From Comamonas badia DSM 17552 (lineage in GTDB: Bacteria > Pseudomonadota > Gammaproteobacteria > Burkholderiales > Burkholderiaceae_C): DNA of 64,000 nt. Location: the NCBI RefSeq assembly GCF_000484635.1, contig NZ_AXVM01000001.1, positions 310,001 through 374,000 on the forward strand, written 5' to 3'. Under the pieces are notes generated by a model. It saw only the letters and a list, made by a program, of their open reading frames with translations, did not search any database and had not been told where the DNA came from. This document shows positions 1 to 64,000 of this stretch, piece by piece. The position numbers and the translations under genes were made by a program. Each line of letters begins with the position of its first letter. Within the stretch, counting starts at the first letter, position 1.

Positions 1-2
1 GC

Positions 3-602
3 GACATCGGACGGTCTCGGTTGTCGACGTTGCTCGCACTGTGCCGGCAGGAAGCTCCGCAGGTGAACATCCGTCTATCCGAGATGCCAATAGCCCAACT
101 GGTGCATGGATTGAACTCGGACTTGTTCGATGCCGGCTTTGCAATGATCGACGACGTGGGCGCGGGGATCATTGCTACGCCGGTGTGGGTAGACCCATTG
201 ATGGTCGCACTGTCCGCACGACATCCGCTGCTGGTCTTCAAGGAGGTACCGCTGGAAGAAGTGGTGAGATACCCGCTGGTGCTGTGCGATCCACAGAGCT
301 GTAAAGGCTGCAGGCAGCAGCGTGAACGCCTATTCCGGTCATTCGAGGTGCGGCCGATGGTGGACGAGTACATCACCACCCATGGTCTGATGCTGACGTT
401 GGTGGCGGCGGGGTACGGGGTCGGCTTTTCGAGCGCTGCACATTTTGCGGGCTGCCAACAGGCAGACGTGGTGGCCCGGCCGCTGGTTGATCGGACGGCA
501 TCGCTGACCACCTATCTGCTGCGACCAGAAAGAGGCATGGGAAAAGCGTTGAGGCAGTTCATCGAACATGCGAAGCGTGTCGGGTTGCCTTCAGGCGCTT
601 GA
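3..602 (+). CDS. LysR-family regulator, C-terminal part (5' end outside window)
   Basis: About 200 codons are visible and the frame is open to the left edge, so the N-terminal helix-turn-helix DNA-binding domain lies outside the window. The visible part reads as a LysR substrate-binding domain. It begins with an IGRSRLSTLLALCRQEAP-like stretch, typical just after the linker helix, contains a VGFSSAAH segment in the second half, and closes with a short helical tail. LysR proteins bind a small co-inducer here and activate or repress a divergent or downstream gene. The target cannot be named from this window. A 9-bp inverted repeat follows the stop. The family call is secure; the role is unknown. 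Confidence 0.8.
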   Translation, partial: DIGRSRLSTLLALCRQEAPQVNIRLSEMPIAQLVHGLNSDLFDAGFAMIDDVGAGIIATPVWVDPLMVALSARHPLLVFKEVPLEEVVRYPLVLCDPQSCKGCRQQRERLFRSFEVRPMVDEYITTHGLMLTLVAAGYGVGFSSAAHFAGCQQADVVARPLVDRTASLTTYLLRPERGMGKALRQFIEHAKRVGLPSGA

Positions 603-605
603 CGA

Positions 606-625
606 ACGGTCTTTGTAAAGACCGT
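606..625. terminator. Inverted repeat just after the LysR stop
   Basis: ACGGTCTTT (606-614) and AAAGACCGT (617-625) form a perfect 9-bp inverted repeat with a 2-nt gap, starting 3 nt after the stop. There is no clear U-tract on either side. It may be a weak bidirectional terminator or a protein-binding palindrome. Confidence 0.4.
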
Positions 626-1164
626 CTATCGGACGGCGTGATTCCTTTTCGGTCTTACGCCTGACCCAAATTGCATCACGGCCAGGCAGCTACCTATCGC
701 TCCTTTGCGAGCCGCTGCACATGTCGATCTGATGCCGGTGCGTGACGCACCCATCTCTGCCGGGCAAGTCAGTGAAGTGACGCGGAACGCATGCGCCGTT
801 GCTGAGTGCAAACCGGCTCGGAGAGGTGACGCATTAGTTCTTTACCCTCAGACGGTTTCGGGCGAAAACCTTGTCGAAAGTTTCCGGGTGGAGCACGGTG
901 CCACTCATGTCCTTTTGATGAGTTAGGGCGCGCGACCTTTCGGGCTGTTGCCCAGGTAATAGGGTATTTGTCCGGGGCATTATGGTGGAGGACTGCGCGG
1001 CGTCTTAAGGCGCAACCGTCCAATTTTGATTTAGGGCATAACCGACGGGCAGCATCTTCACCACGATGCCGGCCGCGCGGTTCATCCGGGTTCCTGGGTC
1101 ATCGCCGCGCCCACGTGGGTCGGGCGCGACTGCCGGAGTTTGATCCGACGATGAGAAGCGCGAT
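626..1164. other. Intergenic stretch with no recognised gene
   Basis: About 540 bases hold no reading frame with recognisable protein features, no tRNA-like structure and no obvious repeat family. The promoter of the gene at 1165 is presumably here, but no convincing -35/-10 pair can be singled out. Confidence 0.5.
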
Positions 1165-1923
1165 ATGCAGAAATCAAGCTGCCTTTCCTTTGGCGCCAAG
1201 ACGTACTACCGACCGATCGAGGCGGCGATCCGTTGGGCGGGCCTGTTGCGCTTCGAGTTGCGTATTCTGGAAACGCTCGGGCCGCGTGCTATCCCCGAGA
1301 CGAGCGATTTCCCGCGCTGGCCGGTGTTGCGGCTTTTCGCGGAGCGAATCTTTGACGCGCTGGCACACGATGAACTGCGCTTTGGCAAAGCCGGCATCGC
1401 ACAAGAATCGCAGCGCCCCGCACTCGATGACCCTGACTTGATCGTGCGCCATGTCGATCTGAAGGCGTGGATGTCGTATTACTACCCTGGCGAGCGGCCG
1501 CCGTTCCTGTTCGACGAAATCGAACGCGAGTTGCATCCCGCTGTGAACCTGGCAACGCTGAACGTGCTGTTGGCAGACCGCGAAGCGACCAAGGTGCAAC
1601 TCGCAGAACTCACACAACTGCATGCGGCGTCGCATGCGCAGCACGAAGCGTTGGTGAAGGAATATGCCATCCGTACAGCCGAGGGTGACGGCGCACGTGA
1701 GCCGGGACTGCGCAGCGAGTCGACCTATCTGAACATCATTGGCGGCTTGCTGAATTTGCTGTTAGGCAAGTCACCCGCCGGCACATCCTATTCATCCTTC
1801 GACAACGTGGGCGCCGTGGTCAGCGCGCTGCTGGCCCACCATGAAGGACGGCCCGGCATCAGTGAGCGGACGCTGTGGAGCAAGCTTGCCCAAGCGCGCC
1901 GCCACCTGGAAGCATCGCGCTGA
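1165..1923 (+). CDS. Hypothetical ICE protein (252 aa)
   Basis: I do not recognise a family. The protein is soluble-looking, rich in Arg, Glu and Leu, with no signal peptide or membrane segment. Residues about 125-165 (LLADREATKVQLAELTQLHA and following) have a heptad-like pattern and could form a coiled coil. A C-terminal SERTLWSKLAQARRHLEA segment looks helical. It lies directly upstream of the alpA-parA module in the same direction, so a regulatory or maintenance role is possible but inferred only from position. The ATG at 1165 has only a weak purine-rich upstream sequence, so the start is uncertain. Confidence 0.6.
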   Translation: MQKSSCLSFGAKTYYRPIEAAIRWAGLLRFELRILETLGPRAIPETSDFPRWPVLRLFAERIFDALAHDELRFGKAGIAQESQRPALDDPDLIVRHVDLKAWMSYYYPGERPPFLFDEIERELHPAVNLATLNVLLADREATKVQLAELTQLHAASHAQHEALVKEYAIRTAEGDGAREPGLRSESTYLNIIGGLLNLLLGKSPAGTSYSSFDNVGAVVSALLAHHEGRPGISERTLWSKLAQARRHLEASR

Positions 1924-1936
1924 ACCTGCGGCGGCG

Positions 1937-1973
1937 CACTGCAATTGCAGTTGTGCGTTCTGCAGTTGCAGTG
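1937..1973. promoter_or_regulatory. Paired palindromic operator-like sites upstream of alpA-parA
   Basis: CTGCAATTGCAG (1939-1950) is a perfect 12-bp palindrome. CTGCAGTTGCAG (1960-1971) repeats it with one change exactly 21 nt downstream, about two helical turns. The outer ends CACTGCAA (1937-1944) and TTGCAGTG (1966-1973) also form an inverted repeat. This is the geometry of a cooperative operator. It lies between the stop at 1923 and the AlpA start at 2048, so AlpA, ParA or the protein at 1165 are candidate ligands. Confidence 0.5.
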
Positions 1974-2047
1974 AATTCCGCAGCGGCAGCGTATGGAATA
2001 CGAGGCACTTTCTTATCAGCGCCGTCGAGCGTCTAGGAGTGTTTCTC

Positions 2048-2266
2048 ATGTCTTCGCAGATCACCGCGCCGGCCTTGCCGCCCGAGCACCGCATCCTGCG
2101 CCGCACCGAAGTAGAGGTCAAAACCGGCTTCAAACGCGCGCACATCTACAGCCTGATGAAGGAAGGCAAGTTCCCCAAGGCGCTGCGCCTCGGCGTGCGC
2201 GCCGTGGGCTGGGACTCGGTGGAGATCGAGCAATGGATCGCGGATCGCCTCAACGAGCGCGCCTGA
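2048..2266 (+). CDS. alpA: AlpA-family helix-turn-helix regulator
   Basis: A 72-residue protein with the AlpA/excisionase-like winged-helix pattern: a 'R-I-L-R-R-T-E-V' start, 'FKRAHIYSLMKEGKFPKALR' as helix-turn-helix, and 'GWDSVEIEQWIADR' as the closing helix. Proteins of this family regulate integrase or excision genes in prophages and genomic islands. In SPI-7/PAGI-like ICEs one usually precedes parA. The ATG at 2048 is chosen over longer in-frame starts because AGGAG lies at 2035-2039 and the domain begins a few residues later. The paired palindromes at 1937-1973 are a plausible operator. Confidence 0.85.
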   Translation: MSSQITAPALPPEHRILRRTEVEVKTGFKRAHIYSLMKEGKFPKALRLGVRAVGWDSVEIEQWIADRLNERA

Positions 2267-2306
2267 CGCTTTTCCTCGGTACCTGTCATTCAACCGGGAG
2301 AAGCCC

Positions 2307-3173
2307 ATGCAGGTGGTGTCCATCATTTCGACCAAGGGCGGCGTGGGCAAGACCACGACGGCGGCCAACCTGGGCGGCTTCGCGGCCGACGCCGGGCTGC
2401 GCGTGCTGCTGCTGGATCTGGACGTGCAGCCCACGCTGTCGAGCTATTTCACACTGGCCGCGCGCGCGCCGGCCGGCATCTACGAGATGCTGGCCTACAA
2501 CGAGCAGCGCCCCGAGCAACTGGTGTCGCACACCGTGATCGAGCGGCTTGACCTGGTGCTCTCGAACGACGACCGGGGCGAGCTGAACACGCTGCTGCTG
2601 CACGCGCCCGATGGAAGATTGCGGCTGCGCCACCTGCTGCCTACCCTGGCGCCGCGCTACGACCTGCTGCTGATCGACACCCAGGGCGCGCGCAGCGTGC
2701 TGCTGGAGATGGCGGTGCTGGCCTCGAACCTGGCGCTGTCGCCGGTGACGCCGGAAATCCTGGCGGCGCGCGAGCTGCGGCGCGGCACGCTGCAACTCAT
2801 CGAGGACATCGCGCCATACCGCCACCTCGGCATCGAGCCGCCGCCGCTGCACCTGCTCATCAACCGCGTGCATCCGGTATCGTCGAACGCGCGCCTGATC
2901 CAGCGGGCACTGCGGCAGGTGTTCCAGGGACAGTCCGGCGTGCGTGTGCTCGACACCGACGTGCCGGCGATCGAGGCCTATCCGCGCGCGGCCACGCGAG
3001 GCCTGCCGGTGCACCGGGTGGAGTACCGCCAGCCGGCGGGACGCGCCGCACCCGCGGCATTGGACACCATGCGAGCGCTGGCCAGCGAGCTGTTCCCGGC
3101 GTGGCAGGAGCGCTTCGCGCTCGTCAACGGCCGCGGCGACGCGGGAGGGGCCGGCCATGGCCAGCGCGCATGA
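2307..3173 (+). CDS. parA: ParA-family partition ATPase
   Basis: A 288-residue ParA/Soj-type ATPase. It opens with the deviant Walker A box STKGGVGKTTTAANLG (residues about 8-23, including the signature lysine of KGGVGK). A VLLLDLDVQPT switch I-type segment follows at about 34, and LLLIDTQGARS is the Walker B region near 120. It should bind ATP and DNA and, with ParB, keep the excised ICE from being lost. The C-terminus overlaps the HicA-like frame by 17 nt, so expression is probably coupled. This gene conventionally opens the maintenance module in this ICE family. Confidence 0.93.
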   Translation: MQVVSIISTKGGVGKTTTAANLGGFAADAGLRVLLLDLDVQPTLSSYFTLAARAPAGIYEMLAYNEQRPEQLVSHTVIERLDLVLSNDDRGELNTLLLHAPDGRLRLRHLLPTLAPRYDLLLIDTQGARSVLLEMAVLASNLALSPVTPEILAARELRRGTLQLIEDIAPYRHLGIEPPPLHLLINRVHPVSSNARLIQRALRQVFQGQSGVRVLDTDVPAIEAYPRAATRGLPVHRVEYRQPAGRAAPAALDTMRALASELFPAWQERFALVNGRGDAGGAGHGQRA

Positions 3174-3414
3174 ACTGGCCCGCGGCCACAAGCGGCTGCG
3201 AACGCTGATCGAGTTCGCCCTGGGCGAAGGTTGGAAGGTCGTGCGCACCCGCGGCGGGCACCTGCTGTTCACGAAGCCGGGCTGCGCGCCGATTTACACC
3301 AGCTCGACGGCCAGCGACCACCGCGCCGAGGGCAACGCCCGCGCGCAGCTTCGCCGCGCCGACCGACAGGCAGCCCAGGGTGTTGCAGCATCTCAGGAGA
3401 ACGGCCGTGGCTGA
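3157..3414 (+). CDS. HicA-like small basic protein between parA and parB
   Basis: An 85-residue protein with a HicA/YcfA-type double-stranded-RNA-binding core: 'LIEFALGEGWKVVRTRGGHLLFTKPG' followed by a short strand and an S-T-A-S-D-H segment. HicA toxins use a conserved Gly-x-His in this position, here the GGH at about residue 38, to cleave mRNA. No HicB antitoxin is next to it; ParA precedes and ParB follows, with overlaps of 17 and 8 nt. It may be a HicA fold reused in ICE maintenance rather than a free toxin. The fold call is by motif only. Confidence 0.65.
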   Translation: MASAHELARGHKRLRTLIEFALGEGWKVVRTRGGHLLFTKPGCAPIYTSSTASDHRAEGNARAQLRRADRQAAQGVAASQENGRG

Positions 3415-5080
3415 CCTGACGCCGCAGGACATGGCCGCCAAGCTGCTGGCCTCGGGCTTCGAGCGCAACTGCCCTTCGGTCGCGGCCCTGAGCGACCCCA
3501 TCGCCGACACGCCGATGGTGGTGACGCTGGACCAGTTGCGCCCCTACGACCACGACCCGCGCGTGACGCGCAACCCGGCTTACGAGGACATCAAGGCCTC
3601 GATCCGCGAACGCGGGCTGGATGCGCCGCCCGCGATCACGCGCCGGCCCGGCGAGCCGCACTACATCATCCGCAACGGCGGCAACACGCGCCTGGCGATC
3701 CTGCGCGAGCTGTGGAGCGAGACGAAAGACGAACAGTTCTTCCGCATCCCCTGCCTGTTCCGCCCATGGCCGCAGCGCGGCGAAGTGGTGATGCTGACCG
3801 GGCACTTGGCCGAGAACGAGCTGCGCGGCGGGCTCAGCTTCATCGAGCGGGCCTTGGGCGTGGAGAAGGCGCGCGAGTTCTACGAGCAGGAAAGCGGCCA
3901 GGCGCTGTCGCAGAGCGAGCTGGCGCGGCGGCTCACGGCCGATGGCTTCCCGCTGCCACAGTCGCACATCAGCCGCATGCAGGACGCCGTGCACTACCTG
4001 CTGCCGGCGATCCCGACGCTGCTGTACGGCGGCCTCGGCCGGCATCAGGTGGAACGGCTCGCAGTGCTGCGCAAGGCCTGCGAACGCACCTGGGAGCGGC
4101 GTGCCTTGGGCTGCAACCTGTCGGTGGACTTCGCCACGTTGTTTCAGGACGTGCTCAGCCAGTTCGACACGCAGCCCGACAACTTCTCGCCGCAGCGGGT
4201 GCAGGACGAGCTGGTCGGCCAGATGGCCGAGCTGCTGGGAGTGGACTACGACACGCTGAGCCTGGAGATCGACGACAGCGAGAGCCGGCAGCGCGCATTG
4301 ACCAGTGATCCCGCGCCGCTGCAGGCGGCAAGGCCTGCGGTGCCGGCGGGGTCTTCGGCCGAGCCACCGCGACCACCGTCACCGCCTTCGCCGCCGACCG
4401 GCCCCTCGGTGCAGTCGTCGGAGCCTGGCGCTGGTCAGGCTGCGCAGGCCGATTCCACGCCGGCCGCCAGCGACAAGGGCATGCAGCAGGATGATGGGCT
4501 GCGCGACGAGCGCCTGCAGGGTCACATCGTGTCCCCGGCCCCGACCACCGAACGCCTGCAATCCATCCAGCGCATGGTGGCCGATCAGATGGGCGACAAG
4601 CTGCCCGACTTCGAGGTCGACGCGCTGCGTGCAATCCCCGTGCAGGCGGGCGGGCTCTATCCCATCTCGGACGTCTGGTACATCGAGCCCGGCCTGGACG
4701 TGCCGGATCGGCTGCGGGTGCACATCGCGCAGTTCGCGCGCGAGATCGCCGAGGAAGCCGACGTGGCCGGGCAGGTCGAGCCCAGCGAAGGCGGCATCGG
4801 CTTCGTCTGCGTGGCGCCTCCGGCGGTGCGCGCATTGCCACCGTTCGCGCGTGCGGTGCTGACCTTGCTGCATGCGCTATGCGCCGCGCCCCAACCCGCA
4901 ACCGGCCTCGATGGCGCCCGGCTGGCCGACGACTTGGCGGCCTTGCTGCATGGCGGCGGCACATATCCGCGCCTGAGCGATGCCGGGCTGGTAAAGCTGT
5001 TCCGGCTGCTGCGCCTGGCGCGCCGGCTGCTGAACCTGGAGACCGGCGCGGCCTCCAGCAACCCCGGCCACGGCGCCTGA
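3407..5080 (+). CDS. parB: ParB-family partition protein (ICE PFGI-1 type)
   Basis: A 557-residue protein of the ICE ParB family (TIGR03764). The ParB/sulfiredoxin-like domain is near the N-terminus (VTLDQLRPYDHDPRVTRN, then RERGLDAPPAITRR and IIRNGGNTRLAIL). Next comes a helix-turn-helix region (QSELARRLTADGFPLPQSHI). A Pro/Ser/Ala-rich linker at about 300-360 and a C-terminal helical domain follow. I chose the GTG at 3407 because AGGAGA sits at 3395-3400. It should bind DNA and stimulate ParA; no canonical parS was seen nearby. It is longer than chromosomal ParB, as usual for this ICE subgroup. Confidence 0.9.
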   Translation: MADLTPQDMAAKLLASGFERNCPSVAALSDPIADTPMVVTLDQLRPYDHDPRVTRNPAYEDIKASIRERGLDAPPAITRRPGEPHYIIRNGGNTRLAILRELWSETKDEQFFRIPCLFRPWPQRGEVVMLTGHLAENELRGGLSFIERALGVEKAREFYEQESGQALSQSELARRLTADGFPLPQSHISRMQDAVHYLLPAIPTLLYGGLGRHQVERLAVLRKACERTWERRALGCNLSVDFATLFQDVLSQFDTQPDNFSPQRVQDELVGQMAELLGVDYDTLSLEIDDSESRQRALTSDPAPLQAARPAVPAGSSAEPPRPPSPPSPPTGPSVQSSEPGAGQAAQADSTPAASDKGMQQDDGLRDERLQGHIVSPAPTTERLQSIQRMVADQMGDKLPDFEVDALRAIPVQAGGLYPISDVWYIEPGLDVPDRLRVHIAQFAREIAEEADVAGQVEPSEGGIGFVCVAPPAVRALPPFARAVLTLLHALCAAPQPATGLDGARLADDLAALLHGGGTYPRLSDAGLVKLFRLLRLARRLLNLETGAASSNPGHGA

Positions 5081-5092
5081 GCGGAGGCCATC

Positions 5093-5653
5093 ATGTCGGC
5101 ACCGCATCCGCTCAACCAGGCCGTCATCGCACAGGCGCTGCACGACCTGCGCAATGGGCAACTGCGGCGCTGCAAGGCGATGGGCTTCGGCGAGGAGGAA
5201 CTGGACGCTCTCAAGCACCCCGAACTCGTGAGCATGCTGGTCAACGCCACGGTGTCGTGGTGTTCGGTGTCGGTGAACCGCGATGTGCTGAAGCGGCTGC
5301 TGAGCCAGGTGCATGACGTGAAGCGCGAGATCGCCACGGTGGACCGCATGCTGCGCCTGGGTGCCAGCACGGAGATGGTGAGCCGGTTCTACGGTCTGAC
5401 GCATCAGGAGGTCGCCCTGCGCCGCGACATCCTCGGCCTGCCCAAGCGCAAGGGGCGCCATCCGGTGCTGGACGAAGAGCAGGACACGGCTCTGTGGAGG
5501 CACTGGCAGGCCGGCATCGCCGAACGCAGCATCGCGCTGGACGATGAGGTGGCGATGCTGACGCTGACCATGGACCTGGCCGAGACCTTGAGCCTACCGA
5601 TGTCGGTGATCTGGGCGGCGATACGCAACTGGATCGACCAGGGGCTGGTGTAG
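5093..5653 (+). CDS. DUF2857 family protein
   Basis: A 186-residue all-helical protein of the DUF2857 type found in the parB-to-rep interval of this ICE family. It has a conserved start (AVIAQALHDLRNGQLRRCKAMGF), a mid-protein SRFYGLTHQEVALRRDILGL segment that looks like a helix-turn-helix, and an EEQDTALWRHW stretch. The layout suggests DNA binding, perhaps as a transcriptional modulator of the maintenance operon. It follows parB by 12 nt with GGAGG upstream, and the replication gene starts 3 nt after its stop. Function is not established. Confidence 0.8.
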   Translation: MSAPHPLNQAVIAQALHDLRNGQLRRCKAMGFGEEELDALKHPELVSMLVNATVSWCSVSVNRDVLKRLLSQVHDVKREIATVDRMLRLGASTEMVSRFYGLTHQEVALRRDILGLPKRKGRHPVLDEEQDTALWRHWQAGIAERSIALDDEVAMLTLTMDLAETLSLPMSVIWAAIRNWIDQGLV

Positions 5654-5656
5654 GCC

Positions 5657-6889
5657 ATGGCGACGGGCGGCGCACCACGGCGCGATGGCCCCGTTGCGCT
5701 GTCCGCGTTGTTCGACGGCGCGCTGCGGCAACTGTTGCCCTCTGCGCAGCCGGCCGGGTACGGCACGGCCACGGCGCAAGCTGCTGCGCCGGCCAGCGAC
5801 GGCTTTCTCTACAGCGGGAACCGCCATGAGAGCGTGCCGCGTGCGCTGTTCCTCGATCGGCGCCTGACGCCGCTGGAGCGCAATGCCTGGCAGGTGTTCC
5901 GCCTGCAGCTCAACGACGACGGCGTGACGGCTTTCCCGACCTACGACCAGCTTCGCCCCTACCTCACCTCGATGCCCTGTGCGGCGCAGGCCTCGCACGA
6001 GACCGTGGCGCGCGCCTTGACGCTGCTGCGGCTGACGCGCTGGCTGAGCCTGGTGCGGCGGCGTCGCGATCCGAAGACCGGCCGCATCCTCGGCAACCTC
6101 TATGTCCTGCACGACGAACCGCTGACGCCCTTCGAGGCGATGCAGCTCGACCCCGACTACCTGGGCTTGGTCAGCCAGGCGCTGACCCATGCTGCCAAGG
6201 CAGTTCAGATCGTCGGCATGAACACGCTGCGCGAGATCGCCGAAGACCCGATGCTCAACGGCCGCACGCTGCCCACGCGCCTGCAGGTGCTAGCACAGCG
6301 CATGGCCCGGCATGGCTGGGCCGAGGGGAGTTATCCACAAGAGGCTGTGGATCACGATTCCGAAGAAGGCCAGGACGGCTTGCTTCGGAATGTCGATCGC
6401 CCGTCTTCGGAATCCGAAGCAGGGTCGAAACCCGCGCCAGACGGCTCACTTCGGAATCCGAAGGAGGACCGTACTGTACGTATGGATCGTATAAATCAAA
6501 TACGTACAGTACCGCGCGCGAAGGCGCTGCAGCACTTGCGCCTGCCCGAGCGCCTGCTGCGCCTGAAGGACGAGCAGCAAAGCGGCGCGCTGGTGGCCTT
6601 ACAGCAGGTGGACGAGTCCCTGCGGCAGGCGGTGCTGGACGAATGGGATGCGCGCTGCCGCAACAGCGCGGTGCGCAACCCGGCCGGCTACCTGTTCGGC
6701 ATCATCCAGAAGGCGATTCGCGGGGAGTTCAAGGCCTGGGCGGGCGAAGGCGGCTCGTCATCGACGCCGCCACCGCCGCATGCACCGCCGCGGCCAGCAG
6801 AACCCCCACCCCCTGCACCGAACGGCCCTGGCCGCGAGGCGGCGCGGGCCTACCTGGCGAAGCTGCGTTCTACGCTCGGCGATTCCTGA
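5657..6889 (+). CDS. STY4528-family pathogenicity-island replication protein
   Basis: A 410-residue protein of the STY4528 family, named from Salmonella SPI-7 and annotated as an island replication protein. The N-terminal half has a winged-helix-like segment (NAWQVFRLQLNDDGVTAFPTY, ETVARALTLLRLTRWLSLVRRRR). The middle (about residues 225-285) is hydrophilic, low in predicted structure, and encoded by DNA that carries origin-like signals. The C-terminal part (NPAGYLFGIIQKAIRGEFKAWAG) is helical and followed by a Pro-rich stretch. It lies 3 nt after the DUF2857 gene. Role as replication initiator of the circular ICE is inferred from the family name and the embedded repeats. Confidence 0.85.
   Translation: MATGGAPRRDGPVALSALFDGALRQLLPSAQPAGYGTATAQAAAPASDGFLYSGNRHESVPRALFLDRRLTPLERNAWQVFRLQLNDDGVTAFPTYDQLRPYLTSMPCAAQASHETVARALTLLRLTRWLSLVRRRRDPKTGRILGNLYVLHDEPLTPFEAMQLDPDYLGLVSQALTHAAKAVQIVGMNTLREIAEDPMLNGRTLPTRLQVLAQRMARHGWAEGSYPQEAVDHDSEEGQDGLLRNVDRPSSESEAGSKPAPDGSLRNPKEDRTVRMDRINQIRTVPRAKALQHLRLPERLLRLKDEQQSGALVALQQVDESLRQAVLDEWDARCRNSAVRNPAGYLFGIIQKAIRGEFKAWAGEGGSSSTPPPPHAPPRPAEPPPPAPNGPGREAARAYLAKLRSTLGDS
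6331..6512. other. oriV: Candidate replication origin inside the STY4528-type gene
   Basis: The stretch carries a perfect DnaA box, TTATCCACA (6331-6339), with its last seven bases repeated inverted at 6346-6352. It then has four copies of the unit CTTCGGAAT: half-sites at 6357-6365 (inverted) and 6383-6391, and full palindromes CTTCGGAATCCGAAG at 6405-6419 and 6449-6463, 44 nt apart. A 13-bp perfect inverted repeat, GTACTGTACGTAT (6471-6483) with its complement at 6500-6512, flanks an AT-rich core. The unit is read as LRN twice and as SE twice, in two codon frames, which argues for selection on DNA. Origin function is inferred. Confidence 0.5.
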
Positions 6890-6893
6890 GCAG

Positions 6894-6910
6894 CTATCCC
6901 CAGGGGATAG
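6894..6910. repeat. Palindrome copy 1, CTATCCCCAGGGGATAG
   Basis: A perfect palindrome of 8-bp arms around a central A, starting 4 nt after the STY4528-type stop. With flanking AG/CT it extends to 21 bp. The same 17-mer recurs at 6982 and 8889, all in the non-coding gaps of the replication module. Candidate binding site for ParB, the replication protein or a repressor. Confidence 0.7.
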
Positions 6911-6981
6911 CTGGGACATCAAGCCTTCCGGCGGACGGCGCTGGTTTGTCGCGCATCACGTCGTCGCGACCCGTTGCAGAC

Positions 6982-6998
6982 CTATCCCCAGGGGATAG
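6982..6998. repeat. Palindrome copy 2, CTATCCCCAGGGGATAG
   Basis: Identical 17-bp palindrome 88 nt after copy 1, in the 229-nt leader of the PFL_4669-family gene. Downstream sequence (CCCGAGACGAC, then CGCCTGCTGCGGTTTG at about 7038-7053) resembles the sequence after copy 3, so the palindrome seems to belong to a duplicated regulatory module. Confidence 0.7.
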
Positions 6999-7118
6999 AT
7001 GGAACACGCAGCCTTCCCGAGACGACAACCGGGGACACGCCTGCTGCGGTTTGTTGACTGACGGCCTTCCGGGCGATGCCGATGCTGGCGGCTCGTTCCT
7101 TCACCGCGAGTCATCACC

Positions 7119-7904
7119 ATGTCCAACGAGCCCCAACAGCCCCTGCAGTTGAACCTCGGATCGCTGCGCAGCGCGATGTCGCTGACGCTGCACACGCACC
7201 ACGCTTCGCGCATCTGGCATGGGCGAGCGCCTGCCGAGGGGCGGCCCGGCATCATCGGCCTCAACGGCTACATCAGCGTGATGAACAAGATGAAGCGCGG
7301 TGCCGAGCAGGACGATCCCTACTCGGACTGGTGGATGCTGCGCATCGAGGACAAGCTGACGCAGACCAAGGCCGGCCTGCAGGCGCTGCGCGAACAGGTG
7401 GATCAGGCGCTGGCCGATGTGCCGCCCGCGCTGTCCCTGGGCGAGAACATGAACGTGCAGCCGGTGAAGCTGCCGCTGTTCGTCAACGCGCAACTCGGCT
7501 TCATGGCGGTGTACCTGCTGGCCGACTACGACGACCTGGCGCGCAAGCTGATCCTCGCCCACCACACCGCGCTGATCGACCGCAGCACGCTGGAACGCTG
7601 GCTCAACGACGGCGCGCACGCGCTGCGCAGCCTGTTCTCGCTGGCACAGCAGTACCGCTACTCCGGCGCAACGCGCGACGACTTCGCCTCGAAGAACGCG
7701 GTGGCGCGGGCGGCGCTGGAGAAGTTCGGCGAGCTGCCGCAGGACGTGCTCGAAGGCACGCGCCGCTCGCGTTTTGCGCCACCGATCGCGCGGCGGGCGG
7801 GCAAGCCTGGCGCAGCCGCTGATGTCGCACCCGTCGCTGGCGCAGCCGATGTGGTGCAAGACCACAAAGACAGCGACCAGGACGGCGAAGGCGCCAAAGC
7901 ATGA
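7119..7904 (+). CDS. ICE protein of the PFL_4669 family (TIGR03761)
   Basis: A 261-residue soluble protein of the TIGR03761 family, restricted to ICEs of this type and always in the replication module. Visible landmarks are LRSAMSLTLHTHHASRIWHGR near the start, GRPGIIGLNGYISVMNKMKRGAEQDDPYSDWWM at about 40-75, and a basic C-terminus. No enzymatic motif can be seen. Its stop overlaps the next start by 4 nt (ATGA), so it is coupled to the DUF3158 gene and then ssb. The 229-nt leader holds two copies of the CTATCCCCAGGGGATAG palindrome, suggesting a separate promoter. Function unknown; accessory replication role inferred from context. Confidence 0.88.
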   Translation: MSNEPQQPLQLNLGSLRSAMSLTLHTHHASRIWHGRAPAEGRPGIIGLNGYISVMNKMKRGAEQDDPYSDWWMLRIEDKLTQTKAGLQALREQVDQALADVPPALSLGENMNVQPVKLPLFVNAQLGFMAVYLLADYDDLARKLILAHHTALIDRSTLERWLNDGAHALRSLFSLAQQYRYSGATRDDFASKNAVARAALEKFGELPQDVLEGTRRSRFAPPIARRAGKPGAAADVAPVAGAADVVQDHKDSDQDGEGAKA

Positions 7905-8446
7905 CGGCATCATCGACCGGCCAACCGGCGCGCTTCCTGCCGCTGGAACAGGCGGACTTCCAGCGCCTGGAACACGCAGGCTACCTAAAAGGCCTTTTAC
8001 AGCCTTTTAAGGGTAAGGGGAGTCTGGAGACCTGGGCCAGCCAGTGCGCAGCGCTGCGCGACGACGTGATTGGCCTGGCGCAGCGGCGCGTGCTGCCCCA
8101 GGCGCGCGCCTATCCATTCAGTCTGCTCGACGTGCAACTGGCCCAGCAGGCCACTGGCGCAGGGACGACCTTCCTGCGCTGGCGCAACCTCGACCGTTCC
8201 TCCATGGGCGTGGCGTTGTGGGAGGCCCTGCTGGCCAACCCCGCGACGCCGGCCTCGCTGATCGACGAGCTGTACGCGATGGAACTGCAGCGCATCGTGC
8301 TGAACATGCAGATCAGCCTGACCCACAGCATCGCTCGCCAAGCCCTGGAATGCGCCAGCAAGGCCGCCCAGGCCGAAGCGGCTTACCTGCGGCGCGTCCA
8401 CGGGCATACCGCGGCCGTTCCACCCACCACCAAGGAGTCACCATGA
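7901..8446 (+). CDS. DUF3158 family protein
   Basis: A 181-residue protein of the DUF3158 family that sits between the PFL_4669-family gene and ssb in ICEs of this group. It is largely helical, with a conserved LEQADFQRLEHAGYLKGLLQPFKGKGSL opening and a middle FLRWRNLDRSSMGVALWEALL stretch. No catalytic motif is apparent. The start overlaps the upstream stop by 4 nt and its own stop overlaps the ssb start by 4 nt, so the three genes are translated as a coupled set. A role around single-stranded DNA handling is possible from context only. Confidence 0.82.
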   Translation: MTASSTGQPARFLPLEQADFQRLEHAGYLKGLLQPFKGKGSLETWASQCAALRDDVIGLAQRRVLPQARAYPFSLLDVQLAQQATGAGTTFLRWRNLDRSSMGVALWEALLANPATPASLIDELYAMELQRIVLNMQISLTHSIARQALECASKAAQAEAAYLRRVHGHTAAVPPTTKESP

Positions 8447-8826
8447 GCACGCACTTCGTCGGCGAGGGCAACATCGGTTCTGCGCCAGACTACCGCGAAT
8501 TCCCGAACGGCAACGACGAGCCGCGCCGGCTGCTGCGCCTGAACGTCTATTTCGACAACCCGATCCCGAAGAAGGATGGCGAGTTCGAGGACCGCGGCGG
8601 CTTCTGGGCGCCGGTGGAACTGTGGCACCGCGACGCCGACCACTGGAAAGACCTGTACCAGAAGGGCATGCGCGTGCTGGTCGAGGGTCGCACCGTGCGC
8701 GATGAATGGGAGGACGCCGACGAGAACGAGCGCGTCACGTTCAAGGTCGAGGCCCGGCGCGTCGGCATCCTGCCGTACCGCATCGAGTCGGTGACCCTCA
8801 GCGCCAAGCCGGCCGGCGGGCAGTAG
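8443..8826 (+). CDS. ssb: Single-stranded DNA-binding protein, ICE type
   Basis: A 127-residue OB-fold SSB of the short ICE/plasmid kind. It has an N-terminal STHFVGEGNIGSAPDYREFP strand region, a middle GFWAPVELWHRDADHWKDLYQKGMRVLVEGRT core, and an EARRVGILPYRIESVTL closing strand. It lacks the long acidic-tipped C-terminal tail (DDDIPF) that recruits partners in chromosomal SSB. It should coat single-stranded ICE DNA during replication or transfer. The start overlaps the DUF3158 stop (ATGA), with GGAG upstream. Topoisomerase III follows after a 289-nt gap that contains the third palindrome. Confidence 0.88.
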   Translation: MSTHFVGEGNIGSAPDYREFPNGNDEPRRLLRLNVYFDNPIPKKDGEFEDRGGFWAPVELWHRDADHWKDLYQKGMRVLVEGRTVRDEWEDADENERVTFKVEARRVGILPYRIESVTLSAKPAGGQ

Positions 8827-8888
8827 CTCGCCCGTCGCCGTCCCCCGAGGGCGGCTGTAGCAACCGTCATACGCCCGCCATGCACCAG

Positions 8889-8905
8889 CTATCCCCAGGG
8901 GATAG
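8889..8905. repeat. Palindrome copy 3, CTATCCCCAGGGGATAG
   Basis: Third identical 17-bp palindrome, again extended by AG/CT to 21 bp, in the 289-nt gap between ssb and topB. The following sequence (CGAAACGACG, CGCCTGCTGCG and TTGCGGTTTG at about 8941-8978) parallels that after copy 2. The rest of the gap holds GC-rich inverted repeats but no small gene I can support. Confidence 0.7.
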
Positions 8906-9115
8906 CTCCAGGGTGTTCCACCGAGTTCCAGTCGCCCTCCCGAAACGACGCGCCTGCTGCGCCAGCCGTTGCGGTTTGCGCGGACCGCTGCGGCAACGGA
9001 TCGCCTGCCGATCACAAAGCGGTGTCTGCATCAATCGACTTCCTTGCTGCCGGCATCTCCTGGCCCCGCCAAGCTGACGCCCATCCGATGAACCGCACAT
9101 TTCCAAGGAGGCTTC

Positions 9116-11131
9116 ATGCGCGTTTTCCTGTGCGAGAAGCCGTCCCAGGGCAAGGACATCGCCCGAGTGCTGGGTGCCGGTCAACGCGGCAACGGCTGCT
9201 ACAGCGGCGCGGGTGTCGTCGTGACCTGGTGCATCGGTCATCTGGTGGAGGCGGTTCCGCCCGAAGGCTACGGCGAGCAATACAAGCGCTGGGCCATCGA
9301 GCAGCTGCCCATTCTTCCTGAGCGTTGGCGTGTCGAGCCCAAGGCGGCGACCGCAGCGCAATTCAAGGTCGTGCAGCAGCTCGTCGCCAAGGCGGGCGAG
9401 CTGGTGATTGCGACCGACGCCGACCGCGAGGGCGAGATGATCGCCCGCGAGATCATCGAGCTATGCGGCTACCGCGGGCCGATTCAGCGCCTGTGGCTGT
9501 CGGCGCTCAACGATGCGTCGATCCGCAAGGCGCTGGGCGCGCTCAAACCGTCCGCCGAGACGCTGCCGCTGTATTTCTCCGCACTCGCCCGATCGCGCGC
9601 CGACTGGCTGATCGGCATGAACCTGAGCCGGCTGTTCACCCTGCTCGGGCGCCATGCCGGCTATACCGGCGTGCTGTCGGTGGGGCGCGTGCAGACGCCG
9701 ACGCTGAAGTTGGTCGTGGACCGCGATCGCGAGATCGCGCGATTCGTCTGCGTACCGTTCTGGGCCATCGAGGTTGCGCTTTCGCATGCAGGCCAGTCCT
9801 TCGTCGCAAGCTGGACGCCGCCGCAAGGCAGCACCGACGATGCGGGCCGCTGCCTGCAACAGCCGGTGGCGCAGCAGGCCGCCGAGCGCCTGCGCACGGC
9901 CGGCTCCGCCCAGGTGCTGTCGGTAGAAACCGAGCGCGTTCGCGAAGGGCCGCCGCTGCCGTTCGACCTGGGCACGCTGCAGGAGGTGTGCTCCAAGCAG
10001 TTGGGCCTCGACGTGCAGGAGACGCTGGACATTGCCCAGGCGCTGTACGAGACGCACAAGGCGACAACGTATCCGCGCTCGGATTCGGGCTACCTGCCCG
10101 AGAGTATGCTGGCCGAGGTACCGACCGTACTCGACAGCCTGATCAAGACCGACCCCAGCCTGCGGCCGCTGATCGAGCGCCTGGATCGCCAACAGCGCTC
10201 ACGTGCATGGAACGACGGCAAGGTGTCGGCTCACCACGGCATCATCCCGACGCTGGAGCCCGCCAACCTGTCGGCCATGAACGAGAAGGAACTGGCCGTC
10301 TACCGGCTGATCCGCGCCCATTACCTCGCGCAGTTCCTCCCGCACCATGAGTTCGACCGGACGGTGGCGCAGTTCTCGTGCGGCAGTCAGTCGCTGGCGG
10401 CCGTGGGCAAGCAGATCGCCGTCATCGGCTGGCGTGAGGTGCTGGCGACGCCGGGGCCGGACGATGCCGATGGCGAGGATGCGCAGCGCAGCCAGGTGCT
10501 GCCCGCCCTGCATGCGGGCCTGTCCTGCCCGGTCGGAAAGGTGGATCTCAAGGCGCTGAAGACGCTGCCGCCCAAACCCTACACGCAGGGCGAGCTGATC
10601 AAGGCCATGAAGACCGTCGCCAAGTTCGTGACCGACCCGCGCCTGAAACAGAAGCTGCGAGATACCACCGGCATCGGCACCGAGGCGACACGCGCCAACA
10701 TCATCAACGGTCTGATCGGTCGCGGCTACCTGGTCAAGAAAGGCCGCGCCGTCCGCGCTTCCGACGCGGCATTCACGCTCATCGACGCGGTGCCCTCAGC
10801 CATCGCCGACCCCGGCACCACGGCGGTGTGGGAGCAGGCGCTCGACATGATCGAGGCCGGCCAGATGGCGCTGGACACCTTCATCGAGAAGCAGTCCGTG
10901 TGGGTCGGCCAGCTCGTGCAGCAGTACCGCGGCGCAACGCTCTCGCTCAAGCTGCCGCCGGCGCCGGCCTGCCCGCAGTGCGCCGCACCGATGCAGCAGC
11001 GCACGGGCAAGAGCGGCGCGTTCTGGTCCTGCTCGCGCTACCCGGACTGCAAGGGCACGTTGCCGATCGAGTCCCCGACGGGCCGGCGCAGCGCACCGCG
11101 CAAGCGGCGCGCTGCCTCCAAGGCGTCCTGA
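9116..11131 (+). CDS. topB: DNA topoisomerase III
   Basis: A 671-residue type IA topoisomerase. The TOPRIM domain starts at MRVFLCEKPSQGKDIARVLG and carries the metal site ATDADREGEM near residue 100. The GRVQTPTL motif lies near 190, and the catalytic tyrosine sits in TTYPRSDSGYLPES at about residue 318. A C-terminal four-cysteine zinc finger (CPQC ... CSRYPDCKG, about 618-645) ends the protein, as in plasmid and ICE TopB. It decatenates DNA by passing single strands, helping separate ICE replication or transfer intermediates. An AAGGAGG-type ribosome site precedes the ATG. This gene ends the replication module; the ars cargo follows on the other strand. Confidence 0.95.
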   Translation: MRVFLCEKPSQGKDIARVLGAGQRGNGCYSGAGVVVTWCIGHLVEAVPPEGYGEQYKRWAIEQLPILPERWRVEPKAATAAQFKVVQQLVAKAGELVIATDADREGEMIAREIIELCGYRGPIQRLWLSALNDASIRKALGALKPSAETLPLYFSALARSRADWLIGMNLSRLFTLLGRHAGYTGVLSVGRVQTPTLKLVVDRDREIARFVCVPFWAIEVALSHAGQSFVASWTPPQGSTDDAGRCLQQPVAQQAAERLRTAGSAQVLSVETERVREGPPLPFDLGTLQEVCSKQLGLDVQETLDIAQALYETHKATTYPRSDSGYLPESMLAEVPTVLDSLIKTDPSLRPLIERLDRQQRSRAWNDGKVSAHHGIIPTLEPANLSAMNEKELAVYRLIRAHYLAQFLPHHEFDRTVAQFSCGSQSLAAVGKQIAVIGWREVLATPGPDDADGEDAQRSQVLPALHAGLSCPVGKVDLKALKTLPPKPYTQGELIKAMKTVAKFVTDPRLKQKLRDTTGIGTEATRANIINGLIGRGYLVKKGRAVRASDAAFTLIDAVPSAIADPGTTAVWEQALDMIEAGQMALDTFIEKQSVWVGQLVQQYRGATLSLKLPPAPACPQCAAPMQQRTGKSGAFWSCSRYPDCKGTLPIESPTGRRSAPRKRRAASKAS

Positions 11132-11650
11132 TCCTCGCTTCCCCCTGCCGCGCCGGCCACTTCACTGGCGGCGAGGCAAACGTCCCGCACCGCGCGGGAC
11201 TCCAAAGCGCGCGTCTCCTTCTGCAACGGTGTGCGCGCCCCGTCTGCCCGCCATCGGGTGACGGGGCGAGAAGGTCATTGCTCCACGAATCGCGCCCGCC
11301 GCCATTCCCTTGATCGGTGTGCCTTGCCTCGGCCACGAGGGGCTTCCTGACGCCTTGCCGCCGCGCGAGCCGTGAGGAGGCCCCTTGGGCCGAGGGTATT
11401 CCGTGCCGGTGCCCGCCGGCGGAACAATGGGCTCCCTTTGTGCGCGTATGCGTGCCAAAGGTTTCCGGCCCCAGCCACGAAACGGGCCGGGTGCGATTGC
11501 TGATGCAGCGAACGGCTTTGACGACGGCCCGCGCTGACGCAGCCCACAGGTGGTTTTCCTTCCTCTCCAGCCGAAGGCCCGCGTGGCCTTCGGCGATTAG
11601 TCATTTCACTGATGCACCTCTGTGTCCCGGGATGTCCTTGCGAGGGCACA
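11132..11650. other. Intergenic stretch between topB and the ars operon
   Basis: About 520 bases separate the convergent topB and ars operon. A perfect 10-bp hairpin GCCGAAGGCC ... GGCCTTCGGC (11570-11594) lies near the ars end but has no U-tract on either strand. Other GC-rich short repeats are scattered. No convincing gene, transposase remnant or target-site duplication was seen, so the way the ars block entered is not visible. Confidence 0.5.
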
Positions 11651-12481
11651 TCACAGTGACATTCGACGTCCAAGCAGCACGGCGCTCGAAGGACAAAGGC
11701 TTGCGGCCTGCCGTGTGGCAAGGATGGCCGCCGGTGCGGCGCTGCGCTCGATTGGCTTGAAGCCCGCGCGCTCGAAGAACGGCGCAGCCGTCGTGGTCAG
11801 CAACCAGGCGTCGCGCCCGCCCTCGTCGAAGGCACGGCGCAGCAGCAGTGCGAACATTCCGCCGCCGATGCCGCGATGGCGTGCGTGTGGCAGCACCACC
11901 AGGGAGCGCACGAGCACGTCTCGGCCCAGGCGCTCGAAGCCGCCGTAGCCCACGCGCTCGCCGGACACCGTGGCATAGGCGAAGAAGCTGCGCCCTGGTT
12001 CGGCCAGGTCGTCCGTGGGAAGCACGGCCTCTTGCAAAGCCAGGGCGAGGTCCGGGTCGCTGCCGGCGATCGGCGTATCCACCAGCAGCGGCGTGCCATC
12101 CTCCTTGCGGTTCTCGCCCGCCGGTCGTTGCGGCAGCAGGTCGATCACCATGTCCGAGGGGCGGCACAGGCGCACGCCCGAGCGCGACACCACGATGGGC
12201 CGATTGATGAGGATCGGGTACGCCAGCATCTGATCGATCAACTGGTCGTCGCTCCAATGCGCGGCATCCAGGCCCAGTTCCTTGTAGGGCGTGCCCTTGA
12301 TGCGCAACACATCCCGCACGCCCATGCCCATCCGCGCGATCAGCGCCTTCAAGGTCTCGCGGTCGGGCGGCGTCTTCAGGTACTCGATGACCGTGGGCTC
12401 GATGCCGCTGGCGCGGATCAGCGCCAGCGTGTTGCGCGACGTGCCGCAGTCCGGGTTGTGGTAGATCGTGACGGTACTCAT
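11651..12481 (-). CDS. arsC: Fusion of glutaredoxin-type arsenate reductase (ArsC) and ArsN2 acetyltransferase
   Basis: A single 276-codon frame joins two enzymes. Residues 1 to about 118 are a thioredoxin-fold ArsC with catalytic Cys12 (YHNPDCGTSR) and the arsenate-binding arginines R60, R94 and R107 in the positions of the plasmid R773 enzyme. It reduces arsenate to arsenite using glutathione and glutaredoxin. After a short polar linker, residues about 135-276 are a GNAT domain of the ArsN2 type, with the acetyl-CoA loop near LPHARHRGIGGGM. ATG at 12481 overlaps the ACR3 stop by 4 nt; longer in-frame starts inside ACR3 are rejected. Last gene of the operon. Confidence 0.85.
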   Translation of the reverse strand: MSTVTIYHNPDCGTSRNTLALIRASGIEPTVIEYLKTPPDRETLKALIARMGMGVRDVLRIKGTPYKELGLDAAHWSDDQLIDQMLAYPILINRPIVVSRSGVRLCRPSDMVIDLLPQRPAGENRKEDGTPLLVDTPIAGSDPDLALALQEAVLPTDDLAEPGRSFFAYATVSGERVGYGGFERLGRDVLVRSLVVLPHARHRGIGGGMFALLLRRAFDEGGRDAWLLTTTAAPFFERAGFKPIERSAAPAAILATRQAASLCPSSAVLLGRRMSL

Positions 12482-13569
12482 GCCGGATGCCTCGCTGCGT
12501 TGCGCGGGGCCTGTTCGTACCAGGCGCGGGAACGGTTGACCACGCGCACCACCAGCAGCATCACCGGCACTTCGATCAGCACGCCGACCACGGTGGCGAG
12601 GGCCGCGCCGGAATGGAAGCCGAACAGGCTGATGGCCGCTGCCACTGCCAGCTCGAAAAAGTTGCTGGCACCGATCAACGCCGAGGGACACGCGATGTTG
12701 TGCTTCTCGCCGACCCTGCGGTTGAGCCAGTAGGCGAGGCCGGAATTGAAGAACACCTGGATCAGAATGGGTACGGCGAGCATGGCGATCACCAGCGGCT
12801 GTCGCAGGATGGCCTGGCCCTGGAAGGCGAATAGCAACACCAGCGTCAGCAGCAGCGCTGCGATTGAGAGCGGGCCGAGGCGCTCCAGCGCGCGGTCGAA
12901 CGCGGCCTGTCCACGACGCAGCAGCGAGCGGCGCCACACCTGCGCGAGGACGACGGGGATGATGATGTAGAGCACCACTGAGGTCAGCAGCGTGTCCCAC
13001 GGCACGGTGATCGCCGACAGGCCCAGCAGCAGCCCGACGATGGGCGCGAAGGCGAACACCATGATGGTGTCGTTCAGCGCCACCTGCGACAGAGTGAATA
13101 CCGGGTCGCCGCCGGTCAGTCGGCTCCACACGAACACCATCGCTGTGCACGGTGCGGCGGCCAGCAGGATCAGGCCGGCGACGTAGCTGTCGAGCTGGTC
13201 GGCCGGCAGCCAGTCGGCGAAGACGTGGCGGATGAACAGCCAGGCCAGCAGTGCCATCGAGAACGGCTTGACCGCCCAGTTGACGAACAGCGTCACGCCG
13301 ATGCCACGCCAGTGCTGGCGAACCTGGCCGAGCGCGCCGAAATCCACCTTGAGCAGCATCGGGATCACCATGACCCATATGAGCAGGCCGACCGGCAGGT
13401 TGACCTGGGCCACTTCCATGCGGCCGACGGCCTGGAACGCGCCAGGCGCGAGCTGGCCCAGGGCGATGCCGGCGACGATGCACAGCAGCACCCACACCGT
13501 CAGGTAGCGCTCGAAGATGCTCATCGAGAACGATGGCGTGGCGGCGACGGCTTCGGTCTGTACGGTCAT
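12478..13569 (-). CDS. arsB: ACR3-family arsenite efflux transporter
   Basis: A 363-residue membrane protein of the ACR3 (BART superfamily) type with about ten hydrophobic segments. The diagnostic AAAPCTAMVFVWSRLTGGDP segment carries the conserved membrane cysteine needed for arsenite transport. An N-terminal SIFERYLTVWVLLCI stretch and a second half-repeat with GLAYWLNRR also fit. It exports arsenite made by the two reductases in the operon, using the proton gradient. The gene follows the phosphatase-type arsC by 9 nt and overlaps the arsC-arsN2 start by 4 nt. ACR3 is often labelled arsB although it is unrelated to the ArsB family. Confidence 0.93.
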   Translation of the reverse strand: MTVQTEAVAATPSFSMSIFERYLTVWVLLCIVAGIALGQLAPGAFQAVGRMEVAQVNLPVGLLIWVMVIPMLLKVDFGALGQVRQHWRGIGVTLFVNWAVKPFSMALLAWLFIRHVFADWLPADQLDSYVAGLILLAAAPCTAMVFVWSRLTGGDPVFTLSQVALNDTIMVFAFAPIVGLLLGLSAITVPWDTLLTSVVLYIIIPVVLAQVWRRSLLRRGQAAFDRALERLGPLSIAALLLTLVLLFAFQGQAILRQPLVIAMLAVPILIQVFFNSGLAYWLNRRVGEKHNIACPSALIGASNFFELAVAAAISLFGFHSGAALATVVGVLIEVPVMLLVVRVVNRSRAWYEQAPRNAARHPA

Positions 13570-13578
13570 CGTGCTACC

Positions 13579-14076
13579 TCACTGCTTGCCGATGACGCGC
13601 AGCTCATGCTGCAGCGACATGGCATCGAGCCGTTGGAGCGGCAGCGACAGGAACAGCTCGATGCGACGCTTGAGCGTCAACGCGGCGTCCATGAACGCCT
13701 TGCGCTGCTGTTCCTCGCTGCCTTCGACGGCGGCCGGATCGGGCACGCCCCAATGGGCCGACACCGGCTTGCCCGGCCATACGGGACACACCTCGCCAGC
13801 GGCGTTGTCGCAGACGGTGAAGATGAAATCGAACACCGGCGCACCGGGCGCCACGAATTCGTCCCAGCTCTTGCTGCGGTAGCCGGTCGTTGGCAGGCGC
13901 AGGCGCTCCAGCGTGGCGAGCGCCAGCGGGTGGACTTCGCCCTTGGGGTGGCTCCCCGCCGAGTAGGCGCGAAACCGTCCCAGGCCCAGTTCGTTGAGGA
14001 TGCCTTCGGCCAGGATGGAACGCGCCGAATTTCCGGTGCAGATGAACAGCGCGTTGTAGGTGGTTTCAGTCGTCAT
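13579..14076 (-). CDS. arsC: Arsenate reductase, low-molecular-weight phosphatase type
   Basis: A 165-residue protein with the LMW-PTPase P-loop CTGNSARS (Cys13) and the later cysteine pair VCDNAAGEVCPVWPG of thioredoxin-linked arsenate reductases. Family members reduce arsenate through a cascade of three cysteines, or act as aryl phosphatases. The ars context supports the former. The C-terminal tail (LFLSLPLQRLDAMSLQHELRVIGK) is typical of versions encoded beside ACR3. It lies between the arsI-like gene and ACR3 with gaps of 12 and 9 nt. Two arsenate reductases of unrelated fold therefore share this operon. Confidence 0.92.
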   Translation of the reverse strand: MTTETTYNALFICTGNSARSILAEGILNELGLGRFRAYSAGSHPKGEVHPLALATLERLRLPTTGYRSKSWDEFVAPGAPVFDFIFTVCDNAAGEVCPVWPGKPVSAHWGVPDPAAVEGSEEQQRKAFMDAALTLKRRIELFLSLPLQRLDAMSLQHELRVIGKQ

Positions 14077-14088
14077 CGATGCCTCGCG

Positions 14089-14553
14089 TCAGCAGCAAGA
14101 AGCAGCCCGTTTCGCGGCGGCGCGACTGTCACTCGGCGCGCAGCAAGCCGGAGCTGTGCCCGGCGCGGGCTGCGGCGCTTCGTTGAACACGGGGATGTTG
14201 CCCAGCGTGTGGAAATGCTCCCAGGCCACGCCCTGCGGGTCGGTGACCCAGTGCTTCTCACTGCGTGCATAGCAGCAGGTCGTGGTGCCTTCGTCGAGCA
14301 GCGCCATGTCGGCAGCCTGCGCGCGGGCCTTCAGGGCGGTGAGTTCGTCGGCGTCATCGGTCTGGATGCCCAGGTGGTCGATGCCCGGCTTGCTGCCGCG
14401 CGTGGAGATGGCGAAGTTGACCGGCGGGTCTTCGAGCATCCACTTCGCGTAGTCGGCCTCGATGCGAGCCGGCTGCGCGGCGAACAGTTGGGAATAGAAG
14501 CCGATGCTGCGATTCAGGTCATCGACGTGCAGGTGGACGTGGAAGCGTTTCAT
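14089..14553 (-). CDS. arsI: ArsI/CadI-family vicinal-oxygen-chelate metalloenzyme
   Basis: A 154-residue glyoxalase/VOC-fold protein. Metal ligands are apparent in MKRFHVHLHV (His), GIDHLGIQ (His) and VAWEHFHT (Glu). A vicinal cysteine pair in TTCCYARSEKHWVTDPQG matches the As(III)-binding CC of ArsI, the C-As lyase that demethylates methylarsenite. The same pair occurs in CadI-type relatives, so the substrate is not certain. The C-terminal tail has further CC pairs (PACCAPSDS, ASCC at the end), unusual and possibly metal-binding. It is second in the operon, 11 nt after arsR. Confidence 0.85.
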   Translation of the reverse strand: MKRFHVHLHVDDLNRSIGFYSQLFAAQPARIEADYAKWMLEDPPVNFAISTRGSKPGIDHLGIQTDDADELTALKARAQAADMALLDEGTTTCCYARSEKHWVTDPQGVAWEHFHTLGNIPVFNEAPQPAPGTAPACCAPSDSRAAAKRAASCC

Positions 14554-14564
14554 GGAGGTTCCTT

Positions 14565-14894
14565 TCAGCAGGAGGCGCAGGCACGGGTGGATTCATTGGC
14601 CTCGCACACGCCACCTTGGCAGCAGTGCTCGGTCAGGTAGCCGAGCAGCCCGTTCATATGGGCGAAGTCGGCGCGGTAGATCAGGTTGCGGCCCTGTTGC
14701 TCGATGGTGACGAGGCCGGCATGGGCCAGCTCCTTCAGATGGAAGGACAGGGTGTTGCGGGCCACGTCGAGCTGGTCGGCCAGGACGCTGGGCGTGAGCC
14801 CTTCGGGGCCGGCGACGACCAGGGCGCGGAACACGCGAAGGCGCTGGGTGTGGGCCAGGGCGCCCAGGGCGGAAACGGCTTGGGTCTCGTTCAT
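14565..14894 (-). CDS. arsR: ArsR-family arsenite-responsive repressor
   Basis: A 109-residue winged-helix repressor of the ArsR/SmtB family: ALAHTQRLRVFRALV as first helix, LADQLDVARNTLSFHLKELAHAGLV as the recognition region. The As(III) site is probably C-terminal, C91, C92 and C97 (EHCCQGGVC). This resembles the Acidithiobacillus ferrooxidans ArsR type rather than the R773 type, which has CxC in the DNA-binding helix. It should release the operator at 14897-14920 when arsenite binds. First gene of the five-gene minus-strand operon. Confidence 0.93.
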   Translation of the reverse strand: MNETQAVSALGALAHTQRLRVFRALVVAGPEGLTPSVLADQLDVARNTLSFHLKELAHAGLVTIEQQGRNLIYRADFAHMNGLLGYLTEHCCQGGVCEANESTRACASC

Positions 14895-14896
14895 AG

Positions 14897-14920
14897 TTCA
14901 ATAATACAACATCTATTGAA
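14897..14920 (-). promoter_or_regulatory. ArsR operator in the ars promoter
   Basis: TTCAATA (14897-14903) and TATTGAA (14914-14920) form a 7-bp inverted repeat with a 10-nt spacer, 2 nt upstream of the arsR start in an AT-rich patch. This matches the size and composition of ArsR/SmtB-family operators, so autoregulation is likely. Confidence 0.75.
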
Positions 14921-15033
14921 TCATTGTGCAAGCACATCGCAATAGAGGACCGGGCGCGCCCGACCCCAATCGGGGACGCCACTGCGCCCGATTGCTGCGT
15001 GACGCGGCTATCTGATAGTCCGAAGCTCACCCT

Positions 15034-15146
15034 CATGCGTTGCTGACCGTCGTCAGCGGCATGCCCTGGCAGTCCCGGTCTTCAAGACTGCAACGCGGTT
15101 CGCCGCGTTGACCGATCCAGTCCGCTTCGCATCGCCCACCGCGGAC
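15034..15146 (+). ncRNA. Multi-hairpin leader RNA element, copy A
   Basis: First of four related elements. Hairpin 1 is CATGC/GCATG flanking GCTGAC/GTCAGC (15034-15063 region). Hairpin 2 is GCAGTC (15069-15074) with GACTGC (15086-15091) around a loop ending TTCAA. Hairpin 3 is AACGCGG (15092-15098), loop TTCG, CCGCGTT (15103-15109). Hairpin 4 is GTCCGC (15120-15125) with GCGGAC (15141-15146). Stem bases covary with the other copies. It lies about 100 nt upstream of the gene at 15244, in the leader, so a cis-regulatory RNA is likely. Confidence 0.65.
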
Positions 15147-15188
15147 GCTCGCCGGCCTGGCGACGATGCACTTTTGTCAACCACCCGA

Positions 15189-15223
15189 GGGGAACCCCAT
15201 CCCCTGCGGGATGCGTGCTCCCC
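15189..15223 (+). promoter_or_regulatory. Split-stem hairpin just before the ribosome site
   Basis: Outer stem GGGGA (15189-15193) with TCCCC (15219-15223) encloses a perfect inner hairpin CATCCC-CTGC-GGGATG (15198-15213). The ribosome site AAGGAG (15232-15236) of the gene at 15244 starts 9 nt later. Same design as the leaders of several genes up to 22.8 kb. Confidence 0.55.
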
Positions 15224-15243
15224 GACCCACCAAGGAGCACGGC

Positions 15244-15480
15244 ATGTCTGAACTTTCCGCATCTTCCTGCGCAACCGCAGTGCGCAGTGGTGCGCTGGCG
15301 CTGGCCTGGACCGGCAAGCGTTTGCCGCTACAGGTGCTGCGCAGCGCGGCCGGCCACTACATCGGCACGCAAGACGACGAAGGCCCGGTATCGCGGGAGT
15401 CCGTCGAGTATTTCCCGACCCACCTCGCAGCACAGCGCGCCCTGGATACCCATGCCTGGACACAGCGCGCTCACCCCTGA
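15244..15480 (+). CDS. Small hypothetical ICE protein (78 aa)
   Basis: A short, soluble protein with the pattern SGALALAWTGKRLPLQVLRSAAGHYIGTQDDEGPVSRESVEYF, which looks like a small beta-sheet domain, then a helix (HLAAQRALDTHAW). I recognise no named family. The ATG at 15244 is chosen because AAGGAG lies at 15232-15236 and a structured leader ends just before. It is preceded by RNA element copy A and followed after 25 nt by the next gene, so the two are probably one transcript. Confidence 0.7.
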   Translation: MSELSASSCATAVRSGALALAWTGKRLPLQVLRSAAGHYIGTQDDEGPVSRESVEYFPTHLAAQRALDTHAWTQRAHP

Positions 15481-15505
15481 TTCCCACCCTTCAAGGAGTT
15501 CTCTC

Positions 15506-15898
15506 ATGAATCTGTCTTTACCCGAAGACGTGCTCGATCAGATGGCGCTGGAACAGGCGCACTTCGACGCTGCACCGCAGGCCTTCTTCGAGGCCTGGAA
15601 GCGCGGCGCGCAGATCGCCGGCCACGAGTGGTTCGGCGACGGCACACGCGAAGGTCTGCAGCGTGCCACCACCAAGTGGGACCTGCGGCCCAACATGCTG
15701 ATGCTCAACGACGCCCTGGGCGTGCTGAGCAGCGGTCAACGCATGTTCCTGTCCGCGATGGTGAGCTTCTACAACTCCCGCGAGGGCGGCGCGATGCTCA
15801 AGCGTTGCGGCTTCGAGGGGCTGTCCGACTTCGGCGGCCTCGATCTGGAACGGCGCCAGGTCATCGCTGACCTCACGCTGCACTACAACGGCTGGTGA
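15506..15898 (+). CDS. Hypothetical ICE protein (130 aa)
   Basis: A helical, acidic 130-residue protein of unknown family. Landmarks are MNLSLPEDVLDQMALEQAHFDAAPQ, a KRGAQIAGHEWFGDG segment and ALGVLSSGQRMFLSAMVSFYNSREGGAMLKR. No catalytic motif, signal peptide or membrane segment is visible. The ATG at 15506 has AAGGAG upstream. It appears co-transcribed with the 78-aa gene, 25 nt before it. Function unknown. Confidence 0.72.
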   Translation: MNLSLPEDVLDQMALEQAHFDAAPQAFFEAWKRGAQIAGHEWFGDGTREGLQRATTKWDLRPNMLMLNDALGVLSSGQRMFLSAMVSFYNSREGGAMLKRCGFEGLSDFGGLDLERRQVIADLTLHYNGW

Positions 15899-15938
15899 AC
15901 CGCGCCTGGCAACCCACCGTCCTTTCATCCCACCCCAC

Positions 15939-15974
15939 GAGGGACATGCGTCCCCGTTCGGGGCCATGTCCCTC
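15939..15974 (+). promoter_or_regulatory. Long split-stem hairpin leader
   Basis: GAGGGACATG (15939-15948) pairs perfectly with CATGTCCCTC (15965-15974), enclosing CCCC-GTTC-GGGG (15952-15963). It is followed by a pyrimidine tract and AGGAG (15986-15990). It precedes a mini-frame rather than a normal gene. This is the clearest example of the leader design shared along 15-23 kb. Confidence 0.6.
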
Positions 15975-15995
15975 CTTCCTTCCGCAGGAGCGGCC

Positions 15996-16022
15996 ATGTC
16001 CCGAATCACCATCTTCCACTGA
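15996..16022 (+). other. Eight-codon mini-frame with a good ribosome site
   Basis: AGGAG at 15986-15990 is followed at normal spacing by ATG and an 8-residue frame (MSRITIFH, then TGA). The structured leader and ribosome site are those of a real gene, but the frame ends at once. It may be a leader peptide, or the start of a gene that was lost while its leader was kept. The 126 nt after the stop lead to a hairpin at 16091-16126 before the next gene. Confidence 0.35.
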
Positions 16023-16090
16023 CCTGCACCGCCCGCCACCAGGGCGGCCCGACGCCGCGGCCGGCTGACCGGCTGCCACTTCATCCACTC

Positions 16091-16126
16091 GCTGGGGTTC
16101 AATCCCCGGCAGGGGATTGCCTCGGC
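16091..16126 (+). promoter_or_regulatory. Hairpin leader of the gene at 16149
   Basis: Perfect 8-bp inner hairpin CAATCCCC (16100-16107) with GGGGATTG (16112-16119), loop GGCA. An outer six-pair stem with wobbles joins 16091-16096 to 16121-16126. GGAGG follows about 10 nt downstream, before the ATG at 16149. Confidence 0.5.
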
Positions 16127-16148
16127 CATCCTCTGCTGGAGGAATCCC

Positions 16149-16865
16149 ATGTCTCATTCCAAAAACCCCTTCGTCCGCGGCTACGATGGCCTGTCCGTGC
16201 AGCGGCTGCTGGCGATTTCCTACGACGACGGCTGCCCGCTGAGCTATCTGCCGCTGCACGTCTCGCAGTCGCACCTGCCGGACAGCCAGGTCGAGCGCCA
16301 TGCCTGCGTCTTCTGCGACGACTTCGCGCTGATCACCGAGGGCCAGAACGTGCCGCCCGAGCTGGACGCGCAGTGCCCCAGCCACGGCATCGCCCGAAAC
16401 CTCGTCTACGCCGTCATGGCCGAAGAAGCCGGCCAACCGCTGCACGTCGGCGATACCTACTCCGAGGAAGCCGCGCGCGAGGTGGTACGCCGCCTGCGCT
16501 TCGAGACCGGCTTCTACAGCCGTGCCTGGGAAATCAGTTCGGCGCACATCACCGAGGAGGCCGGCCGCTTCCTCGCCGAACTGGCGGACATCGCCACGCC
16601 GAGCGGTTTTTTGTTCGTGGCCTTCCGCATTCCCTACAGCCCGGCGGTCGGCGTGAAGCTGATCGCCACGCCTTGGACGGATGCGAACCTGCAGCATGTC
16701 GAGGGCATCACCGCCGAAGAGCTGCGGCAGGAGCACCGGGCCAAGGGCGTGCCGGAGTCCCTCGTGGAAGTGTTGCACCTGGCTGCGCTCGCCGACGTTC
16801 GCATGTTGGTGTTCGATGCCGACGCGCCCGTGCTGGACGGACTGACGCTCTACGACGACGAGTAA
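16149..16865 (+). CDS. Hypothetical ICE protein (238 aa)
   Basis: A 238-residue soluble, acidic protein. Residues about 30-60 include HLPDSQVERHACVFCDDFALITEG, with a CVFCDD pair that might bind metal. The middle has YAVMAEEAGQPLHVGDTYSEEAAREVVRRL, and the C-terminus is beta-rich. I cannot assign a family. It has its own hairpin leader upstream and a good intrinsic terminator 14 nt after the stop, so it is probably a separate transcription unit. Genes of this kind are common and uncharacterised in this part of PAGI-2-like ICEs. Confidence 0.75.
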   Translation: MSHSKNPFVRGYDGLSVQRLLAISYDDGCPLSYLPLHVSQSHLPDSQVERHACVFCDDFALITEGQNVPPELDAQCPSHGIARNLVYAVMAEEAGQPLHVGDTYSEEAAREVVRRLRFETGFYSRAWEISSAHITEEAGRFLAELADIATPSGFLFVAFRIPYSPAVGVKLIATPWTDANLQHVEGITAEELRQEHRAKGVPESLVEVLHLAALADVRMLVFDADAPVLDGLTLYDDE

Positions 16866-16879
16866 CCCGCAACCCATTC

Positions 16880-16907
16880 GAGCCCCCACGTCGGGGCTCT
16901 TCTTTTT
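16880..16907 (+). terminator. Intrinsic terminator
   Basis: GAGCCCC (16880-16886) pairs with GGGGCTC (16893-16899) around CACGTC, followed by TTCTTTTT. It ends the transcription unit of the 238-aa gene. Confidence 0.85.
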
Positions 16908-16977
16908 CGCGGAACGCGGTGCCGGCGCATTGCCGATTCCCAACGGACGGCCGCCGCCATGTGCCGCACGCTGGCCG

Positions 16978-17078
16978 CATGTTCGCTGGCGTTGCCGGCA
17001 GCATGCCCAGGCAGTCGAGACCTTCAAGACTGCGGCGCGGTTCGCCGTGCTGGTTGCTTCGTTCTCCGGGCGCACCCG
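16978..17078 (+). ncRNA. Multi-hairpin leader RNA element, copy B
   Basis: Hairpin 1 is GCTGGC/GCCGGC inside a CATG/CATG clamp (16978-17004). Hairpin 2 is GCAGTC (17011-17016) with GACTGC (17028-17033). Hairpin 3 is GCGCGG (17035-17040), loop TTCG, CCGTGC (17045-17050), with one G-U pair. Copy B lacks the fourth stem of the other copies but has CGGG/CCCG at 17067-17078. It starts 70 nt after the terminator at 16880-16907, so it begins a new unit leading to the gene at 17156. Confidence 0.62.
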
Positions 17079-17097
17079 CGTCCATCCACCTCACCCT

Positions 17098-17134
17098 CAA
17101 GGGACAGACCTCCCTTGCGGGCGGGAGTCCCTTG
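17098..17134 (+). promoter_or_regulatory. Split-stem hairpin leader
   Basis: CAAGGGAC (17098-17105) pairs with GTCCCTTG (17127-17134), enclosing CCC-TTGC-GGG (17112-17121). AAGGAG at 17143-17148 then serves the ATG at 17156. Confidence 0.6.
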
Positions 17135-17155
17135 GTTGCCACAAGGAGTCTCCCC

Positions 17156-17953
17156 ATGGATACCCAAGCCATCCGCGCACAGATGCCGACGCTCGTTGTC
17201 GGTCATGTGCCTTCCAACGTCCGTTCGTTCAAATTCAACATCTTCGACGGCCAGCCCAAGGTTTCGACGCTGGGCTTTCACATCGACCCGAAGCCTTTCG
17301 AGGGCAAGGTCATCGCCACCACCGACGAGGCCATCGTCGTCAAGACGGGACGAGCCGAGTTCGCGGTGCTCGATCGCACGCTCGTGACCGAAGTGCCCGA
17401 CGAGGGCGCCAAGGTGCAGGTCGAACCCTATGTCAGACGCCGCTTCGACGGTCAGCGGGCGGACACGCCCGAGGAGCAGACCGAGTTCACCGCCGACGGC
17501 CAGCCCTACACGGTGAAGCGGTTCGTGCTCGGGTCCGCACCGGCGAAGCTGCCGATCCCCGAGCCGCGCTGCCCCGAGCTGCAGGAACTGGTCGACCAAC
17601 TGGAGCAGTTGCCCGCTCCCGACGGTTTCCGGCGCGTCACCCACATGCTGGTGGATGCCGGTGCGCGGGACATCACCTGGGTCGATCCGCTGCCCGCCGA
17701 CATCATCAGCACGCCGCCGGCCATCGGCTTCACCGTCGCCACGATGAAGTTCCAGGGTCGCGTCACCGTGCTGTATGAGCGTGGCCTCGACCTCTACGCG
17801 GTGGAACTGCAACGCGACGGCGAGCTTATCGAACGGGTCGATGAGGTGTTCTTCGACACCCTCGGCGAGACGCTGGAACGGCTGATCGACGACGGGAGTT
17901 GGCGGCGCATCCGCGTGCAGTGCCTGTCGTGTCGTAAGGCTATCCGGCACTGA
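17156..17953 (+). CDS. Hypothetical ICE protein (265 aa)
   Basis: A 265-residue soluble protein of no family I can name. The N-terminal third is beta-rich (RSFKFNIFDGQPKVSTLGFH, FEGKVIATTDEAIVVKTGRAEFAVLDRTLV). A central basic-acidic stretch follows, and the C-terminal third (FTVATMKFQGRVTVLYERGLDLYAVEL, then DTLGETLERLID) ends in CLSCRK, a possible half metal site. The ATG at 17156 has AAGGAG and the split-stem leader directly upstream. A strong hairpin follows its stop. RNA element copy B lies in its leader. Confidence 0.75.
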   Translation: MDTQAIRAQMPTLVVGHVPSNVRSFKFNIFDGQPKVSTLGFHIDPKPFEGKVIATTDEAIVVKTGRAEFAVLDRTLVTEVPDEGAKVQVEPYVRRRFDGQRADTPEEQTEFTADGQPYTVKRFVLGSAPAKLPIPEPRCPELQELVDQLEQLPAPDGFRRVTHMLVDAGARDITWVDPLPADIISTPPAIGFTVATMKFQGRVTVLYERGLDLYAVELQRDGELIERVDEVFFDTLGETLERLIDDGSWRRIRVQCLSCRKAIRH

Positions 17954-17963
17954 TCTCACAGCA

Positions 17964-17988
17964 GCTTCCCGCCCTCGCGGCGGGAAGC
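17964..17988 (+). terminator. Hairpin between the 265-aa gene and the DUF3085 gene
   Basis: GCTTCCCGCC (17964-17973) pairs perfectly with GGCGGGAAGC (17979-17988), loop CTCGC, followed by CTCTCTTCC. The pyrimidine tail is weak for a terminator. It may act as an attenuator or mRNA-stability hairpin for the downstream DUF3085 gene. Confidence 0.55.
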
Positions 17989-18019
17989 CTCTCTTCCTGC
18001 CTCCCTGGAGACCACACCC

Positions 18020-18385
18020 ATGACTGTTCGATTCAAAGGCACGGAGCTTCGGCCCGTGCTCACCGAAGCGGTGGCGAATCAATGCCGCGTCATCCTGGTC
18101 AAGGATCAGGGCGTGTACTTCCTGGCCGAGCGCGGCGAGCGCCGACCCGATGGTCGCCAGAAGACCATCGCCTATGCCGCCGGCTGCAACCCGGATGTCG
18201 ATGCGTTCGATGACTGGTGGGAGCTGGCGCGCGCCGAGTTCGGTGGCGACGACTTCGGCGAGTTCTTCGATACGCAGGAGGGCGTGTTTGCGCACATCCT
18301 GCGCAGCGAGGACGACCTCGACGTGTCCGCCACCGCGACACACCTGTCGCTGCAGGCGGTTCCTCCCACGCCCAGCGGCAACTGA
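18020..18385 (+). CDS. DUF3085-like protein
   Basis: A 121-residue protein whose start (VRFKGTELRPVLTEAVANQCRVILVKDQGVYFLAERGER) and following YAAGCNPDVDAFDDWWELARAEFGGDDFGEFF stretch fit the DUF3085 family of ICE and plasmid proteins. The C-terminal part is acidic. Biochemical function is unknown. It has its own ribosome site (CTGGAG) and is followed by a terminator, so it may be a single-gene unit or a read-through from the 265-aa gene. A candidate RNA motif named after DUF3085 genes is described in the literature; only 66 nt of leader exist here to hold one. Confidence 0.7.
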   Translation: MTVRFKGTELRPVLTEAVANQCRVILVKDQGVYFLAERGERRPDGRQKTIAYAAGCNPDVDAFDDWWELARAEFGGDDFGEFFDTQEGVFAHILRSEDDLDVSATATHLSLQAVPPTPSGN

Positions 18386-18398
18386 CCGCCCATCCCTG

Positions 18399-18423
18399 GC
18401 CCCCGCTCCGGGGGCCTCTTTCT
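18399..18423 (+). terminator. Intrinsic terminator
   Basis: GGCCCCC and GGGGGCC pair around GCTCC, followed by TCTTTCTT. It lies 13 nt after the DUF3085 stop. Confidence 0.8.
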
Positions 18424-18496
18424 TCCCGGCAATGCGGACAGCCGCGAGTGCCGATTGCCGCTCGCCTGCGCGCCGTCCCGACGCCACGCTTCCGGC

Positions 18497-18610
18497 CATG
18501 TTCCGCTGACGTCCGTCAGCAACATGCCCAGGCAGCCACGATCTTCAAGGCTGCGACGCGGTTCCGACCGCGTTGATCACCCCAGTTCGCACCGGCATCC
18601 ATGCGCGAAC
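18497..18610 (+). ncRNA. Multi-hairpin leader RNA element, copy C
   Basis: Hairpin 1 is CATGTT/AACATG clamping GCTGACG/CGTCAGC (18497-18525). Hairpin 2 is GCAGCC (18532-18537) with GGCTGC (18549-18554), a T-to-C change compensated by A-to-G relative to copies A and B. Hairpin 3 is ACGCGG (18556-18561) with CCGCGT (18568-18573). Hairpin 4 is GTTCGC (18585-18590) with GCGAAC (18605-18610). It lies upstream of the DUF3577 gene and just after a terminator. A candidate cis-regulatory RNA named after DUF3577 genes has been described; identity must be tested. Confidence 0.7.
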
Positions 18611-18660
18611 GGCCATCGGTTCTCGATGGCGATGCCACCAAGCTGTTCCATCAACCCACG

Positions 18661-18703
18661 CGGGGGTTCCACACCTTCCCCGCCTGGGTCGGGTGTGTCT
18701 CCG
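18661..18703 (+). promoter_or_regulatory. Split-stem hairpin leader of the DUF3577 gene
   Basis: CGGGG (18661-18665) pairs with CTCCG (18699-18703), and CACACC (18670-18675) pairs with GGTGTG (18692-18697). An inner CCC/GGG hairpin lies at 18678-18688. CAGGAG then precedes the ATG at 18729. Confidence 0.5.
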
Positions 18704-18728
18704 CCTCATTGTTCCCAGGAGATTCACC

Positions 18729-19280
18729 ATGACCACTTCCAATGAAAAATCCTACTTCGATCTGCACATCACCGGCCTCGGGTATCTCAATCGCATCCGC
18801 GAAGTGAAGCCCAAGAAAGGCGATGCGTTCCTGGCCTGCGACATCGCAGCCCTGAACGGTCCCAGCGATGACGTCTCGTATGTGCGTTTCGACACGCGCG
18901 TATCGGGATCTGAAGCGCAGCACCTGGTGCGCCGCTGCATTCAGGCGGTCGACGCCGAGAAGAAGGTGATGATCGGCTTCCGCCTGGGCGACCTGTGGAC
19001 CGACACCTTCACCTACTCCAAGGGCAAGCGTGCCGGCGAGCAGGGGGTGAGCCTCAAGGCCCGCCTGCTGTTCGTCAGTTGGATCAAGGTCGACGGCAAG
19101 CTCGTCTACAAGGCCGAACCCAAGCCGACCGAGACCGACGAGCGCGACCCGGAAGTCCCTGTGACGTCCGACGCGCCCGCTACGCAGCAAGCCTCGGCAC
19201 CGGAGTCTTCCGAGCCCGTCGCCGATGCTGCCGACGACGCAGCCGATGCCCCCGCATTGGCCGTTGCCGAGTCGTTCTGA
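18729..19280 (+). CDS. STY4534-family ICE replication-associated protein (DUF3577)
   Basis: A 183-residue protein of the STY4534/DUF3577 family. The SSB-like core begins KSYFDLHITGLGYLNRIREV and continues with FLACDIAALNGPSDDVSYVRFDTRVSG, then MIGFRLGDLWTDTFTYSKGKRAGEQGVSLKARLLFVSWI. The acidic, Ala/Pro/Glu-rich C-terminal tail (about residues 120-183) looks disordered. Annotated as an ICE replication protein by family; an OB-type nucleic-acid-binding role is my inference from the strand pattern. The ATG at 18729 follows CAGGAG. The leader carries RNA element copy C, and a terminator follows the stop. Confidence 0.85.
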   Translation: MTTSNEKSYFDLHITGLGYLNRIREVKPKKGDAFLACDIAALNGPSDDVSYVRFDTRVSGSEAQHLVRRCIQAVDAEKKVMIGFRLGDLWTDTFTYSKGKRAGEQGVSLKARLLFVSWIKVDGKLVYKAEPKPTETDERDPEVPVTSDAPATQQASAPESSEPVADAADDAADAPALAVAESF

Positions 19281-19284
19281 TCCG

Positions 19285-19308
19285 CAAGGCCCCATCCCCG
19301 GGGCCTTG
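19285..19308 (+). terminator. Intrinsic terminator
   Basis: CAAGGCCCC and GGGGCCTTG pair perfectly around ATCCCC, then TCTTCTCTT follows. It lies 4 nt after the DUF3577 stop and before the DUF3275 gene. Confidence 0.75.
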
Positions 19309-19335
19309 TCTTCTCTTCGTCAGCAGGAGACCTTC

Positions 19336-19947
19336 ATGATCACCATCCCCGGCCAACTGGCCATCAAGACCATCCACGGCAGGAACGGCGACTTCAACGT
19401 CGGCCGCCTGGCGACCTCGATCGGCGAGTTCGTCGTGAAGAACGCCGAACTCGATCAGTACCGCGAGGGCAAGTACGACGGTGATTTCGTCATCGTCGAG
19501 ATTCGCCCCTCCACGTACAACGCCAACGGCCGCATGGTCATCGAGATCCGCGCCCATCTGGGCGGGATGACGCTGTCCAACATCGACGCCCTGAGCCGCG
19601 ACGAAGCCCGCCGGCTGAGTCCGCAGGAAGTCGATCCGATCGACGAGGAAGCGCAGGCGCCCGTGCCGGCAACGCCCCCGGCCAAGCCGAAGGCGAAGCC
19701 GCGCAGTCCGCGCGATCCCCTGGTCGATACCACGCCGTTCGGCAGCGAACCGGCTCCCGTGTCCGCTGCGGCCTCGGCCGAGGCAGACGACGCGGCGCTG
19801 TTCGGTTCCTTGTGGCCGCTGGGCGAGACCGTGAAGCTCGATGCGACCGTGGATCGTCGCGTGCTGCGTCAGCAGCGCGACCGTCTCGACAAGCTCGGCT
19901 ACGAGTTCGCTCCGTTGTCCCAGGACTGGCATCTCAAAGCTGCCTGA
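19336..19947 (+). CDS. DUF3275 family protein
   Basis: A 203-residue protein of the DUF3275 family, found next to the DUF3577 gene in this ICE group. The N-terminal domain (ITIPGQLAIKTIHGRNGDFNVGRLATSIGEFVVKNAELDQY, then DFVIVEIRPSTYNANGRMVIEIRAHL) is beta-rich. A Pro/Ala/Lys-rich linker at about 110-140 and a helical C-terminus follow (DATVDRRVLRQQRDRLDKLGYEFAPLSQDWHL). The ATG at 19336 has AGGAG upstream. Function unknown. Pairing with DUF3577 suggests work on ICE DNA. Confidence 0.82.
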   Translation: MITIPGQLAIKTIHGRNGDFNVGRLATSIGEFVVKNAELDQYREGKYDGDFVIVEIRPSTYNANGRMVIEIRAHLGGMTLSNIDALSRDEARRLSPQEVDPIDEEAQAPVPATPPAKPKAKPRSPRDPLVDTTPFGSEPAPVSAAASAEADDAALFGSLWPLGETVKLDATVDRRVLRQQRDRLDKLGYEFAPLSQDWHLKAA

Positions 19948-19981
19948 TCCATCCGCCGCCTTGCGCGGCATACCGCCACCC

Positions 19982-20020
19982 GCCGGGGTTCTCCCCCGAC
20001 GGGGAGGGCTCCGGCCTTTT
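19982..20020 (+). promoter_or_regulatory. Split-stem hairpin with T-run
   Basis: GCCGGGG (19982-19988) pairs with CTCCGGC (20009-20015), one wobble, enclosing a perfect CTCCCC-CGAC-GGGGAG (19991-20006). A TTTT run follows at 20017-20020, then AAGGAG and the ATG at 20037. It could work as an attenuator. Confidence 0.55.
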
Positions 20021-20036
20021 CTTCAAGGAGACCCTC

Positions 20037-20402
20037 ATGGGCTGGACCTTCGTTCGTCAGACGCGCGATCAGTTGATCCGCGAGCTGATCGCTCCGCAGG
20101 CGTCCGAACGCGCCTGCTGCGACGTCATCGACCACACGCTGGACGGCGACGTTCTGTGGACCGTGGTTCGCGTCACCGCCAGGCAGGCGGGCGTCATGGG
20201 CCTCGCGGCCGGTGAGTCCGTCTGCTACATCGGCTGCCACCTGCTGGAAAGCTCGGGCGGCGATTGGGGCTACAAGTCCCTCGATGAGTCCGCGCATCCG
20301 TACTACTACTCGTGCCCGCTGCGCTATCTCGACATGGCGCCGGTGCAAAGCTCCGAGTGGCGCGAGCGGGTTCACCGCTTCCACGCAGGACGCACCGTCT
20401 AG
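20037..20402 (+). CDS. Hypothetical ICE protein (121 aa)
   Basis: A 121-residue soluble protein of unknown family. The start is MGWTFVRQTRDQLIRELIAPQ, followed by LDGDVLWTVVRVTARQAG, a YIGCHLLESSGGDWGYKSLDESAHPYYYSCPLRYLDMAP core with aromatic and Cys residues, and a WRERVHRFHAGR tail. The shape suggests a compact alpha/beta domain. It has AAGGAG and a structured leader with T-run before it. Homologues of such a gene are common in this region of the ICE family; no function is known to me. Confidence 0.72.
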   Translation: MGWTFVRQTRDQLIRELIAPQASERACCDVIDHTLDGDVLWTVVRVTARQAGVMGLAAGESVCYIGCHLLESSGGDWGYKSLDESAHPYYYSCPLRYLDMAPVQSSEWRERVHRFHAGRTV

Positions 20403-20428
20403 CGGCACGCATCTTCCTTCACCCAACC

Positions 20429-20463
20429 GGGGCGAGCACGGCCCCGCGGGCTGTGGTTGCTCC
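20429..20463 (+). promoter_or_regulatory. Split-stem hairpin leader
   Basis: GGGGCGAGCAC (20429-20439) pairs with GTGGTTGCTCC (20453-20463) with one mismatch and three G-U pairs, around an inner CCC/GGG hairpin. TTCTTTT and AAGAGGA follow, before the ATG at 20487. Confidence 0.5.
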
Positions 20464-20486
20464 TTCTTTTCCAAGAGGACATCACC

Positions 20487-21137
20487 ATGCCTGCACCTTC
20501 TTCCGCGAAACCGCTGTACCGCATCGACGAATGCCCCGACCTCATGGCCGACGGTTGCGTCGGTGACGAGCAGGGCAATCTCGTCTTTCTCTCGATCTGG
20601 GCGCGCGACACCGCCGTTCAGGAGTTCCTCGCCCGCCTGACCCTCAGCCGGGATGAACAGGGGCTGGACCAGTTCCACGTCATCACCGAGCAGGGCGCAT
20701 CCATCCCGGTCTTCGTCGGCAACGTCGAGAACCTGGAAAAGCGCATCACCCGCGCCTATCGGCGAACGCTGTTCGGTTCGCTGACGAATGTGTGGCTGTT
20801 CGATCGTCGCTGCGTGAAGCCAGACAAGGCCAACGCCAGCGCGCTGGCGCTTCTGCCCAGGGATTCCGCTCACCGGCTCGACCGGCTGTGGACGCTGGTG
20901 CAGGACACCTGCCCGCTGCCACTGCTCGACCACTGGCGCGACACCATGCTGGAGCTGTTGCAGACACGACGGATGCTGACCGGTCTTCCCTTGGCCCTCG
21001 GGCCGCTGGAAGGCCATCGGCTGGCCCTCGATGTCCCGGCGCTGACGAAGGCGCTGGGCGAGCTGATCCGCAACGGCACCCTCGGCGCCGCGCAGTACGA
21101 ACTGGCCGCGAACGCACCGCTTCGGCGTGTGGCGTGA
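20487..21137 (+). CDS. Hypothetical ICE protein (216 aa)
   Basis: A 216-residue protein of no recognised family. The first half is alpha/beta (CPDLMADGCVGDEQGNLVFLSIWARDTAVQEFLARLTL, then FHVITEQGASIPVFVGNVENLEKRI). The second half is mainly helical (HRLDRLWTLVQDTCPLPLLDHWRDTMLELLQ, ALTKALGELIRNGTLG). No signal peptide, membrane segment or catalytic motif is visible. The ATG at 20487 is preferred over an earlier in-frame start because AAGAGGA and the hairpin leader lie directly upstream. The DUF6094-like methyltransferase follows after 64 nt containing another hairpin. Confidence 0.72.
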   Translation: MPAPSSAKPLYRIDECPDLMADGCVGDEQGNLVFLSIWARDTAVQEFLARLTLSRDEQGLDQFHVITEQGASIPVFVGNVENLEKRITRAYRRTLFGSLTNVWLFDRRCVKPDKANASALALLPRDSAHRLDRLWTLVQDTCPLPLLDHWRDTMLELLQTRRMLTGLPLALGPLEGHRLALDVPALTKALGELIRNGTLGAAQYELAANAPLRRVA

Positions 21138-21146
21138 GCCATCCCA

Positions 21147-21171
21147 CGGGCATGCGCGCCGCGCGTGCCCG
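21147..21171 (+). promoter_or_regulatory. Hairpin leader of the methyltransferase gene
   Basis: CGGGCA pairs with TGCCCG and GCGC with GCGC, giving an 11-pair hairpin with a GCC loop and one G-U pair. CCAGGAG follows, before the ATG at 21202. Confidence 0.55.
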
Positions 21172-21201
21172 CCTTCCCTCATCCATCACCAGGAGAAATC
21201 C

Positions 21202-22311
21202 ATGGCACTCATGTTTCCGCGCCTGGCGCGCAATTTCATTCGTAACGGCTACTTCCCCACCGACGAGCCGACGCTGGAGCGGGCCTTGTCCGCACTGGCG
21301 CCGTCTCCCGGCACCATGTCCCTCCTCGATCCCTGCGCCGGCGAAGGCGTGGCGATCGCCGAAGCCGCCCACGCCCTCGGGCGCGAGCAGGTCCAGGCCT
21401 TCGCCGTCGAGTACGACGCCGAGCGTGCCCGCCACGCACGGCAACTGGTCGATCGCTGCATCCACGGTGACCTGATGGACACGCTGATCTCGCGCCAGTC
21501 CTTCGGGCTGCTGTGGCTGAACCCGCCGTATGGCGACCTGAGCAAGGACGTGAACGGCAACATCGGCTATCAGGGCCAGGGCCGTGCGCGGCTGGAAAAG
21601 CTGTTCTATCAGCGCGCGCTGCCGCTGCTGCAGTACGGTGGCGTGCTGGTCTTCATCGTGCCGTCCTACGTGCTCGACGCCGAGCTGGTCGGATGGCTGA
21701 CGCGCCACCTCAAAGACCTGCGCATCTACCGTGCGGTGGAGACGCAGTTCAAGCAGGTGGTGATCTTCGGCCGCCGGGTTCGCCAGCGCGACCAGGCGTC
21801 GGAGTCGGTCAAAGCCGTGCGTGGTCTGCTGCTGCAGATCGGACAGGGCGACGCCGAAGCCGAGGAACTGCCGCTCGAATGGCCGTTCCTGCCGTACACC
21901 GTCCCTGCCAGCCCGGCCGAGCCGGAGCACTTCTATCGCGTGACGATGGAGCCCGGGCAGTTCGCCGATGAAGTCGGCCGGCTGCAAGGACTCTGGCCGG
22001 CGCTCGATACCCACCTGGGCGCCGCGCAGCAATCGCTGCGTCCGCCCGCGCGGGCCTTGTCGCACTGGCATCTCGCCCTGGCTCTGGCCGCAGGCGCGAT
22101 CTCCGGCGTAGTGAAGTCCAAGAGCGGGCGCGTGCTCGTCGTCAAAGGTGATACCCACAAGGAGAAGACCCTCCAGACGGAATACACCGAACGCGACGAC
22201 GGCTCCGTGGCCGAGACGCGCATCCTCACCGACAAGTTCGTGCCGGTCATTCGTGCATGGGACTTGACGCTTGGCTCGTCCACGTGGGGCGAAGTGCTGA
22301 CCATCCGCTGA
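21202..22311 (+). CDS. DUF6094-like SAM-dependent DNA methyltransferase
   Basis: A 369-residue protein with class I methyltransferase motifs: SLLDPCAGEGVAIAEAAHALG as the SAM-binding loop (about residues 38-58), FAVEYDAERARHARQ as motif II, and LLWLNPPYGDLS as the NPPY catalytic motif of N6-adenine methyltransferases. The C-terminal half is less clear and may hold target recognition (KQVVIFGRRVRQRD, then PFLPYTVPASPAEPEHFYRV). The ATG at 21202 follows AGGAG. No restriction nuclease is adjacent; a 101-aa gene and an SNF2 helicase follow. Possible roles are self-marking of ICE DNA or anti-restriction. Confidence 0.75.
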   Translation: MALMFPRLARNFIRNGYFPTDEPTLERALSALAPSPGTMSLLDPCAGEGVAIAEAAHALGREQVQAFAVEYDAERARHARQLVDRCIHGDLMDTLISRQSFGLLWLNPPYGDLSKDVNGNIGYQGQGRARLEKLFYQRALPLLQYGGVLVFIVPSYVLDAELVGWLTRHLKDLRIYRAVETQFKQVVIFGRRVRQRDQASESVKAVRGLLLQIGQGDAEAEELPLEWPFLPYTVPASPAEPEHFYRVTMEPGQFADEVGRLQGLWPALDTHLGAAQQSLRPPARALSHWHLALALAAGAISGVVKSKSGRVLVVKGDTHKEKTLQTEYTERDDGSVAETRILTDKFVPVIRAWDLTLGSSTWGEVLTIR

Positions 22312-22354
22312 TCGCTGTTCCCTGACGGTTCGCCGTCGCTTTCATCCACCCACC

Positions 22355-22389
22355 GGGGTCACGTCGCCCCGATGGGGTGCCGTGGCCCC
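22355..22389 (+). promoter_or_regulatory. Split-stem hairpin leader
   Basis: GGGGTCACG (22355-22363) pairs with CGTGGCCCC (22381-22389), one wobble, enclosing CCCC-GAT-GGGG (22367-22377). TTCTTCC and AAGGAG follow, before the ATG at 22413. Confidence 0.6.
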
Positions 22390-22412
22390 TTCTTCCAGAA
22401 GGAGAAACCACC

Positions 22413-22718
22413 ATGGCACTCGCAGTCCTCAACCTCGCGTCACAAGCACGCTTTTCGCCCGGGCAGGTGGTCATGACCGCCGGCGTCGACGAGCTGGTCC
22501 GACAGGGCCGGCTCAACCCCACGCCGTACCTGCGCCGCCATCTTCATGGCGAATGGGGCGACCTGAGCGACAGCGATCGGCGGCAGAACGACGCCGCGCT
22601 GAAGTCCGGCGAGGATCGTCTGTTCTCGTCCTACCAGGTCACGCCCAACCTGAAGCTCTGGATCATCACCGAATGGGATCGCAGCGTCACCACGCTGCTG
22701 CTGCCCAGCGAATACTGA
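22413..22718 (+). CDS. Small hypothetical ICE protein (101 aa)
   Basis: A 101-residue protein with pattern NLASQARFSPGQVVMTAGVDELVRQGRLNPTPYLRRHLHGEWGDLSDSDRRQNDAALKSGEDRLFSSY, ending TPNLKLWIITEWDRSVTTLLLPSEY. The motif 'HLHGEWGDL...DRRQND.AL..G.R..S.Y' recurs in a small ICE/plasmid family, often near DNA-modifying genes. I know of no function. The ATG at 22413 follows AAGGAG and a split-stem leader. A hairpin with T-rich tail (about 22728-22754) follows. Confidence 0.75.
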   Translation: MALAVLNLASQARFSPGQVVMTAGVDELVRQGRLNPTPYLRRHLHGEWGDLSDSDRRQNDAALKSGEDRLFSSYQVTPNLKLWIITEWDRSVTTLLLPSEY

Positions 22719-22760
22719 TCCCCATCCAGCGGTCTCGCGCCGCTTCTTTCTTTCCCCCCA

Positions 22761-22798
22761 GGGGCATGTCGCCGCCCCGTGAGGGAGGTGCATGCCCC
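22761..22798 (+). promoter_or_regulatory. Split-stem hairpin leader of the helicase gene
   Basis: GGGGCATG (22761-22768) pairs perfectly with CATGCCCC (22791-22798) around an inner CCC/GGG hairpin (about 22776-22785). The right arm contains an in-frame ATG (22792), but the ribosome site TTGGAG (22806-22811) serves the ATG at 22819. Confidence 0.6.
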
Positions 22799-22818
22799 AT
22801 TTGCTTTGGAGCATCACC

Positions 22819-25092
22819 ATGTCCCTCGATCTCGAAACCATTCCCGAAACCGCTGTGCAGGGCGACCTGCTCGAAGCGGCCGCTTCACCCCTCACGCTCA
22901 GCCTGCAGGACTTCGTATCGGAGTTCGGCGACGAGTTGCTCGATTCGCTCAACCGCGCCAATCCTCCGGTCTACACCGGCCAGGTGCGGGTGCATCGGCA
23001 ACTGATCCTCGCCGCGCTCAAGCGCAAGCTGTTCCCGGCGCAAGCCGATGTGGTCCACGCCGTCACCGAGCTGTTGATCGATCGCGGCGAACGCGCCGCG
23101 ATCGTCAATGGCGAGATGGGCTGCGGCAAGACGACGGTGGGTATTGCCACCGCCGCCGTGCTCAATGCCGAAGGCTACCGCCGCACCCTGGTGCTCTCGC
23201 CACCCCACCTGGTCTACAAGTGGCGGCGCGAAATCCAGGAGACGGTTGCCGGTGCCAAGGTCTGGGTGCTCAATGGCCCGGACACGCTGGTCAAGCTGCT
23301 GAAACTGCGCGAGCAGTTGGGCGTGCCGGCGCAGGGCCAGGAGTTCTTCGTCCTCGGCCGCGTGCGGATGCGGATGGGGTTCCACTGGAAACCTGTCTTC
23401 GTTCGCCGGCGCACGCCTCACGGCGACGTGGGGGCCTGCCCGGCTTGCGGGCACGTCATCACCGACCTCGACGGCGAGCCGATCAACCCGGTCGAACTCG
23501 AAGCCGAGGAGTCCCGCCGCAAGTGCAGCCACTGCCGTGCACCGCTGTGGTCGTTGATCCGTCCCAGAGGCCTGTCCGCCAGCGACCAGTCCTCGACCGT
23601 GCTCAAGGCCCTGAAGCGCATCCCGACCATCGGGGAAGTCACCGCGCAGAAGCTGATGCAGAAGTTCGGTGACGCCTTCCTCGCGTCGATGCTCGGGGAC
23701 AACATCCACGAGTTCATCAACCTGATGGATGGCAACGGCGAGCTGGTCTTCTCGGACCGGCAAGCCCATCGCATGGAACGTGCGATGGCCAACATGGAGT
23801 TCGGCTTCGGCGAGGGCGGCTACCAGCCGTCCGAGTTCATCAAGAGGCAGCTTCCCCAAGGCACGTTCGACCTGCTCATCGCCGACGAGGCACACGAGTA
23901 CAAGAACGGCGGCTCCGCACAGGGCCAGGCCATGGGGGTGTTGGCGGCCAAGGCGCGCAAGACGCTATTGCTCACCGGCACACTGATGGGCGGTTACGGC
24001 GACGACCTGTTCCACCTGCTGTTCCGAGCCCTGCCGGGGCGGATGATCGAAGACGGCTACCGGCCGACCAAGAGCGGCAGCATGACGTCGGCCGCAATGG
24101 CGTTCATGCGCGATCACGGTGTCCTGAAGGACATCTACTCCGAGAGCACGGGCACGGCGCACAAGACGGCCAAGGGCACCAAGGTATCGGTGCGCACGGT
24201 CAAGGCGCCGGGCTTCGGTCCGAAGGGCGTGCTGCGTTGCGTTCTGCCGTTCACGGTCTTCCTCAAGTTGAAGGACATCGGTGGCAACGTGCTGCAGCCC
24301 TACGACGAGGAGTTCCGCGAAGTCGCGATGGACACGGCGCAAGCCGCGGCCTACCGCGATCTGGCGGGTCGGCTGACCCAGGAGCTGAAGCAGGCCCTGG
24401 CGAAGCGCGACACGACGCTGCTCGGTGTAGTCCTCAACGTGCTGCTGGCCTGGCCGGACTGCTGCTTCCGGTCGGAGACAGTGGTGCATCCGCGCACGCG
24501 CAACACCTTGGCGTTCGTTCCGGCTCAGTTCAACGAGCTGGAGGTGATGCCCAAGGAGCGCGAGCTGATCGAGATCTGCAAGCAGGAGAAGGCAGAAGGT
24601 CGCAAGACCCTGGTCTATTCGGTCTACACCGGCACGCGCGACACCACGTCGCGTTTGAAGGTGCTGCTGGAGCAGGAAGGCTTCAAGGTGGCGGTGCTGC
24701 GCGCGAGCGTGGATGCCTCCCGCCGTGAGGACTGGATCGCCGAGCAGTTGGACCGTGGCATCGACGTGCTCATCACCAATCCCGAGCTGGTGAAAACCGG
24801 CCTGGATCTGCTGGAGTTCCCGACCATCGTGTTCCTCCAGTCCGGCTACAACGTGTATTCGTTGCAGCAGGCTGCCCGGCGCTCCTGGCGCATCGGCCAG
24901 AAGCAGCCGGTGCGCGTGATCTACCTCGGCTACGCCAACTCCTCGCAGATGACCTGCCTGGGGCTGATGGCCCGGAAGATCATGGTGTCGCAGAGCACGT
25001 CGGGCGACGTGCCCGAGTCGGGCCTGGATGTTCTGAACCAGGATGGTGATTCCGTCGAGGTCGCCCTGGCCCGACAGCTTGTCACGGTCTGA
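22819..25092 (+). CDS. SNF2-family DEAH-box DNA helicase/ATPase
   Basis: A 757-residue superfamily II ATPase. Motif I is NGEMGCGKTT (about residue 96), motif II LLIADEAHEYKNG (about 353), motif III LLLTGTLMGG (about 385), and motif VI LQQAARRSWRIGQKQPVRVIYLG (about 680), the SNF2 QxxxRxxRxGQ signature. A four-cysteine zinc ribbon is inserted between motifs I and II (CPACG ... CSHCR, about 206-240). It should move along or remodel DNA using ATP. I chose the start at 22819 from TTGGAG; the earlier ATG lies in a hairpin. Together with the methyltransferase at 21202 it may act on ICE DNA. Confidence 0.88.
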   Translation: MSLDLETIPETAVQGDLLEAAASPLTLSLQDFVSEFGDELLDSLNRANPPVYTGQVRVHRQLILAALKRKLFPAQADVVHAVTELLIDRGERAAIVNGEMGCGKTTVGIATAAVLNAEGYRRTLVLSPPHLVYKWRREIQETVAGAKVWVLNGPDTLVKLLKLREQLGVPAQGQEFFVLGRVRMRMGFHWKPVFVRRRTPHGDVGACPACGHVITDLDGEPINPVELEAEESRRKCSHCRAPLWSLIRPRGLSASDQSSTVLKALKRIPTIGEVTAQKLMQKFGDAFLASMLGDNIHEFINLMDGNGELVFSDRQAHRMERAMANMEFGFGEGGYQPSEFIKRQLPQGTFDLLIADEAHEYKNGGSAQGQAMGVLAAKARKTLLLTGTLMGGYGDDLFHLLFRALPGRMIEDGYRPTKSGSMTSAAMAFMRDHGVLKDIYSESTGTAHKTAKGTKVSVRTVKAPGFGPKGVLRCVLPFTVFLKLKDIGGNVLQPYDEEFREVAMDTAQAAAYRDLAGRLTQELKQALAKRDTTLLGVVLNVLLAWPDCCFRSETVVHPRTRNTLAFVPAQFNELEVMPKERELIEICKQEKAEGRKTLVYSVYTGTRDTTSRLKVLLEQEGFKVAVLRASVDASRREDWIAEQLDRGIDVLITNPELVKTGLDLLEFPTIVFLQSGYNVYSLQQAARRSWRIGQKQPVRVIYLGYANSSQMTCLGLMARKIMVSQSTSGDVPESGLDVLNQDGDSVEVALARQLVTV

Positions 25093-25139
25093 TCCATGTG
25101 CCCATGCCGGTGGCCCCTCGGGGTCGCCGGCTTCTTTCC

Positions 25140-25161
25140 ACGGCCCTTCGGGGCCGTTTTT
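25140..25161 (+). terminator. Strong intrinsic terminator after the helicase
   Basis: ACGGCCC-TTCG-GGGCCGT with a following TTTT run, plus a second GC-rich hairpin about 20 nt upstream. It closes the accessory region before the first conjugation block. Confidence 0.88.
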
Positions 25162-25289
25162 CTTGGGCGTATGACAGTCCATGGCGCCGCCCTCCATGTA
25201 TTCGGGCGGGCGTCAGTGCGTTTTGTTTGCTGCCCGCAGGCCAAGCGGCGGCGATGGTGAGCGCTCCGTGTTCCAGGGAAGCGCCCTCC

Positions 25290-25859
25290 ATGCAACCATC
25301 CATCCGCGCTGTTCACCGCCTGGCCCTCGCCGCTGGCTTGCTGGCCGGTAGCCTGTTGGCCGCCGGCTGCGCCACGACCGCCGCACCGTCTGCGTCAGCG
25401 GTGCCGGCCGCATCGCCAACCGCCGTCGCGCCGGAGCCGGGTTTCGTTCCGGTGGCCCGCTACGGACGCTACACCCTGGTCGAGCTGGTGCCGGAACCTG
25501 CGCAGCGGGATCTCTTGCAGCAGGCGGTGGAGGTCTCGATTCCGCCCATGCTCGATGCCAGCGTGGGCGATGCCATGCGCCATGTGCTCCTGCGCTCCGG
25601 CTACCGGCTCTGCGATGCGGCCGAGGCCGCCACGCTCTACGCGCTGCCGCTGCCCGCCGCACACCTGCGCCTGGGCCCGCTGATGCTGCGCGATGCCTTG
25701 CTGACCCTTGCCGGCCCCGCCTGGGAGCTGTCGGTCGATGACTTGACCCGCCAGGTCTGCTTCAGCCGGCGCGGTGCTCCCACCTTCCTTTCCGCCAACC
25801 CGCCCGGCACCGCCACGCCCGTGCCGGACGCCGACCGGCCCGAGGAGATGCAGCCATGA
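25290..25859 (+). CDS. pilL: PilL-like conjugative lipoprotein (TIGR03748 family)
   Basis: A 189-residue lipoprotein with a clear lipobox (LAAGLLAGSLLAAGC, lipidated Cys about residue 28). An Ala/Pro-rich spacer leads to the family core: FVPVARYGRYTLVELVPEPAQRDLLQQAVEV, then a secretin-like small domain (VGDAMRHVLLRSGYRLC ... GPLMLRDALLTLAGPAWELSVDD). It probably sits in the outer membrane or at the pilus base of the mating apparatus. ATG at 25290 puts the signal sequence at the start; an earlier in-frame ATG would add 12 residues. It overlaps the next gene by 4 nt. Confidence 0.82.
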   Translation: MQPSIRAVHRLALAAGLLAGSLLAAGCATTAAPSASAVPAASPTAVAPEPGFVPVARYGRYTLVELVPEPAQRDLLQQAVEVSIPPMLDASVGDAMRHVLLRSGYRLCDAAEAATLYALPLPAAHLRLGPLMLRDALLTLAGPAWELSVDDLTRQVCFSRRGAPTFLSANPPGTATPVPDADRPEEMQP

Positions 25860-26503
25860 CCTTTCCCCAAGCGCCATCCGAGCGCCATTCCCGCACGCGC
25901 TGGCTCAAGATCGCCGCGGTCTTCTGGCTGCTGCTCATCAGTGCCGTGGCACTCATCAACAGCGTCGGCCTGTCGCGGCTCGCCGAACAGACCCAGAGCA
26001 GCGCACAGGATGCGCAGGTCAAGGCGCTGGTCCTGCGCGTGGCCGATCTCGAAAGGCAGGCCGATGCGGACAAGCGCCGGCCGGCGCCGATCAGCCAGGC
26101 CGAATTCGCCACCGCGCGGCAGGCGTTGGACGAACGGATGACGCGCCTCGAAGAGGCCGACGAGGCGAGGGCCCTGGCCGTCGACCTGCAGACGCTGCAG
26201 GCGCGCGTGAACGGGATCGAGACCCGCCTGGAGAAGACCCGGCAGGTGGCATCCGCCGCTCGCCCGCGCGCTCCGGTTGCGACGAAGCCCAAGGTGCCGG
26301 AGCCGCCATTCCGGGTGCTCGGCGTGGAGCTACGGGGAGGCGAGCGCTTTCTGTCGATCACCTCCACCGCTGCGGCCTCGCTCGCGGGCGCCCGGCTGCT
26401 GCGCGAGGGCGATGCCGAGGGCGGTTGGCAACTGCAATCCATCGAGGCGCAGGCGGGCGTATTCCAGGTGAATGGCCAGACGCAGCGCGTTGCGGTGCCG
26501 TAG
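25856..26503 (+). CDS. Hypothetical inner-membrane conjugation protein with coiled coil
   Basis: A 215-residue protein with one N-terminal membrane helix (LKIAAVFWLLLISAVALIN, about residues 18-36). A long coiled-coil-like region with repeated heptads (about 45-135) and a C-terminal beta-rich domain (FRVLGVELRGGERFLSITS) follow. This is the layout of a single-pass periplasmic assembly factor. It overlaps the PilL-like gene by 4 nt and is followed after 9 nt by the TIGR03759 gene. No named family recognised with certainty. Confidence 0.7.
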   Translation: MTFPQAPSERHSRTRWLKIAAVFWLLLISAVALINSVGLSRLAEQTQSSAQDAQVKALVLRVADLERQADADKRRPAPISQAEFATARQALDERMTRLEEADEARALAVDLQTLQARVNGIETRLEKTRQVASAARPRAPVATKPKVPEPPFRVLGVELRGGERFLSITSTAAASLAGARLLREGDAEGGWQLQSIEAQAGVFQVNGQTQRVAVP

Positions 26504-26512
26504 GAGGTCGCC

Positions 26513-27232
26513 ATGATCCTGCGGTCGTCGCTCGCTGCCGTCGTTCTGTTCGCCGCTTTCGGCGCATCCGCCCAGCCGGCCCCGGTGACGAACTCGCGCA
26601 TGGTGCCCGCCCAGGTGCAGCCGGGCACTGATGCCGCGCTCGACGAGAGACAGGCGCGGGAGTGGGGGCTTCGCTCCGAGGAGTGGGCACGTTACCGGCA
26701 ACTGATGCAGGGGCCGCTCGGGGTCTATTCGCCCCAGCTCGATCCGCTCACGGCGCTGGGCATCGAGGCCCGCAGCGAGGAGGAGCGCAGGCGCTACGCG
26801 GAGTTGCAGGTGCAGGCCGAGGCTCGGCGCGTCGGCAAGACGCTGGCCTACCAGCGGGCCTACGACGCGGCGTGGCAGCGCCTGTTTCCCGGCCAGCCGC
26901 GCGTGAGCCTGCCCGGCGCCAAGGCGCAGGGTGCCGGCAACACCGGCTCCGGGCGCCTGGCCGTCTTCGTCAAGGCCGACTGCGCACCGTGCGCGCAGCG
27001 CGTGCAGCAGTTGCAGGCGGCTGGCACGGCCTTCGACCTCTACATGGTCGGCAGCCGTCAGGACGACGCGCGCATCCGGCAGTGGGCCACCCAGGCGGGC
27101 ATCGATCCGGCCAGGGTGCGCGCCCGCACCATCACGCTCAACCACGATGCCGGGCGCTGGCTGTCGCTGGGCCTGCCCGGCGAGCTGCCAGCCGTGGTGC
27201 GCGAGGTGAACGGCCAATGGCAGCGGCAATAG
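26513..27232 (+). CDS. ICE conjugation protein, TIGR03759 family
   Basis: A 239-residue exported protein (signal peptide LAAVVLFAAFGASAQP). The first half is charged and helical, including ARYRQLMQGPLGVYSPQLDPLTALGIEARSEEER. The second half (LAVFVKADCAPCAQRVQQLQAAGTAFDLYMVG) has a thioredoxin-like CAPC motif. It is predicted to be periplasmic and may help disulfide formation or act as a structural subunit; the CxxC might be redox active. It overlaps the transglycosylase start by 16 nt. Confidence 0.83.
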   Translation: MILRSSLAAVVLFAAFGASAQPAPVTNSRMVPAQVQPGTDAALDERQAREWGLRSEEWARYRQLMQGPLGVYSPQLDPLTALGIEARSEEERRRYAELQVQAEARRVGKTLAYQRAYDAAWQRLFPGQPRVSLPGAKAQGAGNTGSGRLAVFVKADCAPCAQRVQQLQAAGTAFDLYMVGSRQDDARIRQWATQAGIDPARVRARTITLNHDAGRWLSLGLPGELPAVVREVNGQWQRQ

Positions 27233-27837
27233 GTGCTCCGGGCCGGGAGCGTCGGCCGTCCCGCATCGCCATCCGCTGCGCCAGCGCCATGCTGCTGCTC
27301 ACCACCGGCGGCTGGGCATTGGCCGCCCTGGCGCGGGAAGTGCCGCCGCCGGCCTATCAACTGGCGGCGCACCGTGCAGACGTGCCGGCGGCGGTGCTGT
27401 ACGCGGTGGCCTTGCAGGAGAGCGGCGCCATGCTGCGCGGGCGCCTGATCCCCTGGCCGTGGACGCTCAACGTCGCCGGCTCGCCACAGCGCTATGCCAC
27501 CCGCGCCGAGGCCTGCGCGGGGCTGCGCCGGGCACTCGCCCGCACGCCGGCCAATCGCATCGACGCCGGCCTCGGCCAGGTCAATCTCGGCTACCACACG
27601 CATCGCTACACGCAGCCCTGCGAGCTGCTGGACCCGTACCGCAACCTCGCCATCGCTGCGGAAATCCTGCGCGAACAGCACACGCCGGGCGAGGACTGGC
27701 TGCTTGCCATCGGCCGCTACCACCGGCCCGCCGGCGGGGCACCCGCGGCGCGCTACCGGCGCAGTGTGCATCGGCACCTGACCCGCGTGCTCGACCCCGG
27801 CGTTCCCGTTCCAACCCTCCAGGCCACCACGCCATGA
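27217..27837 (+). CDS. Lytic transglycosylase of the conjugation system
   Basis: A 206-residue exported lytic transglycosylase-like protein. The N-terminal hydrophobic stretch (AMLLLTTGGWALAAL) is a signal peptide or anchor. The SLT core starts VPAAVLYAVALQESGAM, with the catalytic Glu in QESG near residue 69, and continues through AGLGQVNLGYHTH to DPYRNLAIAAEILREQH. It trims peptidoglycan so the mating channel can cross the wall. The ATG at 27217 lies inside the previous gene; a second ATG near 27289 would shorten the leader. Confidence 0.82.
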   Translation: MAAAIGAPGRERRPSRIAIRCASAMLLLTTGGWALAALAREVPPPAYQLAAHRADVPAAVLYAVALQESGAMLRGRLIPWPWTLNVAGSPQRYATRAEACAGLRRALARTPANRIDAGLGQVNLGYHTHRYTQPCELLDPYRNLAIAAEILREQHTPGEDWLLAIGRYHRPAGGAPAARYRRSVHRHLTRVLDPGVPVPTLQATTP

Positions 27838-28367
27838 ACCACATCGTCCTCATCGCCGCCATCGGACTGCTGTCCACGACCACCGTCTTCGCCCAGACCG
27901 CCTCCGCGCCGTTGATCGTCGTCGAAGACCGCGGCGGCGACTCCGCGCTGCCGTACTACCGGCCGCTGAATCCCCAGCCGGATCAGGCCACACCGCCGGC
28001 CCCAATACCAGCCCCTCGCGTGGGCAACGCGGCTGACGCCGAAGCCGCCATGCTGCCGGTGCGCTCGACGCAACTGTCGCCGGGCGAGGTGCAGCGCCGC
28101 GTCATCCGGGCGCCAGGGCTGACGGCGCTGTTCCTGATCGGCGACGACGAGCGTTCGCGGGCCTGGCTGCGGCAGCGGCAGACGGCGCTGCAAGAGCTGC
28201 AGGCCGTGGGCCTGGTGGTCAACGTTGAGTCGATGGCCGCGCTGACGGCGCTGCGTAGGCTGGCTCCCGGCCTCACCCTCTCGCCGGTCTCCGGCGACGA
28301 CCTGGCCCAGCGCCTGGGCTTGCGCCACTACCCGGTGCTCATCACGGCCACCGGTGTCGAACAGTAG
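27834..28367 (+). CDS. ICE conjugation protein, TIGR03765 (PFL_4695) family
   Basis: A 177-residue exported protein with signal peptide (VLIAAIGLLSTTTVFAQ). The mature part starts with VVEDRGGDSALPYYRPLNP, is Pro-rich to about 75, then has an alpha/beta fold (FLIGDDERSRAWLRQRQTALQELQAVGLVVNVESMAAL ... GLTLSPVSGDDLAQRLGLRHYPVLITATGVEQ) typical of the TIGR03765 family. Its role in the channel is not known. It overlaps the upstream gene by 4 nt, and traD starts 8 nt after the stop. Confidence 0.85.
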   Translation: MNHIVLIAAIGLLSTTTVFAQTASAPLIVVEDRGGDSALPYYRPLNPQPDQATPPAPIPAPRVGNAADAEAAMLPVRSTQLSPGEVQRRVIRAPGLTALFLIGDDERSRAWLRQRQTALQELQAVGLVVNVESMAALTALRRLAPGLTLSPVSGDDLAQRLGLRHYPVLITATGVEQ

Positions 28368-28375
28368 GTGCGCAA

Positions 28376-30532
28376 ATGGCCCAACCGCATGCGGTCGAGG
28401 TGCTGCTGCGGCCAGCGGTGGAGCTTCATACCGTGGCGGTCTGCACCGGCGCCGCGATTCTGTGCCTGGTGGCACCGTGGTCGCTCGCGCTGAACCCGCT
28501 GCTCGGCCTGGGCTCGGCGCTGGCCTTCCTGACCTTCGGCGCGATTCGCCTGCGCGATGCCTGGGCGATCCTGCGCTATCGCCGCAACATCCGCCGCCTG
28601 CCGCGCTACGTGATGACCAGCCGCGACGTGCCGGTGAGTCAGCAACGGCTGTTCGTCGGCCGGGGCTTTCGCTGGGAGCAGCGACACACGCACCGGCTGA
28701 TGCAGACCTACCGGCCGGAGTTCCGCCGCTACGTCGAGCCGACGGAGATCTACCGGGCCGCCCGGCGGTTGGAGGAGCGGCTTGAGTTCGCGCCTTTTCC
28801 CGTCTCGAAGCTGGCGCGCGCGCTGGCCTGGGACAGCCCGCTCAACCCGGCCCGGCCGCTGCCGCCGGTCGGCGGACTGCCGCGCCTGCATGGCATCGAA
28901 CCGGCCGAGGTCGACGTCACCCTGCCGCTGGGCGAGCGCGTCGGCCACACCCTGGTGCTGGGCACCACGCGCGTGGGCAAGACGCGACTGGCCGAGCTGT
29001 TCATCACCCAGGACATCCGCCGCAAGGTCCGCGGCGAGCACGAGGTGGTGATCGTCTTCGACCCCAAGGGCGATGCGGACCTGTTGAAGCGCATGTACGT
29101 CGAGGCCAAGCGCGCCGGGCGCGAAGGCGAGTTCTACGTCTTCCATCTGGGCTGGCCGGACATCTCAGCGCGCTACAACGCCGTCGGCCGGTTCGGGCGG
29201 ATCTCCGAGGTGGCCACGCGCATCGCCGGACAGCTCTCGGGCGAAGGCAACAGCGCCGCCTTCCGCGAATTCGCCTGGCGCTTTGTCAACATCATCGCGC
29301 GCGCCCTGGTCGAGCTGGGGCAGCGGCCGGACTACTTGCTGATCCAGCGCCACGTCATCAACATCGACGCGCTGTTCATCGAGTACGCCCAGCACTTCTT
29401 CGCCAAGAACGAGCCGAAGGCCTGGGACATCATCGTCCAGCTCGAAGCCAGGCTGAACGACAAGAACATCCCGCGCAACATGATCGGGCGCGAGAAGCGA
29501 GTCGTGGCGCTGGAGCAGTACCTCTCGCAGGTGAGGGTCTATGACCCGGTGCTCGACGGCCTGCGCAGCGCAGTCCGCTACGACCGAACCTACTTCGACA
29601 AGATTGTCGCGAGCCTGCTGCCGCTGTTGGAGAAACTGACCACCGGCAAGATCGCCCAACTGCTCGCGCCGAACTATTCCGACCTGTCCGACCCTCGACC
29701 GATCTTCGACTGGATGCAGATCATCCGCAAACGCGCGGTGGTCTACGTCGGGCTCGATGCGCTGTCGGACGCGGAAGTCGCTGCAGCCGTCGGCAACTCG
29801 ATGTTCAGCGACTTGGTGTCGGTCGCGGGCCACATCTACAAGTTCGGCATCGACGACGGCCTGCCTGGTGCCTCCGCCAGCGTGAATGTGCCGATCAACG
29901 TGCATGCCGACGAGTTCAACGAGCTGATGGGCGACGAATTCATCCCGATGATCAACAAGGGTGGCGGCGCCGGGGTGCAGGTCACGGCCTACACGCAGAC
30001 GCTCTCGGACATCGAGGCGCGCATCGGCAACCGCGCCAAGGCCGGCCAGGTGGTCGGCAACTTCAACAACCTGTTCATGCTGCGCGTGCGCGAGACCGCC
30101 ACGGCCGAGCTGCTGACGCGGCAACTGCCCAAGGTCGAGGTTTACACCACGTCGCTCGTGAGCGGCGCCACCGACAGCTCCGACCCGACCGGCAATACCG
30201 CCTTCACGTCCAACACCCAGGACCGCATCAGCAGCAACAGCGTGCCGCTGATCGAGCCGGCGCATGTGGTGGCGCTGCCCAAGGGGCAGTGCTTCGCGCT
30301 GACCGAGGGCGGCAACCTCTGGAAAGTCCGCATGCCGCTGCCGGCACCCGACCCCGACGAAGCCATGCCGAAGGATCTGCAGGAGCTGGCCGGCTACATG
30401 CGGCAGCACTACGTCGAGGCCGGAGACTGGTGGGAGAACCAAGGCCTCCCCGGCCTGCAGGACAAGGCGCTGCCCGACGACCTGCTGGACGACTTCAAGC
30501 AGATGGCTGCCGCTGAAGAGGCCGAAGCATGA
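28376..30532 (+). CDS. traD: Type IV coupling protein TraD (SXT/TOL subfamily)
   Basis: A 718-residue coupling ATPase of the TIGR03743 family. Two hydrophobic helices lie near the N-terminus (AAILCLVAPWSLALNPLLGLGSALAFLTFG). Walker A is LGTTRVGKTRLAE (about residue 195) and Walker B VVIVFDPKGD (about 222). Further motifs include AYTQTLSDIEARIGN and the acidic C-terminus. It gathers the relaxase-DNA complex and drives it to the secretion channel at the inner membrane. It overlaps the TIGR03747 gene by 4 nt. Confidence 0.95.
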   Translation: MAQPHAVEVLLRPAVELHTVAVCTGAAILCLVAPWSLALNPLLGLGSALAFLTFGAIRLRDAWAILRYRRNIRRLPRYVMTSRDVPVSQQRLFVGRGFRWEQRHTHRLMQTYRPEFRRYVEPTEIYRAARRLEERLEFAPFPVSKLARALAWDSPLNPARPLPPVGGLPRLHGIEPAEVDVTLPLGERVGHTLVLGTTRVGKTRLAELFITQDIRRKVRGEHEVVIVFDPKGDADLLKRMYVEAKRAGREGEFYVFHLGWPDISARYNAVGRFGRISEVATRIAGQLSGEGNSAAFREFAWRFVNIIARALVELGQRPDYLLIQRHVINIDALFIEYAQHFFAKNEPKAWDIIVQLEARLNDKNIPRNMIGREKRVVALEQYLSQVRVYDPVLDGLRSAVRYDRTYFDKIVASLLPLLEKLTTGKIAQLLAPNYSDLSDPRPIFDWMQIIRKRAVVYVGLDALSDAEVAAAVGNSMFSDLVSVAGHIYKFGIDDGLPGASASVNVPINVHADEFNELMGDEFIPMINKGGGAGVQVTAYTQTLSDIEARIGNRAKAGQVVGNFNNLFMLRVRETATAELLTRQLPKVEVYTTSLVSGATDSSDPTGNTAFTSNTQDRISSNSVPLIEPAHVVALPKGQCFALTEGGNLWKVRMPLPAPDPDEAMPKDLQELAGYMRQHYVEAGDWWENQGLPGLQDKALPDDLLDDFKQMAAAEEAEA

Positions 30533-31278
30533 GCGATCCGGCCGTCGCGGCCCAGCGCCAGCAGCAACGACAGCAGGGGTTGATCGCCAGCCTGGTCACG
30601 CTGCCGTTCCGCTTCTTCGGCGTGCTGTGCGGCGCGTTGCTGCTGTGCATCCTGATCGAGTGCGTCGGCATGCACTTCTTCTGGCCCGAGCAGGGCTGGC
30701 GCCACGCGCAGGGCATGCTGCACTACGAGCTGGACCAGCTCTCCACGCATTTCACGCGCAGCGCGCTGGTGCAGGAACCAGGGCGCACCGCGCACCGGCT
30801 GGTCGAGCAGGGCTACGACTGGCTGTTCGTGAAAAGCGGTCTGCTGGACTGGATACGCGACGCCGCGGCGCAGGCCAGCGCCGGCAGCCATCGCCCGACC
30901 AAGGATTTCCGCTACTACATCGGCTTGGTCTACGTGAACGTGGAGAGCTACCCGATCGCGGCGGCCTACACGACGCTGGTCTTCCTCGTGCGGCTGCTGG
31001 TGCTGTGCCTGACCCTGCCGTTGTTCCTGATGACCGCCTTCGTCGGACTGGTGGACGGCCTGGTGCGCCGGGACATCCGCCGCTTCGGCGCGGGACGCGA
31101 ATCGGGGTTCATCTATCACCGCGCCAGGGCCAGCCTGATGCCGCTGGCCGTGCTGCCGTGGGTGGCTTACCTGGCGCTACCGGTCAGCGTGAACCCGTTG
31201 CTGATCCTGCTGCCCAGCGCTGCATTGCTCGGCGTGGCGGTGTGCATTGCGGCGGCGACGTTCAAGAAGTACCTGTGA
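30529..31278 (+). CDS. ICE membrane protein, TIGR03747 family
   Basis: A 249-residue integral membrane protein with about four hydrophobic segments: LPFRFFGVLCGALLLCILIEC, an internal AAYTTLVFLVRLLVLCLTLPLFLMTAFVGL pair, and the C-terminal LLILLPSAALLGVAVCIAAATF. The family (TIGR03747) is always coupled to traD in these ICEs and is probably its membrane partner. Normally the RAQPRD-family gene follows; here 10.7 kb of defence cargo intervenes, with the next conjugation gene at 42004. Confidence 0.88.
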   Translation: MSDPAVAAQRQQQRQQGLIASLVTLPFRFFGVLCGALLLCILIECVGMHFFWPEQGWRHAQGMLHYELDQLSTHFTRSALVQEPGRTAHRLVEQGYDWLFVKSGLLDWIRDAAAQASAGSHRPTKDFRYYIGLVYVNVESYPIAAAYTTLVFLVRLLVLCLTLPLFLMTAFVGLVDGLVRRDIRRFGAGRESGFIYHRARASLMPLAVLPWVAYLALPVSVNPLLILLPSAALLGVAVCIAAATFKKYL

Positions 31279-31411
31279 TCCAGACATTCAAGAACCGGGT
31301 GCGTGGCGGCAGGTCGGCTCTACCCACGAGACGCCGGCCACCAACGACGTCTGGAACAGAGAGCCTTCATGGAGCAACACGAGGGAGCAGCGAACAGTCC
31401 TGGAGACCTCC

Positions 31412-31963
31412 ATGCCTCCAAAAGTGATCGACTCGCACGCAACAACTATATATCATGTCATCAGCGACAAGATATATGCGGAACAAAACGAAAATATGCT
31501 AAGACTTACCCCGGCACAAGTCACCCAGGTAGCGCAGCTACCCGATCAGACCCTGCGTCATTGGCGCAGCGTTCTGCCGCCGCTCGCCGGTCTGAACGGC
31601 TATACCCCCTGCTTCACGCCTGGCGATGCTCTCGCATTGCTCGTAGTTCGGCATTTGGTCAAGGTAATGGGCATCAGCGTCGGCGCGCTGGCAGCAGCCT
31701 CTTCAGACCTGTTTTCCATCTGCCGCAATACGAGCTGGCCACATCTTGCCGATCGTCGTCTCCTCGTTCAAGTCGAAGATGGGCGGGTGATCCTGCTATC
31801 CAGCGAACCCGATCTTGATAGGCCGGCCATCTTGGTTCCTATGCGCCCCTTTGCGGAGCAACTGCAGGCCGCATGGGCCAGCAGCTTCCCTGCCCTGGAG
31901 CAGTTGCCCCTTCAGTTCGGAGCGGCCGTAGTGCCACGCCCCTCACGGATGGCAGGAGCGTGA
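31412..31963 (+). CDS. Helix-turn-helix regulator of the defence island (putative)
   Basis: A 183-residue protein with a MerR-like helix-turn-helix, LRLTPAQVTQVAQLPDQTLRHWRSVLPPLAGL, at about residues 29-60. A helical ALALLVVRHLVKVMGISVGALA segment and a beta-rich tail follow. It ends 5 nt before the methyltransferase gene, so it is likely the local regulator. ATG at 31412 has TGGAG 7 nt upstream. An alternative ATG at 31496 would start right before the helix-turn-helix and leave the AT-rich inverted repeat at 31448-31477 upstream as an operator. The family is not certain. Confidence 0.6.
   Translation: MPPKVIDSHATTIYHVISDKIYAEQNENMLRLTPAQVTQVAQLPDQTLRHWRSVLPPLAGLNGYTPCFTPGDALALLVVRHLVKVMGISVGALAAASSDLFSICRNTSWPHLADRRLLVQVEDGRVILLSSEPDLDRPAILVPMRPFAEQLQAAWASSFPALEQLPLQFGAAVVPRPSRMAGA
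31448..31477. promoter_or_regulatory. AT-rich inverted repeat at the start of the regulator gene
   Basis: ATATATC (31448-31454) and GATATAT (31471-31477) form a 7-bp inverted repeat with a 16-nt spacer, in the most AT-rich patch of the island. If translation starts at 31496 this is a natural promoter/operator for the regulator and downstream methyltransferase. If it starts at 31412 the site lies in coding sequence. Confidence 0.4.
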
Positions 31964-31968
31964 ACGTC

Positions 31969-34083
31969 ATGAGCCTTGAGCTGACCACCACACCGGACCT
32001 GGCATTCGACTCACAGATTCTGACTGGCGCCGGTACCGCAACGGCCGACCTGGGGCCGGTTTGGATTCTCGAAGAGGTCGCAGGGCACTTGCGCGCCCAA
32101 GGCAGAAAGACAGGCACCCCGCGCATGAGGCTCTACCGCCTTGGTGGAGATGTGTTGACGGCCCTGCACGAACAAGAGCTGGCCCAGGGGGCTTCACGCA
32201 TCGACACCGCCATGTCTCTTCTTGAAGAGGCAAAGGCACGAAGTGGAGTCGTTGTCTGCAGCTTCCGTACGGTGGCTGCTGCTCAATTGGTGGATCGCCT
32301 GGAAACAAATGGTTCTCCCACACTCCACTACGTTGTCGAAGTCGATCCAACGCGCAGGGTTGAGTTTGCGCGCGCGAGGGACGGGGTGCGCACGTCCCCA
32401 CCCAAGGAGCGTGTGGAAAACGCGAGCTGGCAGCAGATCAACCTGAGCGGCCCCGCAGGAGGTTCCGAATGCTACGCCGCAAACCTTGGCAAGGCAGCGT
32501 TGGGTGACGTAGAGGAATTGACCTGCTTTGCCTTGTCCATCGGCGGCATCAAGGGATACCAGCGCGGCATCCTCGTAGGCATGACATCGTTAAGCCTTGA
32601 CGACGGACTGAAAAAGCTCGCGCAACTCCTGGCGTGGACCCGCTGGGTCCGGCTTGCAGCCCGAAGGGCCAAACGGGAGCGTTCGGCAGTCGCTGCCGTT
32701 TCCTCTCGGGGGCCTGATGCCACAGACGGCACCGCACCACTGAACATTCTTGTACGGGCCAATCGCAAGATTGCTGCTGGTCACGACGCGAAAGCCGCCA
32801 GCCAGCGCTCGCAGCTTTTCGATCAGCCCATGCAGCTCAAACGTCGGCTGACAGCAGACAAGAAAACGCTGAATGTAGTAGAGCTGTTTGCCGGGGCGGG
32901 AGGCATGGGCGTAGGCTTCCTCAGCGCGGGGACGGCCGATGGGCGCGGCTATCGCATTGCAGGATCTGCCGAGATCCATCCCACTTATACACAGACGCTG
33001 AAGCTGAATCATGCCTACATGCAAAAGGTAGGGCTTACACCGGCTGATGCAACGCCGGCCGAGTATGCCCCCATGGACCTTTGCTCAGACAAGGTCAGAG
33101 CGCGGCTGGGAGCCATGGCGAAGGAGTACGGGGACGTCGACGTTTTGATTGGCGGCCCCCCCTGCCAGGGCTTTTCAAGCGCGAACCGCAACAGTTGGTC
33201 CAGCTCAAACCCCAACAACCGTCTGGTAGATGCCTTTTTGGATTGCGTTCAGCAAATGGCGCCAAAGGTTCTGCTGATGGAAAACGTACAAGGGATACTG
33301 TGGACGCCCAGAGAAGATTCTGATTCCGACCTCAGTGTCGCTGCTCATGTCTTGGAGCGGCTTGGAAGCATGGGTTATCTCGTCTTCCCGAAGCTGCTTG
33401 ACGCCGTCTGGTATGGAGCCCCCCAAAACCGCAACCGTTTCTTCCTGCTCGGCATCCACAAGGACGTCGGCTATTCGCAGGAAGATTTCGGCAAGTGGGG
33501 ACCGTTTCCGAAGCCGACTCACGGCCCTGGTACAACCAACGCATTCGTAACGGTTCGCGATGCCATCGCTGATCTGCCAAAGCTTGGAAATGGAGATTCC
33601 TTGGCCGAGCGGCCTTACGAAGAGAATCCTGCTCTTCTACAGCAGAACGCTTTTCTTCGAGCAATGCGCATCGGCGCGCCTAAAGGAATCATCTGGGACC
33701 ACGTCACCTCTCGACATGCGGAGTACGTAATCGAGCGCTACAAGGGCATCGGCCAGGGGCAGAACTGGCAGGCGGTCCGAGACCTGATGACTAACTACGC
33801 CGACGTGGAGCGCACACATAGCAACATCTACCGCCGCTTGGCGTGGTCGGAGCCCGCCATCACCATCGGCCACTACCGCAAGAGCATGATCATCCATCCG
33901 GCACAGCATCGAGGCCTTTCGCTCCGAGAGGCGGCACGGCTGCAGAGCTTTCCCGACTGGTTCCGTTTTGCCGGCACCCCGTCGGGCGGTGAAGGCGGTC
34001 TCATGCACAAGCAGCAGCAGCTTGCGAACGCAGTCTGCCCAAGTGTGACGAAAGCCGTTGCGGAGTTCATTCTCGAGCTCTGA
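31969..34083 (+). CDS. dcm: DNA (cytosine-5-)-methyltransferase with long N-terminal extension
   Basis: A 704-residue C5 cytosine methyltransferase. The catalytic domain starts near residue 300 with motif I (VVELFAGAGGMGVGFL). It has motif IV GGPPCQGFSS with nucleophile Cys399, motif VI LLMENVQGI (about 436), motif VIII APQNRNRFFLLGI, and motifs IX-X LREAARLQSFPDWF ... QQLANAVCPSV. Residues 1-300 form an additional region of no known domain, mixed alpha/beta with a basic, flexible end. The product should methylate cytosine in DNA, giving self-protection to the island. ATG at 31969 follows AGGAG at 31954-31958. Confidence 0.9.
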   Translation: MSLELTTTPDLAFDSQILTGAGTATADLGPVWILEEVAGHLRAQGRKTGTPRMRLYRLGGDVLTALHEQELAQGASRIDTAMSLLEEAKARSGVVVCSFRTVAAAQLVDRLETNGSPTLHYVVEVDPTRRVEFARARDGVRTSPPKERVENASWQQINLSGPAGGSECYAANLGKAALGDVEELTCFALSIGGIKGYQRGILVGMTSLSLDDGLKKLAQLLAWTRWVRLAARRAKRERSAVAAVSSRGPDATDGTAPLNILVRANRKIAAGHDAKAASQRSQLFDQPMQLKRRLTADKKTLNVVELFAGAGGMGVGFLSAGTADGRGYRIAGSAEIHPTYTQTLKLNHAYMQKVGLTPADATPAEYAPMDLCSDKVRARLGAMAKEYGDVDVLIGGPPCQGFSSANRNSWSSSNPNNRLVDAFLDCVQQMAPKVLLMENVQGILWTPREDSDSDLSVAAHVLERLGSMGYLVFPKLLDAVWYGAPQNRNRFFLLGIHKDVGYSQEDFGKWGPFPKPTHGPGTTNAFVTVRDAIADLPKLGNGDSLAERPYEENPALLQQNAFLRAMRIGAPKGIIWDHVTSRHAEYVIERYKGIGQGQNWQAVRDLMTNYADVERTHSNIYRRLAWSEPAITIGHYRKSMIIHPAQHRGLSLREAARLQSFPDWFRFAGTPSGGEGGLMHKQQQLANAVCPSVTKAVAEFILEL

Positions 34084-34115
34084 ACCAGGATCAATAATTT
34101 CAAGGGGAACCGTAC

Positions 34116-36755
34116 ATGCCGCTGAGTGATGGCGCCAATGATCAAATCGGCCAGTTGGCTGAGCAGATCCTCGATTCGGTGCGGGCTGGGAGAACACCGG
34201 AGGAGGCTGCAGCGCGCCTTTCAACGCTGCTGCCTCCCGCCCTGGTTGAGCAGGCCCTCCAAAAGTACCGCGACGCCAGCCGCCGCGTATGGACGCTGAA
34301 AGAGCCAGGAAGTATCTACAACAAGCATCTTGACCCCTGGTATTTGGGTCCAGACCCGTCGGATCGCTTGTGGCATTCCTATGAAAGGCACCTGAGAGAC
34401 AAGGGATGGGACCCAGAGGCCATCAAAGACATTGCTGAAGCATCAACGCGGGTGGTCTCGCTGCTCGACCCGCCAGGGAAGGCGCAGATTCGCACACGCG
34501 GGCTTGTCCTGGGCCACGTCCAGAGCGGCAAGACTGCCAGCTTCACTGCTGTCATTGCCAAGGCCGCCGACGTTGGCTATCGATTCATCATCGTGCTCTC
34601 GGGAATGAACAACGTCCTGCGCTACCAAACACAGTTGCGCATAGACGAGGATCTTATCGCTGCCAACCTGGAGCACTGGATCACCGTGACGAACGTTGAG
34701 GACGATTTCGCATCCAATACCAACGTCAACTCCTTCCTGACAGAAAAGCACTCGACGAAGGTGCTCGGGGTCGTCAAGAAAAACAGCGCCAGGCTCAAGC
34801 GCCTCCACAAATGGCTAACGGGAGCGAGGCCCGAAGTGCTTCGCGCATGCCCCGTCCTGATCATTGACGACGAAGCCGATCAGGCCAGCCCCAACTCGCA
34901 TCCGAAGCCCGATGAGCGCACCAAGATCAATGAGCTGATCGTAAAGCTGTTGGCGGACCTGCCCAAGGCGGCCTACGTTGGCTACACCGCTACGCCTTTC
35001 GCCAACCTCTTCATTGATCCCTCACTGCCGGAAGATCTCTACCCGAGGGACTTCATCGTCGATCTGCCTCGTGGAAAAGGGTACTTTGGCGCGGAGCAGA
35101 TATTTGGACGAGCCCCGCTGGATGAGAACGATGATCCAGTTGATGGGCTGAACGCCATTCGGCTGGTGCCCGAACATGAAGGGGCGCAGTTGAAGCCGCC
35201 GAATCGCGATGCCCGGTTTACCTTCTTTCCCGAGATCACGCCTACGCTGCGCGAGGCAATGCTGTACTTCTGGATGGCTACCGCCGCACGCCGCGTACGC
35301 GGCCAGCGCAGCAAGCACGCGTCCATGCTCATTCACACCACCCAATATGCGGTGGTGCATCGAAACGCCAAAGGCGTCATTGACGCGTTTCAGAATAATG
35401 TACTGAAGCAGATCCAAAAGGGCGACGCCGCTTTGGCTGGTGAACTCGAAGCACTGTGGCTGCGCGAACAGGCAGCGCTTCCTTCGCAGCAGCTTGACCT
35501 GGAGCCAGTTGCCTTCGTCGACTTGATGGTGCATTTTGCGGCCGTGATCAAGCAGACCGAGACCAAGGTGGAAAACGGAAGCAGCCCGACGCTTGACCGA
35601 GTGGACTATCAGCAGGATGCCGATGGCAACGGCCGCATCTACATCGTGATCGGCGGCAACGTGCTTTCCCGCGGCTTGACCTTGGAGGGGCTGACGGTCA
35701 GCTTCTTCATTCGATCGGCATCGGCATATGACACTCTTCTGCAGATGGGGCGCTGGTTTGGCTACAGGCCGGGCTATGGTGATCTGGCCCGCGTTTGGAT
35801 GACGGAAGAGTTGCGGGACTACTTCTATGATCTTGCCAGTGTCGAGCGCGAAATTCGGCAGGACATCTCGCGCTACAAGAACGGCGATGTCACACCCATG
35901 GAGTTCGCGGTCCGAATCCGCCAGCATCCTGCTTTGGCCATTACGGCGAAGCTGAAGATGCAGCATGCGGTGCAGGCCACGATGGCGTTCAATGGACGCG
36001 AAGTGCAGACCATCGTCTTCCGCCATGAAGACCAGGCATGGCTGGACCGCAACCTCAAGGCGGCACGCGACCTGATCGCAAGGATTCGTGCAGCTGGAAT
36101 CCAGCAAACAACAGTAGAAGACAAGCCGCACAGAATCTTCTTCAACGTCAGCTCGACCGAAGTTCTCCGATTCCTGGACGAGTACGAAATCGACAGCGGC
36201 AACAGTGAAATGCCGAAGCCGCAGTTGTGCAGCTACATCCGTGACCAGAATCAGCGCGGCCACATCACCTCCTGGACAGTTGCTGTGATCACACGGTCGA
36301 GGCCCCTGCCGACGCTTGGGACGATTGATCTTGGATTGGACGCTGAGGTGCCCTTGGTCAACCGCGCACGGTCACAGCGCAAGAGAAGTCCGCAGGTTGT
36401 TGATATCAAGGCTTTGATGTCGGAAACCGATGTTGCAGCCGATGTGCCGCGCCCCGCCGTCGACCTGCGAGGCAAGGACAGAGAAGAGCTTCACCAGCTG
36501 CGCGAGGAGGCTGTTCCAGACGCCGGCCTGCTTCTGCTGTATCCGATCAGCAAGGATTCGGCGCCCCTGAGAGAAAGCAACCAGCGCGCGCCGCTGAAGG
36601 CCGTTCAACATATCGTCGGCCTCGCAATGGTCTTCCCCAACGTCCCTCAGGGCGACCTGACGCCGCAGAACTATATGACCGTCGATCTGCCGGATGTCGG
36701 CAGCGAAATGATCGACATCGACGACCTCGAAGACATGACCGAGACGGACGAATGA
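34116..36755 (+). CDS. Z1-domain P-loop ATPase (defence-associated)
   Basis: An 879-residue protein. Walker A is VLGHVQSGKTASF (about residues 131-143) and Walker B LIIDDEADQASPNS (about 248). The family-specific YVGYTATPFANLFID follows near 289, and the Z1 core includes GGNVLSRGLTLEGLTVSFFIR and LQMGRWFGYRPGYGDLARVW (about 510-560). Z1 proteins are helicase-like ATPases found with MutL-type ATPases, DUF4420 and methyltransferases in restriction-like and Mza defence systems. It probably translocates on DNA and drives the nuclease. It starts 32 nt after dcm and overlaps the DUF4420 gene by 4 nt. Confidence 0.92.
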   Translation: MPLSDGANDQIGQLAEQILDSVRAGRTPEEAAARLSTLLPPALVEQALQKYRDASRRVWTLKEPGSIYNKHLDPWYLGPDPSDRLWHSYERHLRDKGWDPEAIKDIAEASTRVVSLLDPPGKAQIRTRGLVLGHVQSGKTASFTAVIAKAADVGYRFIIVLSGMNNVLRYQTQLRIDEDLIAANLEHWITVTNVEDDFASNTNVNSFLTEKHSTKVLGVVKKNSARLKRLHKWLTGARPEVLRACPVLIIDDEADQASPNSHPKPDERTKINELIVKLLADLPKAAYVGYTATPFANLFIDPSLPEDLYPRDFIVDLPRGKGYFGAEQIFGRAPLDENDDPVDGLNAIRLVPEHEGAQLKPPNRDARFTFFPEITPTLREAMLYFWMATAARRVRGQRSKHASMLIHTTQYAVVHRNAKGVIDAFQNNVLKQIQKGDAALAGELEALWLREQAALPSQQLDLEPVAFVDLMVHFAAVIKQTETKVENGSSPTLDRVDYQQDADGNGRIYIVIGGNVLSRGLTLEGLTVSFFIRSASAYDTLLQMGRWFGYRPGYGDLARVWMTEELRDYFYDLASVEREIRQDISRYKNGDVTPMEFAVRIRQHPALAITAKLKMQHAVQATMAFNGREVQTIVFRHEDQAWLDRNLKAARDLIARIRAAGIQQTTVEDKPHRIFFNVSSTEVLRFLDEYEIDSGNSEMPKPQLCSYIRDQNQRGHITSWTVAVITRSRPLPTLGTIDLGLDAEVPLVNRARSQRKRSPQVVDIKALMSETDVAADVPRPAVDLRGKDREELHQLREEAVPDAGLLLLYPISKDSAPLRESNQRAPLKAVQHIVGLAMVFPNVPQGDLTPQNYMTVDLPDVGSEMIDIDDLEDMTETDE

Positions 36756-37798
36756 CAAGCGGCGACGCCTGGACTGTTGCAGACGGGTGGCGCCACCTGG
36801 AGCTGGGTGCAGACGCGCCGACGCGGGGCGAGTTCCGCGTCTTCGACACGGCACTGCGTACTGCAGACGGTGCCGTGCTGCTGGCGGTCGATGCTGCCGG
36901 GCTCCGGCATGTGCTGGTCCCTGTGGCAGCGGACTTTCCGGCTGCGCACGACCGGCGCAGCGGCGGCGTACATCTGGCCACCCGCCCTCTCATTGACGCT
37001 TCGGGTCAGCGGCAGTATCTCGACCTTGCATGTCAAAAGGCGCATCTCAACCATGTTTTCGCCCACCTTGCGGAGGAAGTGCTCGGCGAGCTGCGCGTCG
37101 ATTCCGCCCAGCCTCTGCAGGCCTGCCGTCAAACCCTTCAGCGCTGGCGCGAGCTCCTGGATCGCGAGCCGTCAAGCGTCCTATCTACAGAAGCGCTCTG
37201 TGGACTCTTCGGCGAACTTTGGCATTTGTCGCGCATCGTCGCCAACAGCCCAGAAGGCATCTCGGCCTGGCAAGGACCGCTGGGTGCGCGGCACGATTTC
37301 TCGGCAACGGGCTGTGCCCTGGAGATCAAGACAACGGCACGCCGAGATGAATGGAAGTTTCGCATCCACGGACTGACGCAGTTGGAGCAGCCGCGCAACG
37401 CCCGGCTGTACCTGTGCGCAATGCGCCTGGAACTCAATGGTGCGTCCGGATCCACCGTACCCGACCTGGTTCAGGCTGTTCTGACGGCTGGAGTTGATCG
37501 CCGCGATCTGCTTATACGACTGGCTCAAGTTGGATATGACCAGCGCGACGAGGCCCACTACCGACAGCTTCGAATCGACGTCATCGACTGGCGGGCCTAT
37601 GAGGTGGCAGCATCATTCCCACGGCTGACCGCAGCGTCCTTTGCCCCTGCGGAGCCCCCGAACGGCGTGTTCGACATCCACTACACAATTGATCTTGCCG
37701 TGTGCCCTACAGTAGCTCTTCAGCCCGCAGCACTGGACCGCATTTACGAAGTGCTCGCAGGAGTTCTCGATGCCAACGCCGCTGGATCTGCAGTCTGA
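36752..37798 (+). CDS. PD-(D/E)XK nuclease, DUF4420 family
   Basis: A 348-residue protein. The nuclease core is residues about 150-215, with candidate catalytic residues E155 (GLFGELWHL), D182 (ARHDFSATG), E191 and K193 (LEIKTTARRDEW), the D-ExK pattern of PD-(D/E)XK enzymes. The N-terminal part is beta-rich and the C-terminal part mixed. DUF4420 proteins regularly follow Z1 ATPases. It is the likely DNA-cutting effector of the island. The start overlaps the Z1 stop by 4 nt, and the next gene starts 29 nt before its end, so translation is tightly coupled. Confidence 0.88.
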   Translation: MTSGDAWTVADGWRHLELGADAPTRGEFRVFDTALRTADGAVLLAVDAAGLRHVLVPVAADFPAAHDRRSGGVHLATRPLIDASGQRQYLDLACQKAHLNHVFAHLAEEVLGELRVDSAQPLQACRQTLQRWRELLDREPSSVLSTEALCGLFGELWHLSRIVANSPEGISAWQGPLGARHDFSATGCALEIKTTARRDEWKFRIHGLTQLEQPRNARLYLCAMRLELNGASGSTVPDLVQAVLTAGVDRRDLLIRLAQVGYDQRDEAHYRQLRIDVIDWRAYEVAASFPRLTAASFAPAEPPNGVFDIHYTIDLAVCPTVALQPAALDRIYEVLAGVLDANAAGSAV

Positions 37799-39677
37799 GC
37801 CATTCTCGGCAACGGGTGGAGCGGCTGCCGAGGGTGTATCCAACCAGCTTGGCCGCCCGCGAGCCGACCGCTTCACCCTGTTGATCCGCGAAGCCGTTCA
37901 GAACAGCTGGGATGCGAGACTTGCTTCCGAAGGAGGCGTGCGCTTCCAAGTGGATGGCTACCTCCTTGATCGAGATGTCCGGCAGTCCATCGCCGAGAAG
38001 GTATTCGCGAACGTCCCGGCCGCGATCGGAATTCGAACCCGCCTCCTTTCTGGAGGCGAGTTCCCGGTGCTTGCTATCAGCGACTTCGGCACCCACGGGC
38101 TCGGCGGCCCTACCCGTGGAAACGTCGTCCCTCAGCCGGGAGAGTCGACCAATTTTGTCGATTTCATGCGCTACATCGGCAGGCCGCCAAACCGTTCACA
38201 TGCAGGCGGTACCTACGGCTTCGGCAAGGCTGCATACTTCCTCGCCAGCTCGCTGAGGACCATCTGCGTCTACAGCCGCTTCAATAGCGGGCGTGGGATG
38301 GATTCGAGGTTCATGGCCGCAGCATTGGGGCCACAGTTCGAGACGAGCGGGCCGGACGGACGACGGTTCACCGGTCGGCATTGGTGGGGTCGGCTGGCTC
38401 AGGATGATGTTGTGGACCCGGTCGCAGGTGCTGAGGCCGATGCATTGGCGCAGCTCCTGGGGTCCGCCGAGCGCAGCTCCAATAATTCCGGCACCACCAT
38501 CTATGTTTTGGCTCCCGACTTCGAAGAGCAGGGGCCGGAGCAGGTACTGGGCCAGATGGGACGCGCAATAGCCGACTACTTCTGGCCCAAGTTCATCGAC
38601 GGCATCGATGAAGCGCCCACCATGTCCTTCGGCGTGCGCTGGCAGGGCAGCGAGCTGCCACTGCCGAACATCCAGAGCGAGCCGGAGCTGAGGCTGCTCG
38701 CGCGTGCCTTTACCGCGGCATCTACCAAATCCTCGACCAGCGGCGCGGTACTGGAGCCGATTGCTTCGCAGCGGCCGAAGAAGCTCCTTGGCCACCTGGC
38801 ACTGGTTCGGCAGCCCTCCACGACAGTCGCACCAGCAGGTGCGCCGGGCCAGGACGAAAGTGATGGTTCGGACATGCTCTATCAGCGGCCTCTTCGACGG
38901 CCGCTTCGGCATATCGCAATGATGCGGGCGCCCAACTTTGTGGTGAAGTACCTGGAAGGTCCGCCAGTTCCGTACGAACTTGCCGAATACGCGGGCGTAT
39001 TTCGAGTCGATGCCGAGGCGGATGCGGCATTTGCCCGGGCCGAGCCGCCAACCCATGACGATTGGATTCCCGATCTGCTGCTGGACGCGGCGGAGAAGAC
39101 CTACGTGCGGGTGGCCCTTCGCAGGGTGAAGGATGCCGTCGGAGCCTTCGCCGCACCTCCCACCATCGAAGCTGCGGGGAGTGGATCCGCCTCGGTTGCA
39201 GGCTTTTCCCGTCTGTTGGGGGGGCTCGTACCTGCGCTGAGTCTGGATGCAGCGCACCAGACCAGGTCGAATGGCTCGACCAGATCTGCTGGAGGCACTG
39301 GCGGACCGAGCGGCGGTGGAGGTCGGCGGGCCGGAGGGCCTCAGATTGCATATGTCGGAGAACCTGGGCTCGACATGGTCGATGGCGTTCCGGCGATGAT
39401 TGCCCGCTTCGAAGCATCGAGCCCAAGTGGTTTACCTATCCGGGTCTCAGCGCTACCCAAAGTGGTCATTGCCGACGGCTTTGAAAGCGACCCTCCGCAC
39501 GGGGCACAGCAGCCGCGAGTTCTGAAGTGGCTGGATTCGCGAGGCGCCATCGCCGCAGCAGACAGTGCGAGCTGCGTCGTTCCGGTAGCTGGCGGCACAT
39601 GGGCTGTGGTGGTCAGCGTCCCGCCCGACGCCATGATTTCTGTCGCGCTCAAGGCAGAGGTCGAAACAGAAGGATGA
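37770..39677 (+). CDS. GHKL ATPase of the MutL/MORC type (defence-associated)
   Basis: A 635-residue protein with Bergerat-fold ATP motifs. The N-box is IREAVQNSWDARL (E41, N45), the G1 box LAISDFGTHGL (D105), and the G2 box AGGTYGFGKAAYFLASS (about 146-162). These are the MutL/MORC pattern, but the rest is unlike mismatch-repair MutL: a long middle domain, a Gly-rich linker near residues 505-525, and a beta-rich C-terminal domain. Such ATPases accompany Z1 and DUF4420 in Mza-like systems and in the MutL/MORC-linked restriction systems described by Iyer and colleagues. It may act as an ATP-driven clamp or sensor. Confidence 0.88.
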   Translation: MPTPLDLQSEPFSATGGAAAEGVSNQLGRPRADRFTLLIREAVQNSWDARLASEGGVRFQVDGYLLDRDVRQSIAEKVFANVPAAIGIRTRLLSGGEFPVLAISDFGTHGLGGPTRGNVVPQPGESTNFVDFMRYIGRPPNRSHAGGTYGFGKAAYFLASSLRTICVYSRFNSGRGMDSRFMAAALGPQFETSGPDGRRFTGRHWWGRLAQDDVVDPVAGAEADALAQLLGSAERSSNNSGTTIYVLAPDFEEQGPEQVLGQMGRAIADYFWPKFIDGIDEAPTMSFGVRWQGSELPLPNIQSEPELRLLARAFTAASTKSSTSGAVLEPIASQRPKKLLGHLALVRQPSTTVAPAGAPGQDESDGSDMLYQRPLRRPLRHIAMMRAPNFVVKYLEGPPVPYELAEYAGVFRVDAEADAAFARAEPPTHDDWIPDLLLDAAEKTYVRVALRRVKDAVGAFAAPPTIEAAGSGSASVAGFSRLLGGLVPALSLDAAHQTRSNGSTRSAGGTGGPSGGGGRRAGGPQIAYVGEPGLDMVDGVPAMIARFEASSPSGLPIRVSALPKVVIADGFESDPPHGAQQPRVLKWLDSRGAIAAADSASCVVPVAGGTWAVVVSVPPDAMISVALKAEVETEG

Positions 39678-40576
39678 GGACTGCGACCTCTCTTCCCTAC
39701 AAACGTGCCGCGCTGCACCGGATGACGGCAGGTCAATGGGATATTCTGTCGACAGAGCATGCTCTGCCTCTCCCGCCGGTTCTATCCGAACTGGACTACG
39801 GCTCCGTGCTCCGTCTGCGCAGAGAAGTTGTCATCGACGTCGAAGGCATCCGGGCCGACTGCGGCCTTCCCAGTAGCGCATCTTTGCTGGCGGCTGCGAG
39901 TTGGTCGAGTACGGGAACCATGCTGCGTCGTTGCCTGGCCAGCGCTGTGCTATCCGGCGATGGAGCCTGCCTCATAGAACTCTCTGGAGAGATTGCAGGC
40001 GGCGACATAGCCGACATGCTTCACATCGACACCACAATTCTGCTCGCTCACGGGCAGGGTGAGTGCTGTTCGCTTGCCCCCCGGCATGCAGGAGCGATCC
40101 TCCTTCAGGAACGACAGACCATTCGGCTGGATTCGTCGCAGTCGTTCTTTCCTGTTGAAATTGTGGACTTCAGCGAGGGCTATTGGGCCAATCCAGATGC
40201 AGGATGGCATCTTTCCTGGAACGTGTTTTTCCTGGACCAGCCCTTTCTCGGATCTGTCCGTCTGCTCGTCAATGCGGCGCATCCCCGAGTGGTACGAGCC
40301 GTGTCGGGAAACGCCCCCACTGCAGAAGCTTCAGCCATCCGGTCGGCGATCTACTTTGATGTAGCGAAATCTTTGATTCTTGGCGCGCTGGCCAGCGAGG
40401 ATTTCGTTGAAAGGGACGGTGACTTCGGAGAGGGTAGCTGCGGCATGGTTGTCTGCGCGATGATTCACATGCTGTTTCCCGGCGACGGCATCAGCGGCCT
40501 TGCGGCAGCTGCAGCCCAGCGGCCTGACCATTTCAATACCGACCTACAGGGGCGGCTCAGACTTTTCTGGAGCTGA
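39674..40576 (+). CDS. Unknown protein of the defence island (300 aa)
   Basis: I do not recognise a family. The protein is 300 residues, mixed alpha/beta, with many Cys and Ser but no clear nuclease or P-loop motif. Landmarks: LRREVVIDVEGIRADCGLP, SWSSTGTMLRRCLASAVL, FFPVEIVDFSEGYWANPDAGWHLSWNVFFLD, and SAIYFDVAKSLILGAL. It has the feel of a structural or assembly subunit. It starts inside the stop of the GHKL gene (4-nt overlap) and is followed directly by the next gene with no gap, so it is an obligate operon member. In Mza an AIPR protein fills a nearby role; this shows no AIPR signature I can see. Confidence 0.72.
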   Translation: MRTATSLPYKRAALHRMTAGQWDILSTEHALPLPPVLSELDYGSVLRLRREVVIDVEGIRADCGLPSSASLLAAASWSSTGTMLRRCLASAVLSGDGACLIELSGEIAGGDIADMLHIDTTILLAHGQGECCSLAPRHAGAILLQERQTIRLDSSQSFFPVEIVDFSEGYWANPDAGWHLSWNVFFLDQPFLGSVRLLVNAAHPRVVRAVSGNAPTAEASAIRSAIYFDVAKSLILGALASEDFVERDGDFGEGSCGMVVCAMIHMLFPGDGISGLAAAAAQRPDHFNTDLQGRLRLFWS

Positions 40577-41380
40577 GTGGTGATTCTCTTTCCCCAATTG
40601 CCGCACCACATCGCCCTGCAGATTGCCGATGGCGCTCGATCAGCCCCAGTCGACATCCTCGCCGGCATGGCGGCCCCTGAGCATCCCTCCTGCGAATACA
40701 CGCCGGTCGGAAATCGGTCGACGAAAACGGCGCTGATCAAGCTGCGGAACGACCTTCTGCAACTCGCGATGGACGCCGGATACCCACAACCACCTGGCGG
40801 GCAGTCCGCGGCGGACTTCGATGCCAGGGCTTCTATCGTCCTGATACAGCAGATGCCGATGGCGCCTGCTGAGGCAGCACGGGGGGGCGTATGGGCGTTC
40901 CTCGCCTGCGTCCTGTTGCCGGATATTGTCCGATGGCGCTTCAGCGGCGTCGGTGGAACGACTACGACGCTTGAACGGTTTGTGTCAGGCCGCCGCAATG
41001 TCTTTCAACGTCTATGGTGGCGTGCATTCCACCTCATGCCCAGAACAGACAGCGCTCCACAGCTTTCCGATCTACTGAGCGCACTCGGTGAGGACGAGCT
41101 GGTCCAGTTGATGGAGCGCCCTTCCATCGCAGGCATCGCCGGCCTGCCCGGCTCCATTGCGGCAGGCCTTCTGGCTGCATCGCAGACATACTCGGACTTA
41201 ACCCGGCGCCAGCTGATCAGGGAGGCGCAGAAGCGCATTCTTCGGCTGTCGTCATTCCTTTTGTTTGAATCGATCGACCAGGCGGAGGTCAACCGACACG
41301 TTGAGGACGTGTTCGAACAGGTAGCAGCATCGCTTCTCCGTCGAGAGTCCGAGTTGGAAACGGCGGCCGACAATGGCTGA
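40577..41380 (+). CDS. Unknown protein of the defence island, DUF6339-like (267 aa)
   Basis: A 267-residue helical protein starting at GTG 40577, right after the upstream stop. A second GTG follows. The middle GGVWAFLACVLLPDIVRWRF and FVSGRRNVFQRLWWRAFHL stretches resemble the DUF6339 pattern found in such islands, but that name is tentative. The C-terminal half (LVQLMERPSIAGIAGLPGSIAAGLLA, then ESIDQAEVNRHVEDVFEQVAASLLRRESE) is helical. No catalytic residues stand out. It overlaps the vsr start by 8 nt. Confidence 0.68.
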   Translation: MVILFPQLPHHIALQIADGARSAPVDILAGMAAPEHPSCEYTPVGNRSTKTALIKLRNDLLQLAMDAGYPQPPGGQSAADFDARASIVLIQQMPMAPAEAARGGVWAFLACVLLPDIVRWRFSGVGGTTTTLERFVSGRRNVFQRLWWRAFHLMPRTDSAPQLSDLLSALGEDELVQLMERPSIAGIAGLPGSIAAGLLAASQTYSDLTRRQLIREAQKRILRLSSFLLFESIDQAEVNRHVEDVFEQVAASLLRRESELETAADNG

Positions 41381-41789
41381 CAACATGACGCCCGAGCAGC
41401 GGCGCATGACCATGTCGAGGATTCGCGGGCGCGACACGAAAGTAGAACTCGTCGTCCGCAAGGAGCTACACAGACGGGGCTATCGCTTCCGAGTCAACGC
41501 CACATGGCTCACAGGCAAGCCGGATATCGTCTTCACCAGATTCCGACTCGCCATTTTCATCGATGGTGATTTCTGGCACGGATGGAAATTTGATCAATGG
41601 TCGCTGAAGCTTGCCCCCTACTGGCGTGAAAAGATTGGCGGGAACATCACGCGCGACCTTCGACACAGGGCGCTCCTACGCCGAGAAGGGTGGACGGTCA
41701 TGCGCCTCTGGGAGCATGACGTGAACAAGAACTTGGAGCGCTGCATCCGGCGCATTGAGGCGAAGCTGGACCAGCTTCGCAAGGTCTGA
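41373..41789 (+). CDS. vsr: Vsr-like endonuclease lacking the zinc ligands
   Basis: A 138-residue Vsr-family nuclease. RRMTMSRIRGRDTKVELVVRKELHRRGYRFRVN opens the domain. D51 (KPDIVF) and H69 (DFWHG) match catalytic residues of E. coli Vsr at the same numbers. Position 66 is Asp, not Cys, and 71-73 are WKF rather than HxC, so the structural zinc site of classical Vsr is absent. Classical Vsr nicks T:G mismatches made by deamination of 5-methylcytosine. Here it may do so at the sites of the adjacent methyltransferase, or be a repurposed nuclease. Last gene of the island. Confidence 0.85.
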   Translation: MADNMTPEQRRMTMSRIRGRDTKVELVVRKELHRRGYRFRVNATWLTGKPDIVFTRFRLAIFIDGDFWHGWKFDQWSLKLAPYWREKIGGNITRDLRHRALLRREGWTVMRLWEHDVNKNLERCIRRIEAKLDQLRKV

Positions 41790-42003
41790 TCCACACCCAT
41801 TGATTCTTCGCCGGGGGATCAGTCCGCTGTGTAGCGAATCCCGTCACCGGCATTCTCGCCTCGCTTGAACCCCCGACCCTGCTAAACGCTCAAGGACGGC
41901 AACTCTCCCATCAATCCGGTCAGCCTGCAGTTCCCATTCCCTGCGGCGCAAAGCGAGAGCGCGCCACAGCATCTGGCCATCCGCTTCAACGGGGAATGGC
42001 ACG

Positions 42004-42369
42004 ATGGGACAGACCAACCGCCGCACATCCGCATGGCTTGCGCTTGCCGTGGTGTTGGCTGTGTCGTTCTCGGCGCTGCAGCCTGCCTTCGCCGCCGATA
42101 GCCTCGCCTCGGAGCGTGAGCAGATCGCCGCGCTCGCCCGCCAGCTCGACCTGATCGACCGCCTGGCCGAGCACGCCGCCAGTACCGCTCCGCAGGAACG
42201 CGCCCGCTACCACTTCGACTACGCCCGGCTGCGTGCCGACCTGAAGCGCGTTCGCGCCGGCCTGCAGGACTATCTCGTGCCCCAGCGCGCCCAGCCGCGC
42301 GATCCCGTCCCGCTGGCCGGCGACTACGTCCGCCGCGACCGCGCCGACGACGAGGAGCCGTCGCCATGA
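42004..42369 (+). CDS. RAQPRD-family ICE conjugation protein
   Basis: A 121-residue exported protein: signal peptide LALAVVLAVSFSALQPAFA, then a helical domain (SEREQIAALARQLDLIDRLAEHA ... FDYARLRADLKRVRAGLQDYLVPQRAQPRDP) with the RAQPRD signature near residue 94. It is a small periplasmic component of the channel in this ICE class (TIGR01690). It opens the second conjugation block and normally follows the TIGR03747 gene directly, so its separation marks the right edge of the defence insertion. It overlaps the next gene by 4 nt. Confidence 0.9.
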   Translation: MGQTNRRTSAWLALAVVLAVSFSALQPAFAADSLASEREQIAALARQLDLIDRLAEHAASTAPQERARYHFDYARLRADLKRVRAGLQDYLVPQRAQPRDPVPLAGDYVRRDRADDEEPSP

Positions 42370-42605
42370 CGCCCTCTGCCGATCAGGTCGCCGCCTTCCA
42401 GGCCAACGGCGGCTTTGCGCCTTCGGCTGTCTCTGCCGTGGTGCTGGGCTTCGTGTTCGCCGTGTTGCTGCTGTGGGGCGTGTGGGCCATGCGCACTGCC
42501 TACGTCGGCTGGGCCGAGCACCGCATCACTGAACGTCAGTTCCTCGCCGTCGTCGTGCGCTTCGTGGCGATGTACCTGGTGCTGACCTTCTTCCTCCTCT
42601 CCTGA
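42366..42605 (+). CDS. ICE membrane protein, TIGR03758 (DUF3262) family
   Basis: A 79-residue protein with two membrane helices: AVSAVVLGFVFAVLLLWGVWAMRTAYVG and LAVVVRFVAMYLVLTFFLLS. Size and topology resemble a VirB2/VirB3-like small subunit, and the family is always followed by the TIGR03745 gene. It is coupled to the RAQPRD gene by a 4-nt overlap. Confidence 0.88.
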   Translation: MTPSADQVAAFQANGGFAPSAVSAVVLGFVFAVLLLWGVWAMRTAYVGWAEHRITERQFLAVVVRFVAMYLVLTFFLLS

Positions 42606-42627
42606 CCGTCACGAAGGGCCATACGCC

Positions 42628-42996
42628 ATGAACACGCCTCCGACACCCCAACGCATTCCGTCCCGCATCGCCGCACCGCTGCTGCCGCTGGCGCTCGCGG
42701 GCCTGCCGCTGTCGGCCTTCGCGCAGGGCCTGCCGACCATGGAAGACCCATCGCGCGGCCAGGGCAGCGGCATCCTGCAGACCTTGCAGAACTACGGCTA
42801 CGACATCGTGCTGCTGATCGCGCTGCTCGTGGTCGCCTCGATGTTCGTCGGTGTCTGCTATCACGCCTACACGCGCTACTCGGAGATCCACACCGGCCGC
42901 GCCACCTGGGGCCAGTTCGGCCTGACGGTCGCCGTGGGCGCAATCCTGCTGGTGGTCGGCATCTGGCTGCTCACCAAGGCCACCGGCGTGCTGTAA
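42628..42996 (+). CDS. ICE membrane protein, TIGR03745 (DUF2976) family
   Basis: A 122-residue protein with a cleavable signal (LPLALAGLPLSAFAQGL) and two membrane helices (GYDIVLLIALLVVASMFVGVCYHAY and FGLTVAVGAILLVVGIWLLTKATGVL). This is the layout of pilin-like VirB2 subunits, so it may be the conjugative pilin of this T4SS; that is an inference from topology and position. A ribosome site AAGGG precedes the ATG at 42628. Confidence 0.87.
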   Translation: MNTPPTPQRIPSRIAAPLLPLALAGLPLSAFAQGLPTMEDPSRGQGSGILQTLQNYGYDIVLLIALLVVASMFVGVCYHAYTRYSEIHTGRATWGQFGLTVAVGAILLVVGIWLLTKATGVL

Positions 42997-43008
42997 GGGC
43001 GGCAAGCG

Positions 43009-43419
43009 ATGGCCGTCCCTTCGGAAACACCGCGCGACACGCTGGTGACCTTTCTGCCGCACCGGCTGAACCGCCAGCCGGTGGTCGTGCGCGGGCTGAC
43101 CGCCGACGAGTTGTGGATCTGCGCCGGCCTGTCGGCCGCCGCCGGATTCGCACTCGGCCTGCCGCTGGCCTGGCTCACGCACAGCATCGCCATGGTGCCC
43201 ACGCTGATCGTCGCCGGCATCGCGTTGGGCGTCTTCGTCGGCGGCGGTTTCCTGCGCGCGCAGAAGCGCGGCCGGCCCGACACCTGGCTGTACCGGCAGC
43301 TCCAGTGGCGGCTGGCCCTACGGCATCCGGCGCTGGCGGCGCTCCTGGGCGGCCAGCGCCTCATCACCCGCTCGGGCTACTGGACGACCCGACGCAATGC
43401 CGATCGAGGTGCGCCATGA
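43009..43419 (+). CDS. ICE membrane protein, TIGR03750 (DUF3487) family
   Basis: A 136-residue protein with two close membrane helices near the middle (ELWICAGLSAAAGFALGLPLAWL and IAMVPTLIVAGIALGVFVGGGFL) and a basic C-terminus with RGRPDTWLYRQLQWRLALRHP. Size and topology are like TraL/VirB3-type inner-membrane subunits. It overlaps the next gene by 4 nt. Confidence 0.87.
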   Translation: MAVPSETPRDTLVTFLPHRLNRQPVVVRGLTADELWICAGLSAAAGFALGLPLAWLTHSIAMVPTLIVAGIALGVFVGGGFLRAQKRGRPDTWLYRQLQWRLALRHPALAALLGGQRLITRSGYWTTRRNADRGAP

Positions 43420-44108
43420 GCCGTTTCAAGAACGAGGTTGCGCACCTGCAGGCGCACGTGAAGACGCTGCGTCTGGGGGCCGGCGCGTTGTTCGTGGTGG
43501 CGCTGCTGCTCGGCTTCGGTTGGTGGAGTGCGCCGAAGAGTCTGACCATCCATGTGCCGCCGGACCTGCGCTCGGGCAGCACGCGCAAGTGGTGGGACGT
43601 GCCGCCCGAGAGTGTGTACGCCTTCTCGTTCTACATCTGGCAGCAGGTGCAGCGCTGGCCCACGAACGGCGAAGAAGACTATCCGCGCAACCTGCGCGCG
43701 CTGTCGGCCTACCTGACGCCGAGCTGCCGGGCCTTCCTGCAACAGGACTACGAGTACCGGCGCGCCAGTGGCGAGCTGCGTCAGCGCGTGCGCGGCATCT
43801 ACGAGATTCCCGGCCGCGGCTACGGCGATGATCCGGCCACGCGCGTCAAGGTGGTTTCCGACCGCGATTGGATCGTCACGCTCGACGTGAGCGCGGACGA
43901 ATACTACGGCTCCGAGCAGGTCAAGCGCGCCCTGGTGCGCTACCCCATCAAGGTCGTCCGGCTGGACATCGATTCCGAGCACAACCCCTTCGGCCTGGCG
44001 CTGGACTGCTACGCCGGCGCACCCCAGCGCATCGAACCGCCGCCGACACCGCCCCAGGCCGGCGCGCCCGCCAACGCCTCCGGCCATCTGCAGGGAGACT
44101 CCCCATGA
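43416..44108 (+). CDS. ICE conjugation protein, TIGR03746 (DUF2895) family, TraE/VirB8-like
   Basis: A 230-residue protein with one N-terminal membrane helix (LGAGALFVVALLLGFGWWSA) and a periplasmic domain of the TraE/VirB8 kind: VPPESVYAFSFYIWQQVQRWPTNGEEDYPRNLRALSAYLTPSC and VSDRDWIVTLDVSADEYYGSEQVKRALVRYPIKVV. It would nucleate the channel scaffold. It overlaps both neighbours by 4 nt. Confidence 0.87.
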   Translation: MSRFKNEVAHLQAHVKTLRLGAGALFVVALLLGFGWWSAPKSLTIHVPPDLRSGSTRKWWDVPPESVYAFSFYIWQQVQRWPTNGEEDYPRNLRALSAYLTPSCRAFLQQDYEYRRASGELRQRVRGIYEIPGRGYGDDPATRVKVVSDRDWIVTLDVSADEYYGSEQVKRALVRYPIKVVRLDIDSEHNPFGLALDCYAGAPQRIEPPPTPPQAGAPANASGHLQGDSP

Positions 44109-45019
44109 AGCCCATTGCCTTGTCGGCCCTGGCCGGCGTCCTGCTGATCCTCGGTTTGGTGCCGGCCAGCCAGGCCGTGGAAATCCTGCGCTGGGAGCGG
44201 CTGCCCCTGCCGGTGCCGCTGGTGGTCGGCCAGGAGCGCGTGGTCTTCATCGACCGCAATGTGCGCGTCGGCGTGCCGGCCAGCGTCGGCGATCACCTGC
44301 GCGTGCAGAGTGCAGGCGGCGCGATCTACCTGCGGGCGAGCGAGCCGATTCCGCCCACGCGGCTGCAACTGCAGGACGTGGAATCCGGCGCGCTGATCCT
44401 GCTCGACATCGCCGCCGAGCCGGCAAAGGACAGCCAGGCGCCGCTGGAGCCGGTGCGCATCGTGGAAGCGGAAGCCCCCACGAAGCGCTACGGCGGCGGT
44501 GCAGCAATCGGCGCGGACGAGCAGGCCGATGCGCCCGCGGGCAAGTCCGTTCCCCGGCGCGAAACGCCGGTTCCGGTCGTGCTGACGCGCCATGCCGCAC
44601 AGAACCTGTACGCGCCGCTGCGCACCGTCGAGCCGGTCGCCGGCATCGGGCGTGTGAACCTGCGCCGCGGCCTGGCGCTGGACACCTTGCTGCCGACGCT
44701 GCCGGTGCACGCGCGGGCGCTGGCCGCGTGGCGCCTGGAAGACCAGTGGGTGACGGCCGTGCGGCTCACCAATACCGCCGCGCGCTGGCTCGACCTCGAC
44801 CCGCGCGCCCTGCAGGGCAACTTCGTGGCGGCGACCTTCCAGCATCCGAACCTGGGGCCGGCCGGCACCGCGTCCGACACCACGGTGCTCTACCTGGTCA
44901 CGCGCGGCCACGGCCTGGCCGAGTCGCTGCTGCCGGCGCTGAGCCCGATCGACGCCAACGTGAACTTGCCGCCGGCCGCCGCGGCCGGCTCGACCGGAGG
45001 AGCGCGCGATGAAGAGTAA
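44105..45019 (+). CDS. ICE conjugation protein, TIGR03749 (DUF3438) family, TraK/VirB9-like
   Basis: A 304-residue exported protein with signal peptide (LSALAGVLLILGLVPASQA). The N-terminal beta domain (VEILRWERLPLPVPLVVGQERVVFIDRNVRVGVP) is a TraK-like secretin-type domain. The middle is a linker, and the C-terminal half (LTRHAAQNLYAPLRTVEPVAGIGRVNL ... TAVRLTNTAARWLDLDPRALQGNFVAATFQH) is another beta domain. It likely forms part of the outer-membrane core with the TraB-like and lipoprotein subunits. It overlaps the next start by 11 nt. Confidence 0.87.
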   Translation: MKPIALSALAGVLLILGLVPASQAVEILRWERLPLPVPLVVGQERVVFIDRNVRVGVPASVGDHLRVQSAGGAIYLRASEPIPPTRLQLQDVESGALILLDIAAEPAKDSQAPLEPVRIVEAEAPTKRYGGGAAIGADEQADAPAGKSVPRRETPVPVVLTRHAAQNLYAPLRTVEPVAGIGRVNLRRGLALDTLLPTLPVHARALAAWRLEDQWVTAVRLTNTAARWLDLDPRALQGNFVAATFQHPNLGPAGTASDTTVLYLVTRGHGLAESLLPALSPIDANVNLPPAAAAGSTGGARDEE

Positions 45020-46442
45020 TCCGCTGCTCAAGTGGCTGCTGATCCCGATGGCGCTGCTGCTGGTGTTCGTCGGTATCAAGCTGTTCTCCGGCGCCCCGGG
45101 CGGCCAGACCGCCTCCAAGGGCGCGGCCAGTACGCTCACGCCCGACGAGATGAAAGCCCTGGGCATCGCAGGCGACACGCCGCGCGATACCGTCGCCACG
45201 CTGGTGGCCCAGGTGAAGCAGTTGCGCACCGAACTGCAGAGCGCGCTCGGCGACAACAAGCAGCACAAGGCCGAGAACGAGCGCCTGCGTGCGCGGGAAA
45301 GCGCGATCGACCAACGCATCCAGAGCGCGCTGGAAGGCGAGCGCAACCGCCTGGAGCAGGAGCGCACCCAGGTGGCCAGCGACAGGCAGCAGACCCAGGG
45401 GCTGCTGCAGGATCTGCAGCGGCAACTGGACGGCCTTGCCGGCAAGGGTGGCCCGTCCGACCTGCCCGTCGGGCTGGGGCTGGAAGAGGGTGACGGCAAG
45501 CGCTTCAACCGCGGCACCAGTGGCACGCAGTGGGTCGAGCCCGACGATGCCAAGGTCGACGCCAAGAACGGCAACAAGGAGCCGAGCTTTCCCCTGAGCT
45601 TCGGGCCGGCCCAGAAAAGCCTGTCGGCCGCAGTGGAATCCGTCGCCGACGTTGGCAGCCGCGCGGTGGGCGCATCCACGAAGGCGGTCTACACCGTGCC
45701 GTCGAACTCGACGCTCATAGGGTCGGTTGCCATGACGGCGCTGATCGGGCGCGTGCCGATCGATGGAACCGTCAACGACCCGTACCCGTTCAAGGTGCTG
45801 ATCGGCCCGGACAACCTCACGGCCAACGGCATCGACATCCCCGACGTGGCCGGCGCCGTGGTCAGCGGCACGGCCTCGGGCGACTGGACGCTCTCGTGCG
45901 TGCGCGGGCAAATCCGCTCGGTCACGTTCGTGTTCCAGGACGGCACCATCCGCACGGTGCCGGAGGACAGCAGCAAGGGCGGTAGCAGCGGCGGCAACTC
46001 GGGGCACAACGGCGCCAGCATCCAAGGCGGCCTGGGCTGGATCAGCGACCCTTACGGCATTCCCTGCGTCAGCGGCGAGCGGCGCAGCAACGCCCAGCAG
46101 TACCTGGGCAGCCAGGCGCTCATCACCGCGGCCGGCGCCGGCGCGGCCTCGCTCATCAAGTCCGACAACGGCAGCGTGGCCGTGGTCGCCAACAACAACG
46201 GCTCGCTGGGCACCGTCGGTATCAGCGGCAACGAAGCGATGGGCCGCATCCTCGCGGGCGGCGTGCGCGACATGGCCGATTGGGTCAACAAGCTCTACGG
46301 CCAGGCTTTCGCGGCGGTCTACGTGCAGCCTGGCGCCAAGGTGGCCGTGCATCTGGAGCAGCCACTCGACATCGACTACGACGCCAAGGGGCGTCGGGTC
46401 CACCACCGCACCGGAGAAGCCAATGCCTCGGATCTGGATTGA
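45009..46442 (+). CDS. ICE conjugation protein, TIGR03752 (PFL_4705) family, TraB/VirB10-like
   Basis: A 477-residue protein with one N-terminal membrane helix (LLKWLLIPMALLLVFVGIKLF) and a coiled coil with many charged heptads (about residues 65-145). The C-terminal TraB/VirB10-like beta barrel includes YTVPSNSTLIGSVAMTALIGRVPIDGTV and NDPYPFKVLIGPDNLTANG. It spans inner to outer membrane and passes the signal from the ATPases to the outer pore. It overlaps the lipoprotein gene by 20 nt. Confidence 0.9.
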   Translation: MKSNPLLKWLLIPMALLLVFVGIKLFSGAPGGQTASKGAASTLTPDEMKALGIAGDTPRDTVATLVAQVKQLRTELQSALGDNKQHKAENERLRARESAIDQRIQSALEGERNRLEQERTQVASDRQQTQGLLQDLQRQLDGLAGKGGPSDLPVGLGLEEGDGKRFNRGTSGTQWVEPDDAKVDAKNGNKEPSFPLSFGPAQKSLSAAVESVADVGSRAVGASTKAVYTVPSNSTLIGSVAMTALIGRVPIDGTVNDPYPFKVLIGPDNLTANGIDIPDVAGAVVSGTASGDWTLSCVRGQIRSVTFVFQDGTIRTVPEDSSKGGSSGGNSGHNGASIQGGLGWISDPYGIPCVSGERRSNAQQYLGSQALITAAGAGAASLIKSDNGSVAVVANNNGSLGTVGISGNEAMGRILAGGVRDMADWVNKLYGQAFAAVYVQPGAKVAVHLEQPLDIDYDAKGRRVHHRTGEANASDLD

Positions 46443-46857
46443 CGCGGCCGCCGTGCTGCTGGCGGCCACCCTGCTTGGCGGCTGCGCCACCAGCAAGGAG
46501 AAGCTGCTGCCGCACGGCGACAGCACCATGCTCGACATCTGGCATCAGGAGACCGGCGGCAGCGCGGGCGGCGGCCAGGCGGCGCGGCAACTGCTCGATG
46601 CGCGCCAGGGCCTGCGCCGGCCGCTGGCCGAGGCCGATGTGCAGGCGGCGCCCGGCGTGCAGGCGCGCTACACCCGTACCGCGCAGAACGAGATTTACCG
46701 CCAGTTCCACCGCCTGCCGAACCCCGACCTGGTGATGTACGTGTTCCCGCACCTGGCGGGCACCGACCCGGTGCCGGTGCCCGGCTACAGCACGGTGTTC
46801 CCGCTCTATCAGCGCGTGCAGTACGCGATGCCGGGCGAGCGCGTGGAGGACTACTGA
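46423..46857 (+). CDS. Conjugative lipoprotein, TIGR03751 family (TraV/VirB7-like)
   Basis: A 144-residue lipoprotein with lipobox LLAATLLGGC near residue 21. The mature part has a Gly-rich stretch, then YTRTAQNEIYRQFHRLPNPDLVMYVFPHLAG and VPVPGYSTVFPLYQRVQYAMPGE. It belongs to the outer-membrane core of the channel. The start overlaps the TraB-like gene by 20 nt and the stop overlaps the ATPase start by one base. Confidence 0.87.
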   Translation: MPRIWIDAAAVLLAATLLGGCATSKEKLLPHGDSTMLDIWHQETGGSAGGGQAARQLLDARQGLRRPLAEADVQAAPGVQARYTRTAQNEIYRQFHRLPNPDLVMYVFPHLAGTDPVPVPGYSTVFPLYQRVQYAMPGERVEDY

Positions 46858-49745
46858 TGGCTTGGTTGCTGCCGTGGTCACGCAAGCCCGACGCATCGCC
46901 TGCTGACGCCGTATATGCGGCCGATGATGCCTGGGCGCGGCACCTAACGGCCCTGGCGGCACAGGGTGTTGCCGGACCGGGCAGCGCGCTCGACCGGGGC
47001 AGGCGCAGGCCGGCCACCCAGGCCGACCACGATGCGCTCTATGGCGTCGCGCCGTCGTTCGCGGACTTGCTGCCCTGGGTCGAGTACCTGCCCGGCTCCA
47101 AGTGCATGTTGCTGGAAGATGGCCAGTCGGTGGCGGCCTTCTTCGAGCTGGCGCCGGTCGGCACCGAGGGCCGCGAGATGGCCTGGCTATGGCAGGCGCG
47201 CGATGCGCTGGAGAACGCCCTGCAGGACTCCTTCGACGAGTTGGACGACAACCCCTGGGTGGTGCAGCTCTACGCCCAGGACGAGGCCGACTGGGACAAC
47301 TATCTGCGTTCACTGGCGAACTATCTGCAGCCGCGTGCGCTGGGCAGCGCGTTCAGCGACTTCTACCTGCGCTTCTTCGCCCATCACCTGCGGGCCATCG
47401 CCAAGCCGGGTGGCCTGTTCGAGGACACCACGGTGACGCGCCTGCCGTGGCGCGGCCAGGTCCGGCGCGTGCGCATGGTGGTCTACCGCCGCACGTCCGC
47501 GGCCCCGACCCCGCGGCGCGGCCAGTCGCCCGAGCAGGCGCTGACCACGATCTGCGACCGCCTCGTCGGCGGGCTGGCGAATGCCGGCGTGAAGGCTCGG
47601 CGTCTCGGCGCAGCGGACATCCACGCCTGGCTGCTGCGCTGGTTCAACCCGAATCCGACCGTGCTCGGCGCCACTGCTGAAGACCGCGAACGCTTCTACG
47701 CGCTGACCCGCTACCCGGAAGAGCGGGAGGAGGGCGAGATCGAACTCGCCAGCGGCACCGACTTCGCACAGCGCCTGTTCTTCGGCCAGCCCCGCTCGGA
47801 CGTGCCCAACGGCCTGTGGTTCTTCGACGGCATGCCGCATCGGGTGATCGTGATGGATCGCCTGCGCACGCCACCCGTGACGGGCCATCTGACGGGCGAG
47901 ACGCGCAAAGGCGGCGATGCCATGAACGCGCTGTTCGACCAGATGCCCGAGGACACGGTGATGTGCCTGACGCTGGTCGCCACGCCCCAGGACGTGCTGG
48001 AGGCGCACCTCAACCACCTCGCCAGAAAGGCCGTGGGCGAGACCCTGGCCTCGGAGCAGACCCGGCAGGACGTGCAGCAGGCGCGCGGCCTGATCGGCAG
48101 CGCGCACAAGCTCTACCGTGGCGCGCTGGCGTTCTACCTGCGCGGCCGCGACCTGGTCCAGCTCGATGCGCGCGGCCTGCAGCTCGTCAACGTGATGCTC
48201 AACGCCGGCCTGCAACCGGTACGCGAAGAGGACGAGGTGGCGCCGCTGAACAGTTATCTGCGCTGGCTGCCGTGCGTGTTCGATCCGGCTGCCGACAAGC
48301 GCCAGTGGTACACCCAGCTCATGTTCGCGCAACATGCGGCGAACCTGGCGCCGGTCTGGGGCCGCAGCCAGGGCACGGGGCATCCGGGCATCACGTTCTT
48401 CAACCGCGGCGGCGGTCCGATCACTTTCGATCCGTTGAACCGCCTCGACCGGCAGATGAACGCGCATCTGTTCCTGTTCGGCCCCACGGGTTCGGGCAAG
48501 AGCGCGACGCTCAACAATATCCTGAATCAGGTGACGGCGATCTATCGGCCGCGCCTGTTCATCGTCGAGGCGGGCAACAGCTTCGGCCTGTTCGGCGACT
48601 TCGCGGCACGGTTGGGCCTCACCGTGCATCGGGTGAAACTTGCGCCCGGCGCGGGCGTCAGTCTGGCGCCGTTCGCCGACGTCTGGCGCCTGGTCGATAC
48701 GCCGAGCCAGGTACAGACGCTGGACGCCGATGCGCTCGACGAAGACCAGACCGATGCCGGCATGGCCGTGGAAGGCGACGAGCAGCGCGACGTGCTCGGG
48801 GAGCTGGAGATCACTGCACGACTGATGATCACCGGCGGCGAGGACAAGGAAGAAGCGCGCATGACGCGCGCCGACCGCAGCCTGATCCGCCAGTGCATTC
48901 TCGATGCGGCCCAGCATTGCGTGGCGGACAGACGCACGGTGCTCACGCGCGATGTGCGCGACGCGCTGCGCGAGCGCGCCCGCGACGCCACGCTGCCGGA
49001 GATGCGGCGCGCACGGCTGCTGGAGATGGCCGACGCCATGGATATGTTCTGCCAGGGCGTGGACGGCGAGATGTTCGACCGGTCGGGCACGCCGTGGCCC
49101 GAGGCGGACATCACCATCGTGGACCTGGCCACCTTCGCGCGCGAGGGCTACAACGCCCAACTCTCGATTGCCTACATCTCGCTCATCAACACCGTCAACA
49201 ACATCGCCGAGCGCGACCAGTTCCTGGGCCGTCCGATCATCAACGTGACGGACGAAGGCCACATCATCACGAAGAACCCGCTGCTCGCGCCCTACGTGGT
49301 CAAGATCACCAAGATGTGGCGCAAGCTCGGCGCCTGGTTCTGGCTCGCCACGCAGAACCTCGACGACTTGCCGAAGGCGGCCGAGCCCATGCTCAACATG
49401 ATCGAGTGGTGGATCTGCCTGTCGATGCCACCCGATGAAGTGGAGAAGATCGCGCGCTTCCGCGAACTCAACGCTTCGCAGAAGGCGCTGATGCTCTCGG
49501 CGCGCAAGGAGGCCGGCAAGTTCAGCGAGGGCGTCATCCTGTCCAAGTCGATGGAGGTGCTGTTCCGCGCCGTGCCGCCCAGCCTCTACCTGGCGATGGC
49601 GATGACCGAGCCCGAGGAGAAGGCCGAACGCTTCCAGTTGATGCAGCAGCACGGCATCAGCGAACTCGATGCCGCCTTCCGCGTGGCCGAGAAGGTCGAC
49701 CGTGCGCGGGGCATCGAACCCCTGGCGCTGGACACGTTGGCCTGA
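46857..49745 (+). CDS. traC: Conjugative transfer ATPase, TraC/VirB4-like (TIGR03744, PFL_4706)
   Basis: A 962-residue VirB4-type ATPase. Walker A is FGPTGSGKSATLNNIL (about residues 540-555). The later SIAYISLINTVNNIAERDQFLGRPIINVTDEGHIITKNP holds the Walker B region, and WFWLATQNLDDLPKAAEPMLNMIEWWICLSM is the arginine-finger neighbourhood of the family. An acidic insertion lies at about 620-660. It powers pilus assembly and transfer at the inner-membrane base. A Dsb-like gene follows after 13 nt. Confidence 0.94.
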   Translation: MAWLLPWSRKPDASPADAVYAADDAWARHLTALAAQGVAGPGSALDRGRRRPATQADHDALYGVAPSFADLLPWVEYLPGSKCMLLEDGQSVAAFFELAPVGTEGREMAWLWQARDALENALQDSFDELDDNPWVVQLYAQDEADWDNYLRSLANYLQPRALGSAFSDFYLRFFAHHLRAIAKPGGLFEDTTVTRLPWRGQVRRVRMVVYRRTSAAPTPRRGQSPEQALTTICDRLVGGLANAGVKARRLGAADIHAWLLRWFNPNPTVLGATAEDRERFYALTRYPEEREEGEIELASGTDFAQRLFFGQPRSDVPNGLWFFDGMPHRVIVMDRLRTPPVTGHLTGETRKGGDAMNALFDQMPEDTVMCLTLVATPQDVLEAHLNHLARKAVGETLASEQTRQDVQQARGLIGSAHKLYRGALAFYLRGRDLVQLDARGLQLVNVMLNAGLQPVREEDEVAPLNSYLRWLPCVFDPAADKRQWYTQLMFAQHAANLAPVWGRSQGTGHPGITFFNRGGGPITFDPLNRLDRQMNAHLFLFGPTGSGKSATLNNILNQVTAIYRPRLFIVEAGNSFGLFGDFAARLGLTVHRVKLAPGAGVSLAPFADVWRLVDTPSQVQTLDADALDEDQTDAGMAVEGDEQRDVLGELEITARLMITGGEDKEEARMTRADRSLIRQCILDAAQHCVADRRTVLTRDVRDALRERARDATLPEMRRARLLEMADAMDMFCQGVDGEMFDRSGTPWPEADITIVDLATFAREGYNAQLSIAYISLINTVNNIAERDQFLGRPIINVTDEGHIITKNPLLAPYVVKITKMWRKLGAWFWLATQNLDDLPKAAEPMLNMIEWWICLSMPPDEVEKIARFRELNASQKALMLSARKEAGKFSEGVILSKSMEVLFRAVPPSLYLAMAMTEPEEKAERFQLMQQHGISELDAAFRVAEKVDRARGIEPLALDTLA

Positions 49746-49758
49746 CGGGAGCAACACG

Positions 49759-50502
49759 ATGCGCATGCCTTCATTCGTCCGCCGTCATCCCTGGATCGGT
49801 CTGCTGATCGTGGCGACGATTGCGGTTGCCTCGTGGATGCTGCTGCGCGTGCCGCATCCGGTAACCGAGCCCATGTCCCTGGCCGTCGCCGGGTCCGAAG
49901 CGTCGAAACCGGCCGGCCCGCCCTGGTTGTATGGCCGTGCCGATGCGCGCTTCACGGTGGTCGGGTACGCCGACCTGGAGTGTCCGTACTGCCGGGCCTA
50001 CTTCCCCGCGCTCAAGCGCTGGATCGACGCCCATCCCGAGGTGAACTGGCAGTGGCACCACCTGCCGCTGTCCATGCACGAGCCGGCCGCGACTGCCGGG
50101 GCACGCCTGGCCGAGTGCGCGGGCGAGACGGGCGGACATGCCTCGTTCTGGCAGGCCGAGGCATGGCTCTACGCGAACACCCGTGGCGACGGCCAGGGCC
50201 TGCCGGAGGGCCTGCGCTATCCCGACCTCACGCCAGCCATGCAGGGTTGTCTCGACAGCGAGCGCCCCGATGCCGTCATCCGTGCCCAGGCGGCGGAAGC
50301 GGTACAGCAGGGCATCGCGGCGACGCCGGCCCTGCAACTGCGCGACCGCGAGTCCGGCAAGACCCTCCTGCTGCATGGTCCCGTCGAAGGCGATGCCTTG
50401 CTGTCGGCCATCGACCTGCTCGCCGCCGGCAGAACGACCGCAGCCGAACCCGCCCATTCCCCAGACATGCCCGCCGGCGTCGCCGATGACATGCCCAGGT
50501 AG
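49759..50502 (+). CDS. Thiol:disulfide interchange protein, DsbA/DsbC-like
   Basis: A 247-residue exported or membrane-anchored thioredoxin-fold protein. The N-terminal helix is PWIGLLIVATIAVASWMLL. The active site is DLECPYCRAYFP (CPYC near residue 75). The fold continues as VNWQWHHLPLSMHEPAATAGARLAECAGE and QAAEAVQQGIAATPALQLRDRESGKTLLLHGP. It probably forms or shuffles disulfides in channel subunits such as the Cys-rich TraU-like protein. The last 12 codons overlap hairpin 1 of RNA element copy D. ATG at 49759 follows GGGAG. Confidence 0.87.
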   Translation: MRMPSFVRRHPWIGLLIVATIAVASWMLLRVPHPVTEPMSLAVAGSEASKPAGPPWLYGRADARFTVVGYADLECPYCRAYFPALKRWIDAHPEVNWQWHHLPLSMHEPAATAGARLAECAGETGGHASFWQAEAWLYANTRGDGQGLPEGLRYPDLTPAMQGCLDSERPDAVIRAQAAEAVQQGIAATPALQLRDRESGKTLLLHGPVEGDALLSAIDLLAAGRTTAAEPAHSPDMPAGVADDMPR

Positions 50503-50579
50503 CCATCGATCTTCAAGGCTACGGCGCGGCTCGTCCGCGTTGATCGAAACCCGTTCGCATCGCATCCCTTGACGCGAAC
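50466..50579 (+). ncRNA. Multi-hairpin leader RNA element, copy D
   Basis: Hairpin 1 is CGGC/GCCG within a CATG/CATG clamp (50466-50492), inside the end of the Dsb-like gene. Hairpin 2 is GTAGCC (50499-50504) with GGCTAC (50517-50522), a double compensatory change relative to copies A and B. Hairpin 3 is CGCGG (50525-50529) with CCGCG (50535-50539). Hairpin 4 is GTTCGC (50553-50558) with GCGAAC (50574-50579). It lies 158 nt upstream of radC, far from the other copies. A candidate RNA named after radC genes has been described; identity is untested. Confidence 0.68.
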
Positions 50580-50635
50580 AGCCACCGCATCCGCGGTGGT
50601 GGATGCCCGCTCGTCACCTGTTCCATCCCCATCGT

Positions 50636-50661
50636 CCCCAGGAGGGTTTGCCCTCCTGGGG
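50636..50661 (+). promoter_or_regulatory. Hairpin leader of radC
   Basis: CCCCAGGAGGG (50636-50646) and CCCTCCTGGGG (50651-50661) form a perfect 11-bp hairpin with TTTG loop. The stem hides an AGGAGG, which could be a decoy or sequestered ribosome site; the real one, TGGAGG, is at 50686-50691. Confidence 0.6.
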
Positions 50662-50697
50662 CAGGCGCCCTCCGATCTCATCCATTGGAGGTTCGCC

Positions 50698-51192
50698 ATG
50701 TCTCTTGTCATCGCCGACTCCTGCCCGGAGTCGCTCACCCTGATCGCCGCCCAGCACGAAGACTGGATCATCCGGCAGGCCATCACCCTGCTGGAGAACC
50801 GCGTGTTCAAGGCCGGTCCGGCGCTGGGCAGTCCCGCCGCCGTGCGCGACTACCTGCGCCTGAAACTGGTCGCGGAGCCGAACGAAATCTTCGCCGTCGT
50901 GTTTCTCGACAACCAGCACCAGGTGCTCGCCTTTGAGCCGCTGTTCAAGGGCACGGTCGACCAGACTTCGGTGTATCCGAGGGTGGTGGTCCAGCGTGCG
51001 CTGGCGCTCAACGCTTCGGCGCTGATCCTGGCGCATCAGCATCCCTCAGGGAACACCGAGCCCTCGGTCGCTGATCGTGCGATCACCGAGCGGCTGAAGA
51101 GCGCCCTTGCCACCGTCGATGTCCGGGTGCTGGATCACTTCATCGTCGGCAAGGGCAGCCCGTACTCGTTCGCCGAAGCCGGCTTGCTGTAG
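50698..51192 (+). CDS. radC: RadC-family JAB-domain protein
   Basis: A 164-residue protein of the short RadC type carried on mobile elements. It has only the JAB/MPN domain, with the metal site [16 protein letters not shown] (HxH...S...D). The N-terminal helix-hairpin-helix of chromosomal RadC is missing. Biochemical function is unknown; a DNA-repair role is no longer supported for the family. ICE copies are often near transfer or anti-restriction genes. The ATG at 50698 has TGGAGG upstream; the leader holds RNA copy D and a strong hairpin, and a terminator follows. Confidence 0.9.
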
Positions 51193-51226
51193 CAGCACCA
51201 CCCCACGCGCATTCATTTCATCACCA

Positions 51227-51254
51227 CGGGAGCCCTTGGCTCCCGCTTCTTTTT
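51227..51254 (+). terminator. Intrinsic terminator after radC
   Basis: CGGGAGCC (51227-51234) and GGCTCCCG (51238-51245) pair around CTT, then CTTCTTTTT follows. With the RNA element upstream it makes radC a separate transcription unit inside the tra block. Confidence 0.88.
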
Positions 51255-51360
51255 CGCCGGCCCGCAGGAAATCGGGACTGACCGGTTTCGGTTTCTTTGT
51301 CGTTCCCTGATCTGCGTTGCGCTCGACTACGAGTCTGCATCGACTCCGCGGAGGCGCGAC

Positions 51361-51810
51361 ATGCCGGCTCATTCCCTCAACCTTCCTGCCGCCTCGCGGC
51401 GCCCCCTGGCCGCCAGGCTAACCGCTGGACTGTGCGCCGCGCTGCTCGTTCCCATCGCGGCGGCCGCCGATGTGCTCGTCGTCACCGACAGCCATCATCC
51501 GGTGCAGGCCCCGGCCGGCGTGCGGGTCATCGAGCTGGACCAGGCCACGCGCATCGAGGTCGAACTCGCCGGGCACCTGCCGGCCGACCCGCAACAGGCC
51601 GCAGCCGTGGTGCGGCAGCGGTTGCATGGCGGCGGCGAGGCCCTTCAGCGCCGCATCGGCCACGCCTACCAAGGTGTCGCGGATGCCTGGGGGCTGGGCA
51701 TCGCCAAGATTCCCGCCGTGGTGGTCGATCGACGCTTCGTGGTCTACGGCGAGCCCGACGTGTCCCGCGCCGTCGCGCGCATCAACGCCTACCGGAGCAC
51801 GCAACCATGA
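51361..51810 (+). CDS. ICE conjugation protein, TIGR03757 (PFL_4709) family
   Basis: A 149-residue exported protein (signal peptide TAGLCAALLVPIAAAADV). The mature part starts VLVVTDSHHPVQAPAGVRVIELDQATRIEVELAGHL and ends with VADAWGLGIAKIPAVVVDRRFVVYGEPDVSRAVARI, a thioredoxin-like fold similar to the TraW/TrbC C-terminal region. No CxxC is present. It is a periplasmic pilus-assembly factor by family and overlaps the next gene by 4 nt. Confidence 0.87.
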   Translation: MPAHSLNLPAASRRPLAARLTAGLCAALLVPIAAAADVLVVTDSHHPVQAPAGVRVIELDQATRIEVELAGHLPADPQQAAAVVRQRLHGGGEALQRRIGHAYQGVADAWGLGIAKIPAVVVDRRFVVYGEPDVSRAVARINAYRSTQP

Positions 51811-52751
51811 GCCTCCTGCTGGCACGCCGGCGCCTGCGCGCCACCGCCGCCTCGCTGCTGCTGGGCGCAGCCACATCGACGTTTGCCCTGGACACCGCCA
51901 CCATCGTCTCGTCGGCGCTGTCCCCCGACTGCCTCGAATACCGCGTGGTCGGAATCTGCTACTGGCTGTACTGCACGCCCTTCGGCTGCTCGGTTCGCAC
52001 CTCCGTCAAGGTGCGCCACTACGTCCCCGATGCGGTGGTGTCGAGCTACTCGAACACCGGCGAAAACCCGTGGCTGGAAGTCAGGGCGATGAGCATGCCC
52101 AACCCGACCGCCAAGGCTGGCGGTGACGGCACGACCAATCACGACAACGAGAACAACCTCGCCAAGTTCAAGAACGCCGATGTCATCGGCCATCCGGCCG
52201 GGATGGTGTTCAGCCAGTTCGCCAGCGCCTCCGGCTACACCTGCGAAGGCGCTGGCACGGCCTTCATGCCGTATCTGTTGAGCACGCTCGACACGATCGC
52301 CTGGCGCTACAACATCCCGGAAGCGTTCTACCCCGAAGCGCTCATCCCCGGCCGGCGCGAAATCGGTACGCGCACCGGCCTGAACCTCTGGGGCAACGTG
52401 TATCCCCGCGGGGGCTTCCTACACCAGACCGACGACCACAAGAGCGGCGGAGTGGTCGCGCAGCGCGCGGGCGACATCGTGACGCGCCGCAACCAGATTC
52501 ACGTGTACCAGCCTCTGCTGGCCAACGCCCGCGACGGCTACTGGCCGGCCGGTGCGCTGATGGAGACCGACGCCTCGACGGGCAAGTGGCAGGAGCTGAC
52601 GCCCACGCTCTCGAACAGTTGCGTGGTCTTCCCGCACAGCCGCACCCGCGTGCAGGCCCAGCAAGGCGACTACGCCTGGGCCTTGTGGCGGCCGTACTCC
52701 TGCTGCCGGCGCCGTGGTCAGGTCTTCCTCGGCAGCGTCGATTTCATGTGA
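51807..52751 (+). CDS. ICE conjugation protein, TIGR03756 (PFL_4710) family, TraU-like
   Basis: A 314-residue exported protein (signal peptide RATAASLLLGAATSTFA). Cys-rich segments follow (SPDCLEYRVVGICYWLYCTPFGCSVRTSVKVRHYVPD, then a late WRPYSCCRRRGQVFLG), typical of TraU-like proteins that need disulfides. The Dsb-like protein encoded upstream is a plausible partner. It overlaps the previous gene by 4 nt and precedes the TIGR03755 gene by 10 nt. Confidence 0.87.
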   Translation: MSLLLARRRLRATAASLLLGAATSTFALDTATIVSSALSPDCLEYRVVGICYWLYCTPFGCSVRTSVKVRHYVPDAVVSSYSNTGENPWLEVRAMSMPNPTAKAGGDGTTNHDNENNLAKFKNADVIGHPAGMVFSQFASASGYTCEGAGTAFMPYLLSTLDTIAWRYNIPEAFYPEALIPGRREIGTRTGLNLWGNVYPRGGFLHQTDDHKSGGVVAQRAGDIVTRRNQIHVYQPLLANARDGYWPAGALMETDASTGKWQELTPTLSNSCVVFPHSRTRVQAQQGDYAWALWRPYSCCRRRGQVFLGSVDFM

Positions 52752-52761
52752 GGAACCCACG

Positions 52762-54168
52762 ATGAACGCCTCCCTCCCTGACTTCCTGTGCCGCGCGAAG
52801 TCGCACCTGCGGGCCACGCTGCTCGTGGCGGCCATCACGCTGGTCGTCGGCGCCGCCTGGGCGCAGACCCGCATCGACCCCAATGGCGTGAACGCCAGCG
52901 GCAGCGTGATCGGCGACGACGTGCTCTACAGCATCGGCGGCGGCAGAGCCGTGTCGATGGGGAGTGCCGGCAACATGCAGAGCATCGGCGTGGGGATCGG
53001 CTGGAACAGCAACCTGATCTGCGGCGACATGAGCATCACCACGACGCTGCAGAACCAGCTCAACGGCATCACCAACGGCTTCCAGACGATCATGAGCAAC
53101 GTGATCCAGAACGCCACCAGCGCCGTGGCCTCGCTGCCGGCCCTGATCATCCAGCGCGCCGACCCGGGGCTCTACAACCTGCTGACCAACGGCATCCTCC
53201 AGGCGCGCCTGGACTTCGACCGCTCGAAGATGACCTGCCGGGCCATCGCCAATCGGATGGCGGACATGGCCGGCGGCCAAGCCGGCTGGGACCAGCTCGC
53301 CGAGGGGATGGCGCTGCGGGATGCGGTCAGCAGCACCGATGCCGTCTCCGCCATCGAGCAGGCCGAGTCCAACAAAGGGAACAACGGCGTGCCCTGGGTC
53401 GGCGGCGGCAACGCGGGTGGCTCTGGCCAGAGTTCGATCAAGGTGGTCGGCGATGTGACGCGCGCGGGCTACAACCTGCTCAACGGGCGCAGCGCCACCG
53501 ATACCTCGTCGATCGCGCGCAGCGCCTGCGGCAACCGCCTGACCTGCCAAACCTGGTCGTCGCCGGGCGCGGCCGCGGCCTTTGCGAATCGAGTTTTGGG
53601 CGAACGCGAGCAACGCACCTGCGAAAACTGCACGAAGACCCAGACCACGCCTGGCGTCGGGCTCACGCCAGTGATCCAGGAAGAGTACGAGACCAAGCTG
53701 CAGGTGCTGCAGGAGCTGGTGACGGGCGCCCGGCCGACGACGCTGGCCAATCTCGACGCAGCCGGCAGCAGCTCGCTGCCGATCACCCGCGGCGTGATCG
53801 AGGCCCTGCGTGACGAACCCGACCAGGACGTGCTGGGCCGGCGCCTCGCGTCCGAGGCGGCGCTGTCCAGCGTGCTGGAGAAGGCCCTGTTGCTGCAACG
53901 CACGTTGCTGACCGGCAAGAAGGAGCCGAACGTCGCCGCCAACGAGCTGGCCGTGCAGGCGGTCGACCAGGAGAACAGCGCACTGGAGCAGGAGATCAAC
54001 AACCTCAAGACTGAGCTGGAGCTGCGGCGCACGCTGGCCGGCAACTCGGCGATGGCGATCATCCAGCGCCACAGCACCCGCGCTGCCGGCTCGCGCGGCG
54101 TCTTCGAGGGCGACACCACACGTGACCGTCTGCGGGAAGTCCAGAAGCCGCGGAGCGGTACGCCATGA
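52762..54168 (+). CDS. ICE conjugation protein, TIGR03755 (PFL_4711) family, TraH-like
   Basis: A 468-residue exported protein (hydrophobic leader ATLLVAAITLVVGAAWA). The first half is Gly- and Ser-rich (VLYSIGGGRAVSMGSAGNMQSIGVGIGWNSNLICGDMS), then helical. A C-terminal coiled coil follows (ENSALEQEINNLKTELELRRTLAG). Cys pairs (CRAIANRM, CGNRLTCQTW, CENCTK) may need oxidation. It is part of pilus assembly by family position between the TraU-like and TraG proteins. ATG at 52762 follows GAGGA. Confidence 0.87.
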   Translation: MNASLPDFLCRAKSHLRATLLVAAITLVVGAAWAQTRIDPNGVNASGSVIGDDVLYSIGGGRAVSMGSAGNMQSIGVGIGWNSNLICGDMSITTTLQNQLNGITNGFQTIMSNVIQNATSAVASLPALIIQRADPGLYNLLTNGILQARLDFDRSKMTCRAIANRMADMAGGQAGWDQLAEGMALRDAVSSTDAVSAIEQAESNKGNNGVPWVGGGNAGGSGQSSIKVVGDVTRAGYNLLNGRSATDTSSIARSACGNRLTCQTWSSPGAAAAFANRVLGEREQRTCENCTKTQTTPGVGLTPVIQEEYETKLQVLQELVTGARPTTLANLDAAGSSSLPITRGVIEALRDEPDQDVLGRRLASEAALSSVLEKALLLQRTLLTGKKEPNVAANELAVQAVDQENSALEQEINNLKTELELRRTLAGNSAMAIIQRHSTRAAGSRGVFEGDTTRDRLREVQKPRSGTP

Positions 54169-54202
54169 GCGCGCCCGCACGGCCGCCCGAAGGGCGCGCG
54201 AA

Positions 54203-54234
54203 CCTCCCCAGGGGAGGATGTCGCGCTAGCGACA
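54203..54234 (+). promoter_or_regulatory. Twin hairpin leader
   Basis: CCTCCCC (54203-54209) and GGGGAGG (54211-54217) around a central A, then TGTCGC (54219-54224) and GCGACA (54229-54234). The core TCCCCAGGGGA of the first matches the palindromes of the replication module. AGGAGGG follows, before the GTG at 54248. Confidence 0.5.
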
Positions 54235-54247
54235 GGAGGGTAGTCCA

Positions 54248-54601
54248 GTGAACCGGCTGGCCTGGCTGCGGCTGCCATGGCTGTTCAACCGCCGCGTCGG
54301 CGTGGCGCTGCTGTGGACCTTGCTGGTGGTGGCCGCCGCGGTGGCGGTGAACATCGCCGGCATCCACGTGGTCGGCGGCGTCGAGGGCTGGCAGCACTGG
54401 CTGCAGGCGCACGCCGGCCACTTCTTCGTGTGGCGGCTGTGCCTCTACGGAGCGACGGCTTACGCCTGGTGGTGGATGCGTCGGCGCCTGTTGCGGCGGG
54501 AGCCGTCCCGCGAGACGCATCAGCGCCTGCTGCGCACGGAGATCGCGGCCGTGATCGCCGTGGTCGCGCTGGAAGCCAGCCAACTGTTGCGGCACGGCTG
54601 A
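54248..54601 (+). CDS. Hypothetical membrane protein (117 aa) between the TraH-like and TraG genes
   Basis: A 117-residue protein starting at GTG with AGGAGGG upstream. Three hydrophobic stretches (VGVALLWTLLVVAAAVAVNIAGI, FFVWRLCLYGATAYAWWWM, IAAVIAVVALEASQLL) with a basic loop (RRRLLRREPSRETHQRLL) suggest a small inner-membrane protein. The family recurs just before traG in these ICEs; function not known to me. TraG follows after 15 nt. Confidence 0.75.
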   Translation: MNRLAWLRLPWLFNRRVGVALLWTLLVVAAAVAVNIAGIHVVGGVEGWQHWLQAHAGHFFVWRLCLYGATAYAWWWMRRRLLRREPSRETHQRLLRTEIAAVIAVVALEASQLLRHG

Positions 54602-54616
54602 GACCGGGAGGCAGGC

Positions 54617-56137
54617 ATGACGCTCTACACCACGGACTACCTGGAGTATTACCTGACCCTGGTGGCTTGGGTGGTCAACAACGGCATCTGGAGCATTCTC
54701 GTGGCGAGCGGCGTGTTCGCGCTGCCGTTCGTGGCCATCGTGATCCAGGAATGGCTCAAGGCCCGCAGCGAAGGTGCGGACGAAGGCAACAAGGGCGTGC
54801 TGTCGTCGATGCGCATCGAGAACCGGGTGTGGGTGGCGATCGTGGTCATCATGTTCGCCGGCATCCCGTTCATCCCGGTGGATCTCGCCACGATCAGGTT
54901 CGACACCACGCGCTCCGCGCAATGCCAGGTCAGTGTCCCGCTGCCCAACGACACGGGCTGGTCCAACGTCTACACGGCGCTCAACGACCAGAGCGCGCTG
55001 GTGCCGGTGTGGTGGTTCTTCATGCACGCGCTGTCGAAAGCCGTGACGGGCTCCGCGGTGGCGGCGATTCCCTGCGGCACGGACCTGCGTCAGATTCGCA
55101 TGGATGTGGATGCCACGCGCATCGACGATCCGGTGCTGGCACAGGAGGTCGCCGACTTCACGCACGACTGCTACGGGCCGTCGCGCGCCAAGCTGTTCAT
55201 GAACCGGCCGACGCTCTCCGACGAGCAGATGAACGACGTCACCTGGATCGGGTCGAGTTACTTCCTCGACACGCCCGGCTTCTATGACACCTATCGCGCC
55301 AAGACCCCACGCACGGCCTGGCCCTACGACGCGACCCGCGATGCGGGGCTGGCACAGGTGGACAGCGGCGGCGGCTATCCGTCCTGCCGGCAGTGGTGGG
55401 CCGATGGCGGCCAGGGACTGCGCAGCCGGCTGCTGGCACAGGTCGACCCGGACCTGCTGACCCGCATCGGGCGCTGGGTGGGCTTCCTGTCGCAGAGCGA
55501 GGTCAATGACTCGGTGATCCGCGCCGTCGTCTCACCGCGGCAGCAGAAGATGAACCAGGGCGCCGTCTACACCGACTACGGCGGCCAGATCGACAAGACG
55601 CTGCCGAACATCGTCACGCGCGGCGCGAGCGACCTGGGGCTGACCGTCGGCTCGCTGGGCTTCTTTCCCGCGATGGATGTGGTGCGCCAGGCGCTGCCGA
55701 TGGTGCTGACGATGCTCAAGATGGCGCTCGTCATCTGCATCCCGCTGGTGCTGCTGATCGGCACCTACGACCTGAAGACGGTGGTGACGGTGAGCTGCGT
55801 CCAGTTCGCGCTGTTCTTCGTGGACTTCTGGTTCCATCTCGCGCGCTGGATCGACAGCACTATCCTCGATGCCCTCTATGGCTGGGGATTCGGGGCAAAT
55901 CGGCCGCACACCAACTTCGATCCCCTGATCGGCCTGAACAACGCCTTCGGGGACATGCTGCTGAACTTCGTCATGGCGGCAATGTTCCTCGTACTGCCGA
56001 GCTTGTGGGTTACCGCACTGGGCTGGGTAGGTGTTCGTGCTGGCGGCATGCTTCAAGGTTTGGCAAACGGGACCAGGGACGCAGGGCAAGCAGGTGGCAA
56101 GGGATCGAATCTATTGATCAGCGCTGCCAAAAAGTAG
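54617..56137 (+). CDS. traG: TraG-like conjugal transfer membrane protein
   Basis: A 506-residue integral membrane protein with the TraG N-terminal domain. An N-terminal helix pair includes WVVNNGIWSILVASGVFALPFVAIVIQEWL. A periplasmic middle (about 100-340) has Cys residues, and further helices lie at VLTMLKMALVICIPLVLLIGTY and MLLNFVMAAMFLVLPSLWVTALGWVGV. The length is that of the short ICE form, without the large C-terminal entry-exclusion domain of F TraG. It stabilises mating pairs and assembles pili. It is convergent with the DUF3742 gene, 11 nt apart. Confidence 0.88.
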   Translation: MTLYTTDYLEYYLTLVAWVVNNGIWSILVASGVFALPFVAIVIQEWLKARSEGADEGNKGVLSSMRIENRVWVAIVVIMFAGIPFIPVDLATIRFDTTRSAQCQVSVPLPNDTGWSNVYTALNDQSALVPVWWFFMHALSKAVTGSAVAAIPCGTDLRQIRMDVDATRIDDPVLAQEVADFTHDCYGPSRAKLFMNRPTLSDEQMNDVTWIGSSYFLDTPGFYDTYRAKTPRTAWPYDATRDAGLAQVDSGGGYPSCRQWWADGGQGLRSRLLAQVDPDLLTRIGRWVGFLSQSEVNDSVIRAVVSPRQQKMNQGAVYTDYGGQIDKTLPNIVTRGASDLGLTVGSLGFFPAMDVVRQALPMVLTMLKMALVICIPLVLLIGTYDLKTVVTVSCVQFALFFVDFWFHLARWIDSTILDALYGWGFGANRPHTNFDPLIGLNNAFGDMLLNFVMAAMFLVLPSLWVTALGWVGVRAGGMLQGLANGTRDAGQAGGKGSNLLISAAKK

Positions 56138-56148
56138 CTTGCCGTACA

Positions 56149-56523
56149 TCAGTCGTCTTCAAACCGCGGGTCTGGATCGTCGTTGTGCATCGTTGGGTGA
56201 TAGAACAGACCTTCCCGGTGATCGCGCTCATCTGCCTTGCGACCGAGAAAATCGGAATCGCTTTCCGTGTTGTCTTGCCTTGCGATCCAAGCCGCAGCCA
56301 AGATGCCCCCAATCAGCAACGCCAGCCAGAACGCGACGTAGAGCAGTATCCCGAGCGCCGTGAGCTTGAGTACCGCGAGAACGACCTTGGCAACGTTCGG
56401 CGTCCATCCTTGAGCCACCAGCCATCCATTCGCCCGGCGATCCAAACCCACGCAACCTCGCCATGCCCGACCCAACATCCGGCCCAGGCGTTCCGCGAAA
56501 GTTGTCTGTACAACGGGTTTCAT
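56149..56523 (-). CDS. DUF3742 family protein
   Basis: A 124-residue protein of the DUF3742 family that follows traG in ICEs of this group on the opposite strand. The pattern is VVQTTFAERLGRMLGRAWRGCVGLDRRANGWLVAQGW, then one or two membrane helices (VLKLTALGILLYVAFWLALLIGGILAAAWIARQ), with an acidic tail. Function unknown, possibly surface exclusion or regulation. GC and codon use drop slightly toward the Qat genes. It lies 14 nt after the TatD-like qatD stop. Confidence 0.85.
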   Translation of the reverse strand: MKPVVQTTFAERLGRMLGRAWRGCVGLDRRANGWLVAQGWTPNVAKVVLAVLKLTALGILLYVAFWLALLIGGILAAAWIARQDNTESDSDFLGRKADERDHREGLFYHPTMHNDDPDPRFEDD

Positions 56524-56537
56524 GATGACTACCAGGG

Positions 56538-57287
56538 TTATGCCAAAAGGGCTCGAAGGTTGCCGCGAATGACGTCCGCCATTTCGGCCGCTTGCATACC
56601 GCGCAACCGGCCTAGAGCTTCCACCACGATTGCCACATCGACCGGTTGCGAGGGTCGCTCGCCGGTGCGGGTGAAGGGCCCATCTGTCTCAGTCAGTATC
56701 CGATCCAAGGGGATGGTCTGAACCATCGCGGCGTGCCTCTCCTTGTCCAGCATTCCCGCATTGATCGAGAAGTAGCAACCCAGTTCCAACGCTCGCTTCG
56801 CCTCGCTTTGCGTTCCCGTGAACCAGTGAAGAACGATCTTGCCACGTTCCGGCGGCAGATGCGCCTCGACAAGATCGAGCACCGGCTTGGCCGACCTAAT
56901 GCTGTGGGTCGTGATGATCTTGCCACCCGCCTCAGCGCAACGTTGCAACACGTGCTGAAACACGCGCTTCTGGGCATCGAGCGACTTGAAGAACCGAGGA
57001 CCGGCGTCCAACCCGACCTCGCCGACATAGCGAGTCTCTGAAAGATACCGGTCCCATAGCTCGATCTCGTTCTCGCGCTCCGCGACCAACTGCGGGTGCA
57101 GCCCAAGCGCCGCCCGGACATGCTTCGTGCGCTGTGCGAGTTCGTGGTTGCGAGGCCAGGCGCGAGGTGTCGTCGTCACCGCCAGCGTGAACACCCCGGC
57201 CGCCTCAGCTTCCCGAACCGCCACGGCATGGTCTGGGTAAAGATCGAGGTGGCAATGGAAGTCCACGAGACCGGTTGTTGCGATCAT
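56538..57287 (-). CDS. qatD: QatD, TatD-family metal-dependent hydrolase
   Basis: A 249-residue TatD/TIM-barrel hydrolase. Metal ligands are seen in LVDFHCHLD (H11, H13), YVGEVGLDAG (Glu), ITTHSIRS (His), LHWFTGTQS (His) and LTETDGPFTRTGERP (Asp). TatD enzymes cut DNA or act as esterases. As the last gene of the four-gene set it is the nuclease of the Qat anti-phage system, which has been shown to defend against phage in E. coli. It follows qatC by 13 nt. Confidence 0.9.
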   Translation of the reverse strand: MIATTGLVDFHCHLDLYPDHAVAVREAEAAGVFTLAVTTTPRAWPRNHELAQRTKHVRAALGLHPQLVAERENEIELWDRYLSETRYVGEVGLDAGPRFFKSLDAQKRVFQHVLQRCAEAGGKIITTHSIRSAKPVLDLVEAHLPPERGKIVLHWFTGTQSEAKRALELGCYFSINAGMLDKERHAAMVQTIPLDRILTETDGPFTRTGERPSQPVDVAIVVEALGRLRGMQAAEMADVIRGNLRALLA

Positions 57288-57300
57288 GCGCGCACCCTAG

Positions 57301-58668
57301 TCAACTCGGCCGCGCCTCGACGCCATCGATGAGCCGGGCGACTTCATCAAGGCCGCGCCGGTAGACATCGGCGAGTTCATCGAGGTGCGCAGCCTCGTCG
57401 GCAAGCGAGCCGGGTTTATGGATCAAGAGGTTCGCAAGCTCCGGTCGCCCTTTCAAGCGCTCGATTGCGTACTGAAACGACCTGACCTGCTTTCCGGGCG
57501 ACTCGCGCGTGTCCAGTGGCTGCGCGCGGAGGTCCGGCACGGTGTACGTCGTCGAATCGTTTCCGTTGCCCCATGCCGCCATCAGCGCCGCACGGCGAAT
57601 CAGGCACGGCAAGCAATAACCGCAGTGCTCGATGCCGAGCCCCTGCCACCGGCCCTTGGTGGGGGAGGAACACGACAGAGAGTCCGTCGCCAACTTCTTC
57701 AAGAGTGCTGGGTTGCGACAGCCCGCGGCCATCTCGCCCTTCGTCTTGTCCCAGTAGGGATTCCGGATCTCCCCGTCTATGCCGAGGGCACCGAGCAGGT
57801 CGTTCCACCTTGCCATGTAGTACGGGTGCGTCGTGCGGGTACTGTTCGAGCCCAGCCGCAGTGGGTCCAGCGGCACATTCAGAGCGATCAGCCCGTTCTC
57901 GGGAACCCGCAGCGTGAAGCGTCGTCCCAGTCCAGTACCAGCGAACACCCCGAGCGCGAGGAACAGGAACGATCTTCCCCGCGTGCTGTTCTCCGAGCCG
58001 ACTCCTTCCACGAGGCCATCGTCGAAGGTCATTCCGACGCGTAGCCGCTCGAAGGATGACCTGTCGTAGTGCTTCTTCAAGCCCGTAAGCAACTTGCCCT
58101 GCGCGTCGCTGGTGGCGCCTTCACCGAAGTGACTGACCAGCAATGGGGTCGCGCCGTCCTCCAAGAGGTCTATGGCGCCGATAAGGCTGTCAAGCCCGCC
58201 CGAAAAGAGGCTCAGGGAGTCGAAGGGTGGACAGATAAGACTCGGGGGCGCCTCCTCAGCGATCGTCGCGAACCGAGCCGGACGCGCCCTGAACCCGATC
58301 GTCCATTGATCTCCCGTCAAGAAATCCAGCGACTTCTTCAGCGTCGCTGTCGCAGTTCCCCAACGAACCGGATCACTGACCGGAACAACCAGACGAATCT
58401 CGCGCGTCCAGGAGTCTTGCGATTGCTCGGCGCGCGAGATGCGCGTGTCCGCGGCATGCACGTGAGCAGCCAGCACTAGCAGGTCGACGCCAATCTCCGA
58501 GGGAAAAACGCCGATCTTCTTCAAGCTGGTTAGCGCACCACCGATGCCATGGTCCAGGGACTTCTCGCCGGCGACGAGCTGCAAGTAGGTCCTCTGTTCA
58601 TCCACACCGACTGGAACGTCAACGTGGTCATCGGGACCGAAGCGCCCCGCCAAGAGTTGTCGCTTCAT
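57301..58668 (-). CDS. qatC: QatC, QueC-like PP-loop ATPase
   Basis: A 455-residue protein with an N-terminal extension and a QueC-like PP-loop domain: SLSLFSGGLDSLIGAIDLL (SGGLDS at 156-161) and the zinc cluster GIEHCGYCLPCLIRRAALMAAWGN (about 360). In queuosine biosynthesis QueC makes a nitrile from a carboxylate using ATP. In Qat the domain probably adenylates or modifies a protein or small molecule, perhaps the QatB terminus. The start overlaps the qatB stop by 4 nt. Confidence 0.9.
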   Translation of the reverse strand: MKRQLLAGRFGPDDHVDVPVGVDEQRTYLQLVAGEKSLDHGIGGALTSLKKIGVFPSEIGVDLLVLAAHVHAADTRISRAEQSQDSWTREIRLVVPVSDPVRWGTATATLKKSLDFLTGDQWTIGFRARPARFATIAEEAPPSLICPPFDSLSLFSGGLDSLIGAIDLLEDGATPLLVSHFGEGATSDAQGKLLTGLKKHYDRSSFERLRVGMTFDDGLVEGVGSENSTRGRSFLFLALGVFAGTGLGRRFTLRVPENGLIALNVPLDPLRLGSNSTRTTHPYYMARWNDLLGALGIDGEIRNPYWDKTKGEMAAGCRNPALLKKLATDSLSCSSPTKGRWQGLGIEHCGYCLPCLIRRAALMAAWGNGNDSTTYTVPDLRAQPLDTRESPGKQVRSFQYAIERLKGRPELANLLIHKPGSLADEAAHLDELADVYRRGLDEVARLIDGVEARPS

Positions 58669-59549
58669 TGGTTGGCCTCCGCATCCCCCAGGGTCTGCAG
58701 GATCGCAAACGCGGACTCGTACACGGTGTCCACGAAGGTTTGAATCCGTTCGGGCGTGAGATTCGGTGACTCCGCCCGGGCCCGGGTCAGCGCGTCGCTC
58801 ACCCCGCCCCGAATGAAGTCGCGCAACTGCTGCTCGACGCGGTGCGCCGCTTGGGCATCCGCCGGCATCGTCACGGCCTTGGTGCCGATGTCATTGCAGA
58901 TCCGCGCTTCGATCGCATGCGTGGCGTACAGCTCGAAGACCGTTTGCATCTGATCGGGCGTGAAGGTGGTCAGGTCAGTCAACCCTTCGCTGGCCAGTTC
59001 AACGACGGTTTCGATGTAAGCCTCACGGGCGATGCCTTCATCGACGGTGCCTGCGCCCGGGCAGATGTAGTCGGCCAGGCCCACGAAAATCTCGGTGATC
59101 GGACGACCTGCCAGGGACTCCAAGTCGAGCGCGCGCAAGGCCTCGCGCACCCCCCGCGCCTGCGCGTCAACCAGGAAGCCGAGAAGGCGCGCGCCGGCAC
59201 CGCGAGAGGCTCCCATTCGCTGGGCTGCCTGCCGGGCACCGCCGGCGGATGTGGAGACGTATCTTGAGACGGCTCGGCCAAGGTTGGCCCTGTCAGTGCC
59301 GCCGGAACCAGCAAATCGCGTGAAGCAATTGCGGGCGCCGGAGAAACGCTGCGGGTCCGCCGTTCTTGGAATGGGCAGGCGATTTGGCGGCACAGGCGGC
59401 GCGCCGCCGTCGGCCGGCGGCTGGCCGTCCGGCCCAGCTCCCGTGCCTGCGGGAGCTGCGGGAGCCTCACCGCCATCAGCGCCGCCGAGCCATGACGGAA
59501 CAAGCGGAGTACCGCCGCCAGGGCCACCGTAAGCCGTCGAAGTCCCCAT
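58665..59549 (-). CDS. qatB: QatB, defence protein with Gly-Pro-rich N-terminus
   Basis: A 294-residue protein with the typical QatB start (MGTSTAYGGPGGGTPLVPSW), a Pro/Ala-rich low-complexity stretch to about residue 60, and a helical body (GARNCFTRFAGSGGTDRANLGRAVSRYVSTSAGG ... GARLLGFLVDAQ). No catalytic motif. The flexible N-terminus may be the substrate of QatC. It overlaps qatA by one base and qatC by 4 nt. The strong composition bias is intrinsic to the family and not a sign of error. Confidence 0.88.
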   Translation of the reverse strand: MGTSTAYGGPGGGTPLVPSWLGGADGGEAPAAPAGTGAGPDGQPPADGGAPPVPPNRLPIPRTADPQRFSGARNCFTRFAGSGGTDRANLGRAVSRYVSTSAGGARQAAQRMGASRGAGARLLGFLVDAQARGVREALRALDLESLAGRPITEIFVGLADYICPGAGTVDEGIAREAYIETVVELASEGLTDLTTFTPDQMQTVFELYATHAIEARICNDIGTKAVTMPADAQAAHRVEQQLRDFIRGGVSDALTRARAESPNLTPERIQTFVDTVYESAFAILQTLGDAEANQ

Positions 59550-61492
59550 CAGCGTCCTCCCTTCACGTCCTTGAGGGCCGCTTCGGCGCTTGCTTTGAGG
59601 CCCGGGTTATTGGCGACCTTGCTCCACTCGCCCAGCAGCTTCGTTAGGCGGGCGGCGCATTCGGCATCTTTGATGACACCCTGCCAGCCGCTGACAGTCC
59701 ATGGGCCACACTTGCCACTTGGCAATGCTTCCAAAAAATCCATCAACCGGCCCTGCAAGCCAGGTTGCGCCTTCACGAGGACGACAAGGCCATCAACACC
59801 CGCGGGCTTGGTGTCGAAGGTGCCCGTGCTCATGATCTTGGTGCGCACGGCCTCGAACACCTTCTCCGCTTCGGGCTGCACGAGCTGCTTCAACTCGGCC
59901 TCGTAGCCCTGGACGGTCATCTTGCCGCCGAACAGCTTCTCCACCACGCCGGCCAAGTGACCCAGCACGGACACCGGGCCGAAGTAGTCCTTCTTGTCCT
60001 TCGTCACGAACAAGTAGGGGCGTAGATCGAGACCCGAGAGTTTGGGTGACAGGCGCGCCCAGTCGCACACCGTGTCCGACGACCGCCATTCAGCCAATAC
60101 GGCGTTGTCAAGCGCGGGCCCTGGCTCGCCGGCTCTCTGTCCCTTCCGCTCGCCGGCCTGAGACTCCTTGCCGTCGGCCGTCGCCAGCCCCTTTTCAAGC
60201 GTATCGAGGTCCTCGCATAGCCCCTGCGGGTGGACCGCGGCGACAAACGCGATCTGCTCGAACAGCCTCGGGATGAAGCGCTCAGCGAGCATGAGCTTCG
60301 CGAGCACGGGCAGTTTGACATCGTCCCCGAATCCGCGCGCGGCCGCAGTACGCTCACGCAGCAGCAGCGTGTTGAGGAAGCGTTTGATCTGACGCGGGTT
60401 GCCCTTCGTACCGCTCGCCAGGATGGGGCCAATCTGGTCACTGAGGGCAAGCGCGTTGTTCGCCTTCTCGGCTTGCTTGCTGAGCGCCGTCTTGACGGTC
60501 GCCGCATCCAAACCGCCACTGGTCCAAGGACGCTTCAGCTTCTCACGCGCCACGCCAATCAAGTTCGCATAGTCGGCGTCGTTCTCGCCGATCTCGGCGC
60601 CGGCCAGCAGCAGCGTGACGTAAATCCGCGTCTCGGTCTCGCCCAGCGCCGGGATACGGAATGGGACCTGGATGAGCTTTTCGAGGTAGTTGCGTGCGTA
60701 GTCCCGCGGTCCGGTGCTGTCCGGCAGATCGGGAAAGTGCTTGCGCACCGCATACTCGATCATCGCCTCGTCGGCCGCGACGACGAACGCCGTCCGGGCG
60801 GTGAACACGAACAACCGGATCGCTTCGAGCGTTTCGATGGCGGTGTCGGGCAAGCACCGGTCGAGGTCATCGATCAGGACGATGAGCTGCTTGATGCCCG
60901 CGTCCTTCAGGAGCTGGTCGAAGGCCTTGCGGAACGCCTCGACCTCCTCGGGCACATTCTTTGTTTCGCCCGGCTTCAGCACGGCCTTCACCTCGTCGAT
61001 CGCCGTCGAGAGGTTTTCTTTCGTGGCGAGCTTGGCAGGATCCGCCACCACCGCTTCGAGCGATGCGACGATGGCTCCGATTTGATCGGGTGTCGGAATG
61101 CCTGTGAACGCGGTCAGGGCGAGGCCGCCGGCTCTCTTCGCCACCTTCAGCCAGTCGATGCGCCGGAAGACATCCTTGACCGCGGCCGCGGCCTTGTTCA
61201 GGGCCGGACGCTTCTCGACCAAGCCCGTGACGATCCCCTCGATCAGGGCGATCTTGGCATCCTCGAAGCCTTGAAAGCGCCATCCGTTGAACTTGAGGCA
61301 CAGGACTTCGTCCTTGTCGGCGAACCCCGCCTCGATCATTTCGAGCACGCTGGACTTGCCCGCACCCCAGTCGCCATGCACGCCGATCGTCACCGGATGG
61401 TCGGGCCTGGCGCGAAGCAACTCGATGATCGTGGTCGCGATGGCCTCGTTGTTCAGCAGGTCGACCCGGGTTTCGTTGTCGGTCAGAATCAT
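59549..61492 (-). CDS. qatA: QatA, KAP-family P-loop NTPase
   Basis: A 647-residue KAP-type NTPase. Walker A is GVHGDWGAGKSSVLE (about residues 38-51) and Walker B KQLIVLIDDLDRCLPD (about 203). The KAP region TLEAIRLFVFTARTAFVVAADEAMIEYAVRKHF follows. It likely senses infection and drives the other Qat subunits. Its start overlaps the stop of a PghP-like gene by 4 nt, an upstream partner not part of canonical qatABCD. Promoter presumably lies upstream of that gene. Confidence 0.9.
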   Translation of the reverse strand: MILTDNETRVDLLNNEAIATTIIELLRARPDHPVTIGVHGDWGAGKSSVLEMIEAGFADKDEVLCLKFNGWRFQGFEDAKIALIEGIVTGLVEKRPALNKAAAAVKDVFRRIDWLKVAKRAGGLALTAFTGIPTPDQIGAIVASLEAVVADPAKLATKENLSTAIDEVKAVLKPGETKNVPEEVEAFRKAFDQLLKDAGIKQLIVLIDDLDRCLPDTAIETLEAIRLFVFTARTAFVVAADEAMIEYAVRKHFPDLPDSTGPRDYARNYLEKLIQVPFRIPALGETETRIYVTLLLAGAEIGENDADYANLIGVAREKLKRPWTSGGLDAATVKTALSKQAEKANNALALSDQIGPILASGTKGNPRQIKRFLNTLLLRERTAAARGFGDDVKLPVLAKLMLAERFIPRLFEQIAFVAAVHPQGLCEDLDTLEKGLATADGKESQAGERKGQRAGEPGPALDNAVLAEWRSSDTVCDWARLSPKLSGLDLRPYLFVTKDKKDYFGPVSVLGHLAGVVEKLFGGKMTVQGYEAELKQLVQPEAEKVFEAVRTKIMSTGTFDTKPAGVDGLVVLVKAQPGLQGRLMDFLEALPSGKCGPWTVSGWQGVIKDAECAARLTKLLGEWSKVANNPGLKASAEAALKDVKGGR

Positions 61493-62097
61493 CGGCGTTG
61501 ATCTCCCCCTGGCAGTTCGTTTGGCAAGTTCAAGAGTACGGAGCGGATAGCTGCGGACACCGCATCACGCGGCCCATCCAGCCTGAGACCAAGGGTCAAT
61601 TCAACTTGCACGCCAACACCGCGCCGTCCCCGATTGCAGATGTTGTTCGGATCGGTTGCCGGGAATGAGTGCCCCTTCAGATCGACTTCCACACCAAGCC
61701 GAGCAATGGCTTGTCCGATGGATATCTTCAATGGGTCGTCAAGGCCGCCCATCAGGACGCGCTGTGCCTTGCCGGCGCAGCCGTGGATCGCGACCACGTG
61801 GTCGCAGGCGGATAGCAGTGCCAGGCAGCGCGGTTCATCAAATTTGTGGCTGGTCAGATGAAGTGCAGCGTAGTTGCCAGCCTGACGAATTCCTTCGAAC
61901 AGATAGAGATTGATGTCCGTGCCAGCGACCGCTCGCGCGATGTCCGACGTGAACTGCTCAATACCTCCGCCATGCGGTGCGATGACGGCGATGGATGATC
62001 CGGCGAACGGGCGTACATGCACCCTGTAGTCCGTTTCTTCGGCTTGCGCGCTGGCTAAGTCGGCATAGCCGCCATATCCATCGGCAAGGCTACTCAT
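61489..62097 (-). CDS. Poly-gamma-glutamate hydrolase-like amidohydrolase (PghP family)
   Basis: A 202-residue protein of the PghP/DUF867 zinc-peptidase kind. Likely metal ligands are in IAVIAPHGGGIEQ (His, Glu) and VAIHGCAG (His); other landmarks are LYLFEGIR, HLTSHKFDEP and VQVELTLGLR. Phage PghP hydrolyses the poly-gamma-glutamate capsule, and bacterial copies of the fold cut various amide bonds. Here its stop overlaps the qatA start (ATGA), so it leads the Qat operon and is translationally coupled. Whether it works in defence is not known. Confidence 0.8.
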   Translation of the reverse strand: MSSLADGYGGYADLASAQAEETDYRVHVRPFAGSSIAVIAPHGGGIEQFTSDIARAVAGTDINLYLFEGIRQAGNYAALHLTSHKFDEPRCLALLSACDHVVAIHGCAGKAQRVLMGGLDDPLKISIGQAIARLGVEVDLKGHSFPATDPNNICNRGRRGVGVQVELTLGLRLDGPRDAVSAAIRSVLLNLPNELPGGDQRR

Positions 62098-62323
62098 CGC
62101 GCCCCTCGACTGGGAGTGCCGGCCCTTGGAGCGATGCCAGCAAGATTGGGCACAGCGGCTCAGGCATCAGGCCCCCGTTCGAAGGATGCGGCTGGCCGAG
62201 CCGGGTTGGCTTGGGTCGCAGAGCGATTAGATTCTGCATTAGAAATCAAACCTTATGCTACTTTCTCTGCGAGTTCTAGCGATAGCTCTAGGGGCTGATT
62301 GGATTCCGTGCTATCTTTATAAC
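62098..62323. promoter_or_regulatory. Divergent promoter region between the PghP-Qat operon and abiE
   Basis: A 226-nt gap, AT-rich on the right side (about 62227-62323) against a GC-rich background, suits two divergent promoters. For abiEi, TTGGAT (about 62300) and TATAAC (62318-62323) are visible but spaced too close for a standard pair, so no exact promoter is called. AbiEi antitoxins of this type repress their own promoter. Confidence 0.45.
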
Positions 62324-63082
62324 ATGGATGGAAATTCTAGGCACCAAGTAATCAAGCGGCTGCAGGCGGGACTCCCCCGCGGGGCGCCGTTCGACCTTGC
62401 CACCCTGAGCCAGTTCGGGGTGTCGCCCCAGCTCGCCGCTCACTATGCCGACGGCGGGTGGATCGTGCGCCTGGCCCATGGCGTCTATGCCTTCCCGAAC
62501 GATGAGTTCGGGGTCTACGGTGCCCTGAAGTTCCTGCAACAGCGCGTGCCCGGCCTGCACGTCGGCGGCAAGAGCGCCCTGGCCCTGCAGGGTGTGCGGC
62601 ACAACCTGGGCAGCCGGGAGACGCTGGTGCTGTGGGGCGACGGTCGTTTCGCGTTGCCGGCCTGGTTCACCTCGCGCTTTCCGGCCCGCTACGTCCACGC
62701 CCGCCTGTTCGACTGGCCGGACACGACGCTGGCCAGCAAGACCCTGACCACGCCGCCTGGCCTGCCCGAGGATCTGCGGGTGGCAGCCCCCGAGCGTGCC
62801 GTGCTGGAGCTGCTGTACGAAGCCGGCGTCAAGCAGAGCCTCGAAGAGGCCCGCAACCTCTTCGATGGACTGCGTTCCCCCCGCAAGGACTTGCTCGGGC
62901 AACTGCTGTCCTGCTGCGCCAGCGTGAAGGCCGTGCGCCTGTTCCTGACCTGGGCGCGCGAGACCAGCCTCGTGGATGTCGATGCCCTGCTGGAGCAGTA
63001 CCCGGTTCGCACCGGCAGCAACACGCGCTGGATGAGCCGGCTCGATGACGGCACTTTGCTGAGCCTGAGACCTCATGGATAA
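62324..63082 (+). CDS. abiEi: AbiEi-family antitoxin / transcriptional repressor (type IV TA)
   Basis: A 252-residue antitoxin. The N-terminal winged helix (HQVIKRLQAGLPRGAPFDLATLSQFGVSPQLAAHYADGGWIVRLAHGVYAFPND) binds DNA. The C-terminal part (HVGGKSALALQGVRHNLGSRETLVLWGDGRFALPAWF ... LRVAAPERAVLELLYE) is the AbiEi C-terminal domain that counters toxin activity. ATG at 62324 is preferred over an in-frame ATG at 62255 because the winged helix starts directly after it. It overlaps the toxin gene by 8 nt. Confidence 0.88.
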   Translation: MDGNSRHQVIKRLQAGLPRGAPFDLATLSQFGVSPQLAAHYADGGWIVRLAHGVYAFPNDEFGVYGALKFLQQRVPGLHVGGKSALALQGVRHNLGSRETLVLWGDGRFALPAWFTSRFPARYVHARLFDWPDTTLASKTLTTPPGLPEDLRVAAPERAVLELLYEAGVKQSLEEARNLFDGLRSPRKDLLGQLLSCCASVKAVRLFLTWARETSLVDVDALLEQYPVRTGSNTRWMSRLDDGTLLSLRPHG

Positions 63083-63995
63083 GACCTACGCGGACACCGT
63101 TCGCCTGCTGCTGGCCGTCGCGCCCGACGTGTTCGCCAACGACATCTTCGCCATGAAGGGCGGCACGGCCATCAACCTCTTCGTGCGGGACATGCCGCGC
63201 CTTTCGGTGGACATCGACGTGGTGTACCTCCGGTGGCAGACGCCGCGCGACGAAGCGCTGCAAGCCATCAACCAGGAGCTGGCCGCCATCGCCACGCGCG
63301 TTGCGCCACTGGGCGTGCAGACACGCCTGGTTCGCGCCAAGGACCTGGGAGACACCAAGCTGATCGTCGAGAACGACGCCAGCCAGGTGAAGATCGAGGT
63401 CAATGTCGTGTTCCGCGGCAGCGTGCTGCCCGTCGAGCGGCGGCCGCTGAGCGCCAAGACCAGCGATCTGTTCGGCGTCGAGTTCGAGCTGCCGGTTCTG
63501 GCACCGGACGAGCTGTACGCCAGCAAGCTGGTGGCCGCGCTGGATCGACAGCACCCCCGCGACCTGTTCGACGTGTGGCAGCTCTTTGAGTCGGGCGACA
63601 TCAGCGACGGCATGGTCGAGTGCTTCGTGATCTATTTGGCGGGCCACAACCGGCCGCCTCACGAAGTGCTGTTCGGCAACGACAAGGACATCGCCGGCGA
63701 GTACGAGCGGGCCTTTGTCGGCATGACCGAAGTGGACTGCTCCCTGGAGATGCTGCTCGATGCTCGTGCCAGGCTGCGGCGCGAGCTGCCACAGCGACTG
63801 AGCACCGCGCACAGGCGGTTTCTGAGCGGGCTGGCGCGCGCAGAACCGGACTGGTCGCTGGTGCAGTGCCAGCACGCCGCGCAACTGCCGGCACTGCGCT
63901 GGAAGCTGAGCAATCTCGAAACCTTCCGCAAACGCCGTCCCGACGACTTCGCAGCGCAATCCGCCGCCCTCGACACCGGCTTGGGCCAGAGCTGA
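63075..63995 (+). CDS. abiEii: AbiEii-family nucleotidyltransferase toxin (type IV TA)
   Basis: A 306-residue minimal nucleotidyltransferase. The catalytic pattern is FAMKGGTAINLFVRDMPRLSVDIDVVYL, with the GG motif at 29-30 and Asp46/Asp48. Later motifs are LIVENDASQVKIEVNVVFRG and DELYASKLVAALDRQHPRDLFDVWQLFE. AbiEii-like toxins transfer nucleotides to targets such as tRNA, stopping growth on phage infection. It overlaps abiEi by 8 nt and ends 5 nt before the window edge. It is part of the right-end defence cluster with Qat. Confidence 0.9.
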   Translation: MDKTYADTVRLLLAVAPDVFANDIFAMKGGTAINLFVRDMPRLSVDIDVVYLRWQTPRDEALQAINQELAAIATRVAPLGVQTRLVRAKDLGDTKLIVENDASQVKIEVNVVFRGSVLPVERRPLSAKTSDLFGVEFELPVLAPDELYASKLVAALDRQHPRDLFDVWQLFESGDISDGMVECFVIYLAGHNRPPHEVLFGNDKDIAGEYERAFVGMTEVDCSLEMLLDARARLRRELPQRLSTAHRRFLSGLARAEPDWSLVQCQHAAQLPALRWKLSNLETFRKRRPDDFAAQSAALDTGLGQS

Positions 63996-64000
63996 CGAAC

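Follow-up and report, generated by a model that had tools for sequence, protein, structure and literature searches.

Four copies of a multi-hairpin element in the window (the whole stretch of 64,000 nucleotides analysed) were identified as radC RNA (RF01754), and the sequence evidence points, on balance, to radC RNAs being leader RNAs that control the translation of several ICE genes. The mobile element carrying copies A–D is ICEclc-like. The radC family was already known; what is new is the proposed mechanism, which can be tested.

In the Rfam search of the window, all four copies matched RF01754 over the full model length with 100.2–134.5 bits, 2.5–3.4 times the gathering score of 40, confirming the view of the first-pass annotation that the four positions hold one element. 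The whole-genome search gave no RF01754 matches beyond these four, all inside the window, and a permissive Rfam scan of the window revealed no credible member of other RNA families. The separate DUF3577-named motif that had been suggested was not recovered: Rfam 15 gave radC only, and "DUF3577" was absent among the literature matches listed. Folding-energy z values were weak for A (−0.47), B (−1.20), and D (−1.13) and reached −2.97 for C, so the identification depends on homology and covariation.

The coordinates of all features are given in Table 1. The hairpins described earlier were present in the copies, terminator-like hairpins do precede B (16880–16899) and C (18398–18416), and two copies do precede the genes after which candidate motifs had been named, C the DUF3577/STY4534 gene and D the RadC gene. 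Two details had to be corrected. Hairpin 4 had been called absent in B, where a comparable hairpin exists, and the elements had been placed 100–160 nt before a start codon, whereas the gaps from the noted copy ends are 97 (A), 77 (B), 118 (C), and 118 nt (D). Copy B lacks pseudoknot 2, and the 5′ part of copy D overlaps the 3′ end of the preceding gene (stop TAG 50500–50502). The first ~10 nt of the Rfam match in A, B, and C are probably promoter, not RNA. A conserved upstream ORF starting from the AUG on the 5′ side of P1 was considered and rejected, as the frames ended differently in the few sequences compared by eye.

Table 1. Positions of the radC RNA copies, their predicted structures, and neighbouring features in the window
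Feature	Position	Strand	Detail
Copy A, RF01754 match	15024..15169	+	116.6 bits
Copy A, predicted RNA start	about 15034-15035	+	
Copy A, helices	P1 15034-15063, P2 15069-15091, P3 15093-15108, P4 15120-15125/15141-15146	+	
Copy A, pseudoknot 1	15076-15080 with 15110-15114	+	CGGTC with GACCG; family covariation
Copy A, pseudoknot 2	15129-15134 with 15164-15169	+	GCATCG with CGATGC
Copy A, predicted P6	15214..15241	+	CGTGCTCC/GGAGCACG; SD 15232-15237, directly 5′ of ATG 15244
Copy B, RF01754 match	16968..17124	+	100.2 bits
Copy B, helices	P1 16978-17005, P2 17011-17033, P3 17035-17050	+	
Copy B, P4-like hairpin	17068-17083	+	GGGCGC/GCGTCC
Copy B, pseudoknot 1	17019-17022 with 17052-17055	+	GACC with GGTT
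Copy B, linker hairpin	17098-17117	+	
Copy B, predicted P6	17123-17154	+	SD 17143-17148, ahead of ATG 17156
Copy C, RF01754 match	18487..18635	+	132.4 bits
Copy C, helices	P1 18497-18526, P2 18532-18554, P3 18556-18573, P4 18585-18590/18605-18610	+	
Copy C, pseudoknot 1	18540-18543 with 18575-18578	+	GATC with GATC
Copy C, pseudoknot 2	18594-18599 with 18631-18636	+	GGCATC with GATGCC
Copy C, predicted P6	18692..18728	+	GGTG.TCTCC/GGAGA.CACC; SD 18717-18721, ahead of ATG 18729
Copy D, RF01754 match	50456..50606	+	134.5 bits
Copy D, helices	P1 50466-50493, P2 50499-50522, P3 50524-50540, P4 50553-50558/50574-50579	+	
Copy D, pseudoknot 1	50506-50511 with 50542-50547	+	TCGATC with GATCGA
Copy D, pseudoknot 2	50562-50567 with 50601-50606	+	GCATCC with GGATGC
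Copy D, predicted P6	50664..50697	+	GGCG.CCCTCCGA/TTGGAGG..CGCC; SD 50687-50691, ahead of ATG 50698
Start codons behind A, B, C, D	15244, 17156, 18729, 50698	+	
Gene behind A	15244..15480	+	78 aa, no family (Pfam)
Gene behind B	17156..17953	+	265 aa, sub-threshold KfrB match only (Pfam)
Gene behind C	18729..19280	+	STY4534-family ICE replication protein (DUF3577)
Gene behind D	50698..51192	+	RadC-family (JAB) protein
Promoter-like module of A	14988..15027	+	CCGATT 14988-14993, −10-like GAAGCT 15022-15027, spacing 34
Promoter-like module of B	16933..16972	+	CCGATT 16933-16938, CACGCT 16967-16972
Promoter-like module of C	18451..18490	+	CCGATT 18451-18456, CACGCT 18485-18490
Promoter-like module ahead of inrR-type operon	7047..7086	+	no radC RNA
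First gene of inrR-type operon	7119-7904	+	AcaB family

The family sample comprised 89 copies in 19 genomes, 87 of them at or above the cut-off, and was reduced by similarity to 57. Two sub-cut-off matches of genome G494 were included; the lone sub-cut-off match of each of G368, G651, G689, and G830 was omitted, as was a 19.6-bit match in LB400. Alignment A1 has 57 rows, two of which are near-identical window copies standing for relatives, and alignment A2 has 31 rows from classes A, C, D, and E, with window copy D standing for one relative. Because same-class copies are related, family counts are not independent. All four window copies lie upstream of a gene, and 88 of the 89 family copies lie 7–141 nt ahead of an ORF of at least 60 aa with an SD-like sequence, as chosen by an automatic picker on the sense strand only; the remaining copy is a 39.5-bit match.

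Over the 57 sequences, 92.8% of 1521 helix cells were paired and 22 of 27 pairs had changed on both sides, either value being reached in 0/500 shuffles, which upholds the earlier observation that paired changes keep the stems. The P1, P2, and P3 helices of the RF01754 model were kept, with 91–99% of cells paired, and G-U pairs help to maintain the helices (74 G-U versus 40 A-C cells). Pseudoknot 1, in which the hairpin-2 loop pairs with the strand 3′ of hairpin 3, covaried in 5/5 pairs; its 50 doubly changed cells were reached by 0/500 shuffles and exceeded the maximum of 32 in 500 tree simulations, while its paired-cell count was equalled in 6/500. The four outer pairs of P1 had as many doubly changed cells as expected (195/500 simulations reached the count). 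All 179 P4 cells were paired, and its two covarying pairs matched the shuffles (310/500); the P4 finder read two class-C sequences wrongly and located no P4 in classes B and F (apart from one odd F match) or in several G494 copies. For pseudoknot 2, an alignment-free recount found GCA[TC]-core pairing at the 3′ end in 36/57 copies, in the forms GCATCC/GGATGC, GGCATC/GATGCC, GCATCG/CGATGC, and GCACC/GGTGC; the aligned count contained no double change because the MAFFT alignment misplaces it in class A. An all-pairs R-scape-like phylogenetic test yielded no pair at E<0.05 (best 0.5), after which helix-level tests were adopted. Judged from these alignments, the covariation of the radC helices, including pseudoknot 1, is real, and the conserved aptamer-like domain with covariation is what is looked for in a riboswitch.

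Pairing of the SD with the 45 nt upstream was 0.75 in the 43 radC leaders with a strong SD versus 0.32 in 213 control gene starts from the same loci, and shuffling gave 0.26–0.47 (classes A–D). In the wider set with any SD, pairing was at least 0.7 in 41/58 leaders. Among 11 held-out copies from five plasmid or phage records (one of them, L136, close to class D), nine had pairing of at least 0.67 and two had low values, 0.02 and 0.49. By class, pairing of at least 0.7 occurred in 10/10 class D leaders, was weak in class A (2/10) and mixed genes (3/8), and was absent in class E (0/2). An alternative pairing predicted to open P6 had class mean z values of −0.95 to −2.37 in the 43 leaders (classes A–D) and +0.40 to −3.70 in 9 of the 11 held-out leaders, which is no more than suggestive of such an opening.

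A promoter-like module, in the order box, 34–35 nt, −10, 5–6 nt, P1, adjoins 36/57 copies, against backgrounds of 7/3420 for the box and 106/3420 for the −10-like pattern, and its spacing places the predicted start on nucleotide 1 or 2 of P1 in 36/36. In the LB400 copy of ICEclc, the inrR promoter has an identical 34-nt spacing, and the published inrR start, a T located 25 nt upstream of the ATG, fits this spacing exactly. The start predicted from LB400 for ORF81655 lies ~225 nt before the ATG; a weak primer-extension end has been published at ~250 nt. Full-spacing modules occur in LB400 at inrR, 88400, 84835, and 81655, plus three matches on the other strand, with 2.5 expected in all; other stationary-phase promoters of ICEclc, alpA and 67231 among them, gave no match. 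Copy D has no module, nor do class D copies, which precede RadC genes (0/9), or the copies of G494 (0/8), and the full module was present in only 2/11 held-out copies. The module is a putative promoter at the copies that carry it. Since class D keeps the RNA and P6 without the module, it speaks for action on the mRNA.

In the proposed mechanism, transcription of A, B, and C would begin at hairpin 1 from a common activator-type promoter, and the RNA of D would lie inside a longer transfer-operon transcript. Each leader would consist of a folded radC domain (P1–P4, with one pseudoknot in B and two in each of the other copies), a linker hairpin, and the SD-hiding P6. By default, P6 would repress translation of the downstream gene, and the radC domain would control P6, its folding or a bound partner (small molecule or protein) altering access to the ribosome-binding site in response to some trigger. 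Several ICE proteins would then increase together once the common promoters fire. Regulation by the radC RNA would differ from the first-pass idea of one RNA governing an ICE regulon: a structured radC-family leader does precede several genes of one ICE, but the RNA alone does not define the set, as most copies share the module, the inrR operon has the module without the RNA, and the module is missing at the RadC copies, which do have the RNA. More tentatively, the radC RNA could be a second, RNA-level and riboswitch-like layer of the ICEclc-type transfer-competence switch, in which, beyond the known promoter cascade, one signal (a metabolite or an ICE protein) frees translation of several genes together, operons that are already transcribed remaining silent before it comes. 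The ICEclc authors reported that the read coverage and reporter output of ORF81655 mismatch those of intB13 and raised the possibility of control after transcription, and translational control by the radC leader could help to account for this disagreement between reporter and transcript levels. If the proposal is right, the spread of a large mobile-element family is under translational as well as transcriptional control.

The partner could instead be an ICE-encoded or host RNA-binding protein, with the radC RNA as a translational operator and not a small-molecule riboswitch, a serious possibility although short of an even chance. The several copies per element, the downstream genes without, in our judgement, a common metabolite theme, and the occurrence of all 9 radC genomes (of 200) among the 15 STY4534 genomes agree with it; however, six of the STY4534 genomes lack a radC match, and no obvious RNA-binding family appeared in the Pfam matches of the 37 of 70 window proteins scanned non-systematically. 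A stabilising role of the radC domain, with P1 at the very 5′ end shielding the mRNA from 5′-dependent decay or marking processed 5′ ends and with P6 incidental, is unlikely. The predicted starts on P1 fit such a role, the ORF81655 transcript ranks with the most abundant of the core in the ICEclc papers, and UR84835 and UR89247 increased in RNA-seq while their reporters were inactive, the authors offering processing or too small a fragment as explanations. However, P1 would not be 5′-terminal in class D, inside a longer transcript, and a stabiliser requires P1 but has no need of two pseudoknots or conserved loops. RNA control at the level of transcription, by attenuation or by processive antitermination over long ICE operons, is improbable: a 14.5-kb transcript has been proposed from the ORF81655 leader and terminator-like hairpins precede B and C, but these may simply reflect new transcript starts there, and a simple scan (14900–18800) found no terminator-like site, and hence no attenuator, between A–C and their ATGs. 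That the element acts only as DNA, whether as a promoter, a site for an activator (BisDC), or a structure formed by single-stranded DNA, is very improbable, since module and RNA occur apart (inrR; class D) and G-U pairs keep the helices paired, although the module adjoins most copies, the radC-bearing ICEclc genes 88400, 81655, and 58432 are among bimodal, InrR-dependent promoters, and none of 21 contigs with at least two copies has mixed orientation, so that orientation leaves room for a DNA role.

The radC leaders resemble translational riboswitches in that a conserved pseudoknotted domain precedes a predicted SD-sequestering hairpin, and differ in having no known ligand or demonstrated switching and in preceding unrelated genes. 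As in the published radC motif (RF01754), the copies stand before genes, radC included. Weinberg et al. 2010 (PMC2864571) enter the motif in their table as "RNA Y, cis-reg y, switch ?", their main text names radC nowhere else but in a reference, and the RF01754 literature, as far as it was accessible, gives no function for this orphan candidate of 2010. The nested RF01754 structure line lacks P4 and any pseudoknot and takes in an apparent −10 box, unlike the anatomy found here; its 3′-terminal 3-bp helix did not hold as drawn, most copies favouring P4 and pseudoknot 2 there, which is a model detail and not a membership issue. The 2020 CaCoFold re-analysis (PMC7657543) names radC/RF01754 as one of the families for which the database structure misses covarying pairs, notes that the Rfam and ZWD versions differ, and may already have proposed both pseudoknots.

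ICEclc, which carries the BisDC and InrR transfer-competence regulon (PMC9286271, PMC7423338, PMC2892462), is a mobile element of the same kind as that in the window. In the LB400 copy, radC RNAs precede ORF58432, 81655, 84835, 88400, and 89247. The promoters of 58432, 81655, and 88400 are bimodal, and eight promoters share a 27-bp common motif (PMC9286271, PMC7423338, PMC2892462). BisDC/InrR dependence has been reported for the ICEclc promoters 88400, 81655, and others. The word radC is absent from the main texts of the five papers searched on ICEclc regulation. The radC RNA is not the 27-bp motif itself, as it stands at only 3/8 of the motif promoters and at two genes outside that set. Its placement on ICEclc makes the role of the radC RNA testable in an existing laboratory system.

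The four multi-hairpin sites that the first-pass annotation had grouped as one element (copies A to D) were each a full-length match to the Rfam model RF01754, the radC RNA, and a whole-genome search with this model returned these four copies only. The radC and DUF3577 genes expected behind two of them were also found, copy D being followed by a gene for a RadC-family protein and copy C by one for a DUF3577/STY4534 ICE replication protein. Judged from sequence, the surroundings are an ICEclc-type element; its ICEclc-type neighbours in the window encode ParA-like, DUF2857, AcaB-family, DUF3158, SSB, DUF3275, TraC-like, and TraG-like proteins. From gene order and size, we infer that two further genes encode BisD and BisC. 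ArsC-, SBF-transporter-, LMW-phosphatase-, glyoxalase-, and ArsR/HTH-like genes directly before the putative copy A promoter are probably arsenic-related cargo, and the sequence upstream of this promoter is unlike that of most relatives. A region of lowered third-position GC looks like defence or restriction cargo.

Features of the window, with radC RNA copies and neighbouring genes
Feature	Coordinates	Strand	Remark
Putative BisD gene	3407-5080		557 aa; counterpart in LB400, a genome carrying an ICEclc copy, 550 aa
Putative BisC gene	5093-5653		186 aa; LB400 counterpart 186 aa
Box/-10 module	7047-7086	+	before inrR-type operon, without radC RNA
Probable arsenic-related cluster	11651-14894	-	directly before putative copy A promoter
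Copy A	15024-15169	+	
Gene behind copy A			78-aa protein
Copy B	16968-17124	+	
Gene behind copy B			265-aa protein
Copy C	18487-18635	+	
Low third-position GC region	31412-41789		looks like defence or restriction cargo
C5-cytosine methylase	31969-34083		within 31412-41789
Z1-domain protein	34116-36755		within 31412-41789
Thioredoxin/DsbA-like gene	49702-50502		overlaps copy D at 50466-50502; stop codon 50500-50502
Copy D	50456-50606	+	
KAP-family P-loop NTPase	59549-61492	-	near right end of window

The RF01754 searches, with the window's own genome included at each of the first three levels, gave matches in 9 of 200 genomes of the family, in 12 of 299 genomes of the order (9 over the Rfam gathering cut-off of 40 bits), in 3 of 370 class-level genomes at E<=0.001 (2 over the cut-off), and in 1 of 7 genomes of another family. 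LB400 contained five matches over the cut-off. For the comparative analysis, 89 copies from 19 genomes and 24 contigs were used, 87 of them at or above the cut-off, and 57 were left once near-duplicates were taken out. In 88 of the 89, an ORF of at least 60 aa with a Shine-Dalgarno (SD)-like sequence lay 7-141 nt downstream, as called by a simple sense-strand picker that may have placed some starts wrongly. In the family sample, STY4534 was present in 15 of 200 genomes and the radC RNA in 9, all within those 15, the RNA search having been run with strict filters that may lose weak matches. The RNA was also found on plasmids of Pseudomonas putida, Stutzerimonas, Enterobacter, and Rhizobium and on one phage-labelled contig. 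The latter, which was submitted as a human faecal bacteriophage, carries two radC RNAs (4362-5139) and is probably a fragment of a conjugative element. An Enterobacter ludwigii plasmid, typed in PLSDB as IncF with MPF_G transfer genes, carries four within 16 kb (1596-8149).

The radC RNA family itself is already known. In the 57 sequences, hairpins P1, P2, and P3 together with pseudoknot 1, in which the P2 loop pairs with the strand directly 3' of P3, were paired in 92.8% of cells; 22 of 27 pairs changed on both sides, with 186 doubly changed cells, three values that were not attained in any of 500 shuffles. Pairing fell to 24-26% when partners were shifted by one column. Pseudoknot 1 occurs as GATC/GATC, GGTC/GACC, or GACC/GGTC, and in rarer forms such as GCAATC/GATTGC. 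Under a tree null, in which every column evolved separately on a tree (500 simulations), its 50 doubly changed cells compared with a maximum of 32, and its paired-cell count was equalled in 6/500. For P1, doubly changed cells were equalled in 0/500 simulations in the inner part and in 195/500 for the four outer pairs. An R-scape-like test of all pairs, difficult here because differences between the classes of copies come in blocks, gave no significant pair (best E 0.5). At helix level, the doubly changed cells of P2 and P3 were equalled under the tree null in 1/500 and 5/500 simulations. P4 was paired in all 179 cells, with covarying pairs (2/6) no more frequent than in shuffles but more doubly changed cells. 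Pseudoknot 2, between the P4 loop and the strand after P5, was found by a GCA[TC] core in 36 of 57 sequences, with edge pairs that vary and compensate; it was absent from class B (the classes, A-F, are groups of related copies over the 19 genomes), and the aligned count showed zero double changes. Matching the loop to the tail in 37 copies that belong to neither class B nor class F gave a best score of 5.55, compared with 4.00 with shuffled tails. The pseudoknots may not be new, since a 2020 paper (PMC7657543) already notes that database structures of radC lack some covarying pairs.

Upstream of the RNA, we found a promoter-like module: a C[CG]G[AT]TT box about 35 nt before the motif in 37 of 57 copies and a -10-like.A.[GC]CT hexamer in 38 (both in 36), patterns present at 7 and 106 of 3420 background places, respectively. 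Box and hexamer were separated by 34 nt in 32 copies and by 35 nt in 4, and P1 began 5 nt (29 copies) or 6 nt (7) after the -10. The full module was present in classes A (9/9), B (12/12), F (3/3), C (8/10), and E (1/2) and in 3/4 others, and in 0/9 of class D and 0/8 of one low-GC genome. The window has five occurrences, compared with 1.1 expected in all: one on the reverse strand and four on the forward strand, where it precedes copies A, B, and C and an inrR-type operon. This operon, which has no radC RNA, is a natural control. In LB400, where 2.5 occurrences were expected, it preceded inrR, 88400, 84835, and 81655 and was also present at three sites on the other strand. When LB400 was scanned with a profile of the upstream stretches, the inrR promoter ranked fifth after four radC copies, three of which are members of the profile itself, and scored 15.7, a small margin over the next site (14.5). 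The published inrR -10 (TGTCGATCCT) and the start stated in the text of that paper, a T lying 25 nt upstream of the ATG, match the 34-nt spacing, with transcription starting at the seventh nucleotide past the hexamer. A table in the paper places this start at 96,204, which by our mapping lies about 190 nt farther upstream, so table and text disagree. Given where the module lies and how it is spaced, copies A, B, and C should be transcribed from P1 onwards, and the opening nucleotides of the Rfam radC model look like promoter.

At the other end of the leader, a hairpin just before the ATG (P6) is predicted to sequester the SD. The mean pairing probability of the SD with the preceding 45 nt was 0.75 in 43 strong-SD leaders, compared with 0.32 at 213 other gene starts in the same loci; shuffled leaders of classes A-D gave 0.26-0.47, and shuffling the leaders of the mixed rest brought the value down from 0.46 to 0.33. 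In a wider set, 41 of 58 leaders reached at least 0.7 (class D 10/10, C 12/12, F 3/3, B 11/13, A 2/10, E 0/2, and others 3/8). The inner five P6 pairs were kept in all 16 class C leaders, and among 15 class B leaders one pair was G-C in 9 and A-U in 5. Of 11 held-out copies from plasmid and phage records outside the earlier data, 9 had SD pairing of at least 0.67 and 2 had the full module; a script detected pseudoknot 1 in 10, and it can be seen by eye in the eleventh. A linker hairpin lies 5' of P6, and its purine-rich 5' arm could also pair with the anti-SD arm. This alternative pairing exceeded the shuffled-linker average in 43/43 leaders, mildly so by class, with z values from +0.40 to -3.70 in nine held-out leaders, a hint but not proof of a switch.

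These features suggest a model in which common promoters would yield transcripts starting with the radC domain, P6 would hide the SD and keep translation low, and the radC domain, via folding or binding, would free the SD. That class D keeps the RNA and P6 without the module argues for an RNA acting on the message. Copy D also lacks the module, and the stop codon of the upstream gene falls inside its P2, an overlap that would account for the GTAGCC/GGCTAC variant of this stem. Among the matches listed in literature searches of open-access main texts (12 of 764 and 15 of 255 in two of these searches), none gave a function for the radC RNA or a link to ICEclc.

The predictions were compared post hoc with ICEclc transcripts, LB400 numbering being converted on the basis of two blocks in which 17 and 9 ORF ends match exactly and another 3 are one base off. 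Several radC-preceded ICEclc genes have promoters reported to depend on BisDC and InrR (PMC9286271, PMC7423338, and PMC2892462). Published RNA-seq of ICEclc shows no read drop before ORF58432, the ortholog of the gene behind copy D, and rises before inrR, 88400, 81655, 84835, and 89247. The module is present at the first four, and 89247 has the box without the usual -10. Reads also rise before alpA, 67231, and 73676, where the module pattern was not found. For ORF81655, a weak primer-extension product is described about 250 nt before the ATG, in rough agreement with the start predicted from LB400, about 225 nt before it. The ICEclc authors noted that read coverage of ORF81655 was far higher than that of intB13 and that reporter output was similar, and they suggested post-transcriptional control; their reporters bore their own ribosome-binding site.
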